Source: Anaerolineae bacterium (lineage in GTDB: Bacteria; Chloroflexota; Anaerolineae; DUEN01). From it: 49,124 nucleotides of DNA. Where the stretch lies: positions 1 through 49,124 of the forward strand of contig JANXBS010000025.1 in the NCBI GenBank assembly GCA_025060615.1. Reading direction: 5' to 3'. The notes under the pieces were generated by a model. That model was not told where the DNA came from. It did no database searches and saw only the letters and a program-made list of their open reading frames with translations. Both the position numbers and the translations under genes were made by a program. Below, in pieces: positions 1-49,124 of this stretch. The first letter of the stretch is position 1, and the number at the start of each line of letters is the position of its first letter.

Positions 1-748
1 GGTTGGCCTCGTCCTCGGCCGCCAAGAGCCGCTGCAGCTGCTCCTGGTGCGCCCGCGCCTGGGGATCTCGCTCCAGGCGCAAGTCCAGCACGGCGGCGGC
101 CACTGCCGCCATCCCCTGGGCGAATTCGGTCTCGCCGGCCTTCTGCGCGGTCTGGGCCATGGCGGCCAGCGCGGCCAGCACCTCGCCATCGAACTCGTCC
201 AGGTGCTCGCGCAGGAAGGCAGCCTGGTCGGGAGCCTGGGATAGCGCCTCCAGCAACGCCATGGCCCGCTGCGCCGCTGCCGGGAGGGCATCAGATGCAG
301 CACGCTGGGCCTCTACCGTATCGGGCACAGCACGCTGTGCCCCTACGTCTTCTACGTCTTCTTGGGCGACCGCCTGCCGAAAGGCGTCCACGGCGGCCAG
401 CAGCATCCCCACGGCCGCGCGCAGAGGCGCGGTGGCCAGGGAGGCCTCGCCCACTGGCAGGATGAGGCGTAAGCGCACCTCGCCGTCCTCGGGGTCTCGA
501 GCGATGGCTACGCCGGTCCAGCGCCAGGCCAGGGCCAGCAACATCTCGGCCCGCTCGCGCGGCTGGGACCCCAGCCCCATGGCCTCCAGCAACACAGCCT
601 GACCCTCCGCGACTGGGCGCAGAACCAGGTCGGCGGAGCCGCCTTCGGTGCGGAAGCTGGTCAGGAGCAGGTCGTGGTCGGGAACGGTTTGATAACGCCA
701 GCCCAGGGCGTCGAACGCTTGAGTGAGATCGGAAAGGGTGACAGACAT
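1..748 (-). CDS. YbjN / type III secretion chaperone-like protein, 3' end outside the window
   Basis: The minus strand is open from an ATG at 748 to the window edge (about 249 codons, no stop). A strong Shine-Dalgarno (CAGGAGGG) lies just before the ATG. Residues 1 to about 125 have the alternating strand-helix pattern of the YbjN / secretion-chaperone fold: an early helix, LLLTSF and DLVLRP strands, a helix around AEMLLALAW, then DGEVRLRLILPVG and a long helix. The rest is Ala/Glu/Gln-rich helix, probably coiled coil. This layout resembles the product of 4824-5339, so YbjN-like proteins sit at both ends of the Ubl cassette. No catalytic motif was seen, and a chaperone or adaptor role is inference. 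The fold call is by eye; the reading frame itself is secure. Confidence 0.6.
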   Translation of the reverse strand, partial: MSVTLSDLTQAFDALGWRYQTVPDHDLLLTSFRTEGGSADLVLRPVAEGQAVLLEAMGLGSQPRERAEMLLALAWRWTGVAIARDPEDGEVRLRLILPVGEASLATAPLRAAVGMLLAAVDAFRQAVAQEDVEDVGAQRAVPDTVEAQRAASDALPAAAQRAMALLEALSQAPDQAAFLREHLDEFDGEVLAALAAMAQTAQKAGETEFAQGMAAVAAAVLDLRLERDPQARAHQEQLQRLLAAEDEAN

Positions 749-788
749 GGGACCCTCCTGAGCAAATCCGACCGGGAAAACGAACTGT

Positions 789-935
789 TCATCGAAAATG
801 CGCCTGAATAAGGATCATCTCGGCCAGAATGATGGACGAAAAAGCGATCTGCGCTCCATCAGAAAAAGTCAGAGCTTCTTCCACGACCTTCGCTTCACCG
901 CCCTGGCGATGGTTACGCTTGCCTCTTGCCGGCAT
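789..935 (-). CDS. 48-aa small protein of the Ubl cassette
   Basis: A 48-codon ORF starts at an ATG directly behind a very strong Shine-Dalgarno (AGGAGGGGG). It lies between the damaged gene ending at 937 and the YbjN-like gene starting at 748, in the same direction. The product begins with a basic stretch (MPARGKRNHRQGG) and ends in a hydrophobic/amphipathic segment (IAFSSIILAEMILIQAHFR). No family is recognised. The ribosome site and operon position support translation; the small size and lack of homology knowledge keep confidence moderate. Confidence 0.45.
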   Translation of the reverse strand: MPARGKRNHRQGGEAKVVEEALTFSDGAQIAFSSIILAEMILIQAHFR

Positions 936-936
936 T

Positions 937-1517
937 CTATCCCCCTCCTGGGCAGCCGTCAAAGATGGGTAGGGCGCCTAGCCGGATCGAGACCTTCGTG
1001 CCGGAGGCAACCGCGCGGGCGAGCGTCTCACCCAGCACTTCGTCCAAAGGGTATTCGTAGGGCCGCGCGTTGAAGCCATCGCTCTGAGCCCGCGCCAGGA
1101 TGAGCTCTAGAGCTACTCCCGCCGCCCACAGATGGCTGTAGTGCTAGCGTCGAAGCAGGGCGAAGGTGGCTCGGTAGAAGCCAGCCCGGACCCGAGCGCG
1201 CTCGGTTCAGCCGCCAGGCCATAAGCCGGGGCCAGTGACTCTCGCAGCCAACGGCGTAGCTCCGCAAAGCTGGGGAACCACTTGTAGCCGGCATCCAGCC
1301 ATTTGCGCACCTCGGCAGACGGGCCGGTGTAAAGGAGGCCGCGATCCACCAGCAACAGGGTGGAGCCGTCCTCCGGGCTGACCTCGAAGCCGATGCGGGC
1401 ATACGGGGGGTGGGTGCCGGGCGGCATCTCCTGATCCTGAAAGACGATGCAGGCCTGTTTGGCACGTTGTTCCAGGTTGGCGAAGGCGGCATCGCTGCCG
1501 CGCAAGAACTGGTGCAT
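937..1517 (-). pseudogene. Cassette gene apparently broken by a frameshift and a stop codon
   Basis: An ORF opens at the ATG at 1517, 17 nt after the stop of the preceding gene, and is protein-like for about 103 residues (motifs ARIGFEVSPEDG, LLLVDRGLLYTGP, WLDAGYKWFPSFAELRRWL). It then continues in poorly structured sequence to a stop at 1113. From about 1206 another minus frame carries good protein sequence (RARVRAGFYRATFALLRR), a TAG at 1144-1146, and then a further convincing stretch (HYSHLWAAGVALELILARAQ) ending with TAG at 937-939, just before the next gene. The simplest reading is one gene of about 190 codons with a +/-1 shift near 1207 and a nonsense codon at 1144. Assembly error, recent decay or two separate ORFs are alternatives. 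The function is unknown. Confidence 0.4.
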
Positions 1518-1534
1518 AAGTCGCTTCTACTTCC

Positions 1535-1842
1535 TTAGCACTCCTTCGCCGAAAGAGGGAGGGAATATTGGCGGCGCATGGGCCGTGTGTCGGCGAAGGC
1601 GCCGATGGCATTGTGCAGATCGCCGGTGCCGCCGCAATCAGGACAGGTTGGAAAGCCGTTCTCCGGGCAATCGGGCTTCTGAGGCAGCCAGATGGCCTCG
1701 TCGAAGAAGATGCGCTCCTGTCGCCACGCGGCGTCCTCGTTACGGAAGCCTTCCTCTAGGTAGGCATGATGACGGCTGTTGAGGACGTACCGACCAAGCT
1801 GTGCGTGTGCAGAGTGAGGGTCACCTCGAAGGTGACCCTCAC
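1535..1842 (-). CDS. Small CxxC zinc-ribbon-like protein, start and frame uncertain
   Basis: The last 85 or so codons before the TAA at 1535 are convincingly coding: RYVLNSRHHAYLEEGF, then a helix-rich part, then a DnaJ-type zinc motif CPDCGGTG. No good start exists in this frame; the only ATG is at 1900, deep inside the E1 gene. The neighbouring frame offers a GTG at 1840-1842 overlapping the E1 stop (GTGA), followed by strand-like VTFEVTLTLHTHSLVG. That frame dies at 1756, so a frameshift near 1790-1800 could join the two. The 25-nt perfect hairpin at 1816-1840 covers the same stretch. The next gene begins 17 nt downstream. Function is unknown, perhaps a zinc-binding accessory of the Ubl cassette. 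Confidence 0.4.
1816..1840 (-). other. Perfect 11-bp hairpin at the E1 gene end
   Basis: Two 11-nt arms (GAGGGTCACCT and AGGTGACCCTC) pair perfectly around a 3-nt loop, and the E1 stop codon lies in its edge. No U-run follows on the minus strand, so it is not a standard terminator. It may be an attenuator, an mRNA processing or stabilising element, or a small mobile palindrome. Confidence 0.6.
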
Positions 1843-2639
1843 CTCGTGGTGTTGGCGCACAGCGGGCAGCTTGGCCTGGCTTGGATGGTGCGGTGTCCAT
1901 CTGGCCCCTGATCCAGAAACACCTCCTTGTAGTTCCATGGCCTAGGCCGCGCCATCAGCAGCGAGTCCACCGCATAGAGCGCAATCCCGGCCACGATCTT
2001 GAGGATCTCGATGGATGCCCCGGCACAGCCATGAACCTGCCGATCCTTCTCGGCGTCCGGGAACAGGCACAGAAAGCACGGCTCGCCCGGCTGCGAGGTC
2101 TGCACGAAGACGTAGCCTCGGGAGGCCTGCTCGTCCACCGCCAGGTAGATGACAGGAATGCGGCTCCGGAGGTAGTGCTCGGCTGCAGCGAGGCGGGTGG
2201 GATGGTTGTCCACCCCCACCACGGCGATATCCCCATTCACATCCACGCCACTGGCCAGGGCGTCCTGAAAGGAGCGGGCATGCCCCTCGATCAGGGTGCG
2301 GCCGGTGGCCTGACGGGAGAGGTTGCGGGCCAAGGCCAGCGCCTTGTTCTGCCCCAGGTCCTCCGGCCCGAAGAGCTGACGGGGGAGGTTGCTCAGCTCC
2401 ACCGTGTCGAAGTCAAGGAGGGTGAGCCGCCCCACCCCCTTGCGGACCAGTCCATGCCCCACCTCGCTCCCCAGCCCCCCGCAGCCGATAAGGACTACAT
2501 GCGTCCGCATCAGCGCATCCTGGTCAGCGCCCGGCACACGCCGGAAGCGGTCGTACAGCGTCTCCCCGCTCCTCTCCCAGGGTTGGGTGAGGTAGCGTGC
2601 CGAAGTGAACGAGACGGTAGAGCCTGCGCGCTCGGTCAA
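1839..2639 (-). CDS. ThiF/HesA-family E1-like activating enzyme of a Ubl cassette
   Basis: This 266-aa adenylyltransferase is predicted to adenylate the C-terminal Gly of the Ubl encoded upstream and pass it on through a Cys. Visible features: the YDRFRRV N-terminal helix typical of E1-like proteins (29-35), the nucleotide loop IGCGGLGS (51-58), LLDFDTVELSNLPRQ (74-88), and two CxxC zinc pairs (C188/C191 and C258/C261). The Cys in VHGCAGA (C205) sits where ThiF/MoeB/UBA enzymes place the thioester Cys. The start is a TTG at 2637-2639 behind an AAAGGGGGTGA ribosome site, giving a 116-nt overlap with the JAB gene in another frame. The E2-like, JAB and Ubl neighbours argue for protein conjugation rather than thiamine or molybdopterin synthesis. 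The fold is sure, the pathway probable. Confidence 0.85.
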   Translation of the reverse strand: MTERAGSTVSFTSARYLTQPWERSGETLYDRFRRVPGADQDALMRTHVVLIGCGGLGSEVGHGLVRKGVGRLTLLDFDTVELSNLPRQLFGPEDLGQNKALALARNLSRQATGRTLIEGHARSFQDALASGVDVNGDIAVVGVDNHPTRLAAAEHYLRSRIPVIYLAVDEQASRGYVFVQTSQPGEPCFLCLFPDAEKDRQVHGCAGASIEILKIVAGIALYAVDSLLMARPRPWNYKEVFLDQGPDGHRTIQARPSCPLCANTTR

Positions 2640-3378
2640 GGCATATCACCCCCTTTCCATGGACTTGAATAGCAAACCGCCGTTGTCGGGCGAAGAAGCG
2701 GATGTAGCCGTCCTCGGAGAAGATGGCCTGGATGGCCGGATAGCCCCCCTCTTCCAGCAGGCGCTGCAGTCGATCGTCAATCCCGGAGGGATGGGGAGGC
2801 CCTGCAAAGCGATGGCTGTGGAAGATGGCGTGCAGCGCCTGGCCGTGCTCATGCAAGGTGACGGCGATGCGGGTGAAATCTTGTAGGTCGAAGGAGGCAT
2901 GGCCGGCCGATTGGGAGGCCAACTTCACCTCGATTAAGTGCTCCAGGGTACGGATGCGGCCGTTGCGGATGCCGGTGACGGCCAGCATCCACTCTGGCTC
3001 CTGGCCGGTGGCAGGCAAGCACTGGGTCAGAAAGCGATAGGCCTCGGCTAGGGTAGCGGAGCTGATCCAATAGAGATCGAAGGCCTGGTTGGCCTTCGGC
3101 TCGGACGTCGAGGCTGGGGGAGGCTCCGGCTCGCCCAGGGCTTGATAGACCTGACGCTGCAGTGCCGGCATTCTCTCCACCGTCTGGCATAACCGCTCCA
3201 GCTCCATCTGGTGGTGGATCACATCCGGGACGCTTCCTGCCTGCAAGGCCCGCTTGAGTAGGGCCAGCCGACGAGCGATCCCCTCCCGTTTGGCGGCCTC
3301 CAGGCGTTGAAGCTCCCATTCGGCCCGTTGTTGCCAGCGCTGGTGTGCCGGCAGGATAAGAAACTGTATCCGCAACAT
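2524..3378 (-). CDS. JAMM/JAB metallo-isopeptidase of the Ubl cassette
   Basis: This 284-aa protein has a helical, probably coiled-coil N-terminus (about 1-90) and a JAB domain (about 98-245). The zinc signature is HSHRFAGPPHPSGID (H187, H189, S198, D201), with eight rather than the canonical seven residues between the second His and the Ser. The upstream Glu is probably E129 in PEWMLAVTG. The expected role is removal or C-terminal maturation of the Ubl, as JAMM enzymes do in other bacterial Ubl cassettes and in the proteasome lid. The ATG at 3378 has an ideal AGGAGGTGA ribosome site and lies 22 nt after the E2-like gene. The last 38 codons overlap the E1 start and are probably not domain core. 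Confidence 0.82.
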   Translation of the reverse strand: MLRIQFLILPAHQRWQQRAEWELQRLEAAKREGIARRLALLKRALQAGSVPDVIHHQMELERLCQTVERMPALQRQVYQALGEPEPPPASTSEPKANQAFDLYWISSATLAEAYRFLTQCLPATGQEPEWMLAVTGIRNGRIRTLEHLIEVKLASQSAGHASFDLQDFTRIAVTLHEHGQALHAIFHSHRFAGPPHPSGIDDRLQRLLEEGGYPAIQAIFSEDGYIRFFARQRRFAIQVHGKGVICLDRARRLYRLVHFGTLPHPTLGEERGDAVRPLPACAGR

Positions 3379-3400
3379 CTTGACTCACCTCCTGTGGGTC

Positions 3401-4111
3401 TTATCGCTGCAACTTCCCACTCATCGCCTCTCGCAGGATCTGCTCTATATTGGTGATGATGTGGTCCAGTGAGGAGGGTGTTGTGTGGAAGTGCACCCGA
3501 TAGCGGTCGCTGAAGCCTTCACGAGTCTTATCCATAAAGCAGGGGTGATGGGGATGGTTCATCGCCTTCAGGTTCCCGATCGGCGGGTCCCAGATGTACA
3601 CGGTATAACCGCCAGGATAAGGGACCTCGACCCTCCCCCGCCAGCTCCAGCCATTGGCTCGGAAGTAGCCATGATAGGCGTTCCCCTCTCGCCGCCAGCC
3701 CTTCTCAGCCCAGAGAGGGGCTGGCCGCGGGCGCACGACCAACGGCTCCCCACGCCGAATCCAAGGATCGGCCTGAGGCATCGGCTCATCCAGCCTGATG
3801 CGGCGCGGCAGCCCCAGGCGCACCGTACTAGCAGAAGAGGACCGGATTCCAAAGCTCATGTTCTCCCTCCTTGGCTCCTTGCGAGCTTGCGTTTCCCCCG
3901 AGGCAGGATGGGATGTCCTTGCGGAGACGTCCCCGGGACCTGGCTTAAGCGCAGCCGGCCGCCCGATCCAACGCACCCGAGCGGACTTGGGAGGGAAAGC
4001 TGGACGAGCCACCCGCTGCCAGAGCCACCGCGCAGCCATCACTGTTAACCAAATGAAGACGGCCAGCATGCCCAAGCTCAAGATCAGGGCAAGCAGCTCT
4101 TCTCTGGTCAT
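3401..4111 (-). CDS. E2-like ubiquitin-conjugating protein with an upstream membrane segment
   Basis: One frame of 236 codons. From the ATG at 4111 (site GGGAGGG) it encodes a hydrophobic segment (LLALILSLGMLAVFIWLTVMA, trimmed here to its core LALILSLGMLAVFIWLTV) and a basic, Pro-rich linker. From the internal ATG at 3859 (site AAGGAGGGAG) it encodes a 152-aa E2-like domain: strand YHGYFRANG, strand GRVEVPYP, GYTVYIWDPP, then NHPHHPCF, where C107 (numbered from 3859) is the likely catalytic Cys, and a C-terminal helix. The His/Pro-rich context before the Cys resembles other bacterial E2-like families. Either E2 is made alone from 3859 and a membrane protein precedes it, or a membrane-anchored E2 is produced; no stop codon separates them. 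The E2 assignment rests on pattern and context. Confidence 0.65.
   Translation of the reverse strand: MTREELLALILSLGMLAVFIWLTVMAARWLWQRVARPAFPPKSARVRWIGRPAALKPGPGDVSARTSHPASGETQARKEPRRENMSFGIRSSSASTVRLGLPRRIRLDEPMPQADPWIRRGEPLVVRPRPAPLWAEKGWRREGNAYHGYFRANGWSWRGRVEVPYPGGYTVYIWDPPIGNLKAMNHPHHPCFMDKTREGFSDRYRVHFHTTPSSLDHIITNIEQILREAMSGKLQR
3860..3872 (-). promoter_or_regulatory. Internal ribosome binding site deciding the soluble E2-like start
   Basis: AAGGAGGGAG precedes the in-frame ATG at 3857-3859 by 3 nt, well inside the open frame that starts at 4111. It would give a 152-aa E2-like protein without the membrane segment. Confidence 0.6.
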
Positions 4112-4141
4112 AACCCGTCCCTCCCTTGGGCTGAGGGGTGA

Positions 4142-4168
4142 GGAAGCAGGGGGGGCCCCCCTGCTTCC
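4142..4168 (-). other. GC-rich hairpin between the Ubl and E2-like genes
   Basis: The arms GGAAGCAGGGGGG and CCCCCCTGCTTCC pair over 13 bp with almost no loop, in the gap after the Ubl stop (4179) and before the ATG at 4111. No U-run follows. It is probably an intercistronic mRNA structure that sets stoichiometry, not a full terminator. Confidence 0.6.
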
Positions 4169-4178
4169 CCTGCGCTGC

Positions 4179-4742
4179 TCAGCCGACATCCATATTCATA
4201 ATCGTCAGGTAGACCTTCTCTCCGTCCTGCACCTGTTGGTAGAGATCCTCCTCACTGCCCAAGGAGCGGTAGCCCTCACCCCGCTTAATCTGAATCCCCC
4301 ACTCTTGCGGATTGCGGCCGGTGGCAAGGACCAGGTCGGCAACTGTAGTACCCGGCTGGATAGCCGCGTCGCGGGCTTCGGCCTCCTCTCCCGCAGCCGG
4401 AACGATGACCAAGATTTGCTTTTCCATGACACACCTCCAGGATAGCCCCTGTGGGGCCGGATAGAGGTGCCACGCGCCGGGGGAAGGCGCATGGCACCTC
4501 GGCGGATAGGCCCGTGATCTTGGCTTGAAGTCGGTCTGGCAGGCGTCCCAGGGCCCCCAGGCATCCCAGTCCGCCTCGTTGGCGACGTGATCCTTAGTGA
4601 TGATGCGGTTTCCGCTCACCAACCAGGCGTCGTGATGCCAGCCGAAGGCGCGGCTGGGATGTAGCCGCTCATCGCCCACGATGACGCTGGCCAGCTCCCC
4701 CGGTTTGAGGCCCAAGTCCCGGGGATCAAAGGATGCCGACAT
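4179..4742 (-). CDS. Ubiquitin-like beta-grasp protein preceded in frame by an unknown domain
   Basis: One frame of 187 codons with two parts. The ATG at 4742 (ideal AAAGGAGGTGA site) opens about 105 residues of unknown type (FDPRDLGLKPGELASVIVGD, HHDAWLVSGNRIITKDHV). An internal ATG at 4427, with site GGAGGTG, opens an 82-aa Ubl: strand EKQILVIVP, second strand with TTVADLVLATG helix, WGIQIKRGEGY, and a final strand EKVYLTIMNMDVG ending in a single C-terminal Gly suited to E1 adenylation. A strong hairpin (4464-4500) lies just upstream of the internal start, which argues that the Ubl is a separate 82-aa product and that the first gene has lost its stop or truly fuses. The order Ubl, E2-like, JAB, E1 supports the call. 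Confidence 0.68.
   Translation of the reverse strand: MSASFDPRDLGLKPGELASVIVGDERLHPSRAFGWHHDAWLVSGNRIITKDHVANEADWDAWGPWDACQTDFKPRSRAYPPRCHAPSPGAWHLYPAPQGLSWRCVMEKQILVIVPAAGEEAEARDAAIQPGTTVADLVLATGRNPQEWGIQIKRGEGYRSLGSEEDLYQQVQDGEKVYLTIMNMDVG
4428..4439 (-). promoter_or_regulatory. Internal ribosome binding site for the 82-aa Ubl
   Basis: CTGGAGGTG lies 4-5 nt before the in-frame ATG at 4425-4427. It is as strong as the sites of the other cassette genes and decides in favour of independent translation of the Ubl. Confidence 0.65.
4464..4500 (-). other. 15-bp hairpin upstream of the Ubl start
   Basis: The arms (4464-4478 and 4486-4500) are complementary over 15 positions with one G-T wobble and a 7-nt loop. 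It sits about 25 nt before the Ubl ribosome site, inside the nominally open frame, which suggests that this stretch is intercistronic rather than coding. Confidence 0.6.
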
Positions 4743-4823
4743 CTCGTTCACCTCCTTTCCAAGCCTGATTGCCTGCCCCCTTACTCTCTTATAGCAATAG
4801 GCGAGCTCGCGTGACGGCCGGCG

Positions 4824-5339
4824 TTAATCCGTGGCCGGCCGGCTGTTCCACAGCGAAGGCCCCTCCTCCTGGGCCGTCTCCAAGCCTTGGAGGGCCTCGG
4901 CTATCTGCTTCAGCCCCTCAAACGCCGCAATCGCCTTGGCCAGCTCCAAAACCCCCTCCTCCAAAGCCTGGAAGGCGCACTCCAACAACGAGTCCGGGAG
5001 CTTATCCCCCGGCGTTAGGGTGACCCGGATGCGCGCCTCCCCTTGGATGGGCTCCAGCTCCAGACAGGCCAGCGATAGGCGGTAATTCAGCATGCTGGCG
5101 GCCAGCAGGGTGGCCTGACGGAGCTCTTGTGGGATATTCCCCAGTGGCACTAGGAACATCACCCCCCACTCGGCATAGGTCGCCACCTGCACTAACATCG
5201 GCTTGCTATCGACGGGCCATTGCACTAGCAGCCTAGGTGGGCTTCCTATCTCCAGCCAGGTCCAGCCCCGCCCTTGGCAGAAGGCCTTGACCTGTTGAAG
5301 CCATGCCATCTCTTTGGTCTCATCGAGTGAGGTCTTCAT
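4824..5339 (-). CDS. YbjN / secretion-chaperone-like protein of the Ubl cassette
   Basis: A 171-aa protein from the ATG at 5339 (site AAAGGAGC). The open frame reaches 5453, but the upstream part has no ribosome site and looks non-coding. The pattern matches the YbjN-like fold: N-terminal helix (WLQQVKAFCQ), paired strands (TWLEIG, RLLVQWP, MLVQVATYAEWGVMFLVPLG), helix (LRQATLLAASMLNYRLSLAC), a strand pair around GEARIRVTLTPGD, and a long C-terminal helix. It is similar in layout to the product ending at 748. It precedes the Ubl gene by about 80 nt. It may be an adaptor or chaperone of the conjugation system; this is inference from position and fold only. Confidence 0.6.
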   Translation of the reverse strand: MKTSLDETKEMAWLQQVKAFCQGRGWTWLEIGSPPRLLVQWPVDSKPMLVQVATYAEWGVMFLVPLGNIPQELRQATLLAASMLNYRLSLACLELEPIQGEARIRVTLTPGDKLPDSLLECAFQALEEGVLELAKAIAAFEGLKQIAEALQGLETAQEEGPSLWNSRPATD

Positions 5340-5449
5340 GTTTTTTGCTCCTTTGATGCTCGTGGGCCAAAACCGCTTTCTAGTTATACTTATAGGGACG
5401 GAAAGGATACCTCGTGACGGGCCGGTGCAGGAGCCCTCTTGGGTCCCCT

Positions 5450-5800
5450 TCAACTCGGCACGGGGACCAAGGCCTCCAGCACGGCTACTGGCATGCGGTG
5501 GATGAAGACCTCATGCTGCTCCAATAGGGCGGCCAGTTCGCTCGCCAGCCGGCGAAAGCGCCACGCTATCTCCTGGGTGTCTGGCGCCACGGCCCAGATG
5601 GGCACAACGCGGTCAAAGCGCATCTGGCCATCAGGGGCGATCCAGAGGCCGTCGCTGGCCGGCAGCACTGTACAGCCGCCAGCGAGGCGGGCGATCTCGT
5701 CCCTGGCCCAGCGTAGGCGGTCGGCGGCGATGGGCTCGCCGTGGTTGTCATTCAACGGCAGATACACGGTATAGAGCGCCAGGTTGGCCAGGGTTGCCAT
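5450..5800 (-). CDS. 116-aa uncharacterised protein of the Ubl cassette
   Basis: Starts at the ATG at 5800 with a GGGAGG ribosome site. The product begins with a strand (LALYTVYLPLND), then a helix and GGCTVLPASDGLWIAPDG, a conserved-looking Gly-Gly-x-Thr...Gly-x-Trp pattern seen in small orphan bacterial proteins, followed by VVPIWAV and an amphipathic helix (RFRRLASELAALLEQHEVF). No catalytic residues can be named. It follows a small membrane protein gene by 18 nt and precedes a YbjN-like gene by 110 nt, so it is likely part of the same transcript. The function is unknown. Confidence 0.6.
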   Translation of the reverse strand: MATLANLALYTVYLPLNDNHGEPIAADRLRWARDEIARLAGGCTVLPASDGLWIAPDGQMRFDRVVPIWAVAPDTQEIAWRFRRLASELAALLEQHEVFIHRMPVAVLEALVPVPS

Positions 5801-5818
5801 GAGGGCCTCCCTTCGCTG

Positions 5819-6010
5819 TTATTGCAGTGCCAAGATGAGCACCGCCAGGCCGGCCCCGGCCGCCAGGAACGCCATCCCCTTCCCAAAGTATGCCCCTTCC
5901 CGGTCGCCAGAGCGCTCAGCTTGAGCGCCGGCCAGCGCCATCAGCCCGGCGATCCCCCACAGAAATCCAGCGCCTAAGACACCCATTATCTGCGGCCAAG
6001 TAAAGGTCAT
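5819..6010 (-). CDS. 63-aa small membrane protein
   Basis: The ATG at 6010 follows a GAGGGGGGTGA ribosome site. The product has two predicted transmembrane helices (about 8-26, IMGVLGAGFLWGIAGLMAL, and 44-62, GMAFLAAGAGLAVLILAL) joined by a short charged loop (QAERSGDREGAYFGKG). It is the first recognisable gene of the minus-strand cassette and ends 18 nt before the 116-aa gene. The E2-like frame also carries a membrane segment, so part of the system may sit at the membrane. No family was recognised. Confidence 0.55.
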   Translation of the reverse strand: MTFTWPQIMGVLGAGFLWGIAGLMALAGAQAERSGDREGAYFGKGMAFLAAGAGLAVLILALQ

Positions 6011-6688
6011 CGAGATCACCCCCCTCGATCGTAAGAGCCTAGGAGCATCTGCCTGGCCTCTCTAAGGATTACTATAGGGGCACCACTTCTCGGCTGTGAG
6101 ATACAGAGCAGCCCTCCTTCAGGTAGCCCATCCCTTGGCATGTAGGGCACCAAATGCCGCCTCCTCTGAACAGAAGGCCTTCACGCTCCACACACCCGCC
6201 CAGGGCAAGGACAGCTACATGGTCAGGGAGGGCCGGATGTAGTGAGCCTGTCCTGAGGGCAAAGCGAGAAAGCGCGAAGGGATGAACTCAGAAGGGTTCT
6301 ATGATGGAATGGGCGGTCAAGCACCCAGGACTTGACCCGGGAAGAAGCCAATGCCCCGGCAGATCCCTTCAGTCATGGAGGTAGTTGAGGGAATGATTCT
6401 AGAGGGAAAAACCCGCTATGAGGGGCAGTAAAACTCTTCCCTAGGCGCGGCAGCCCCAACTGCGCTATTATCAGGGCAGCGATCCTAGAGAAGTTTGTTC
6501 TCTTGATACCGGAAGATCTGCTAACGGAAATCGCAGCCAAAGCCAGGGAAAAATCATATCGAGCAGGGCAAAGGGATTGGAAGCCCGGATGGATCGGCAA
6601 CTAGATCGCTCAAGCATAGCACCACCAGAGTGGCCAGGCCAATCGGCGCTTCAAGGCTTTGGCATATAAGAGGCTTGCAGGCCAACCG
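6011..6688. other. Gene-poor 680-nt gap between the Ubl cassette and the acetyl-CoA-pathway cluster
   Basis: No intact gene was recognised. On the minus strand 6072-6191 gives a 39-codon GTG-started fragment with a zinc-ribbon motif (CPTCQGMGY and a further Cys), similar in style to the CPDCGGTG protein at 1535. On the plus strand 6464-6604 reads as plausible protein (ILEKFVLLIPEDLLTEIAAK) but lacks a start and is flanked by stops. Around 6240-6285 lies a TGAGCCTGTCCTGAGGG-type sequence of the sort found as dispersed intergenic repeats. The region looks like decayed or mobile-repeat DNA and probably also holds the cassette promoter, which I could not place. Confidence 0.4.
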
Positions 6689-7507
6689 CTAGCTTGTGAG
6701 CGCTTTTTCCTTTGTCTCGCGGGGACGAGCCATTTCCTCCAGCCGCTGCCATACCGCTTCAGCCGCCTTCACCAGCTCCGGCGCCCGATCGAACACGGCC
6801 TGGCCGCTTAACTCCGCCTCGATCACCTGGGGATCAGCCGGCAGATAGCCCAACACGACCAAGCCCTCCACCTGCGCTTGCGCTTCGATGAACGCGTGGT
6901 CGCGTTCGTCGCGCACCTTGTTGGCGACCAGGTACATGCGGTTCAGCCCGATGTCGCCGGCCAGGCTGCGGATCTGGCGCGCCGTGTCCAAACTGCGCCG
7001 GCCCGGCTCGACGACGACGATCAAGGCGTCCACCGCCTGGGCGGTCGCCCGGCCCAGGTGCTCGACGCCGGCCTCCATGTCCATGATCACGATCTCATCG
7101 CGCCCCAAGAGCAGGTGGGTCACTAACGCTCGCAGCAGCGCGTGCTCTGGACACAGGCACCCACTCCCTCCCCGCTTAACGGTGCCTAGGCGCAGCAGGC
7201 GGATGCCCCGATGCTCTGCCGAGAAGCGATCAGGGATGTCGTCCACGCGCGGGTTCAAGCGAAACCAACCGCCCACAGTGCCCGGTTTGGCGCCGGTGCG
7301 CTCATAGATAAGCTCTTCCATTTCAGCGATAGGCACGATGGCGGCAGCTAGCTCTGGTGGAAACCCCAGAGACAAAGCCAGGTTGGCGGCCGGGTCGGCG
7401 TCAATGGCCAGCACGCGACGGCCGTCACGGGCGTACAGGTAGGCGAGCAAGCTGGCCAACGTCGTCTTGCCCACCCCACCCTTGCCCGTAATAGCTAACT
7501 TGGTCAT
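6689..7507 (-). CDS. cooC: CooC/AcsF-type nickel-insertion ATPase (first of two)
   Basis: A 272-aa MinD/SIMIBI-class ATPase. Features: deviant Walker A GKGGVGKTT (8-16), DADPAANLALSLG (37-49), the CooC-specific CxC (C117, C119 in GSGCLCPEHALLR) that binds metal at the dimer interface, Walker B IVIMDMEAGVEHLG and a VANKVRD motif. In Moorella and Rhodospirillum such ATPases (AcsF, CooC) mature the Ni sites of acetyl-CoA synthase or CO dehydrogenase. The start at 7507 has a GCGGAGG site. It is the last gene of the long minus-strand cluster, 24 nt after hdrCB. The window has a second copy at 21308, so one may serve CooS and the other AcsB; which does which cannot be told here. Confidence 0.88.
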   Translation of the reverse strand: MTKLAITGKGGVGKTTLASLLAYLYARDGRRVLAIDADPAANLALSLGFPPELAAAIVPIAEMEELIYERTGAKPGTVGGWFRLNPRVDDIPDRFSAEHRGIRLLRLGTVKRGGSGCLCPEHALLRALVTHLLLGRDEIVIMDMEAGVEHLGRATAQAVDALIVVVEPGRRSLDTARQIRSLAGDIGLNRMYLVANKVRDERDHAFIEAQAQVEGLVVLGYLPADPQVIEAELSGQAVFDRAPELVKAAEAVWQRLEEMARPRETKEKALTS

Positions 7508-7531
7508 TCACGTTCCTCCGCTTCACCTGAC

Positions 7532-8926
7532 CTATACAAGGCCTCGCGCCTGCAAAGCTGGCCTGGGGTCCACTAGGTTCTTGTGCAAGGCCGCGGCCTG
7601 GGCTCCCAACCCGAACGCCAATACCATCAATTGGGTCGCATACAGGACAGGGATTTGAAAATCGAGGCCGATCTGGCTTTGGCGAGCATCCAGATTGACG
7701 TGGCACAGCGGACAGACGGTCGCCACGACATCTGCTCCGCAATCGTGGGCGTTTTGCAAGATCTTGCGCGTCATCTCCAGGGCCAACGGCGTCTGGGTGA
7801 GGCTGAGCGCGCCACCGCAGCAATCGGTCTTGCATGACCAGTGAACCGGCTCGGCTCCTAACGCCCGCATCAGATAGTCCATCTTCATCGGATACTCAGG
7901 ATGCTCAGCCTGAGTAATCCGAGGAGGCCGGGTGATTAGACAGCCGTAGTAGCAGGCGACTTTGAGCCCCGTCAGCGGCTTTTTCACATTGGCCTTGATC
8001 TTGTCCAGACCCGCCCGGTCTACCAACGTGTCAAGCAGGTGCTGTACCGTGACCGTTCCCCGATAGGCGTAGCCGATCCGCTCCTCTACCATATGGGCGA
8101 TCTCGCCGTCGTGCATCACCGTATAGGCGGCGGCCCTCATGCGGGCGAAACACGCGCTGCACGGCGCCGTCACGGTGTCCAGCCCCATCTGCTCGACCGT
8201 CGCCAAGGTACGCATGGGCAGCACAGTGGCCAGGACGTGGTCCGTTGAGTGAGCGGGGCTGGAGCCACAGCAGGTCCAGCCGGGCGGCTCGATCAACGCC
8301 AGGCCCAGCGCCCGCGCGGCTGTGCGGACAGTGTGATCGTACTCGGCGGCGGAGGAGTGTAACGAGCAACCGGGAAAGTAGGCTACCTGGTTCGCGGCCG
8401 GCTTCACGGGCTTCACCCGGCGCGGCGGGCGCACGATTGTGGGGACGAGGCGGAGCTTGCCCCGTCGCATCATCTCCAGGCCCATATCTACGTCCTTCAG
8501 CGGCCGCCGCGTTGCCAGGTTCATACCGGCCATCAGCCCCACTTCATACAGCCGCCCCAACAAACCGATGTCGTACAGGAAAAGCTTGCTGAATGTATCC
8601 ACCTCAGGGATAGCCGGCGTCAGGCCACGCCGCTTAGCCTCGATGCGCAGCACGTCCATGATGCCGGCGATGTCCAGGCCCTGTGGACAGCGGGTGGAAC
8701 AGGTCTGGCAGGAAGCGCATAACCAGATAGCTTTGCTCTCCAGCACCCGTTCATCGCCCAATTGCAGGCTACGCATGACCTGGTTCGGCATCAGATCAAA
8801 ATGCTCTGCCAGTGAACAACCGCTGGTGCATTTAAGACATTGATAGCACAGAAACACGTTCTGGCCTAGCTCCCGCTGCACCACCCGTGCCAGTGGCTCG
8901 GCGGTGATGGCTTCACGTCTTGCCAT
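7532..8926 (-). CDS. Heterodisulfide reductase-like HdrC-HdrB fusion
   Basis: A 464-aa fusion. The N-terminus is HdrC-like with two [4Fe-4S] motifs (C27/C30/C33/C37 and C70/C73/C76/C80). The C-terminal half is HdrB-like with two CCG domains: the first in CSLHSS...TCCGSS...CSACF, the second in YYGCLI...DCCGGA...CPLC. CCG domains hold the non-cubane [4Fe-4S] clusters of HdrB. With HdrA and MvhD it should carry electrons within a MetFV-HdrABC-MvhD-type methylenetetrahydrofolate reductase complex. The ATG at 8926 (GAGGTGCG site) is preferred over the longer frame from 8944. It follows metF by about 20 nt. In Moorella HdrB and HdrC are separate; here they are one chain. Confidence 0.87.
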   Translation of the reverse strand: MARREAITAEPLARVVQRELGQNVFLCYQCLKCTSGCSLAEHFDLMPNQVMRSLQLGDERVLESKAIWLCASCQTCSTRCPQGLDIAGIMDVLRIEAKRRGLTPAIPEVDTFSKLFLYDIGLLGRLYEVGLMAGMNLATRRPLKDVDMGLEMMRRGKLRLVPTIVRPPRRVKPVKPAANQVAYFPGCSLHSSAAEYDHTVRTAARALGLALIEPPGWTCCGSSPAHSTDHVLATVLPMRTLATVEQMGLDTVTAPCSACFARMRAAAYTVMHDGEIAHMVEERIGYAYRGTVTVQHLLDTLVDRAGLDKIKANVKKPLTGLKVACYYGCLITRPPRITQAEHPEYPMKMDYLMRALGAEPVHWSCKTDCCGGALSLTQTPLALEMTRKILQNAHDCGADVVATVCPLCHVNLDARQSQIGLDFQIPVLYATQLMVLAFGLGAQAAALHKNLVDPRPALQARGLV

Positions 8927-8947
8927 TTCGCACCTCTTCAACAAGTC

Positions 8948-9940
8948 TCAGCCCCCATCCACGATGGGCCTGGGCAACAGACCTGCGCCCTCGACGATGG
9001 GGCGGACGGCCTCTTCCCACTCGATGGCCATGATGTGCACTCCCCTCACGCCTTCGATCTCCCGTAGCTGTTGGATCTGCTCGATACAGATTTTGATGCC
9101 CTCAGCACGCCAGGCAGCCGCACGCGCCTTCTTGTCCTCTGGGTCGATGCCCTTTACCGCCGCTTCCATCCGCTCGATGTACTCATCGGCCACGATCATG
9201 CCGGGCACCTGATCGCGCATGTAACGGGCCATGCCGGCGCTCTTGAGAGGCCCCACTCCTGCCAGGATGGCCACTTTCTCGTGCAAACCCATGTCCACCA
9301 CCCGCTTCATGAACTCCTTGAAACGGGGGATGTCGTAAATCAATTGGGTCTGGACGAAGTCCGCGCCAGCGGCCACCTTCTTAGCCAAACGGAGGGGACG
9401 GAAATCGAAGGGATCGGCGAAGGGATTGGCCGCGGCCCCGATGAAGAAACGCGGCCCGCCTCCTTTGATCTCCTCGCCGCATTGAAACTTAGCCTCATCG
9501 CGCATGTCTTTGACTATACGAATCAATTGCAGCGAGTCAATATCATACACGTTTTTAGCTGTGGGATGATTGCCAAACGACTGATGATCGCCAGACAGGC
9601 AGAGCACGTTCCGGATGCCTAGAGCGGCCGCGCCCAAGAGATCACTCTGGATGGCCAGCCGATTCCGATCGCGACAGGTCATCTGCATCACCGGCTCCAG
9701 CCCCTCGCGAGCCAAGATGACCGACGCGGCGATGCTGCTCATGCGAACGATGGCAGTCTGGTTATCGGTGATGTTAACCGCGTCCGCGCACCCCCTAAGC
9801 AATTCTGCCTTTTTGCGGATGACCTCAGCGTCATGGCTCTTGGGAGGCCCTAATTCGGCAGTGACGGCAAAATACCCCGCCGCTAGAACCCGTTCCAAGT
9901 TGCTACCTGCCTTATAGCCGTTTCGCCTCTCTTCAGTCAT
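8948..9940 (-). CDS. metF: 5,10-Methylenetetrahydrofolate reductase
   Basis: A 330-aa FAD-dependent TIM barrel that reduces methylene-THF to methyl-THF in the methyl branch of the Wood-Ljungdahl pathway. Visible motifs: the catalytic Glu in FAVTAELGPP, the folate/FAD region NITDNQTAIVRMSS, QMTCRDRNR, LCLSGDHQS and FVQTQLIYD. All are intact, unlike the divergent copy at 16139. It lies between metV and hdrCB, as in gene sets that encode the NAD-independent MetFV-Hdr-MvhD complex. A 143-nt gap without a recognised gene separates it from metV upstream. The start at 9940 has a GGAG site. Confidence 0.93.
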   Translation of the reverse strand: MTEERRNGYKAGSNLERVLAAGYFAVTAELGPPKSHDAEVIRKKAELLRGCADAVNITDNQTAIVRMSSIAASVILAREGLEPVMQMTCRDRNRLAIQSDLLGAAALGIRNVLCLSGDHQSFGNHPTAKNVYDIDSLQLIRIVKDMRDEAKFQCGEEIKGGGPRFFIGAAANPFADPFDFRPLRLAKKVAAGADFVQTQLIYDIPRFKEFMKRVVDMGLHEKVAILAGVGPLKSAGMARYMRDQVPGMIVADEYIERMEAAVKGIDPEDKKARAAAWRAEGIKICIEQIQQLREIEGVRGVHIMAIEWEEAVRPIVEGAGLLPRPIVDGG

Positions 9941-10083
9941 ACTCGCCTTCTCCGACTCACCTGACGATCAGCCCCAACTACCCTTACGATGTTATTCAGA
10001 CCCTCTCCCCCGCATCATCCCCTTGGGTGTCTGCCCGTCCTTGACCCTCGATTTCGTGGGAAAGAGAGCGAAGGGGGAGATCG

Positions 10084-10773
10084 TCAATGATCCCGATACC
10101 CCTCTGGCAAACGCAAATCCTCACGGATGATACGGCGCGGGCCGCCGTCGCGGCTGGTGGACCAGTTCTTGGGCGGCTGAATCTCTAGCAGCCGGTCGAG
10201 CATCCCCAGCGCGGTCATCCGCTCCCAGATCAGATGCCAGGCGCAAGGGATATCTGAGCTGACCTCACACTTGCCGTTTTGCGAGCCACCGCACGGCCCA
10301 TTGAGCAGTTGCTTGGAGCAGCGGGCGATGGGGCAGATCCCGCCGGTGCGATCTAGGATACAGTCACCGCACGCCTGACAGCGCTCCTCCCATACCCCCT
10401 GCTCGACAGGCAACCCCATGAACTTGGTATTGAGCGCCGGCAGCACCCGGATATTCGGGAACCGCTCGGCCAGGGTCTGCACGCCAACACCGCACCCCAG
10501 CGAGAGGATGGCATCATAGCTATCCAGCCGGCTTCGCAGCGGGTCTATGTATTCCCACTCGCATTGCCGCTGAACGGTCACCTCGTCAATGTCCACGCCG
10601 TGGCCGTCTAGCCGGGTAGCCATGCGCAGCGCCGAGGCCAGGATGCCTACCTCTTTTTCTCCGCCAGCGAAGCAGACGGTGACGCACGTACCGCACCCAA
10701 CGGCCAGCACCCGCTGATAGCCCTCCACCATCGCTTTAATCTCGGCCAACGGCTTCTGTTCCGCAACGATCAT
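10084..10773 (-). CDS. metV: MetV, zinc/Fe-S subunit of methylenetetrahydrofolate reductase
   Basis: A 229-aa protein of the MTHFR C-terminal (MetV) family. The N-terminal half is a Rossmann-like domain with VLAVGCGTCVTVC and LSLGCGVGVQ; the C-terminal half carries Cys motifs RCQACGDC, GGICPIARC and NGPCGGSQNGKC, expected to hold Fe-S or zinc. In Moorella and Acetobacterium, MetV partners MetF and links it to electron donors. Its ATG overlaps the mvhD stop (ATGA), so the two are translationally coupled, which supports the complex. Two further genes here carry the MetV Cys-rich part fused to MetF-like barrels. Confidence 0.9.
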   Translation of the reverse strand: MIVAEQKPLAEIKAMVEGYQRVLAVGCGTCVTVCFAGGEKEVGILASALRMATRLDGHGVDIDEVTVQRQCEWEYIDPLRSRLDSYDAILSLGCGVGVQTLAERFPNIRVLPALNTKFMGLPVEQGVWEERCQACGDCILDRTGGICPIARCSKQLLNGPCGGSQNGKCEVSSDIPCAWHLIWERMTALGMLDRLLEIQPPKNWSTSRDGGPRRIIREDLRLPEGYRDH

Positions 10774-11222
10774 TCCTTCCCTCCTCGACCTAACGGGTTC
10801 GGCCCCAGTTCCCGAACCCGCTCGACCATCTCACGGGCGACCTCGGCGAAGCGCGCGCCCATCGCCGACGACAGATGGACCATGCGGGCGCGCTCGTCAC
10901 CCAGCCCGATCTGATCGAGCAAACGATGAACGTACTCTATCCGTTGTCGAGCGTACAGATTACCTTCCAGGTAATGGCATTCCCCGGGCAGTCAGCCGGC
11001 CACTATCACGCCGTCTGCGCCATCCTCGAAGGCCCGCAATACGTGCAGCACATCGAGCCGCCCCGTACATGGCAACTCGAACACTTTGACGGCCGACGGG
11101 TACTCCAACCGCAGTCCGCCAGCCAAATCTGCCGCTGCGTAAGCGCAATGACGGCAGCAAAAGGCCAAGATCTGAGGTTGCCAATCAGCCCTTGCCTGGG
11201 AAAAGCCGTTGCCACCTGTCAT
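10770..11222 (-). CDS. mvhD: MvhD-like hydrogenase delta subunit, predicted selenoprotein (in-frame TGA = Sec77)
   Basis: The frame starts with ATGA overlap at the hdrA stop and reads MvhD to an in-frame TGA at 10992-10994. The same frame continues with typical MvhD sequence (GECHYLEGNLYARQRIEY, VHLSSAMGARFAEV) to a TGA at 10770 that overlaps the metV start. The full product is 150 aa. Cluster ligands seen: C22, C23, C26, C52, Sec77, C82. The family normally has Cys in the GADGVIVAGC position, and the archaeal VhuD selenoprotein is known, so Cys-to-Sec exchange fits. A 6-bp SECIS-like hairpin follows the TGA. MvhD passes electrons between a donor and HdrA. A nonsense mutation is the alternative, but the intact, coupled 3' half speaks against it. 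Confidence 0.85.
10959..10994 (-). promoter_or_regulatory. Putative bacterial SECIS element with its UGA codon
   Basis: The UGA (10992-10994) is followed 16 nt later by ATTACC-TGGAA-GGTAAT, a perfect 6-bp stem with a G-containing 5-nt loop. The loop starts 22 nt after the UGA, within the spacing of SelB-bound bacterial SECIS hairpins such as fdhF. It lies inside the mvhD reading frame, as bacterial SECIS elements do. Confidence 0.65.
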
Positions 11223-14200
11223 ACTACTTGCTCCTCCACCAGCTTACCAAGCCACTCTTCGGGCTTTTCCGCCGTGAAAAGGGCGTCTACTTTGGCCAGT
11301 ACCTGAGCGTCGGTATAGTGCATCAGTTGGATTGCTCGCGCTGGGCAGGCTGCGGCACACAATCCGCAGCCCCGGCAGAGGGCCGTCTCGATCTGCGCTG
11401 CGCCCAGGAGGTTGCCCACACCCCTCAGATTGGACACGATGCGCGGCGCGTGGTATGGGCAGGTGCGCACGCAGGTCAGGCAGCCCGCACAGCGCCACGA
11501 GTCCACTACGGCCACGCGCCCGCCCACGGTGATGGTATCCCGGGCCAGGATCGTGGCCGCCCGCGCCGCTGCTGCCTTTGCCTGGACGAGGCTCTCATCC
11601 AGTAGCTTGGGGTAGTGGGCCAGTCCGGCCATAAAGAAACCATCCGAGGAGAAATCCACTGGCCGCAGCTTGACATGTGCCTCTAAGAAGAAGCCATCTA
11701 GGTCCAACGGCACTTTGAGCCGGCTGCTGAGCTCGTGAACTCCCTCAGGTGGGATTACAGGGGTGCTCAGCACCAGCAGATCGGGCTGAAGCTCCATCTC
11801 GAGTCCCAGCGTCTCCTCCCACACTCGAACGCTCAGCTCCCCATCCCCATATTTCACCTGCGGCTTGCGATCGAAATCATAGCGGATAAAGCGGACGCCG
11901 GCCCGCCGCGCTTCAGTGTATAGCCGCTCTTTGAAACCGTAGGTGCGGATGTCACGGTAGAGCACCGCGACCTCGGCAGTCGGACGGAGACGCTTAAAGA
12001 GCAGGGCGTTCTTAAGCGCCACCGTGCAACAGATGCGGCCGCAATATCTCTCTGCCGGGCCGACGCACAGGATCATGACCACCGAGTCGGGCAATGAGTG
12101 AACCGGGGATGAGGCGATAAGTTCTGAGGAGGCTTCTTTCCTCGTCGCCTTATCGCCTTGTTGCCTTACCGCCTCCTCCGCCAGCAGCGCTTCAAACTCC
12201 TGTTGGGTGAGGATGCGCGGATCACTGCCATATCCGTACTCACTCCCCCGGTACTCCACGCCGCCCGTGGCCACGATCGTCACGCCATGGCGGACCTCCA
12301 CCGGAGACGGGTGATCCCCATCAGGCAAAATGGGATCAGATGTCCGGGCCAAGACAGAGGTGAAATCGCCCACGACACCGCTGATAGCCATCACCTCGGT
12401 CCCTAGATGCACCGTGATCCGCGGGTGGGTCTCGACGCGATGGATCAAATCGGCCAGAAAAGCTTGAGCGGAACCGCTCGAACTGATATTCGCTTCTGAC
12501 CTCCCGTCTCCGCCGTCGCGCCCCAGCCCCAGATCGTCTAGCGTGTAGTACAGCCGGCGCAGATTGCCGCCAAGCATCTGGCTGCGCTCTACCAGGTGCA
12601 CCGGGAACCCCTGATCTGCCAGCGAAAGGGCGGCCGTCATCCCCGCTGCGCCGCCGCCAATCACCAGCGCCGCCTTCTCCACGGGCATCGCCGTGGTGTA
12701 CAGGGGTTGCAGCTGGGCCGCGCGGGCGACGGCCATACGGACCAGGTCCTTTGCCTTTTCCGTCGCGGCGTCCCAATCGCGGTGGACCCAGGAGCACTGG
12801 TTGCGGATGTTGGCCATCTCGAACAGGTAGGGGTTAAGCCCTGCCGCCCGCAGACAACTCTGGAAGAGCGCCTCGTGGGTCAGCGGCGTGCAAGAGGCCA
12901 CCACCACCCGGTTAGCTCCCAGCTCGCGGATCTTCTCGGTGATGTGAGCGATGCTGTCCTGCGAGCACGTGTACAAATTATGCTCGGCATGGACCACGTA
13001 GGGCAACGACCGTGCATATTCGGTCACGGCCGGCACGTCGAGGAAGCCGGCGATATTCGAGCCACAATGGCAGACGAAGACCGCGATGCGGGGCTCCTCG
13101 CCGGAGACATCGCGCTCCGGTGGATATTCAGGTTGGCGCGCCAAGCTGCCGCGCGCGGCGGCTAACAGCTCGCCGACGGCAGCAGCGGCACCGCTGGCCT
13201 CCACCACCGACTCCGGGATGTCCTTCGGCTCGCGGAAAGGTCCAACGGCGAAGATGCCCGGCCGGCTCGTCTGTAATGGCTCGAACGGCCGCGTCCGGCA
13301 AAAGCCGTGCTCATCGAGCTCAATCCCCAACCTCGACCCTAGCTCACGCACGCTCTCCGGGATCTCCATGCCGACGGAGAGCACTACTAGGTCAAATTCC
13401 TCCTCAATGAGGGACGAGGGACGAGCAGCAAAGGGGAAGCTGGTCAGTAGCTGCCCTCCATTTCGTTGCTTTACCGACTCGTCCACGTACCTCAGGATCA
13501 AATTCTTCGTAACCGGGTCTTCTTTGACGGACGAGATCCGACAGCGCGTGTAACGGATGCCATACCTCTCCTTTGCCCGGCGGTAGTACTCCTCATAGCC
13601 CTTGCCGAAGGCGCGCATGTCCATCAGGAAGATATGCACCTCGGTATCGGGTTCATGTTCGATGGCCATCATGGCCTGCTTGGTGGCGTACATGCAACAC
13701 ACGGCCGAACAGTAGTCATGCGCCTGGTCACGGGAACCTACGCACTGCAGAAAGGCGATCTTCTTCGGGGTTTTGCCATCCGAAGGCCGGCGCACGTGGC
13801 CCATCGTCGGGCCAGAGGCGCTCAACAGCCGCTCGAACTGAAGCGAGGTGACGACGTTCGGGTAGCGGCCCCAGCCGTATTCCTCGGCCTGCTCTGCCCA
13901 GTAGGCCCGGTAGCCGGGGGCCAGGATGACCGCTCCTACCTTCAGCTCGCGCACCTGCTCGACCATGTCGTGGTCTATCGCCTTTACGCCGCACTGATAC
14001 CAGCAGCTCAGGCACTCGGAGCAGATGCCGCAGGCCAGGCAACGCGCGGCCTCCGCCTGAGCCTGCTCGGGGGTGTATCCCTTCTCCACCTCGGCGAACC
14101 CCCTGACCCGATCTTCCACTGGCAACATCGGCATCGGCACCCGCGGGGTGATCCGGATCTCGCCGCGTTGGATCCGCTCTTGCAGTTCCGCCTGGGTTAG

Positions 14201-15994
14201 CTTCACCACCGGCAGCTCGGGACGGGGCTTCGGCTCCAGGGCCTCCCCGCGCAGATAGCGGTGTATGGACTCAGCGGCCTTATGGCCACTGGCGACCGCC
14301 TCGATGACGAAGGCGGTGCCGCTCACGCTGTCGCCAGCGGCGAAGACGCCCGGCCGGGTGGCGGCGAAGGTGTTCGGGTTGACGGCGATGGTCCGCCGCG
14401 GCGTCAGCCCGACGCCGGCGTCAGGCGGGATGAAGGCCAAGCCCGCGCGCTGGCCAACGGAGAAGATCACCACATCGGCGGGCAACACGTGCTCGGAACC
14501 CTTCACCGCCTCCACCGACAGCCGTCCTTGGTCATCGAACTCGAAGTGCGCCACGCGCTGGCACTCCACGCCGGCCACTCGTCCGTTACCATCGTCTACG
14601 ATACGCAGGAATGTGCGATCGTTGTGGATGACGATCCCCTCTTCCAGCGCGGCTTGGACCTCCCAGGGGTGGGCCGGCATTTTCTCCCGGCTCTCCAGGC
14701 AGGCCATGTGTACCTCGGCCGCCCCTAGGCGGACGGCTGTGCGGGCCACGTCTATCGCCACGTTGCCTCCACCGAGCACCAGCACCCGCTTGCCTTGGAT
14801 CATCGCCCGTGGATCTGTGACGCCCTGGGCTGTCCCATGATCGGACCCCTTGTCTCTCAGCTCGGCCAACCGTACGTCCCGCAGGAACTGGGTATTAACC
14901 AGCACCCCTTCCAGGTTGTTGCCAGGGATGGGAAGCCGCACGCCCTCATGCGCTCCCACGGCGATCAGCACTGCCTGGAAGCCCTCGTTGAAGAGATCGT
15001 CCAGGTTGGTAACGGTGGTGTTCAGCCGCAACTCGACGCCCAGGTCTATGATGTCCTGCACCTCGCGATCCACGATCCAACTGGGCAGGCGGTATTCGGG
15101 CACTCCTACCCGCAGCATGCCACCCGCGACCGGCAGCGCCTCGAAGACGGTCACCGGGTAGCCCAGTTTGCACAAGTCCTGGGCGGCGGTGAGGCCACAC
15201 GGCCCCGCGCCGATGATCGCCACCCGTTCCGTATAGCGCTTGGGGATCGGCTGGGGAGGGACGCGCGGCTTGGAATATACCATATCGGTCACGAAGCGCT
15301 TAAGGGCATGGATATTGACGGGCTCATCTACCTTGCCGCGGTTACAGGCGTCCTCACAGCGGTGATTGCAGATGCGGCCGCAGATGCCCGGGAAGGGGTT
15401 GTCTTCTTTGATCACCCGCAGCGCGTCCTCAAAGCGTCCTTCGCGGATGAGGGCGATGTACCCTTGGGCGCGCTGATGAGCCGGGCAGGCGTCACGGCAA
15501 GGGGCGATGCCGCGCTTTTCGATGGCGTAGGCGTTGGGGATGGCCTGCGGATAGAGTTTGTAGGCCGCCCGCTGCTGACGCAGCCCCTCGTCAAAGCGAC
15601 CAGGGATGACTACCGGACAGACGTCGGCGCACTCGCCACAGCCGGTGCATTTGGCGACGTCAATGTAGCGAGGATGGGTGCGCACAGTGACGGTGAAATC
15701 GCCCGCAGTGCCTTGGAGGCTGACTACCTCACTGTTGGTCAAGATCTCGATGTTCAAATGGCGCCCCGTCTCGACCAGTCGCGGCGAGATGGTGCACATG
15801 GCGCAATCGTTGGTGGGGAAGGTCTTATCGAGCTGCGCCATGTGGCCGCCGATGGCCGATTGTCGCTCCACTAGGTAGACTTTATAGCCGGCCTCTGCCA
15901 AATCCAAAGCCGCCTGCATGCCAGCGATGCCGCCGCCTACAACCATGACAGCACCGATAATGCGGCCATTCGTCTCACAACCGTTGCCAGCCAT
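11219..15994 (-). CDS. hdrA: Giant HdrA-GltD-HdrA polyferredoxin flavoprotein
   Basis: 1591 aa, more than twice a usual HdrA. Order: HdrA FAD domain (GGGIAGMQAALDLAEAGYKV near the N-terminus) with the DCAMCTISP cluster motif; a [4Fe-4S] motif (CTGCGECADVCPV); an inserted GltD/NfnB-like module (about 165-620) with its own Cys-rich N-terminus and IGAGPCGLTAAQDL and LGGGNVAIDVART nucleotide motifs; a Cys-rich turn (CLACGICSECLSCWYQCG); the HdrA remainder; a second HdrA half (VCHCGSNIAGF, IGGGAAGMTAALSL, CGRICC); and two C-terminal [4Fe-4S] motifs (CAGCLTCVRTCP, CRGCGLCAAACP). It should hold up to three flavin/dinucleotide sites and could bifurcate electrons, with the GltD part using NAD(P)H. Several low-complexity in-frame inserts interrupt it. 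It is coupled to mvhD by ATGA overlap. Confidence 0.9.
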   Translation of the reverse strand: MAGNGCETNGRIIGAVMVVGGGIAGMQAALDLAEAGYKVYLVERQSAIGGHMAQLDKTFPTNDCAMCTISPRLVETGRHLNIEILTNSEVVSLQGTAGDFTVTVRTHPRYIDVAKCTGCGECADVCPVVIPGRFDEGLRQQRAAYKLYPQAIPNAYAIEKRGIAPCRDACPAHQRAQGYIALIREGRFEDALRVIKEDNPFPGICGRICNHRCEDACNRGKVDEPVNIHALKRFVTDMVYSKPRVPPQPIPKRYTERVAIIGAGPCGLTAAQDLCKLGYPVTVFEALPVAGGMLRVGVPEYRLPSWIVDREVQDIIDLGVELRLNTTVTNLDDLFNEGFQAVLIAVGAHEGVRLPIPGNNLEGVLVNTQFLRDVRLAELRDKGSDHGTAQGVTDPRAMIQGKRVLVLGGGNVAIDVARTAVRLGAAEVHMACLESREKMPAHPWEVQAALEEGIVIHNDRTFLRIVDDGNGRVAGVECQRVAHFEFDDQGRLSVEAVKGSEHVLPADVVIFSVGQRAGLAFIPPDAGVGLTPRRTIAVNPNTFAATRPGVFAAGDSVSGTAFVIEAVASGHKAAESIHRYLRGEALEPKPRPELPVVKLTQAELQERIQRGEIRITPRVPMPMLPVEDRVRGFAEVEKGYTPEQAQAEAARCLACGICSECLSCWYQCGVKAIDHDMVEQVRELKVGAVILAPGYRAYWAEQAEEYGWGRYPNVVTSLQFERLLSASGPTMGHVRRPSDGKTPKKIAFLQCVGSRDQAHDYCSAVCCMYATKQAMMAIEHEPDTEVHIFLMDMRAFGKGYEEYYRRAKERYGIRYTRCRISSVKEDPVTKNLILRYVDESVKQRNGGQLLTSFPFAARPSSLIEEEFDLVVLSVGMEIPESVRELGSRLGIELDEHGFCRTRPFEPLQTSRPGIFAVGPFREPKDIPESVVEASGAAAAVGELLAAARGSLARQPEYPPERDVSGEEPRIAVFVCHCGSNIAGFLDVPAVTEYARSLPYVVHAEHNLYTCSQDSIAHITEKIRELGANRVVVASCTPLTHEALFQSCLRAAGLNPYLFEMANIRNQCSWVHRDWDAATEKAKDLVRMAVARAAQLQPLYTTAMPVEKAALVIGGGAAGMTAALSLADQGFPVHLVERSQMLGGNLRRLYYTLDDLGLGRDGGDGRSEANISSSGSAQAFLADLIHRVETHPRITVHLGTEVMAISGVVGDFTSVLARTSDPILPDGDHPSPVEVRHGVTIVATGGVEYRGSEYGYGSDPRILTQQEFEALLAEEAVRQQGDKATRKEASSELIASSPVHSLPDSVVMILCVGPAERYCGRICCTVALKNALLFKRLRPTAEVAVLYRDIRTYGFKERLYTEARRAGVRFIRYDFDRKPQVKYGDGELSVRVWEETLGLEMELQPDLLVLSTPVIPPEGVHELSSRLKVPLDLDGFFLEAHVKLRPVDFSSDGFFMAGLAHYPKLLDESLVQAKAAAARAATILARDTITVGGRVAVVDSWRCAGCLTCVRTCPYHAPRIVSNLRGVGNLLGAAQIETALCRGCGLCAAACPARAIQLMHYTDAQVLAKVDALFTAEKPEEWLGKLVEEQVV

Positions 15995-16138
15995 CTCCCA
16001 TCCCCCAAGCTGTCATAGAACTGATCTCACCAGCTACCGTAGTGTTTGCAATTTCCTTTCCGCGGCTGATTCGGCCCCAACCTGCGGATATGTTCCCGCC
16101 TCTATCCCTGAGGAGGGATTCCCTCGCCCGTAGGTTTA

Positions 16139-17668
16139 TTACGATATGCCTTCGAACGGCAACACGTTGATACTGTCTAGATGGCCTCGATGGAACAACC
16201 CGCAACCGTTATTTGAGAAAGCTTTGGTGCTACCGATGTGAAGGTCTAAGCCCGACTCTTGCACCAAACGCGGGATGGCCTCTTCCTGGTAAGGGGCCAG
16301 GAGATGTAGACCTTGAACCTTGCCGATGCGCCTTAGCCTGGAGATCAAATCCAGCGCGATCTGAATGCCCTCCTCCCGAGGGTCCAGGGCATCCTCCATA
16401 TGGGCCAGCATTATGTCTGGGATCGCGCAGCCAGGCAGCTCCTTCGAGAGGAAGCGAGCCTGTTGAGCATCTCGCAACACCATAACGGTGACGATCAGGT
16501 AAGTTTTGCCTAACAGATTACGCCGATCGAGGGCATCTAGCCACGCCGTGAAGCGGGACAGATCGAACACGGGAAGGGTCAACAGGAACTGGGCGCCGGC
16601 GTTGATCTTCTTTTCCACGGCGAGAGCCTCATAGCGCGGTGCCAGCGCATAAGGTGAGACGACCGCGCCCAAGAAGTATTTGGGGCGGCATCCGACGGGT
16701 TCACCATCTATGTTCACCCCCTCGTCGCGCAGCCGCCGCAGCATCCATAACGCCTGCACCGGGTCGAGGTCATTAAGGCCAGGGCGCGGAGTCGGTCCGG
16801 AGCCTGCCCACTCACTCTTATTGAATAGGCACAAGATGTTGCGCACGCCCACAGTGGCCGCCCCTATCGCCTCCGCCTCGATCGCATAGCGGTCGCGATG
16901 ATAGACTTGAAGGTGCAAGAGTGGTTCCAAACCGAGTTGAAGGCTGGAGATCGCGCAGGCCAACGCGCTCATACACGGCACCTCAGGCGGCCGGCTCAGG
17001 AAACCAACAGCATGAACATTCCCCCTGAGGCACTTAGCCACCTGAGCGATGCGGTCCAGCCTGGCTTCCGGCGGCGCGGCCGCTCCGGCTATCACGACGA
17101 ACCGCCGACTCCGCAGCGCGTCCTCCAGGGGCGAGGCAGGCTCCGTGTACGCAGGCGGATGGTATCGGCCATCGCCGCGCCACCACGACGGCTGCCTAAG
17201 CTCATAGCGAAAGGCTTCCCATTCGGCATGGAAGCGCGCTCGATCAGCGATCAGATCTCGCAGCCGAGGCCCTTGCGCACGGCTGCGCCAAATCCGATAC
17301 GCAGTCAGGATCGTCTCACAGCCCACACGCCGGCTATCCAGCGGAGCAACGACCTCCAACAATCTGTCCAAATCACCTCGCTGCTCAGCGCGCCGATAAA
17401 TGCGAGCCCATGCACAACCTTCCGCCGGACCAGAGAAGCAATGTTCAGGTGGCGAGTCAAGACAGGGGCCGTTGCGCAGGCCGTCAGGACAGCTCATCGG
17501 GCAGATGAAGCCAGTCTCCAGCAGGAGGCAATGTCCACACATCCGGCATCCGAAGAGCGCGCCCTTAACCCAACGTTCGACGCCGGCGACCCAACGAGCC
17601 AGCGGCGACTGAGGCACCAGCGGGCGAAAGACCGCACGCGAATGCCGAGACGCAATCCCCAGCACCAT
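16139..17668 (-). CDS. MetV-MetF fusion paralog with degenerate MetF active site
   Basis: 509 aa from the ATG at 17668 (AAGGAGG site). The N-terminus has the MetV Cys set (GCRMCGHC, FICPMSCP, NGPC), the C-terminus a MetF-like barrel. Compared with the neighbour at 17776, key barrel motifs are changed: the catalytic Glu region AEIAPP reads AGAAAPP, TDNPSATPRMSS reads LSRPPEVPCMSA, QMTARDRTR reads LQVYHRDRY, and LSGDHP reads LFNKSE. It has therefore probably lost flavin chemistry and may be a structural or electron-transfer subunit, or a decaying duplicate; the frame is intact and the Cys motifs kept. It sits between the intact fusion and hdrA. Confidence 0.8.
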   Translation of the reverse strand: MVLGIASRHSRAVFRPLVPQSPLARWVAGVERWVKGALFGCRMCGHCLLLETGFICPMSCPDGLRNGPCLDSPPEHCFSGPAEGCAWARIYRRAEQRGDLDRLLEVVAPLDSRRVGCETILTAYRIWRSRAQGPRLRDLIADRARFHAEWEAFRYELRQPSWWRGDGRYHPPAYTEPASPLEDALRSRRFVVIAGAAAPPEARLDRIAQVAKCLRGNVHAVGFLSRPPEVPCMSALACAISSLQLGLEPLLHLQVYHRDRYAIEAEAIGAATVGVRNILCLFNKSEWAGSGPTPRPGLNDLDPVQALWMLRRLRDEGVNIDGEPVGCRPKYFLGAVVSPYALAPRYEALAVEKKINAGAQFLLTLPVFDLSRFTAWLDALDRRNLLGKTYLIVTVMVLRDAQQARFLSKELPGCAIPDIMLAHMEDALDPREEGIQIALDLISRLRRIGKVQGLHLLAPYQEEAIPRLVQESGLDLHIGSTKAFSNNGCGLFHRGHLDSINVLPFEGIS

Positions 17669-17775
17669 CTCCTCCTCCTTCACGGCTTCTTAATCTAGAG
17701 AGGATGCCTCAAACCTCTCTCACCGTTCGAGACATCCCTTGAAGAGGCATTCTAAGGCCAGCCCTTACTCGGTCA

Positions 17776-19272
17776 TCACGATGCGGCGCGGTCGGCAGCC
17801 GCCACAAGCTGTCCCATCTCAGCTTCGACGGTGGATTGTCTAGGTGGCCGCTCGATTCCGGATTCCTGGATCAAGCGTGGCACCACCGATTCCCATCCTA
17901 CGGCCATGATATGAATGCCAGCAATGCCGGGGGTCCGCTTCAAGCGATCTATGATCTCCAACGCAATCTGAACCCCTTCTTCTTCCGGATCTACCGCCCG
18001 CTCCATGCGCTCGATAATGTGCTTAGGCACGATGACGCCGGGGACCTCCTCATTCATGAAGTGAGCAGCCCTCGCGCTCTTAAGCGGACCAACGCCGGCC
18101 AAGATATATACCCGCCCCAACAGGTTACGCTTATCCAACTCCTCGAGCCAGCGCTCAAAGGGACCGAAATCATACACGAGCTGGGTCTGGAAGAACTGGG
18201 CGCCAGCGTTAACCTTCTTCTCCTCTCGCAGAGCCTGGTACTTGGGATGGGAAGCATAAGGAGAAGCGGCTGCGCCCAGGAAATAGCGTGGCGGCGTCTT
18301 CATCGTGCGCCCATCGAGGAACTTGCCCTCGTCCCGCATTCGCCGCAGGATCCATAGCATCTGAATGGAATCCAGATCCACTGGCTCCAGCTTGGCCATG
18401 GGTGATGGCCCCAGCTTGGGATGATCGCCTGAAAGGCAAAGGATATTGCGAATGCCTAGGGCGCTAGCTCCCAACGCGTCAGCCTGCACCGCCATACGCG
18501 TGCGATCACGGGCGGTCATCTGGAACACGGGCTCTACCCCTGCTTGCAGGCACAGCACAGCACATGCCAGGCTAGACATGCGCGGCGTAGCGGAGGGGTT
18601 ATCGGTGAAGTTGGCCGCGTCGATATAATCCGCCAGCATACGCACTTTCTTATCCACTAACTCCCCCGTAGCCGAGAGCGGCGGGGCGATCTCAGCGGTG
18701 ACGACGAAGGCTCCCGACTTCAGGCGGGCCTCCAGATTAGACATGACGCCTTCGTATGCTGGCGGATGGGGCTTGGCATCCCCTTGCCACCACTCAGGCT
18801 GGCGCAGCTCATAGAAGAACTCTTCCCATGCCCGTGATAAGTTCTCGCGGTTGAAGATATCACGCAATGCGATCTTCAAGCCTCCTCGCGCCTTCCAATG
18901 GCGATAGAGCTCCAGCCACGTCTCCTGGCCAACACGGCGGCCATCTAGCGGTGCCTGCACCTCTAGCAGCCGATCTAGACGTCCCATCCGTTCCGCTCGT
19001 TCGTAGATCTTGTACCAGATGCATGGGCGCGTGGCATCTACGTAGCACCGTTCCGGCGTTGAGCCTCCGCAAGGCCCGTTGCGTACGCCCTTGGGACAGG
19101 CCATCGGACAGATGAAAGCGGTTTCCTGCAGGATGCAGTTCCCGCACATGCGACAGCCGAAGAGGGCACCCTTAATCGCTCGCTCGAACGCAGTAAATAA
19201 TCGCACGAGAAAAGATGGCCGTTCGAGTGGGTAGTAGGGCGGTTGAAACCGTCTCGGCGCGAAGAGGGGCAT
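17776..19272 (-). CDS. MetV-MetF fusion, methylenetetrahydrofolate reductase-like
   Basis: 498 aa from the ATG at 19272 (GGGAGGACC site). Residues to about 150 carry the MetV-type Cys motifs (GCRMCGNC, ICPMACPKG, NGPCGGSTPERC); from about 200 a MetF barrel follows with intact VTAEIAPP (catalytic Glu), FTDNPSATPRMSS, QMTARDRTR, LSGDHPKLG and FFQTQLVYD. A single chain could therefore combine reductase and Fe-S electron input. It stands between folD and the degenerate fusion, while separate metV and metF lie 7-9 kb further on. Whether it is the main enzyme or an isoform with another electron donor is open. Confidence 0.87.
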   Translation of the reverse strand: MPLFAPRRFQPPYYPLERPSFLVRLFTAFERAIKGALFGCRMCGNCILQETAFICPMACPKGVRNGPCGGSTPERCYVDATRPCIWYKIYERAERMGRLDRLLEVQAPLDGRRVGQETWLELYRHWKARGGLKIALRDIFNRENLSRAWEEFFYELRQPEWWQGDAKPHPPAYEGVMSNLEARLKSGAFVVTAEIAPPLSATGELVDKKVRMLADYIDAANFTDNPSATPRMSSLACAVLCLQAGVEPVFQMTARDRTRMAVQADALGASALGIRNILCLSGDHPKLGPSPMAKLEPVDLDSIQMLWILRRMRDEGKFLDGRTMKTPPRYFLGAAASPYASHPKYQALREEKKVNAGAQFFQTQLVYDFGPFERWLEELDKRNLLGRVYILAGVGPLKSARAAHFMNEEVPGVIVPKHIIERMERAVDPEEEGVQIALEIIDRLKRTPGIAGIHIMAVGWESVVPRLIQESGIERPPRQSTVEAEMGQLVAAADRAAS

Positions 19273-19359
19273 TACCGGTCCTCCCAACACAGGCTAACAC
19301 ATAAGCGAGAACTCGATCATCACCAACTGCTCCTAATCTAAAGCTCTCGGCGGTTTCTG

Positions 19360-20256
19360 TCAATGATCTCCCGCATCCTCGGGCAGGGTCAATTTGAACG
19401 CGCGCAACGTGTTCTGCATCAGCATGGCGATGGTCATTGGCCCCACACCACCGGGTACTGGCGTGATAGCGGAGGCCACTTCTTTGACCTCATCGAAGGC
19501 CACATCACCAACCAGGCGATAGCCCGATTTGCGGGAGGGATCAGAGATCTGGTTCACGCCCACATCAATCACCACTGCGCCCGGCTTCACCCAATCGCCG
19601 CGCACCATCTCTGGCCGGCCCACGGCCACCACCAGCACGTCCGCCTCGCGCGTCACTGACGGCAGATCTCGGGTGCGGGAATGACACACCGTCACAGTTG
19701 CGTTCGCATGGAGCAGCAAGAGCGATACGGGCAGGCCAACGATGTTGCTGCGCCCCAACACCACCGCTCGGCTCCCCTCCAGCTTCACGCCGGTTCGCTC
19801 AAGGAGGACCATAACCCCGTACGGAGTACATGGGATGAAGAGCGGCTCGTGCCCCTTCATAGCCAGCCGGCCGATGTTGATGGGATGAAAGCCGTCCACA
19901 TCCTTCTCCAGGCTGATGGCGCTCAGCACCGCCCGTTCGTTCAGGTGCGGGGGCAGTGGCAATTGGACCAGGATGCCGTGGATCGAGGGATCGGCGTTTA
20001 ACTCGCGTACCAGCCCTTCTACCTGCTCCTGAGTGGCGTCGGCCGGTAGCTTCGGCTTGACCGAGTACATGCCCAGCTCTTCGCATGCTTGGCTCTTCAT
20101 GCGCACATAAGTGGCCGAAGCAGGGTTATCACCCACCAGTACCGTGGCTAAGCCAGGCACCTTTCCGTATTTGGCCTTTAACCGCTCAACCTCTACCTTG
20201 ACCTGCTGGCGGATCTCCGCAGCGATAGCTTTTCCATCAATGATCGTAGCGGTCAT
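19360..20256 (-). CDS. folD: Methylene-THF dehydrogenase / methenyl-THF cyclohydrolase
   Basis: 298 aa, the usual FolD length. It interconverts methylene-, methenyl- and formyl-THF, the middle steps of the methyl branch. Motifs: the catalytic Tyr and Lys in [34 protein letters not shown], and the NAD(P) loop [15 protein letters not shown]. The GGAGGTG site favours the ATG at 20256 over the longer frame from 20277. No separate fchA is in the window, so this bifunctional enzyme covers both steps between fhs and the MetF proteins. Confidence 0.95.
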
Positions 20257-20305
20257 TTCGATGACACCTCCGCGCAAGCCTCGCTGTCACTAAGAAAAGC
20301 GACTT

Positions 20306-21226
20306 TTACAGCCGCAGATACGAGTCAGTGTAGATCACCTTGTTCAGTAAGACCTGCACGGTCTTGTAGACGGCTACTTGCTCAGGATCGTCCATGTCCA
20401 CATCCTCGGGCTGCAACTCCTGCTCCGCAGCAATGGCATCGTACAGTTTGAGCAAGAGCCGGCCCAGCGGCGTGCTGCCATCCCGCTCCTCCACAATGCG
20501 AATGTACTCCTTAAGCTCCCTATCGAGCGGGTTGGCGATGGCGCAATCGAGGCCGGCAGCCATCAACATGACCATGTACACGCGGTTGATCAACGAGCGA
20601 TTCTCACTGGGCACTGCGTTGGAGACGTTGGACAGGCCCACCGACACCTTCGGCGGCGGATCGGCCACAAACTTGAGCATCCGCACCGCCTGGATGCACT
20701 CTGGGCAGTATTCCTGACAACCAGACACCGTCAGCACCAGCGGGTCAATGAGCAAGTCCTCCATCGGAATGCCCACTTCCATCACCCGCGGGATCAGATA
20801 CTCCAACGCGATAGCGACGCGAGCGTCCGCGCTCAACGGGATGCCCTGCTCGGCCATGGTGAGGGCGATCAGCTTGGCGTTGTACTGCTTGGCCAAGAGC
20901 GGGACCTTTTCCAGGCGCTCCGGCTGCGCTGAGGTCGAGTTGATGATGGCCTGGTTCTTCGCCCGCTTCAACCCTTCCTCAATGGCGGCCAGGTTAGTAG
21001 TATCCAGGGAAAGCGGCACGTCCACAACCTCCTGAATGGTGTCCACCAGCCAGGGCATGATCTCGTGGCCGGCGCGCTTCTGTGGGCCGATGTTTAAATC
21101 CAGCGCCTGCGCACCCGCTTCCACCTGCTTGATCGCCAGTTCTTGGAAGAACCGCTTATCCTGCGCCGCCAACGCCTCCTTCACGCGCGGCGAGATGATG
21201 TGGATGTTCTCACCGATGATGTACAC
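20306..21226 (-). CDS. acsE: Methyl-THF:corrinoid Fe-S protein methyltransferase
   Basis: 306 aa with GTG start behind an AAAGGAGGAGG site. It is a pterin-binding TIM barrel that moves the methyl group of methyl-THF to cobalamin on AcsCD. Motifs: IIGENIHIISPRV, ALDLNIGPQ, LSLDTTN, INSTSAQPERL, VGLSNVSNAVPSE. The C-terminus is some 35-40 residues longer than in Moorella AcsE (262 aa), ending in an acidic segment (PEDVDMDDPEQ) and a helix. It lies between cooC and folD, joining the methyl branch to the carbonyl branch. Confidence 0.93.
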   Translation of the reverse strand: MYIIGENIHIISPRVKEALAAQDKRFFQELAIKQVEAGAQALDLNIGPQKRAGHEIMPWLVDTIQEVVDVPLSLDTTNLAAIEEGLKRAKNQAIINSTSAQPERLEKVPLLAKQYNAKLIALTMAEQGIPLSADARVAIALEYLIPRVMEVGIPMEDLLIDPLVLTVSGCQEYCPECIQAVRMLKFVADPPPKVSVGLSNVSNAVPSENRSLINRVYMVMLMAAGLDCAIANPLDRELKEYIRIVEERDGSTPLGRLLLKLYDAIAAEQELQPEDVDMDDPEQVAVYKTVQVLLNKVIYTDSYLRL

Positions 21227-21307
21227 GCTAGCCTCCTCCTTTGCATTTCACCATGAAACGCCGCGTTTCACCAGCGTCCATCGCAAAGACCACAGTTAAG
21301 TGCAAAG

Positions 21308-22099
21308 TTATCCACACTGCCTCGCGGCCGGGACATGCAAACCTAACAGGCGTTCGGCAAGGTTGTACACGGCTTGATATGCCGCGGAGATAGCCGGCAA
21401 CTCGGCGATGGGCCGGCCGCTGCCGTCAAATTCGGCCAGGATCGGATCGAAAGGCACCACGCCGGCCAGCTCCAGGCCCGTTTCAGTAATAGCCTGCTGC
21501 AACGGCTGTGGGAGGGGATCAGCCACCCGATTCAGCAATAGATAGGTGCGCTCTATATGAATGTGCAGTCTCTCGGCGAGGCGAGCCATCTGGCTAGCCG
21601 CTAATATCCCACGCAGCGTGGGATCGCTCACCAATAGCAGGATATCCACATCGCGCGTCGTGCGCCGGCTCAAATGCTCCATGCCCGCCTCGTTGTCAAT
21701 CACCACGTAGTCATAGGCACGCCCTAGCGCATCTATGATCTGGCGCAGCATATGGTTAACAGCGCAATAACAACCCGGCCCCTCAGGGCGGCCCATCGCC
21801 AGTAGGTCTACTTCGTCACCCTCCTCTAAGGCCATGCGCACAGCATGATCCAGCCAGTCCTGGCGAGCCACTCCTGTCGACAGAGTACCCCCTGGCGCCG
21901 TTTGCAGCGTCTCTTCTCGGATGTCACCGACGGTACGCCCTAGCGGCAGGCCTAGGGCCAAATGTAGGTTGCTAGCAGGGTCGGCGTCAATCGCCAGGAT
22001 ACTTCCCGCTCTGCGTTCGATCAAGACGCGGATCAGGAGAGCGGCAATGGAGGTCTTGCCCGTACCACCCTTGCCGGCTAACGCGATGGTGGTCGTCAT
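21308..22099 (-). CDS. cooC: CooC-type CO dehydrogenase maturation ATPase (second copy)
   Basis: 263 aa. Deviant Walker A GKGGTGKTS (9-17), DADPASNLHLALG (38-50), metal-binding CxC (C110, C112 in GPGCYCAVNHMLRQ), Walker B VVIDNEAGMEHLSRR. The family uses ATP hydrolysis to insert Ni into CODH or acetyl-CoA synthase. It directly follows acsV and precedes acsE. It differs clearly from the copy at 6689, so this is an old paralog pair and not a recent duplication. Confidence 0.88.
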   Translation of the reverse strand: MTTTIALAGKGGTGKTSIAALLIRVLIERRAGSILAIDADPASNLHLALGLPLGRTVGDIREETLQTAPGGTLSTGVARQDWLDHAVRMALEEGDEVDLLAMGRPEGPGCYCAVNHMLRQIIDALGRAYDYVVIDNEAGMEHLSRRTTRDVDILLLVSDPTLRGILAASQMARLAERLHIHIERTYLLLNRVADPLPQPLQQAITETGLELAGVVPFDPILAEFDGSGRPIAELPAISAAYQAVYNLAERLLGLHVPAARQCG

Positions 22100-22130
22100 A
22101 AGGCAACCCTCTGGGCCTTCACCCTTTTCT

Positions 22131-24059
22131 TTATTGTGTCGGCGTGGCCATCAACGCCGCTACTGATGGGAACTGCATCAGATCGGTGTGCGGCAAGAAC
22201 AAGGCAGAGGTGAACTGGTCGTAGAACCGATTATCCGCTGAAAGCTCCACGTACGTCAGCTTGTGGGCGATCTCCACCAGCCGCTGTCGTACATCCCGCC
22301 GCAGCAAGGCCATATACGCGCCCATAACGCTGGTGTTCCCCAGGAAGTGGAAGCGATCCCACGGGAGATCAGGCAGCATGCCAATTTGGATCGCCTTCTC
22401 CACGTTGATATATTGACCGAACGCGCCGCCGATCAGCATCCGATCCACATCCTGGAGGTTCACCCCGACGGACTCGCACAATACAGAGAACCCGGCATAG
22501 ATGGCGGCCTTGGCGCGGATCAGGTTGTCAATGTCCACCTTAGTGAGTACGATGTCGCGGCCATGCGCTGTTTCCTCGGCCCAGGCCACCACATACTCTG
22601 GGCCGTGTGCTCCTTCGCGCACGCGCGGTGTGCCTAGATCGAGGCGCAGGTTCCCACCTTTGTCTAGCACACCTGTGATGAATAGCTCCGCTAATAGCGA
22701 GATCAGCCCAGATCCGCAGATTCCGCGCGGTTTACCTCCGCCGATGACCCGATAGGTGGGCTCGTAAGTCTGGCTGGAGATCCAAACCTCCTCGATCGCC
22801 CCTTCCGTGGCCCGCATGCCATGTTCCACGCCCGCCCCCTCGAAGGCAGGACCGGCGGAACAAGCACACGTCAGCATCCAGTCGCCAGTGCCTAAGACCG
22901 TCTCGCCGTTGGTGCCAACGTCGATAAAGAGCGTTAGCCCTTCTTGGGCATCGAGGCTAATGCTGAGCACACCGGCCGTGATGTCGGCCCCCACATAGCT
23001 GGCCACGCCGGGGAGGCAATCCACAGTGCCAGTGGGACAGATGTTCAGCCCCACTTCGGCCGCGCACAGGGTCGGCCAGTCGTTGACGATGGGGATGTAG
23101 GGCGTCAGCCGGATTGGCTCCGGTGGCACGCCCAGGAACAGATGCATCATTGTCGTATTGCCAGCCACTGTAGCTTTATGGATGTGCTCTGGCCGGATGC
23201 GCCGATACTGAGCTACGGTCGCAATGAGCGGATTGATGGTGTCCAGGGCCATTTGCCGCAGCTCAGCTAAGCCATTTCCTTTCGAGGCATAGATGATGCG
23301 GGAGATGATGTCCTCGCCGCGGGCGATCTGGCCGTTGTATTCGGCTGCTTGCGCCACCACTTGTCCGCTGAGCAGATCCACCAGGTACACTGTGACCGTG
23401 GTCGTGCCGATGTCAATGGCCAGCCCCCAGCTCTCCCCGCTTTGATCGCCGGGAAGGAGATCCACCAGGCGTGGCGGGCCATTCGGCCGATCCCACGTAT
23501 CCAGTTCAACCACGGCGGTCACAGCCCAATTGGCCGCGCGGAGCGTAGTCCCCAGCCGTTGCAGCGTCGGTAGCTCAGCGACGAGCCCACGCAGGCCGTA
23601 TTGCCGCGCCAGCTCGCGCCGTAACCGCGCCCAGTCGTCCGTCTGATCATCCAAAGTAGGCAAGGGAAGCTGCACAAAATAACGATGGATCGTCTGATGC
23701 TCACGCCAGTGATAGGGGAACGGTACCACCACGCGACGAGCGGCCTTCTCCGTGGTCAGCCGCCGGACGATTCGCTCCTGTGGCGGGATTTCGATAGTAG
23801 TATCGCCCTCGATCACGCTCTGGCAAGCGAGTGCGTAGCCAGCGGCCAAATCATTCGGTGAGAGACGCAAGGTCACCCGTCGGCGCACTGCGGCCATGCC
23901 ATCCCGCACAAGCACTGCGCACCGCCCACATCGTCCCTGTCCGCCGCAGGGTATATTCAGATCAAGCCCAGCTTGGCGCGCCGCCTCGATGACCAGCGTC
24001 CCCGTGGGGACCTGCACAATGGCATCCGCCGGCAGAAAACGAACGGAATGCAAGGTCAT
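22131..24059 (-). CDS. acsV: RACo, reductive activator of the corrinoid Fe-S protein
   Basis: 642 aa. The N-terminal ferredoxin-like domain has a [2Fe-2S] motif (C38, C44, C47, C79); a linker and middle domain follow; the C-terminal part is the ASKHA-type ATPase (LAIDIGTTTVTVYLVD, VAGNTTMMHLFLG, LFIDVGTNGE, ICGSGLISLLAE, LIGGAFGQYI). The enzyme uses ATP to reduce Co(II) of AcsCD back to Co(I) after accidental oxidation. The size matches bacterial RACo. It lies 35 nt after acsC, its target, and before cooC. Confidence 0.93.
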   Translation of the reverse strand: MTLHSVRFLPADAIVQVPTGTLVIEAARQAGLDLNIPCGGQGRCGRCAVLVRDGMAAVRRRVTLRLSPNDLAAGYALACQSVIEGDTTIEIPPQERIVRRLTTEKAARRVVVPFPYHWREHQTIHRYFVQLPLPTLDDQTDDWARLRRELARQYGLRGLVAELPTLQRLGTTLRAANWAVTAVVELDTWDRPNGPPRLVDLLPGDQSGESWGLAIDIGTTTVTVYLVDLLSGQVVAQAAEYNGQIARGEDIISRIIYASKGNGLAELRQMALDTINPLIATVAQYRRIRPEHIHKATVAGNTTMMHLFLGVPPEPIRLTPYIPIVNDWPTLCAAEVGLNICPTGTVDCLPGVASYVGADITAGVLSISLDAQEGLTLFIDVGTNGETVLGTGDWMLTCACSAGPAFEGAGVEHGMRATEGAIEEVWISSQTYEPTYRVIGGGKPRGICGSGLISLLAELFITGVLDKGGNLRLDLGTPRVREGAHGPEYVVAWAEETAHGRDIVLTKVDIDNLIRAKAAIYAGFSVLCESVGVNLQDVDRMLIGGAFGQYINVEKAIQIGMLPDLPWDRFHFLGNTSVMGAYMALLRRDVRQRLVEIAHKLTYVELSADNRFYDQFTSALFLPHTDLMQFPSVAALMATPTQ

Positions 24060-24094
24060 AACTCACCTGAAGCCGCTCAAACCGCCTAGGAGGC

Positions 24095-25444
24095 TCAGTT
24101 AGGCGACCACAACTTGAGGAATCCCGGCAGGTCCACCGCCTCACGCGGTCCCACTAGGATCTGCCAGCCCGGCAGCTCCTCCTCCAGCTCGCCCAGCAAT
24201 ACCGCCACATGCCCGGGGATGATGAGCTTGCGGTGCTGAATCCTGGACTCGATGTTCGTTCCCTTGACCGTCTTGGCGATTTTATCGGCATCGAATTTGC
24301 CAGCGGCCCAGGCGGTAAGCACGCTCATCCCCTCGGCATCGGCCACCAGCAACCAGCCCGGATGGCCGCTAGATTCCACCTCGTTGGCGACAGCGAAGTA
24401 GGTGATGGAGAAGTTGGTGGTGATCATGACCGGGGCATCGGGACCGGGGTTGTTGATCTCGTAGATGCCCGGCTCCACTTGGATCGGCTTCTGCGGGTCG
24501 GTGAAGATGTTCTGCCGCCACACTAGTAGTCCATAGGCCGACGCAGGGGTGAAGTGGTCGAGCACAATAAAGCCGGCATACTTGGCGATGTGCTGCGCCG
24601 CTAGCAGCGGCTCTTCTCCCGGCTCACTGACCCCCTCGCCGGGGAAGGCAAGGATTGGATAGCCCAACGCTCGCACATTCTGCTTGAGTGAGAGCCGGCG
24701 GATCTGGGTGAACGTCGTCAGCGTCCCCAGCGGATCGCGTGGCCCGGGATCCAGGACCAAATCCTCCAGTCCCATCGCTTTGATTTGGGTGGTGAGGTTA
24801 GCCAGGGCCGAGAGATCGCCATCACCTCGCACAGCCAAGGAGGCCCCGTGAGCTTTGGCGAGCGCGGCCAGCGGCTGCCAGTTGTTCGCCGTCACACCCC
24901 ACAGGAGCGGGCGGGTGCCAGCGGCTGCCTTCAGCCCTGCCTCGGCCATGTCGGGCTGGGGAGCCAATAGAATGAGCGGCCGACCTGCCCCCAGCGCCTG
25001 TTGGACCGCGGCGGCATAGGTCGCCGGGTCGCCGGATGCTGCCTCCACAGCCAGCCCGTCCAGTGTGAGAGATAGCCCAACATAGTCCACCGCGTACTCT
25101 CGCACTTGCTGGACCCTCTGTCTGATCTCCTCAGGCGATTGAGTGTCTCGCACTCGCACGAAGAGGCCAGGTTTGTGATAGAAGGTCTTCTCGTGCCGGA
25201 AGAGCACCGTTTCGTTGCCCGCCTCAACCTTGTAGCCGTCACTGCTCAAAGTGATCAGGCGGATCGGAGGGGCTGAGGCCTCCTCGAGCTGTGCCTTCGC
25301 CTCTTCGCTGACATAGGGGCAGGCGCTCAGCTCCGCCTGCTTGGCGGCCAGCTTCATGGCGAAGGCCATGCAAGTCGGAAACCCACACTCTTTGCAGTTA
25401 GTTTTGGGCAGCAGCTTATAAATCTGCAGGCCAGTCAACGCCAT
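24095..25444 (-). CDS. acsC: Corrinoid Fe-S protein large (gamma) subunit
   Basis: 449 aa. The N-terminal [4Fe-4S] domain has C17, C20, C25 and C42 (NCKECGFPTC...CPY); then the TIM barrel (VGLSLTLDGLAVEAAS, LVLDPGPRDPLGTL) and the C-terminal B12-binding region (TTNFSITYFAVANEVES). With AcsD it carries the methyl group from AcsE to AcsB. The ATG at 25444 has a CGGAGG site. A small NifU-like gene separates it from acsD, an unusual arrangement. Confidence 0.95.
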   Translation of the reverse strand: MALTGLQIYKLLPKTNCKECGFPTCMAFAMKLAAKQAELSACPYVSEEAKAQLEEASAPPIRLITLSSDGYKVEAGNETVLFRHEKTFYHKPGLFVRVRDTQSPEEIRQRVQQVREYAVDYVGLSLTLDGLAVEAASGDPATYAAAVQQALGAGRPLILLAPQPDMAEAGLKAAAGTRPLLWGVTANNWQPLAALAKAHGASLAVRGDGDLSALANLTTQIKAMGLEDLVLDPGPRDPLGTLTTFTQIRRLSLKQNVRALGYPILAFPGEGVSEPGEEPLLAAQHIAKYAGFIVLDHFTPASAYGLLVWRQNIFTDPQKPIQVEPGIYEINNPGPDAPVMITTNFSITYFAVANEVESSGHPGWLLVADAEGMSVLTAWAAGKFDADKIAKTVKGTNIESRIQHRKLIIPGHVAVLLGELEEELPGWQILVGPREAVDLPGFLKLWSPN

Positions 25445-25472
25445 GATGACCTCCGTGTCCGATGCGCCAAAC

Positions 25473-25715
25473 TTACATTGCGACGACGCGTCTCACTTCC
25501 GGGAAGTAGTGCTGGACCGTCTTCTCGATGCCCAGCGTGAGCGTGGCTTGCATATATGGACAGCCGAGACAATGGCCGCCTAACTTCACGCGCACCTCTC
25601 CGTCCTCGTAGCTCACCAGCTCCACCGATCCCCCGTGATAGGCCATCAGATACCGGCTGATCTGCTCGATCAACTCTTCCAGGGTAAGCTCGACCGGCTG
25701 TTCCGCTTCGCTCAT
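25473..25715 (-). CDS. Small NifU-like Fe-S scaffold
   Basis: 80 aa comprising a single NifU C-terminal-type domain with the CxxC signature GGHCLGCPYMQATL (C49, C52) preceded by a strand pair (VELVSYEDGEVRVKLGG). Such Nfu domains hold a [4Fe-4S] cluster between two protomers and deliver it to apoproteins. It sits exactly between acsD and acsC with 14-28 nt gaps, in an operon rich in Fe-S enzymes, so it may load clusters into the corrinoid Fe-S protein or CODH. That target is inference. The site AAAAGGAG supports the start. Confidence 0.85.
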   Translation of the reverse strand: MSEAEQPVELTLEELIEQISRYLMAYHGGSVELVSYEDGEVRVKLGGHCLGCPYMQATLTLGIEKTVQHYFPEVRRVVAM

Positions 25716-25729
25716 CGGAATGTCTCCTT

Positions 25730-26716
25730 TTAACCTGGAACCAGCTCGCGCACCATAAGCCGATCAATCATCTGGTGGACGCGCCGTACCGCTTCCGGGT
25801 GACGCATCACCAGCACATCCGCCCCCGCGTGTACTAGGTTAACAGCGGTCAACGATTCCCACAGGATGCCGCGCTCCTCCCAATCGCCCCAGGTGGCCGG
25901 CACCCCATCACCCACGCGAGCCTCCTTGGATCGCCATGCCTCCTCGCCCGGCGTGACCAGCATCGGTGATTGGGTCATGACATCGCCCTGGAGCGCGGCC
26001 AGGCGCAGCCGTTCCATAACCGAGTACCCGTACTCGATGCCGTATCCCAGCGCGCCCGTGGTTGGGTCCATGAGGATGCGGTCGAGTGGCAGTCCCATGT
26101 CGTGGATAAGGATCACCAACTGCTTGGCCAGGTTGACATCCATTGGGGTGCGGGAATCCACTAAGTGGCCGTGAGCCAACGCCGCCGCCACGATGGTGCG
26201 GTAGTTCTTTTCCTCACACACGCCCAGCACCAGGCGCTCTCCCTTGGCCTCCTCAGCGACAGCCACCAGCATTTCGTTATCCAGGTCCGCCTGGCCCGGG
26301 CCAAACACCAGCAAGGGCAGCCCGGTGGCCTCTAGCACACACCGCACGGCCTTACGCGCTGCCGCCGCCGGCGATGTTGAACCGTTACCACTCACGGGCA
26401 CGGTCAAACGTAGTAGGATCAGGTCGGCACCACGCGCTTCGGCCGCTTGCGCCCAAGTGGCCGGATCGTTTATCACCTCACCCCAGGCGTCTAGCAACGG
26501 TGCCGGCCAGTCGGTGGGCCGACGATCCTGGATCTCGATGGCGATGCGCGGTGGGTTTGGGATTTCCCCCTCGAAGTGTAAGAAAGGCAATGTGGACTCG
26601 CCACCCACAGTGACAGTGTGACTCCGTGAGCCGCCCTCAGCACGCGTGGCACCTAGGGTAACGGTGCGCACCCGTCCCGTCCATTTCTCCTTCGAGATGG
26701 ATATTTCTGGCATCAT
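25730..26716 (-). CDS. acsD: Corrinoid Fe-S protein small (delta) subunit
   Basis: 328 aa, TIM-barrel partner of AcsC (CdhD family). Features: N-terminal strands with TVTVGGESTLPFLHFEG, AIEIQDRRPTDWPAPL, and barrel motifs LVLGVCEEKNY, ILMDPTTGALGYGIEYGYSVMERLR. It directly follows acsB and shares its transcript. Two ATGs lie side by side at 26716 and 26713; the AGGAGG site fits either. Confidence 0.93.
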   Translation of the reverse strand: MMPEISISKEKWTGRVRTVTLGATRAEGGSRSHTVTVGGESTLPFLHFEGEIPNPPRIAIEIQDRRPTDWPAPLLDAWGEVINDPATWAQAAEARGADLILLRLTVPVSGNGSTSPAAAARKAVRCVLEATGLPLLVFGPGQADLDNEMLVAVAEEAKGERLVLGVCEEKNYRTIVAAALAHGHLVDSRTPMDVNLAKQLVILIHDMGLPLDRILMDPTTGALGYGIEYGYSVMERLRLAALQGDVMTQSPMLVTPGEEAWRSKEARVGDGVPATWGDWEERGILWESLTAVNLVHAGADVLVMRHPEAVRRVHQMIDRLMVRELVPG

Positions 26717-26762
26717 GCCCTCCTGAAATCCGTCATGCGTGACGCATAAAGGCCGTTGCGCG

Positions 26763-29045
26763 TCAGAGCAGCGGTGGCATAGTCAACGCCGGGTGATCGT
26801 GTTCTTCCAACCAAGCCAATAGCTCCTCGACGGTCGTCGCCACCCGCTCATCCGCGATGCGATCTATCAGGTCGGGGATGCCCTCCCGTTCGGCCACGGC
26901 TTTGAGCTCCTCGGCCATCGTCTCTTTGAGGATGGACGACATCCACACGATCCTTTTGAAGCCGCCATCGGCCGAGATAAACTTCTTGCTGGTCAGATAG
27001 TACTTGCCGATGCCCATCACGCCAGGGGTTTGCAGGCCGCCTCCCGCCATACCAGCCAGCGTGGAGAAGGTCATGCCGGCGGGCGTCATGCTGGGATCCT
27101 CGCGGCTGACCACCATGAAGCCGTTGGCCTCGGGGATGATCATCATGATGCACTCGAAGCAGCCGCACGCGGTCATCGGATTCTCCATAATGGAATACAT
27201 GGCCACTTCCTGGACCTTCCCTTGGGAGAGCTTCCGAGCGACCTCATTCACGCCTGGCCAATACCCTTTAACCGGATCAATAGGAGCCCCCTTGAGGATC
27301 GGCTGGTTGGGACCAGTAGGATTGATCTCGTGGGAAGCGCGGCAGTCGAGCCAGTTATAAGCGCCGCACAATCCTAGCCGCTCTGGCGAGATAATACAGA
27401 CGTGAGTAGGTGCGAAGCTCTGACACAAGGTACAGGTATAGAACGTATCCACGCTCTCGTCCGTCATGTTGGCCAGGCGGATGTTACGCTCGTGGTAGGC
27501 CTGGCGCGCCCGCTCTAGCCATTCCTGGATCGCCTTAGGATCGGTGTAAATGGTCACCTGCACCTTATCCACGATGGCGCCGAAGTCGGCGTGGAAGCGG
27601 GCGTGTAGGATATCGCCGAAGTGCCGCAGCGTAAACCCCTTCTCAGCGGCCGCCTTGCTAATGCGGATCCAGGCGATGTCGCGCTGGCCGATGTGCTGGA
27701 CGCCCGAGGCGCCGTTGATGAAGTAGTGGATCTGCCGCTCCAAGACGGGCTCGAAGTCCTTCTGCATCTTGCGGCCGGCCACCTTTACCACGATCCCCAT
27801 GTCCATCGAGCCTTCCATCGGGACGTGGCTGAAGTCGGGGCCGACCACCTCGATCTTGCCATCTTCTACTTCGTCCCAATCGGCCATGTATAGGTATTCA
27901 AAGGCGCGCGAGTTCTTGCCGCCAAACTCGACCCGCATGTCCTTGCGGCGCACGACCTCGCCCTCAAAGGCGGAGCCGTAGGGGACAGGGATGGGGATCT
28001 CGGTGATCTTTACCTTGACGCCGCGCACCTCGATGGCGCGCTGGACCAGTTTAGCTGCTTTCTCCTCATCCGTCGGCGCATCGATTTCGTTCCACGGCAT
28101 TGAGATGACGTGCTCGTAGCGGGTGACGCCGGTGGGCAAAATCTGCGGGATGACTGTGTCGGCAATGACGGGGAAGCCGTAAGAGATGGCCCCGGCTGCC
28201 GCGGCGTACTTGAGGTCGTCCACTTCGCCCAGCGCCAAGACGAAGGCAAACACCCGGTATTTGTTGTAGAGCAGGATCTCCCGCCACTGGCCTGGCTTCA
28301 TGCCGCCGAAGGTGAGCGCCGACCGCGTGGCAAAACCTAACGCATAGATGGCGGAGATGGTGTCGCGTCCGAACGGCACGATATATGTATCGTACCCCAT
28401 CTCCACCCCTTCCTCATGCAATTGGTCGATGATGGAACGCCCGTTGACATTGCCGCTCAGGAAGATCAGGATGTTCCGCCGCTGCAGCTCGCGCACGATG
28501 GCTACAGCTGCTCGATTGGTGCGCGCCGCCCCTACGATGGCAGCGAAGCCTGGCATGCGGCCATCCACCAACTGGATACCCCAGGAGCGCAGTTGGATGT
28601 CGTCAATAGGGCCGTTCAGGTGGCCATCCCCGGCGGCGCGCTCAAACTCCGGGCTGGTGAAAGAGGTGCCACCAGCCAGGCGCAGGCCTGGATACGGCTC
28701 GGGCTGCTCTCCCAATGCGAAGCGAATGCCCTCAATGGCCTCCGCAGCTAAGAGGGTCGCCATGCCACAGTCCAGCGTCTCCCCCAAATATGGAGTCCAC
28801 AAGTTCTCCTCAGGCACCGGGTGCAGAAGGTTCTTAGCGTGTTCCAGTACTGGTACTAAGTCCTCCAGCTTGGTGACCTGAATGCCCAGCATGCCGTAGA
28901 TGACCGGCAAGTAATAGGCCGTATTCGGGAACGCGACATGGGCCTTAGGCCCTTTCTCGGCCATTGCCTTCTTTAAGAGCGCCTCTGCCTCGGCGACAAT
29001 TCCGTTGGCGCCGCGAATGGCGCGCGTGGCAATGTATCGAGACAT
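26763..29045 (-). CDS. acsB: CO-methylating acetyl-CoA synthase
   Basis: 760 aa, bacterial type with the N-terminal CODH-contacting domain (archaeal CdhC lacks it). The A-cluster ligands are visible: C538, C541, C550 and C560 for the [4Fe-4S] part (CTLCQSFAPTHVC ... LCGAYN) and C627/C629 for the distal Ni (ACGCFEC). The spacing +3, +9, +10, +67, +2 equals that of Moorella C506-C597. The enzyme joins CO, the AcsCD methyl group and CoA to acetyl-CoA. It is 13 nt downstream of cooS, its partner, with a CCGGAGGGG site. Confidence 0.97.
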   Translation of the reverse strand: MSRYIATRAIRGANGIVAEAEALLKKAMAEKGPKAHVAFPNTAYYLPVIYGMLGIQVTKLEDLVPVLEHAKNLLHPVPEENLWTPYLGETLDCGMATLLAAEAIEGIRFALGEQPEPYPGLRLAGGTSFTSPEFERAAGDGHLNGPIDDIQLRSWGIQLVDGRMPGFAAIVGAARTNRAAVAIVRELQRRNILIFLSGNVNGRSIIDQLHEEGVEMGYDTYIVPFGRDTISAIYALGFATRSALTFGGMKPGQWREILLYNKYRVFAFVLALGEVDDLKYAAAAGAISYGFPVIADTVIPQILPTGVTRYEHVISMPWNEIDAPTDEEKAAKLVQRAIEVRGVKVKITEIPIPVPYGSAFEGEVVRRKDMRVEFGGKNSRAFEYLYMADWDEVEDGKIEVVGPDFSHVPMEGSMDMGIVVKVAGRKMQKDFEPVLERQIHYFINGASGVQHIGQRDIAWIRISKAAAEKGFTLRHFGDILHARFHADFGAIVDKVQVTIYTDPKAIQEWLERARQAYHERNIRLANMTDESVDTFYTCTLCQSFAPTHVCIISPERLGLCGAYNWLDCRASHEINPTGPNQPILKGAPIDPVKGYWPGVNEVARKLSQGKVQEVAMYSIMENPMTACGCFECIMMIIPEANGFMVVSREDPSMTPAGMTFSTLAGMAGGGLQTPGVMGIGKYYLTSKKFISADGGFKRIVWMSSILKETMAEELKAVAEREGIPDLIDRIADERVATTVEELLAWLEEHDHPALTMPPLL

Positions 29046-29058
29046 CTTCCCCTCCGGC

Positions 29059-31056
29059 TTAATTCACAGACATCCCATAGATGGCTTCCAACCGCGCCTC
29101 CAACGGGAGGGCCAGGATCTCCTGTATGCGCCAATCGCCGCTCTTGCCCCACTTGGACGGGTCATACTTGGCCAGGCCGAGAGCTGCCCGCTTCTGGTCG
29201 ATGTGAGCCAACGCTCGGCGGACGATCTCCTCAGCATCCGGGATGAACTCGAGCTTGCCCCCCACCTTTTTCTCCCAGCCCTCGCTGATGAGGCGTGTCA
29301 CCTCTGCGCTGCCACGCACCGGCCCCTCACCGCCCATGATCACATAAGCTCCAGAGGCGACGCAGTACGTAGCGATAGCTAGCGCCTTCTCGCTCATCCA
29401 CTCCGGCGCCATGCCGACCGCCGGGATATCCGCGATGTCCTCGCCCAACCCCGTCTCGGTCGCCATCTGCGAGAGCACCGTCAAGATACGAGAGTTGTCC
29501 ACACAAGCGCCTAGGTGAAGCACGGGCGGTATCCCCACGGCCTCACATACCTCTCGCAGACCAGGACCGGCCAGCTCCAGTGCCGCCTCTGGCCTCATAA
29601 ACCCAGCCTTAGCCCCGGCAATGGCTCCGCAACCTGTCTCCACCACCAGGACGTCGTTCTTGAGAAACTCGCTGACCACATAGCGATGGAGCTCGTCGTG
29701 ACAGACGCGGGCATTATTACACCCAATATTGGCTACCACACCTCGGATACGTCCGGCGATGATGGCATCGTTCAGCGGACGGAACGAGCCGCGGTAGAAA
29801 CCACCTAGGGCATAGCCAATGTATTCATGCGAGAAGCCAGGCACCAGCGGCGTGCGCGCTTCAGGGATGAACACTCCATCTCTCAGCGGGAAGCGATCAA
29901 TAGCCCGGCGGATGATCTCTTTAGCGATCTCCAAGGCCCGCCGTTCGTCGAACTCGATGTGCGTAGCCCCTACAATCTTAGCCTTGCGCGAGGTGGTGAT
30001 GATCTCCGTGTGGAAACGGCTGGCTATCGGCACCAATCCTTGCATGATACATTGGACGTCTACCACCATTGCTTCCACTGCGCCAGTGAGGATGGCCAGC
30101 TCCTGCTGAAGGAAGTTGCCGGCCAAGGGCACCCCCTGGCGCATGAGCGCCTCGTTGGCGGTACAACAGATGCCAGCCAGGTTGATACCGGTGGCTCCTT
30201 TGCTCCGGGCGTACTCAATTAACTCAGGGTCCTGCGCTGCGGCGACGATCATTTCTGAGAGGGTGGGCTCATGGCCATGGATGATGATGTTCACCATGTC
30301 CTCTTCCAACACCCCGAGGTTAGCTTCGGACAGTACAGGGGCCGGGGTGCCGAAGAGAATATCCGTCAGGTCAGTAGCGAGCATAGACCCACCCCAGCCA
30401 TCGGCCAGGGCACATCGCATCGCCTGATCCAAGAGATGTTCTGGGTCTTGATCGTTACCGATGTTGGTGCGATGCAGTAGCTCGACCACTTCCCGATCAA
30501 TGGCGCGAGGAGCAATATGCAGGTCCCGCCAGATCTTCTGGCGCTTCGCTGGGGCGCGCTTCAAGTACAGGAGTTCCCCATGCGTCCTGCCGAACTCTCC
30601 CAAAGCAGCTAACGCCACATCGCGAGCGATGTCCCGGATGGGGCGTCCATCCACCGGTACACCCAGATATCCTGCCACTTCCTTCAGCTTGAAGGGATCA
30701 CGGATTCGATAATCCGACGCTTGCCCCTCGGCAGCCTCCAGCAAGGTAAAGGCCAGATCGCGGCCATGATCCGAGTGAGCAGCTGCTCCGGCAGCTACTG
30801 CTCGCGCGAAGTTACGGGCCACTACCGTATCTACCGTCGCCCCGCAAACCCCGCGCTCCGCCTTACCCACCAATCGGCAAGGCCCCATGGCGCAGTGACG
30901 GCAACAAAGCCCCTCTACACCGATGGGACAGGGGGCCAGCTCCTCGGCCCGTGCAAAGCACGTCTCCATATTCAATTGGAGCGCCCGTTCCAAAAGCGCC
31001 ACGACAGCAGCATCCCGGCTCAGTTCTTCCGGCGTTCGTCCTTTCTTTTTTGCCAT
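29059..31056 (-). CDS. acsA: Ni-Fe carbon monoxide dehydrogenase catalytic subunit
   Basis: 665 aa (CooS/AcsA family). Early Cys set: C33, C43, C51/C52, C55, C60, C71, covering the B- and D-cluster motifs (LCCRHCAMGPC). C-cluster motifs follow: HGHEPTLSEM with the proton-relay His, ICCTANE, IGCNNARVCHDEL, TGCGAIAGAKAGF and HLGACVDNSRIL. It reduces CO2 to CO and channels it to AcsB, encoded next. The gene is preceded by a small HMA-like protein, and two CooC ATPases in the same cluster can load its nickel. Confidence 0.96.
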   Translation of the reverse strand: MAKKKGRTPEELSRDAAVVALLERALQLNMETCFARAEELAPCPIGVEGLCCRHCAMGPCRLVGKAERGVCGATVDTVVARNFARAVAAGAAAHSDHGRDLAFTLLEAAEGQASDYRIRDPFKLKEVAGYLGVPVDGRPIRDIARDVALAALGEFGRTHGELLYLKRAPAKRQKIWRDLHIAPRAIDREVVELLHRTNIGNDQDPEHLLDQAMRCALADGWGGSMLATDLTDILFGTPAPVLSEANLGVLEEDMVNIIIHGHEPTLSEMIVAAAQDPELIEYARSKGATGINLAGICCTANEALMRQGVPLAGNFLQQELAILTGAVEAMVVDVQCIMQGLVPIASRFHTEIITTSRKAKIVGATHIEFDERRALEIAKEIIRRAIDRFPLRDGVFIPEARTPLVPGFSHEYIGYALGGFYRGSFRPLNDAIIAGRIRGVVANIGCNNARVCHDELHRYVVSEFLKNDVLVVETGCGAIAGAKAGFMRPEAALELAGPGLREVCEAVGIPPVLHLGACVDNSRILTVLSQMATETGLGEDIADIPAVGMAPEWMSEKALAIATYCVASGAYVIMGGEGPVRGSAEVTRLISEGWEKKVGGKLEFIPDAEEIVRRALAHIDQKRAALGLAKYDPSKWGKSGDWRIQEILALPLEARLEAIYGMSVN

Positions 31057-31075
31057 CGTTCCAACCTCCCAGACG

Positions 31076-31459
31076 CTAATATTTCCGGAACTCGCCCGAC
31101 ATCTCGATATCCACTTGATTGGTCTTAGTCACTCGCGCGCCCAGCACTTCCCATCTGGGATCTCGACGTATTCCGTCGTGCTGAACGAGAACGGGCACTT
31201 CCCCTGCTCCCACTGGATAGCCGGCCTCAGCCAACGCCTGCTCGATGGCCGCCTGGCTGATCTTCGAGGGATCAAAGGAGACCAGGACCTGCTTCCAGGC
31301 AGAACTGGCATACACGTCCTGCACTCCCTCCAGGCTCGTCAGGACGGCCCGGACTTTGAGCACGTGATGATCCGCCCACATGGCGGGCACATCAAGCACC
31401 ACCTTCTCCAAGTGATGATCACCGGAAATCGGCTGTATATCGAGCACGATTTGTTCCAT
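31076..31459 (-). CDS. HMA-fold protein without the metal-binding CxxC
   Basis: 127 aa behind a TAGGAGGTGAGG site, 20 nt before cooS. Residues about 19-85 have the heavy-metal-associated ferredoxin-like pattern (VVLDVPAM...VLKVRAVLTSLEGVQDV, KQVLVSFDPSKIS, AIEQALAEAGYPV). The canonical MxCxxC loop reads MWADHH (27-32), so both Cys are missing; His replaces the second, and DHH also occurs at 14-16. A C-terminal tail of about 40 residues (VPVLVQHDGIRRDPRWEVLG) is unassigned. It could bind Ni through His as a CODH accessory, or be a purely structural domain; neither is shown. Confidence 0.75.
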   Translation of the reverse strand: MEQIVLDIQPISGDHHLEKVVLDVPAMWADHHVLKVRAVLTSLEGVQDVYASSAWKQVLVSFDPSKISQAAIEQALAEAGYPVGAGEVPVLVQHDGIRRDPRWEVLGARVTKTNQVDIEMSGEFRKY

Positions 31460-31472
31460 CTGTCCTCACCTC

Positions 31473-32258
31473 CTATGAGGGTCCGCCGGCCTCTGTTGCG
31501 TCCACATGCCCCGGCGGCCGCAGGTAGACAGGAGGCGTGCGGAAGGGGGCCACCTGCTCACGCACTTGACCACGCAGGATGTCGCCGGAGATGTGCATCA
31601 ACGTATCGTTAAAGTCAGGGTCAATCCTCATACTGGCCAGACAAGGGAAGTGATGGTGGAGCATACCAGCCCGCTGCTCGGCGTCGTCCACATGCTCCCC
31701 CGTCAGCCGTTCCGCCACATAGCGCGCGCAGCCACACGCGGAATCGCGGACCACTTCTACCGATTCGATGGTCTTGCCATCAGGCCCCACCTGCACACGC
31801 AACTCCGGCTGACCAAACCGCCGGGCGAAGGCCGTGACCAAGGAATCCTCGTAGGTTCGCAAGTGTGAATGCAGATTATAAGTCCACTCCGTGAGAGAAC
31901 AGAACGGTTTGGGGAATACTGCCGTCACGTCCAGATCCGCCAGCCATATCGCTATCTGGCGAGCCAAACCCGATGGTAGCCACTCCTCGCGGTCGATTGG
32001 CGCAATAACCGCCCGAGCACCTGTTATCTGTACCAGCTCTGGCAGCAACACGGCTACCGCCGGCATCTGGCCCAGGGACAAGATTAGATCAGCCGGAGCT
32101 AGATTCGAGGGCACAAACGTCTCTGGAGCATCCATCGCCTCATCGAGCGCAAGAACCGGCGCATTCCAAACGGCTAAAGGCCACTCCGGTGCATGCCGTT
32201 GAATATTCTCTACGATCCGACGTCCGTATTCTCCTTGGATCAAAGCTAAGATCCGCAT
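31473..32258 (-). CDS. DUF166 family protein
   Basis: 261 aa from the ATG at 32258. Recognised as DUF166 (a family once labelled thymidylate-synthase-like, best known from methanogens) by the N-terminal ILALIQGEYGRRIVENI, the mid PADLILSLGQMP and AVIAPIDREEWLPSGLARQI, and the C-terminal DSACGCARYVAERL with a CxC. Further His and Cys residues (MLHHHFPCLASM) suggest a metal or cluster site. It lies between fhs and the HMA-like gene in the acetyl-CoA-pathway operon. The biochemical role is unknown; its position suggests a C1 or CODH accessory role. Confidence 0.72.
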   Translation of the reverse strand: MRILALIQGEYGRRIVENIQRHAPEWPLAVWNAPVLALDEAMDAPETFVPSNLAPADLILSLGQMPAVAVLLPELVQITGARAVIAPIDREEWLPSGLARQIAIWLADLDVTAVFPKPFCSLTEWTYNLHSHLRTYEDSLVTAFARRFGQPELRVQVGPDGKTIESVEVVRDSACGCARYVAERLTGEHVDDAEQRAGMLHHHFPCLASMRIDPDFNDTLMHISGDILRGQVREQVAPFRTPPVYLRPPGHVDATEAGGPS

Positions 32259-32401
32259 TCCTATATCCCTCAACTATCTATACTATTCCGGGGGAAGTTT
32301 CAGGCTTGGACCTTTCCGAAACCTACCATGGCTAATTGCAAGTCTCAATGGCAAACTGACATCTTCACCAGCGGTACACCGGATATTCCGGGATTTGGCT
32401 T

Positions 32402-32439
32402 CCTGGGTGATCGAAGGCGGATGCCTTCGACCACCCAGG
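32402..32439 (-). other. 17-bp hairpin between fhs and the DUF166 gene
   Basis: The two arms (32402-32418 and 32423-32439) pair over 17 bp with one G-T wobble and a 4-nt loop, shortly after the fhs stop. No U-run follows on the minus strand. It could be a partial terminator or an mRNA-stability element separating fhs expression from the CODH genes. The rest of the 203-nt gap shows no gene. Confidence 0.65.
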
Positions 32440-32461
32440 ATAAGGCTCTCTTTTCCCCAGT

Positions 32462-34228
32462 TCAGAACAACCCCACCACACGGCCGTTCTCATCCATGTC
32501 CACGGCCATGAACGCTGGCCGAGAAGGCAGGCCTGGCATCGTACGCATTTCGCCACAGAGCGGATAAATGAAGCCGGCTCCCACCGAGGCGCGCACCTCA
32601 CGGATGGGTAGGCGGAACCCCTTGGGCGCGCCCTTCCAGTTGGGGTCGTGGCTGAGCGATAGATGCGTTTTCGCCATGCAGATGGGCAAATGGCCAAAAC
32701 CAGCTTCTTCGTAGGCAGCAATCTGCCTTTCCGCCTTCGGGTCGTAATCCACTCCATCGGCGCCGTAAACACGCGTGGCGATGGTCTCGATCTTCTTTTT
32801 AATCGGCCATTCCAGCGGATAAAGGAACTGGAAGTGGCTGGGCTTCTCACAGGCGGCCACCACCGCCTCAGCTAGCTCAAGGGCTCCCTCACCGCCGCGC
32901 GCCCAGTGATCGCAGACCGCCGCCGTCTCCGCGCCGGCCTCGATGGCTATCCGTTTCACCAGGGCGAGCTCGGCCTCTGTGTCATGGGAAAAGCGATTGA
33001 TAGCTACGACGACCGGAACTCCGAAGAGGCGGGCGATCTCGATGTTGCGCACCAAGTTGGCACATCCCTTTTCTAACAGCTCCAGGTTCTCCTGGGTATA
33101 AGCCGGGTCCAGGGGGCGGCCAGGGACCACGCGCGGCCCGCCGCCGTGCATCTTCAACGCTCGGATCGTCGCCACCAGCACGACGCAGTTAGGTATTAGG
33201 CCGGAGTAGCGACACTTGATGTCCATGAACTTCTCCATACCGATATCGGCGCCGAAGCCGGACTCCGTGACCACATAGTCCATCAGCTTGAGGCCAATCT
33301 TATCGGCTAGAATAGAGGAGTTGCCGTGGGCGATGTTGGCGAAGGGGCCAGCGTGGACGAAGGCCGGCTGCCCTTCCAGGGTCTGCATCAGATTAGGCAT
33401 GATGGCATCCTTCATCAGGACGGCCATGGCGCCGGCCACACCCAGATCCTCAGCCGTCAGCATCTTGCCCGATTTATCCCGACCGAAGACGATCCGACCC
33501 AGGCGCTGGCGCAGATCCCTAAGCGCCGACTTATAGTCTTCCCCGGAGACCAAAGCCAGGATGGCCATCACCTCGGAAGCCACGGTGATATCGTAGCCGG
33601 TCTCACGAGGGCGACCGTCTTCCTCAGTGCCCAGGCCGATGATGACCTTGCGCAGGGCCCGATCGTTCACATCTACCACCCGGTTCCAGGTGATGGAGTA
33701 GGGGTCAATGTTCAGCCGTCTCAATCCCAGCTTGGCTAGTTGCTCATCTGAGCTTCGATCCTCGTGCATAATGCGGGCGTCAATGGCTGCAGCCAACAAA
33801 TTATGGGCTGCGCCTACAGCGTGGATGTCGCCGGTTAAGTGAAGATTGAAGTCCTCCATGGGGACGATCTGCGAGTACCCCCCTCCGGCCGCCCCCCCTT
33901 TGATCCCGAAGGTCGGGCCTTGAGACGGCTGACGAATGCAACACATCGCCCGTTTGCCGAGCTTCCCCAGAGCTTGCGTGAGCCCTACCGTCGTCGTGGT
34001 CTTGCCTTCTCCCAATGGAGTCGGCGTAATCGCCGTCACGTCAATGTACTTGCCCTGTGGCCGATCCCGGAACTTCTCAAGGACGTCCAGGCGCACTTTG
34101 GCCTTATACTTGCCGTACAGCTCCAGGTCATCGGGCTCCAATCCCATGGAAGCCGCGATCTCCAGAATCGGCTTCAGTCGGGCGGCCTGAGCGATCTCCA
34201 GATCGCTGGGTATCACCACTGCTGCCAT
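32462..34228 (-). CDS. fhs: Formate-tetrahydrofolate ligase
   Basis: 588 aa. It makes 10-formyl-THF from formate, ATP and THF, the entry into the methyl branch. Motifs: [17 protein letters not shown] (P-loop), [39 protein letters not shown], and the C-terminal [16 protein letters not shown]. It is slightly longer than the usual 555-560 aa. The ATG at 34228 has an AAGGAGG site. It is the promoter-proximal gene of the long minus-strand cluster, with a roughly 200-nt leader. No formate dehydrogenase gene is in the window, so formate must come from elsewhere. Confidence 0.96.
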
Positions 34229-34438
34229 TGCGATGCCCTCCTTCCTTTGCTCGATTGTGAATGATTTGTCTCGCTAGGGAAATTTCAGCAAGTGTTGACC
34301 TGGGTGCAACGATGGCGAAGGGACAGGCGACGTGCATCACAATGTCAGACGCAACCAGCCTCCTGCTTCAGTCTAAATCGTCGAACCAGGGAGGCCCTTG
34401 CCTGCTAAGGTCGGCGGTGCAATATTTCTGGCAACGTT

Positions 34439-34468
34439 ATCATATCATTCGGGTTGGGAGAACGTCAA
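34439..34468 (-). promoter_or_regulatory. Sigma70-type promoter for fhs and the acetyl-CoA-pathway cluster
   Basis: TTGACG (34463-34468) and TATGAT (34439-34444) are separated by 18 nt on the minus strand, reading toward fhs. The predicted start near 34432 leaves a leader of about 200 nt. I saw no THF or ZTP riboswitch consensus in it. Confidence 0.55.
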
Positions 34469-34495
34469 TGATTTAGCGCAGGTTGCCTTTGGCTG

Positions 34496-34504
34496 TGCTA
34501 TAAT
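34496..34504 (+). promoter_or_regulatory. Extended -10 promoter for the U32-like gene
   Basis: TGCTATAAT is a perfect extended -10 element, 30 nt before the ATG at 34534. No good -35 lies at the usual spacing, consistent with an extended -10 promoter. It reads away from the fhs promoter, so the intergenic region is divergent. Confidence 0.5.
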
Positions 34505-34533
34505 GACGAAAGGTGAGCCGAAGGAGGAAACCG

Positions 34534-35466
34534 ATGGATAGAACTCGCGCCTTCTTGCGCCGGCTCGGGCTGCCAGATGCCGATGCATATGCCCTCCCCA
34601 CCTCGCGCAAGCGATTTCCCGATGGCGCTCAGTATCGGGTCGAGATCCCCAGCATAGAGGGGCCCAACGCGCTGCGCGTGGCGCTGGAAGAGGCCGAACG
34701 ATATGGCATCCGGATCCACCGCGCCTCGCAGGGAAGCGGCATCCTGCTGCTCACGGATGAAGAGATCCGCGAGATGGCACGGCTGGGCCGAGAAGCGCGC
34801 ATCGAGGTCAGCCTCTTCGTGGGGCCGCGGGCGGCGTGGGATACCGGCGCCCAGGTGTGGACGCCGGCGGGCAGGGCACTGGCAGCCCGGCTGCGCGGCA
34901 TGGATCAGCTCATCTACGCAGTGGAGGATGTGCGCCGAGCATGCGCGCTGGGCATCCGCGGCGTGCTGGTAGCGGATGAAGGGCTGCTTTACGTCCTTCA
35001 TGAGATGAAACGCGCAGGCGAGCTCCCCGCCAACCTGGTGATCAAGGCCTCAGTGCAAATGGGCGCGGCCAATCCAGCCAGCATCCGGCTTATGGAGCAA
35101 ATCGGGGCGGACACGTACAACGTCCCGACAGACCTCTCTCTGGCGCAGATCGCCGCCATCCGTCAGGCAACCGAGATCCCCCTGGACGTGTATGTAGAGG
35201 CGCCGGATGACTTTGGTGGCTTCGTACGCCACTACGAGATCCCTGAGCTAGTGCGAGTAGCGGCGCCAGTGTACCTCAAGTTCGGGCTTCGTAACGCTCC
35301 CAACATCTACCCCAGCGGCACCCATCTGGAGCCTACCGTCGTGGCGCTCACGCGAGAGCGAGTGCGCCGGGCCGCGCTGGGGCTACGTCTGTTACAGCAA
35401 TACATGCCCGAGGCGAGCTCATCGGAGTTGGGAGCCGCTGGGCTCGCTGTTCCTTCACCTGTATAG
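34534..35466 (+). CDS. U32-peptidase-like TIM-barrel protein
   Basis: 310 aa from the ATG at 34534 (AAGGAGGAAACCG site). The repeated strand-helix pattern and motifs such as YRVEIPSIEGPNALR, GIRGVLVADEGLL, LVIKASVQMGAANPAS, GADTYNVPTDLSLAQI and PLDVYVEAPDDFGGF resemble the barrel of U32 family peptidase-annotated proteins. The C-terminal part (PVYLKFGLRNAPNIYPSGTH) is conserved-looking. No signal peptide or catalytic residue can be named, and many U32-like proteins are hydroxylases or unknowns. It is transcribed divergently from the fhs cluster and followed 8 nt later by the glycosyltransferase frame. Confidence 0.65.
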   Translation: MDRTRAFLRRLGLPDADAYALPTSRKRFPDGAQYRVEIPSIEGPNALRVALEEAERYGIRIHRASQGSGILLLTDEEIREMARLGREARIEVSLFVGPRAAWDTGAQVWTPAGRALAARLRGMDQLIYAVEDVRRACALGIRGVLVADEGLLYVLHEMKRAGELPANLVIKASVQMGAANPASIRLMEQIGADTYNVPTDLSLAQIAAIRQATEIPLDVYVEAPDDFGGFVRHYEIPELVRVAAPVYLKFGLRNAPNIYPSGTHLEPTVVALTRERVRRAALGLRLLQQYMPEASSSELGAAGLAVPSPV

Positions 35467-35473
35467 CCCACCG

Positions 35474-37990
<2,517 letters not shown>

Positions 37991-38025
37991 CGAAGCCTCG
38001 CGAGCGCAGAGGAAGAGTCGTCTCT

Positions 38026-39579
38026 TCAGGCTGTCAACAGCCGATCCACAGCCTCCGTCAATTGCGCCAAATTGCTCACCTCGTGGACGGCATCGCAGAA
38101 GGGCAAATACTCGTACATGTCACTGTCGCCGGTGCCCCACAGCACCGGGGGCTCCGGATTAAACCAGATCACCCGCTTGGCGCGGCGGCGGATCGTCTCA
38201 AAGGCGTCCAAACGCGGCGGGTTGAAGTTGTTACGGGCATCACCCACTACGATCACAGTGGTGCGATGGTCCACTGCGTCCAGGAACTCCTGGCAGAAAT
38301 GGTACAAGGAGAAGCCGAGGTCAGTATTGTAGTAGCCGGGTGGCATCCGTTCCAATACCTGTTTGATAGCAACCTCAGGCCGGAACTCGGCAAAATCGTG
38401 CGTGATCTCTTCAATATCGTCAATAAAGGCGAAGCTGCGCGCCCGCGCTACCTGGTCCTGCAGCTCATAGACTAGGTGTAGAAGAAACTCGACCACTGGG
38501 CGCACGGAAGTGGAGACATCGCAGATGAGGACGAGCTTGGGCTTCAAGTGCCTTCGACGGTGGCGGATCTCCATGGGCACACCGCCGTAACGCAGGTTAG
38601 CGCGGATGGTGGCTTTCGGATCCAACAGCCCTATCTTGCCGCGGCGATGGCGCAGAGAGGCCCGGCTGCGCAAGCGCGCCGCTAGCCGCCGTACTTGCTC
38701 TCGCAACACCTCCGCCTCGCGCGGGCTGAGCGATTGGAACGGGCGTTGCATGAGGTCGGCGATCTGCACTGGCGGCGGACGCTGCTCAGCCGCCTGCCGG
38801 GCGATGGTCGCGCCGACGAATTGGCTCACCTGCTCACTTAAAGCTTCGGCGTTGCCCTGGATCGTCTCTGCCAACTGCTGCAACGTCTCGGGCTCTACCC
38901 CCGCTTCGGCCAGCTCGCGAAGCAGCTCCTCAAGCAGCCTGGCCAGCTGATCCATCCCCATCGCCCGCAACATGCGCTGGGTCAGCCATGGCTGTTGATA
39001 CGGGTGGGTGGCACGCTGTAGCCCCACCTCCTGTCCGATCTGCTCCAGCTCCTCACGGGTGGGCCCCTGGCCGGAGAGCAGCCAGCTCAGCAACTGGGCC
39101 AGCCGGCTCATCAGCGCCTGGGAAAGGCGGCTCATCATCTCTTGCAGCTCCTGCTGACGCAGGTCTGAATGCCCGTTTCCGGCGTGTCTGGATTCCAACT
39201 GCGCGCGCAGGCTGGCCATCTCGCGCGGATTTAGCCTTTCCCCGCGCAACAGCCGCCGCAATAGGTCGGCCAGCTGTCGTGGCAACGATTCCAGGGCCTG
39301 TCTGAGCTGCTCAAGTTGTTCAGAGGTCATCTGCTCCGTGGCCGGCAACATCGGTGGGGCGTCGAGCCCGAAGTAGAGCGGGAACAGCCGCTCGAAGACG
39401 GGGATGTCGGCCGGCTCTTTGATGAGGGTAGTGCGCAGCGCCGAACGAAACGCGTCGCGCTCCATCACGCCGATCTCCCTCACAGCCTGAAAGCTATCGG
39501 CGGTCTCCGCTACGGAGACCCGGACGCCGGCGGCGCGCAAGCCCACCACGAACTCAACCAGTCTCTCTTCTATACTCAC
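38026..39579 (-). CDS. CoxE-like von Willebrand factor A domain protein
   Basis: 517 aa. The N-terminal 340 residues are helical and rich in Gln, Glu and Leu; the VWA domain follows with the MIDAS start DVSTS (D354, S356, S358), the Thr region YNTDLGFSLY and the Asp region VIVVGDARNN. CoxE-like VWA proteins work with a MoxR/CoxD AAA ATPase as a metal- or cofactor-insertion chaperone pair for enzymes such as molybdenum CO dehydrogenase. Its partner ATPase is encoded directly upstream. No cox genes lie in the window, so the client is unknown; the anaerobic Ni-Fe CODH is not a known client. Confidence 0.87.
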   Translation of the reverse strand: MSIEERLVEFVVGLRAAGVRVSVAETADSFQAVREIGVMERDAFRSALRTTLIKEPADIPVFERLFPLYFGLDAPPMLPATEQMTSEQLEQLRQALESLPRQLADLLRRLLRGERLNPREMASLRAQLESRHAGNGHSDLRQQELQEMMSRLSQALMSRLAQLLSWLLSGQGPTREELEQIGQEVGLQRATHPYQQPWLTQRMLRAMGMDQLARLLEELLRELAEAGVEPETLQQLAETIQGNAEALSEQVSQFVGATIARQAAEQRPPPVQIADLMQRPFQSLSPREAEVLREQVRRLAARLRSRASLRHRRGKIGLLDPKATIRANLRYGGVPMEIRHRRRHLKPKLVLICDVSTSVRPVVEFLLHLVYELQDQVARARSFAFIDDIEEITHDFAEFRPEVAIKQVLERMPPGYYNTDLGFSLYHFCQEFLDAVDHRTTVIVVGDARNNFNPPRLDAFETIRRRAKRVIWFNPEPPVLWGTGDSDMYEYLPFCDAVHEVSNLAQLTEAVDRLLTA

Positions 39580-39645
39580 GGCGTAGCCTTCCTAGAATTG
39601 CGTTAAGGTTCAACAAATGCAAAGAAAAGGTGAATCGCTTTCCCC

Positions 39646-40632
39646 TCAAGTATCGGAGAAAGGAGGGCGGAAGCGCGGTCGCCTTCTGGCTCGGTCTTCG
39701 TCCGTAAAGGTATCCGCGTCACGGACGGGCATTTCCATGCCTCCTAAGGCTCGACGGGCGCGCTGGACATCGTGCTCATGCTTAAGCAGGACGGACAGGG
39801 TGTTATCCAGCGTAGCCTGATCAATATGGTCAGCGTTCAGCATCACCAGCGCCCGCGCCCAATCCAACGTTTCCGAGATGCTGGGATGCTTTTTCAGGTC
39901 TAAACGGCGCAGGCGATGTACCAGCTCCACTGCTTGACGAGCGACCTGGGGAGCCAGCTCCGGCACCTTCAAGCGCACGATGTTCAGCTCCGCCTCCAGG
40001 CTGGGATAATCTAGGTAGAGGTAGAGGCAGCGTCGCTTCAGCGCCTCGCTCAGCTCGCGCGTGTTGTTAGAGGTGAGCACCACCAATGGCATATGCGTCG
40101 CCTGTAAGGTGCCCAACTCGGGCACGCTCACCTGAAAATCGCTCAATACCTCAAGCAGGAAGGCCTCGAACTCGGCGTCGGCGCGGTCAATCTCGTCAAT
40201 TAGCAGGACCACCGGATGGGGCGAGCGGATCGCCCGCAGTAAGGGGCGGGGAAGCAGGAAACGCTCGGAGAAGAAGACGTCTTCCTCTTGCGCCAGGCGG
40301 TCGGCGGCCTCTGCCAGGCTATGGGCGTTGGCCAGGATGTCGTTCAGTTTGTCACGAAGTAATTGGGTATACAGGAGTTGTTTAGCGTATTCCCATTCGT
40401 AGAGGGCTTTGGTTTCATCGAGCCCTTCATAACATTGCAGGCGGATCAACTCACGACCGGTGGCGGCGGCCCATGCCTTGCCCAGTTCGGTCTTGCCAAC
40501 GCCTGCAGGGCCCTCAGCTAGGACTGGCTTGTTTAATCGCTCGGCCAGGAACAGCGCGGTGGCGATCTCATCGGTGGCAATGTAGCGTTGCTCGGCGAGC
40601 GCTCGACGGACCTCATCCTTAGATTGAAACAC
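39646..40632 (-). CDS. MoxR-family AAA+ ATPase
   Basis: 328 aa with GTG start behind an AAGGAGC site. Walker A GPAGVGKTE (41-49), Walker B VVLLIDEIDRAD (about 138-149), sensor 1 LTSNNTRELSEALKRRC (the Asn and Arg-finger region), and C-terminal lid helices. MoxR ATPases act with VWA proteins as chaperones; the VWA partner follows 66 nt downstream, and the two form a small operon after the SUF terminator. A short hairpin (6-bp stem at 40663-40683) lies in the leader. The target enzyme is not evident. Confidence 0.92.
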   Translation of the reverse strand: MFQSKDEVRRALAEQRYIATDEIATALFLAERLNKPVLAEGPAGVGKTELGKAWAAATGRELIRLQCYEGLDETKALYEWEYAKQLLYTQLLRDKLNDILANAHSLAEAADRLAQEEDVFFSERFLLPRPLLRAIRSPHPVVLLIDEIDRADAEFEAFLLEVLSDFQVSVPELGTLQATHMPLVVLTSNNTRELSEALKRRCLYLYLDYPSLEAELNIVRLKVPELAPQVARQAVELVHRLRRLDLKKHPSISETLDWARALVMLNADHIDQATLDNTLSVLLKHEHDVQRARRALGGMEMPVRDADTFTDEDRARRRPRFRPPFSDT

Positions 40633-40732
40633 AGCAGAGCTCCTTGTCTATGAAGTTGCTCTGGCGAGTTCACAAAGCTCGCCGGAGGATCGAGGCCGAG
40701 GCGCTCTCAACCGGTTGGTCTAGCACCTCTTC

Positions 40733-40771
40733 AAAAGTTTAGTAAGCGAAGGCTTTGCCTCCGCTTACTAA
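40733..40771 (-). terminator. Rho-independent terminator of the SUF operon
   Basis: Directly after the sufT-like stop the minus strand forms a 15-bp stem (arms TTAGTAAGCGGAGGC and GCCTTCGCTTACTAA, one G-T wobble) with an AAA loop, followed by ACTTTTG. This is the clearest intrinsic terminator in the window and separates the SUF operon from the MoxR-VWA pair. Confidence 0.8.
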
Positions 40772-40782
40772 GCGCGGAATTT

Positions 40783-41109
40783 TTAGTAAAACCCCAGCTC
40801 TTCCTTTGCCTCCTGACTCATCATATCCGGGGTCCACATTGGCGTCCAGACCACATTGACGCGAATCTCATCCAACTCTGGGAACGCCTGATGCAGATAA
40901 TATCGTACATCGTGGATCAGTTGAGGCCCGGCTGGACAGCCTGGGCTGGTCAACGTCATGTCAATGATAGCCGCCTTTTCGGCCTCATCCACGCGGATGT
41001 CGTACACCAACCCCAGATCAATCACATTTATCATGATCTCGGGATCGCGGACGTTCGCCTTTAGGACCGCTCGGATCTCCTCAACGGTGGGCATCCTCCC
41101 TTCTGCCAT
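40783..41109 (-). CDS. sufT: SufT-like MIP18/DUF59 Fe-S maturation protein
   Basis: 108 aa from the ATG at 41109 (AAGGAGGGGG site). A single DUF59 domain: VRDPEIMINVIDLGLVYDIRV with the conserved DPE, strand IIDMTLTSPGCPAGP with the conserved Cys (C58), and the C-terminal VNVVWTPMWTPDMMS with a trailing helix. Proteins of this family (SufT, PaaD, MIP18) help Fe-S cluster delivery. It is the last gene of the SUF operon, followed at once by a terminator. The symbol is by family and position. Confidence 0.87.
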   Translation of the reverse strand: MAEGRMPTVEEIRAVLKANVRDPEIMINVIDLGLVYDIRVDEAEKAAIIDMTLTSPGCPAGPQLIHDVRYYLHQAFPELDEIRVNVVWTPMWTPDMMSQEAKEELGFY

Positions 41110-41120
41110 TTCCCCCTCCT

Positions 41121-41429
41121 TCAATCCAGTTCGATCAGGACGTCATCCCCTTCGATTTTCACAGCGTATGTCTTGATCGGCTCGAAGGCCGGCAATCGGC
41201 GCGCCTGGCCCGTGCGGATATCGAAGCGGGCGCCGTGGCGCGGGCACTCGATCTCGTAGCCATCCAGCTCGCCTTCCACTAATGGCCCGCCATCATGCGT
41301 ACACACATCCTCTACGGCGTAAATCGTGCCTTCCACGTGGAACAAGGCGATGGAACGTCCATTCACCGTGACGAGCAACTTGCCGTTCGGCGGCAGATCA
41401 GCTAATCGTGCCACTTTTACGAAAGCCAT
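41121..41429 (-). CDS. Rieske-type [2Fe-2S] ferredoxin
   Basis: 102 aa from the ATG at 41429. The Rieske motifs are CTH (C43, H45) and CPRH (C62, H65), with the surrounding pattern VEDVCTHDGGPLVEGELDG and FDIRTGQARRLP. It is a small soluble electron carrier of the ferredoxin type found with many SUF operons, where it may supply electrons for cluster assembly; that role is inference. An alternative GTG start at 41465 overlaps the sufU stop (GTGA) and would add 12 residues. Confidence 0.9.
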   Translation of the reverse strand: MAFVKVARLADLPPNGKLLVTVNGRSIALFHVEGTIYAVEDVCTHDGGPLVEGELDGYEIECPRHGARFDIRTGQARRLPAFEPIKTYAVKIEGDDVLIELD

Positions 41430-41461
41430 GCCACTGCTCTCCGCAAAGTCCACTTCGATCG

Positions 41462-41851
41462 TCACTCTTTCTCGCCTGGCCACTCGGAAAGCCCCCAGAG
41501 GCCAGCTTTGAGGGCCTTTAGCGGCAGAAGGGCACACTTCAGCCGTACTGGCCCCACTTCAATCCCCAACAGATCCAGGATCTCACGCCTGGACCACTGC
41601 TTAAGCTCCTCCAGGGTGCGCCCTTTGATAGCCTCGGTCATCATACTAGCAGAGGCCCGGCTGATGGCACACCCCTTGCCGGTGAAGCGCACATCGGCGA
41701 TCCGGCCATCTTGCACGCGCAGGTCCAGGGTGATCTCATCTCCACAAAACGGATTCGAGTCATGATAGGTGATATCAGGGTTTTCCAGCCGTCCGAAGTT
41801 CAGCGGATGGCGATAATGTTCTAAGATCTCTTCACGGTATAAATCGTCCAT
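41462..41851 (-). CDS. sufU: SufU sulfur-transfer / scaffold protein
   Basis: 129 aa from the ATG at 41851 (GGAGGGG site); the longer frame from 41914 lacks a ribosome site. Conserved residues C36, D38, C61 and C106 (PFCGDEITLDL, GKGCAISRASASMM, RLKCALLPLKAL) mark the zinc-dependent SufU family, which accepts sulfur from SufS. The N-terminus MDDLYREEILEHYRHPLNFG is typical. It lies 140 nt after sufS. Confidence 0.93.
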   Translation of the reverse strand: MDDLYREEILEHYRHPLNFGRLENPDITYHDSNPFCGDEITLDLRVQDGRIADVRFTGKGCAISRASASMMTEAIKGRTLEELKQWSRREILDLLGIEVGPVRLKCALLPLKALKAGLWGLSEWPGEKE

Positions 41852-41990
41852 GAGAGGGCGTTCCCCTCCGTCAAAATTGAACTTCTCGAGAAGGAACATT
41901 GCGTCGGAAAGCACTTCACACTCCTAGGCTTCCCGACCGCATTGCTCAACGCATTTTAGCCCCTTCGGAGCTAGCGTATGGGGATGGGGA

Positions 41991-43250
41991 TTACAGTGCG
42001 AAGACCTCTTTCACCCGTTCCAGACCTTCGACCAGGCGGTCGATCTCGTGCGGGGTGTTGTAAAGGTAGAAGCTGGCGCGTGCGGTGGCTACTAGGCCGT
42101 ATCGCTCATGCAGCGGCTGCGCGCAGTGGTGGCCGGCTCGAATGGCAATCCCCTCTGCGTCGAGCAGCGCAGCAATATCATGTGGATGGATGTCCCCCAA
42201 GGTAAAGGCGATCACACCGCCACGGTCGGCCGGCCCTGGTCCCAGGATGCGCAGCCCCTCTATGGCCTGAAGGCGTTCCATGGCATACTCGACCAACATG
42301 CTCTCATGAGCCTGGATCCGCTCCATACCCAGGCCAGTGAGATAGTCTACCGCCGCGCCCAGCCCAATCGCCTCGGCAATGGCCGGCGTGCCCGCCTCGA
42401 ACTTCCAGGGTAGGTAATTCCAACGCGCGTGATCTAAATGGACCTCGCGGATCATATCGCCACCTCCCATGAACGGTGGCATCTCCTCCAGCAACTCCTG
42501 CCGGCCATATAGCACGCCGATCCCCGTCGGCCCGCACATTTTGTGCCCGGAGAAGGCCAGGAAGTCGCAATTGAGAGCCTGCACATCCACCGGCATATGC
42601 GGCACGCTCTGCGCGGCGTCCACCAACGCCAACGCGCCCACGCTGTGCGCCGCCGCCACCAGTTCGGCGACGGGGTTGATAGTGCCCAGCACATTCGACA
42701 TCGCTGTGAACGCGAAAAGCCGCGTCCGCTCCGTCAAAAACTCGCTTAATCGGTCCAAACACAGATAACCGCGATCATCCACCGGCAGATGACGCAACCG
42801 CGCGCCGGTGCGGGTGGTGATGATCTGCCACGGCACCAGGTTGGAGTGATGTTCCATCTCGGTGACCAGGACCTCGTCGCCCGGCCGCAGGTTGGTTAGC
42901 CCCCAGCTATACGCCACTAAGTTGATAGCTTCGGTGGTGTTGCGCGTCCAGATGACCTCCTTGTCGCTGCGGGCGTTGATGAAACGCGCCACACGCGCCC
43001 GTGCCGCCTCATACCGGCGGGTGGACTCCTCGCTTAGATAGTGGACGCCCCGATGCACATTGGCGTTGAATTGGCGATACTGGGCATCCAACGCCTCTAG
43101 CACCTGACGTGGCTTCTGCGAGGAGGCGGCGTTGTCCAAATAGATCAACGGCTTGCCATGCACGCGAATATCGAGGATGGGAAAGTCAGCGCGAATGGCC
43201 GCTACATCTAGGACCATCTGTGGGGTTGCCGCTGTGGTCATCGCTTTCAC
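41991..43250 (-). CDS. sufS: SufS cysteine desulfurase
   Basis: 419 aa, PLP-dependent group II cysteine desulfurase that supplies sulfur for Fe-S assembly. Motifs: PLIYLDNAASSQKP, NVHRGVHYLSEESTRRYE, TEMEHHSNLVPWQ, VDAAQSVPHMPVD, PLP-Lys in FSGHKMCGPTGIG, catalytic Cys in RAGHHCAQPLHERYG. The GGGGGTGA site spaced 6 nt fits the GTG at 43250 better than the ATG at 43241. A 231-nt gap with a hairpin separates it from sufD. Confidence 0.96.
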   Translation of the reverse strand: MKAMTTAATPQMVLDVAAIRADFPILDIRVHGKPLIYLDNAASSQKPRQVLEALDAQYRQFNANVHRGVHYLSEESTRRYEAARARVARFINARSDKEVIWTRNTTEAINLVAYSWGLTNLRPGDEVLVTEMEHHSNLVPWQIITTRTGARLRHLPVDDRGYLCLDRLSEFLTERTRLFAFTAMSNVLGTINPVAELVAAAHSVGALALVDAAQSVPHMPVDVQALNCDFLAFSGHKMCGPTGIGVLYGRQELLEEMPPFMGGGDMIREVHLDHARWNYLPWKFEAGTPAIAEAIGLGAAVDYLTGLGMERIQAHESMLVEYAMERLQAIEGLRILGPGPADRGGVIAFTLGDIHPHDIAALLDAEGIAIRAGHHCAQPLHERYGLVATARASFYLYNTPHEIDRLVEGLERVKEVFAL

Positions 43251-43481
43251 ATCTCACCCCCATGCGCATCGAGTTAAGAAGGCCCAGGAGCTCTTTGCCT
43301 TTCCAGGGGGCCTGGAGGGGCTTTTCGCCCCTCCAGAGCACCTTTCCTTCTGCCCTGCACATGCCAAGCTTAGCTCCCGAGTTTACCGAATGAGGCCAAA
43401 AGAAAGCAGCTAGGAGACCGAGAGATTCGTTTTTGTAGAGAGTTCCCCCCTTCAGGCAGGAGGCAACCCTTGAGTTGACGA
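43251..43481 (-). other. Intercistronic spacer with a 10-bp hairpin (43312-43336)
   Basis: No convincing gene lies between sufD and sufS. The hairpin at 43312-43336 has perfect 10-nt arms (CTGGAGGGGC and GCCCCTCCAG) and a 5-nt loop, without a clear U-run on the minus strand. It may lower read-through or shape mRNA decay between the SufBCD and SufSU parts of the operon. Confidence 0.5.
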
Positions 43482-44846
43482 TCAAGGACGTGCCATCTTC
43501 TCGATGATCGCCCGTTCCAAACGATGGCGGATGCTCTCTACCGGGATGCGCGCCAATAACGGCTCGAAGAACCCTTGTACAATCATGCGCTCCGCCTCCT
43601 GGCGAGTAAGGCCGCGGCTCATGAGGTAAAACAATTGCTCGGGATCAATCTTACCCGCCGTCGCGCCGTGGGTACAGCGCAGATCGTTGGCCTCGATCTC
43701 CAGCCCAGGGATTGAATCGGCACGTGCACCGTCGCTAAGGATCAGGTTTTCGTTTTTCTGATACGCGTTCGTCTTCTGGGCTGCCTTGTGTGCCCAAATC
43801 ATGCCGTGCCAGACTGAGCGCGCTCGATCCTTCAGCACGCTCTTATACAGCAGGTCGCTGGTGCAGTGCGGCGCGACGTGGTCCTGATACGTGTCCAGGT
43901 CAATGTGCTGAGTTCCACCAGCCGCGAGGATGCCCAGCATCTCCGCCGAAGCGCCGGGATTTCGCAGCGTCACGCGGGAGAAAGTCTTAGTCAGCCGGCT
44001 TCCCAAATTGCTCGCGATCCACAGCAGATAGCTGTCTTGATCGAGCACGGCGTGCTGAGTCGAGAAATTCCACAAGTCTTCAGCCCAGTTTTGTAGATAG
44101 ACATAGGTCAATCGCGCGCCCGGCCTGAGGAAGATCTCGACGACGCCGCTATGGAACCCATCATCGCCCGCGGTCAGTGAGAGGAAATCCTCGACGTAGG
44201 TCACTTCAGCCCCTTCCTCCACGATAATGAGGGTGTGCGCGAAGTTGCCTACGCCTAAGTTCTCCCGGGCTATCACTGCTTGCAATGGCAGCTCTACTCG
44301 CACATGGCGCGGCACGTAGAGGAAGGTCCCCCCCTGCCAGAAAGCTGCGTGCAGCGCCGCAAATTTATTCTTGTCGATCGGCACCGCCTCGGTCATGAAA
44401 TATGGCTGAACCAACGGCGCGTGCTCCCGCACGGCTGTATCCATGTCAGTGAAGATCACTCCTCTAGCAGCCAATTCATCACTTAGGGAGCTGAATTGGA
44501 CATATCCGTCGCAATAGATTAACAGACCGGCGGTTTCCCCGGCTATGGCTAGGTGCTCACGCAGGCCAGACGGCAGCTCCTCAAGGTTTGAGGCCGGCGC
44601 GGGCGGCTTGACTCGCCAGGGCAGGACACGGTCCAGCTCGAGGCCACGCAATGAGGTGCGCCGCCATCGCTCATCATTCGTGGTCGGGAACGGGATCTCC
44701 TCATAGAATCGCCAGGCCAGCAACCGGCGCTCCCGAACCCAGGCGGGTTCATCACGTAAGGCTGAGAGGGCCTCTACGGCATCGCGGCTGAAGCCGCTGC
44801 TTACCACAAGGGATGGTATTGTCGTTTTCTGCAATGCGTCTTCCAT
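43482..44846 (-). CDS. sufD: SufD, Fe-S assembly scaffold subunit
   Basis: 454 aa. The SufBD-family beta-helix core is recognisable: FAALHAAFWQGGTFLYVPRHV, TLIIVEEGAEVTYVEDF, VVEIFLRPGARLTYVYLQNWA, HIDLDTYQDHVAPHC, and the C-terminal [32 protein letters not shown]. It forms the SufBC2D complex with SufB and SufC. The N-terminal helical region (to about 110) differs from SufB. The ATG at 44846 follows an AAGGTG site. Confidence 0.93.
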   Translation of the reverse strand: MEDALQKTTIPSLVVSSGFSRDAVEALSALRDEPAWVRERRLLAWRFYEEIPFPTTNDERWRRTSLRGLELDRVLPWRVKPPAPASNLEELPSGLREHLAIAGETAGLLIYCDGYVQFSSLSDELAARGVIFTDMDTAVREHAPLVQPYFMTEAVPIDKNKFAALHAAFWQGGTFLYVPRHVRVELPLQAVIARENLGVGNFAHTLIIVEEGAEVTYVEDFLSLTAGDDGFHSGVVEIFLRPGARLTYVYLQNWAEDLWNFSTQHAVLDQDSYLLWIASNLGSRLTKTFSRVTLRNPGASAEMLGILAAGGTQHIDLDTYQDHVAPHCTSDLLYKSVLKDRARSVWHGMIWAHKAAQKTNAYQKNENLILSDGARADSIPGLEIEANDLRCTHGATAGKIDPEQLFYLMSRGLTRQEAERMIVQGFFEPLLARIPVESIRHRLERAIIEKMARP

Positions 44847-44976
44847 TTACGTACACCTTGCTCCTTATCTTCCAGCAATCAAGCAACAAGGGGACTAGTC
44901 ATTGGAGGGCCCAGGGAGGTCGCTTTGTTACCCTGTTACCTCATGGACTCGTTCCCTTGCTCGCTTGCCGACTCGC

Positions 44977-46389
44977 TCAGCCGACCGAGCCCTCCATCTG
45001 GAGCTGGATCAGGCGGTTCATCTCAACGGCATACTCCATGGGCAGCTCCTTGATCATCGGCTCAATAAAGCCGGAGACGATCATCGTCGCCGCCTCTTCC
45101 TCGGTGAGGCCGCGGCTCATCAGATAGAAGAGCTGCTCCTCGCCGATCTTGCTCACCGTCGCCTCGTGGCCGATGGTAACGTCATCCTCATCAATCTCGA
45201 TGTACGGATAGGTATCGGACCGTGAGTACTCGTCTAGGATCAGCGCGTCGCAGACCACGTTGGCCTTGGACCCCTTAGCCCCTTCGGCCACCTTCAGTAG
45301 GCCACGGTAGGAGGCGCGGCCGCCATCCTTGCTGATAGACTTGGAGGTGATGCGGCTAGAGGTATACGGCGCGCCGTGAATCACCTTGCCGCCAGCGTCC
45401 TGGTGCTGCCCACGCCCGGCGAAGGCGATGGAGAGGATCTCCGCCCGGGCCCCCTTGCCGAGCATATAGACTGACGGGTATTTCATGGTGACTTTAGAAC
45501 CCAGGTTTCCATCAATCCACTCCATGACGGCTTCTTCGTAGGCTACGGCCCGCTTGGTCACCAGGTTGTAGACGTTGTTCGACCAGTTCTGGATGGTGGT
45601 GTAGCGGCAGCGCGCACCTCGCTTGACGATGATCTCGACGACCGCGCTGTGCAGGCTATCGCTGGCGTAAATGGGCGCGGTACACCCCTCTACGTAATGC
45701 ACGCTGGCCCCCTCATCTACGATGATCAGCGTGCGCTCGAACTGGCCCATGTTTTGAGCGTTGATGCGGAAGTACGCCTGCAAGGGGATGTCAAGTTTGA
45801 CCCCCTTAGGCACATAAATGAAGGAGCCGCCGGACCACACCGCGCTGTTCAGCGCAGCGAACTTGTTGTCAGCGGGCGGCACCACGGTGCCAAAGTACTC
45901 ACGGAACAGATCGGGATGCTGTCGTAAGGCCGAATCGGTATCCAAGAAGATGACCCCCTGCCGCTCCCACTCTTCCTTTAAGGAGTGATACACGACCTCG
46001 GACTCATACTGGGCGCCTACGCCGGCTAAGAACTTGCGCTCGGCCTCGGGAATGCCCAGTCGGTCGAAGGTCCGCTTGATCTCGGGTGGGAGCTCATCCC
46101 AGCTCCGTCCCTGCTTCTCGGCCGGTTTAATGTAATAGTATATATCGTTGAAGTCGATTCCACTGAGATCAGCTCCCCAAGTGGGCATCGGCTTTTGCAA
46201 AAAGATGTCCAACGCCTTGTGACGGAACTGGCGCATCCAGTCAGGTTCACCTTTCATGTCACTGATCTGGTCAATGATCTCGTGATCCAAGCCCTTGCGG
46301 GCCTTGAACACATATTTCTCCGGATCGCGAAATCCGTACCTGTACTCCTGCTTCATCTTAGCTAGTATTTCAATCTCGCTAGTCATCAT
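44977..46389 (-). CDS. sufB: SufB, Fe-S assembly scaffold subunit
   Basis: 470 aa, the scaffold on which the cluster is built. Motifs: [19 protein letters not shown] near the N-terminus, [41 protein letters not shown] (with the conserved Cys of SufB), [35 protein letters not shown], and [24 protein letters not shown] tandem ATG at 46389/46386 follows a GAAGGAGGG site. It lies 75 nt after sufC. Confidence 0.96.
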
Positions 46390-46464
46390 GCCCTCCTTCA
46401 GGTATACCTACGTGACTTGCATAAGCCCTTGCCTATGAGGGGAGGTCAATTCATCATCACTTCC

Positions 46465-47265
46465 TCACTCACCATACATTTCACGCAACCAGTCGTATCC
46501 TTTCTCCTCCAGCTTCAGTGCAAGCTCTGGCCCCCCAGAGAGGACGATGCGACCATCCAACTGGACATGCACAAAATCGGGCTTGATATAGTTTAGCAAT
46601 CTCTGATAGTGGGTGATCACAAGGACGCCCATCCTGGGGCCTACCAGCCGATTCACACCCTCGGCTACTACGCGCAGGGCATCAATGTCCAAGCCCGAGT
46701 CGGTCTCGTCAAGGATGGCGAACCGCGGCTCGAGCATGGCCAATTGCAAGATCTCGGCCCGCTTCTTCTCACCCCCGGAGAACCCTTCATTTAGATAGCG
46801 GCGAGCGAACGACGGGTCGATATCCAAGAGGGCCATTTTCTCGGCCAGCTCCTTACGGAACTCGCGCATGGGCATCAGCTCAGCGCCCGGCGTCAGGTTC
46901 CCATTACCACCAGCGCGTGCCCGCTCCTTATACCCACGGACGGAGCTCACAGCCGAGCGGAGGAAGTTCGCTAGGCTTACCCCTGGGATTGCAGTCGGAT
47001 ACTGAAAGGCTAGGAACAGGCCCCTGCGCGCCCGCTCATCGGGCTCTAGCCCCAAAATGCTCTCGCCGTCAAGCAGGATGTCGCCGCTCGTCACTACGTA
47101 ATGGGGATGCCCCATGATCGCGTAAGCCAAGGTGCTCTTGCCGGATCCATTGGGCCCCATCAGGGCGTGGATCTCACCCTGCCGGATCGTCAGGTTCACA
47201 CCTCGGATGATCTCTCTCTCACCCACACTGACATGAAGGTCCTTGATCACCAGCTCTGCTGTCAT
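46465..47265 (-). CDS. sufC: SufC, ABC-type ATPase of the SUF system
   Basis: 266 aa from the ATG at 47265 (AAGGAG site); the frame extends to 47307 without support. Motifs: Walker [11 protein letters not shown]-loop [13 protein letters not shown], signature [11 protein letters not shown], Walker [20 protein letters not shown]-loop VITHYQRLL. It binds SufB and SufD and powers cluster assembly. It follows sufR directly. Confidence 0.96.
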
Positions 47266-47311
47266 CGCAACGAACTCCTTATTTGGGAAATGGATTGATG
47301 CCACCACTGGC

Positions 47312-47971
47312 TTATTCTGATACGGGTGGCTGAGTTGGCGCCGCCGCGTAGCTCACATTGAACTGGCAGCCCACATGGCCATCTACCATACATCGCGTCA
47401 AGGAGACCTCTGCCCCTAACACATGGGCGATCATCTCCCGTTCCATCTCACAGATCTCGCGATGCTCTAAGGCCAGGTCATGATACGGGCAGGTGTACTC
47501 CCTCAAGATAAACCCATCGTCGTGCGCTTCCACATCTGCCAGGATCCCCCGCTGGTCCAAAAGGGCAGCCAACTGGGTGATGCGCTGGTCCAATAGCTCC
47601 CCCTGCACCTGCCCACGATATCGGAGAGCCAGCCGATGGCGTACGCGCCCCAATAGCTCTTTCACTTTGGCCGTCCCGACCTCATTCAGAAGCTCCTCAT
47701 ACAGGGACAGGGCAAGCTCATCGCAGTAGCAGGCGAACAAGCTGCGGGCCTTCTCCGTCAGATAGTACTCGTAATGGGGGCGCCCTACGCCTTCGCGCAC
47801 GATGCGCGCCGCCACCAGGCCCTCAGCCTGCAAGTTGGAAAGCTGTAGTCGCACCGCGGTCGTGGTGACTCCTAGTGCTGCCTCGATCTCTTTGACGCTG
47901 GCACTGCCCCGCTTTTGCAATAAGCGGATCACCGCCATGGCAGGCCCTTCATCTCGTCCCAGATATGGCAT
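47312..47971 (-). CDS. sufR: SufR-type Fe-S-sensing repressor of the SUF operon
   Basis: 219 aa. The winged-helix N-terminus ([35 protein letters not shown]) is followed by a helical dimerisation part and a C-terminal Cys set C161, C174, C194, C202 ([14 protein letters not shown] has the SufR CX12C spacing). Such repressors hold a [4Fe-4S] cluster and release the suf promoter when clusters run short. It is the first gene of the operon, 32 nt from its predicted transcription start, and an inverted repeat overlaps the -35, so autoregulation is likely. Confidence 0.9.
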
Positions 47972-48009
47972 TTAGACCTCCTCGCCCTGAATCCCTTATC
48001 ACCGTGAGC

Positions 48010-48041
48010 AATATACCACAAATCTTCAATTTTGTCAATTG
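48010..48041 (-). promoter_or_regulatory. SUF operon promoter with overlapping SufR operator candidate
   Basis: On the minus strand TTGACA (48033-48038), a 17-nt spacer and TATATT (48010-48015) form a near-consensus sigma70 promoter. The palindrome CAATT-N5-AATTG (48027-48041) covers the -35, a position where bound SufR would block RNA polymerase. The operator role is inference; the promoter match is direct. Confidence 0.75.
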
Positions 48042-48099
48042 TATCTGTATAAAATCTCTTTATTCGCGAGAGGGGTCCCCTCCCACGAGATCTTCACGA

Positions 48100-49124
48100 T
48101 CAGCCCGGAGGAACGGGACAAGGCCGTGTCGCTGCTGGCAAGTTATACAAGATGAGCGTCGCCTTGTACGCGTAGGCCGGCCGCCGTAACAGCCACGCCT
48201 TTACCTGCCGATAGATCGGATCCACTGAGGCAAATCCCCAATCAGCGACCCGGCAGTAGTGAGCCTCCAGATGGGCGATCACGGCCAGCGGAGCCATGTC
48301 TCTTGTGCGATCCCGTTCCAGTGTGAGCAGCCAAACACGGCGCGGGCGTTTGTTCAACTCGATCCACGCTTCTAGCGAACGGCTCTCGACCAGTCGCACG
48401 GGATGTGCGGCTGGCCAGTACCGTGCTATCACGCTATCACCATCAGCCAGGAATAGATCGCCAAGCTGGGACTGGGCGAGCACCCGCGCAGCAATTTCCC
48501 GCGCCGGCACGGCATAGATCGGATTGAGCAACCCTTCTCCTTTCCACAGGCGTGCTACCCCTCCCACATCGGCGAGTAGTAGCGCACCCGCCAGCACTAG
48601 CCGATGACAGATACCGAATGGCGGAGCGCGAAGAGCAGAAGTCGAAAGCGCAGCACCCCAGGCCAAGTAGAGCGCAGGTGCAGCATACAGAGCTCGGCTG
48701 GCCGCATTCAGAAACGTGATATCAGGAGCGAGTGCGCCTATGATCCCCGCTGTGAAGAGCAGCGGTATCGCCACGCCCGTGCCCAGCCAAAGGCGATAGG
48801 CACGCACATGTAGCGCCCGTAGCGTAAGCGCGCTAGCAGCCGCCAGTCCCAGCCAGGCGATGGGCTGCCATGGCAACACAGCCTCGCCTAGGCTCCAGAT
48901 ATAGCCAGGCGCGGCCAGCCGCAAAGCCAGGCCTGTTAGCCCGGCGGAGAAATCGGAGCGCGTTAGATCACGCATAGCCTGGGCGATGGTAGGAGCCACC
49001 CAAGGTGAGAAGGCTAGACAGATTCCCGCCAAAGCTAGCAGCCACCAACGTAATCGTTCGCGCCGGGCAAAGAATAGCCACACCCCCTGTCCTATTAGGG
49101 TAGGAACGATGGCCATGTCAGTGT
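48100..49124 (-). CDS. Membrane glycosyltransferase-like protein, N-terminus beyond the window
   Basis: The frame is open to the window edge. The ATG at 49116 has no ribosome site and lies between hydrophobic segments, so the gene is cut at its 5' end. At least six transmembrane helices are visible in the first 200 residues (WWLLALAGICLAFSPWV, WLGLAAASALTLRAL, ALYAAPALYLAWGAAL and others), followed by a soluble C-terminal part (VWLLTLERDRTRDMAPL, AHYCRVADWGFASVDPIYRQ). This layout matches the C-terminal half of GT-C/GT39-like proteins, as does the gene at 35474. It ends 128 nt after (upstream of) the sufR start and reads in the same direction, with only the suf promoter region between. Confidence 0.6.
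   Translation of the reverse strand, partial: TDMAIVPTLIGQGVWLFFARRERLRWWLLALAGICLAFSPWVAPTIAQAMRDLTRSDFSAGLTGLALRLAAPGYIWSLGEAVLPWQPIAWLGLAAASALTLRALHVRAYRLWLGTGVAIPLLFTAGIIGALAPDITFLNAASRALYAAPALYLAWGAALSTSALRAPPFGICHRLVLAGALLLADVGGVARLWKGEGLLNPIYAVPAREIAARVLAQSQLGDLFLADGDSVIARYWPAAHPVRLVESRSLEAWIELNKRPRRVWLLTLERDRTRDMAPLAVIAHLEAHYCRVADWGFASVDPIYRQVKAWLLRRPAYAYKATLILYNLPAATRPCPVPPG

Follow-up and report, generated by a model that had tools for sequence, protein, structure and literature searches.

Gene classes of ubiquitin-like protein (Ubl) conjugation occur together in several described systems. Type 6d of Iyer et al. 2006 consists of Ubl, JAB, E1, E2, and an alpha-helical protein, and the JAB-N region in row 6d is an alpha+beta domain with a conserved Arg and Trp (PMC1779556). 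In the Bil system (BilABCD), BilA carries a pair of Ubl domains, whereas BilD combines an inactive with an active adenylation domain (PMC11354881). Bub operons frequently have CapW, CapH+CapP, or CapK+CapS regulators at their flanks (PMC13373217).

The window analyzed here is a stretch of 49,124 nucleotides from an Anaerolineae bacterium, comprising the whole of contig C25. A run of minus-strand genes starts at the contig end and includes the following four-gene cassette:

4179..4427, minus strand: Ubl, 82 aa, predicted beta-grasp, with a C terminus of ...NMDVG at the stop codon and no tail to trim
3401..4111, minus strand: E2-like protein anchored by a transmembrane (TM) helix, 236 aa, a single open frame with the TM helix at ~6-24, a linker, and a Cys domain
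2524..3378, minus strand: JAB/JAMM metallopeptidase, 284 aa, with a variable N-terminal region of ~95 aa
1839..2639, minus strand: E1-like adenylyltransferase of the ThiF/MoeB type, 266 aa, TTG start

A JAB search of 396 genomes of the same class identified a counterpart cassette at locus L020 of a relative from a different family (G483). Three general features of bacterial Ubl operons are present: a beta-grasp Ubl with Gly, an adjacent E1 without rhodanese, and an adjacent JAB with intact ligands. The nearest described arrangement is type 6d, which also has four separate genes of matching classes, a single Ubl with a terminal Gly, an E2 that lacks the classical His but has a conserved His after the Cys, and a JAB with an extra N-terminal region. 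In contrast to 6d, no alpha-helical partner lies between or directly around the four L020 genes, the E2-like protein is membrane-anchored (no anchor is mentioned for the 6d E2 in PMC1779556), no Pfam model recognizes the Ubl or the E2-like protein, and the JAB N terminus is poorly conserved (29%). Bil likewise has Ubl, E2, JAB, and E1 in one operon; here, however, the Ubl is a single 82-aa domain and the 266-aa E1 has one ThiF stretch, and the spacing does not fit the C-E-H-H motif of BilB. The likeness to Bub is, by description, one of bacterial Ubl conjugation gene classes, but none of the CapW, CapH+CapP, or CapK+CapS regulators was noted beside the cassette. Type II CBASS Cap2, a fused E2-E1, and 6A-MBL share the E1 domain superfamily (PADLOC E1-E2 matches), whereas the window cassette has no E2-E1 fusion, no nucleotidyltransferase (CD-NTase), and no metallo-beta-lactamase. 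The Caldiarchaeum Ub-E1-E2-RING-Rpn11 operon shares enzyme classes, and its ubiquitin is the closest Foldseek match to our Ubl model, but no RING gene is present here. Compared with Bub by description, the cassette reads to us as a rare variant, new among bacterial Ubl-E2-JAB-E1 operons, that would conjugate at the membrane.

Extent and distribution of the cassette

In L020, the genes lie on one strand in the same order as in the window:

11281-11033: Ubl
10967-10380: E2-like protein
10370-9462: JAB
9583-8789: E1

Window and L020 proteins are 51% identical for the Ubl, 41% for the E2-like protein, 55-56% for the JAB, and 71% for the E1. Conservation of gene order had been proposed as a check in a first-pass annotation made from the window alone; its retention in this one other genome confirms, by sequence comparison, that the four-gene set is real and above chance. 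Divergence is biased to third positions in all four genes, and selection is shown, in this single comparison of two cassettes, to act on all four frames. No third cassette was found in searches covering 400 genomes of the phylum (E1 profile), a second draw of 396 within the class, and 20 genomes belonging to the family of G483, by our own estimate ~600-700 distinct genomes in total, with overlap between draws. The cassette is rare and sporadically distributed. Queries with the E2, JAB, or E1 returned no cassette from GTDB contigs, IMG/VR, or plasmids, where the contig scans were made with short exact peptides and are weak negatives. The next-best E1 matches in the phylum were MoeB/ThiF-type genes, with no recognizable JAB, E2, or Ubl neighbor beside those inspected. 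Two E2 matches from the phylum scan (L007 and L008, E ~4e-4) were rejected as chance, as they overlie other ORFs and have no cassette neighbors.

Other genes near the window cassette have no counterpart near that of L020:

6010-5819: 63-aa membrane protein
5800-5450: 116-aa protein
5339-4824: YbjN-like protein
1900-1535: CxxC protein
1517-1113: 134-aa protein
748-2: YbjN protein K
48-aa peptide

The gene upstream in L020 encodes a membrane protein that matches bacterial-PH below threshold. Because the neighbors listed above lack counterparts there, the conserved unit, as delimited by this comparison, is Ubl, E2-like, JAB, and E1 only. The first-pass annotation had counted the YbjN-like, 116-aa, membrane, CxxC, and 48-aa products as cassette partners and had suggested a new subtype on that basis, an argument that fails because these genes are missing from the relative. 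A new subtype is nevertheless reasonable on other grounds: the Ubl and E2-like proteins match no model in Pfam, NCBIfam, or PADLOC, and would be families new to the profile libraries searched, and the E2-like protein is membrane-anchored. Two YbjN-like proteins had also been called, of which K passes the YbjN cut-off but the 5339-4824 product gives a sub-threshold match (E 0.13). Neither is tied to the cassette, since the latter is absent from 40 of 40 relatives and the genome contains another stretch matching K at 71% DNA identity (G000:C3:121992-122426); K belongs to a paralogous YbjN family of the genome.

Elsewhere in this genome, contig C13 (~45028-45483; L062 5029-5484) bears a decayed second copy of the upstream part of the cassette, in which fragments of the Ubl and of the 63-aa and 116-aa genes remain with 82-87% DNA identity and broken frames. 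The position of the 63-aa and 116-aa genes beside a Ubl fragment indicates that they were duplicated together, which is not proof that they work together.

The Ubl, JAB, and E1 proteins

The Ubl is confidently predicted to adopt a ubiquitin-type beta-grasp fold. Its AF2 model (pLDDT 87.7), built from an alignment of two sequences, shows the strand and helix order of a beta-grasp and aligns with ubiquitin-type domains at Z 10-11, with VIA giving Z 10.9 to the ubiquitin variant 6cpm_E. The top Foldseek match is Caldiarchaeum ubiquitin 6fno_D (E 1e-4), and many ubiquitins score alike. With a C-terminal Gly common to the window and L020, the beta-grasp Ubl ending in Gly that had been called from the sequence is borne out by structure prediction. 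Profiles of the Ubl, JAB, and E2 searched against PDB sequences gave nothing useful.

Directly upstream of the Ubl is a further open frame:

4428..4742, minus strand: ORF D, preceded by a strong Shine-Dalgarno, running in frame into the Ubl with no stop between

A 187-aa D-Ubl form is possible because ORF D reads into the Ubl without a stop. ORF D has no counterpart in L020; codon-position GC is atypical in its 3′ half, and a 15-bp hairpin lies within it at 4464-4500. Two other hairpins accompany the cassette:

4142..4168, minus strand: perfect 13-bp hairpin between the Ubl and E2-like genes (repeat search, RNA fold)
1814..1842, minus strand: perfect 13-bp hairpin at the E1 stop codon, without a T-run

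At the spot corresponding to the first, L020 has a perfect 11-bp hairpin (10995-11019) of unrelated sequence. Folding of the spacer between Ubl and E2-like genes is unexceptional for its composition in the window (z −0.99) and exceptional in L020 (z −2.94), and our guess would be that a hairpin after the Ubl gene allows Ubl to be made in excess of the enzymes. The second hairpin is a possible end of the core unit.

The JAB gives a Prok-JAB match below the curated Pfam cut-off in both genomes (E 0.005 in the window and 0.001 in L020). Residues E129, H187-S-H189, S198, and D201 are intact and invariant in L020, with one residue more in the motif spacing than in the H-x-H-x7-S-x2-D consensus, and the earlier assignment to the JAMM peptidases holds. 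Across its N-terminal region, 29% identical to that of L020, R14 and W15 are invariant in the two sequences compared. The E1 belongs to the ThiF family (Pfam E 5e-33), as had been recognized along with its CxxC pairs, and has one ThiF stretch. Both E1s keep the nucleotide-binding GCGGLG, D76/D78, N84/R87, K99, and D144; the zinc ligands are the two CxxC pairs C188/C191/C258/C261, also kept in both, and the conserved Cys205 is the candidate catalytic Cys.

The JAB and E1 genes overlap out of frame:

2524..2639, minus strand: JAB/E1 overlap, 116 nt (122 nt in L020)

Synonymous change is suppressed here, with fourfold sites of the E1 changed at 3/16 positions within the overlap vs. 54/88 elsewhere (Fisher p 0.002) and those of the JAB at 3/14 vs. 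30/57 (p 0.04). Both frames of the overlap are therefore likely to be constrained and the JAB/E1 pair likely to be real, and the two genes are probably translationally coupled via the overlap.

The membrane-anchored Cys-domain protein and a proposed conjugation cycle

The segment 4111-3860 is stop-free, in frame with the Cys domain, and encodes a hydrophobic helix at residues 6-24. The E2-like gene called in the first-pass annotation accordingly extends over 4111-3401 and not 3859-3401. In L020, the E2-like protein is a single ORF containing the TM helix and Cys domain, starting MDWEQFVAWFCGATVLIGLVCLAMSGYEERR, with the helix in the same place (hydropathy peak 2.32, compared with 2.61 in the window). 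In both proteins, charged, mainly basic residues stand just after the helix, and the Cys domain is predicted from these, by the positive-inside rule, to be cytoplasmic. An internal ATG at 3859 is associated with a Shine-Dalgarno-like stretch, from which a soluble form might conceivably also be made.

The Cys numbered 191 in the full protein and 107 in the domain lies in the motif N-x-x-H-x-P-C, of which N, H, P, and Cys are invariant in both proteins; domain residues H123, H125, and H133, a later H-x-H and a further His, are invariant as well, among two sequences only. The canonical HPN is absent, N-x-x-H-x-P-C being all that is held in common. By eye, W-x-PP-[IL], then H..C, and finally the 'P-x-SLDH' helix at the C terminus come in the same order as the elements of an E2. 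Gene context, the invariant motif, the later His, and this element order make the protein a likely, rather than a demonstrated, E2.

Structure prediction neither establishes nor refutes the E2 fold. The domain model is of low confidence (pLDDT 63), with elements in the order beta-beta-beta, loop, beta-beta, helix. VIA with this weak model placed FANCL residues 1-101 first, at a Z of 6.5 that is not significant (90 residues, 4.0 Å), with GyrA and type III chaperone entries level with it at Z 5.9. The FANCL segment is its E2-like-fold domain, and no E2 chain besides FANCL appears in the VIA listing, which is confined to Foldseek's ranking. Foldseek itself returned type III chaperones (E 0.05-0.2) and no E2. 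The domain profile did not match four bacterial E2 domains, and the viral structure library yielded nothing convincing. The element order of the model and the chaperone matches (VIA Z 5.9; Foldseek E 0.05-0.2) leave some room for a tentative alternative, in which the Cys domain takes some other alpha/beta fold, such as a type III chaperone-like one, and the cassette is a Ubl-E1-JAB set with a membrane target or receptor. These chaperone matches are likewise not significant, however, and the simplest reading of an invariant Cys/His center encoded beside E1, Ubl, and JAB is an E2.

With the Cys-domain protein taken as an E2, we lean, by a modest degree, toward a self-contained Ubl conjugation cycle at the inner membrane face. 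The E1 would adenylate the C-terminal Gly82 of the Ubl using ATP and take the Ubl as a thioester on Cys205. The next carrier of the thioester would be Cys191 in the E2-like protein, held in the membrane by its one N-terminal helix. The E2 would then transfer the Ubl to membrane proteins, or to proteins recruited there, with no separate E3, and the JAMM peptidase would remove it. Removal is the more likely need for a JAB than maturation, because the Ubl already ends in Gly. If true, a membrane-fixed transfer enzyme acting with no separate E3 would be a simple model of tagging aimed by location alone.

Alternative roles and genomic setting

A sulfur-carrier role is unlikely. The E1 would then serve the Ubl as ThiF/MoeB serve ThiS/MoaD, forming its adenylate and thiocarboxylate, the JAB would act on Ubl adducts as in CysO/QbsE-type sets, and the membrane protein would be a sulfur acceptor or tether. 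The E1 is indeed minimal and MoeB/ThiF-like, with zinc Cys residues and a Cys205 at the MoeB-like place, and sulfur-linked Ubl-JAB-E1 sets are common (rows 4b-4e, PMC1779556). However, neither cassette adjoins a rhodanese, a cysteine synthase, or another sulfur gene, and a Cys-bearing membrane partner is kept in both. In a phylogenetic tree, the window and L020 E1s also form a clade apart from the MoeB/ThiF rows, on a long stem whose placement beyond that is unsure.

An antiphage role like that of Bil or Bub, raised in the first-pass annotation, is doubtful; it concerns purpose and overlaps with the conjugation cycle that we prefer. Gene classes as in Bil and Bub and a very sporadic distribution are consistent with it, but no regulator or defense gene was seen beside the cassette, the flanks tested gave no PADLOC match of note, and within the cassette defense models matched nothing beyond the generic E1 (PADLOC E1-E2), so that the link finds no support. 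The window flanks encode folate/C1 metabolism: adjoining the cassette, 6689-19290 (minus strand) is a C1/Wood-Ljungdahl-type run with a CooC-like ATPase, an HdrB-like CCG protein, three MTHFR genes with DUF5981 partners, and a 1591-aa fused flavin/FeS oxidoreductase. Besides a decarboxylase, the L020 flanks encode AAA and STAND-type ATPases, among others.

In eukaryotes, Atg3 attaches Atg8 to membrane lipid, and Atg3 and Atg10 have an HPC motif. By analogy, the membrane-anchored E2-like protein could attach the Ubl to lipid and the JAMM peptidase remove it, a bacterial Ubl-lipid conjugation that is very improbable, the pointers to it being the membrane anchor and the H-x-P-C motif only, with the HPC triplet absent in L020 (HRPC).

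Two other loci encode ThiF or E1 proteins in different settings. Directly upstream of the decayed copy on C13, L062 5619-6926 (minus strand) encodes a 435-aa ThiF protein with an unrecognized N-terminal domain of ~140 aa, perhaps a separate E1 fusion system. In another genome of the phylum (G061), L051 779-3411 has an unfused E2-like gene (GSLCLFHPHD) beside an E1 and a third gene, forming a different small Ubl-type cluster.
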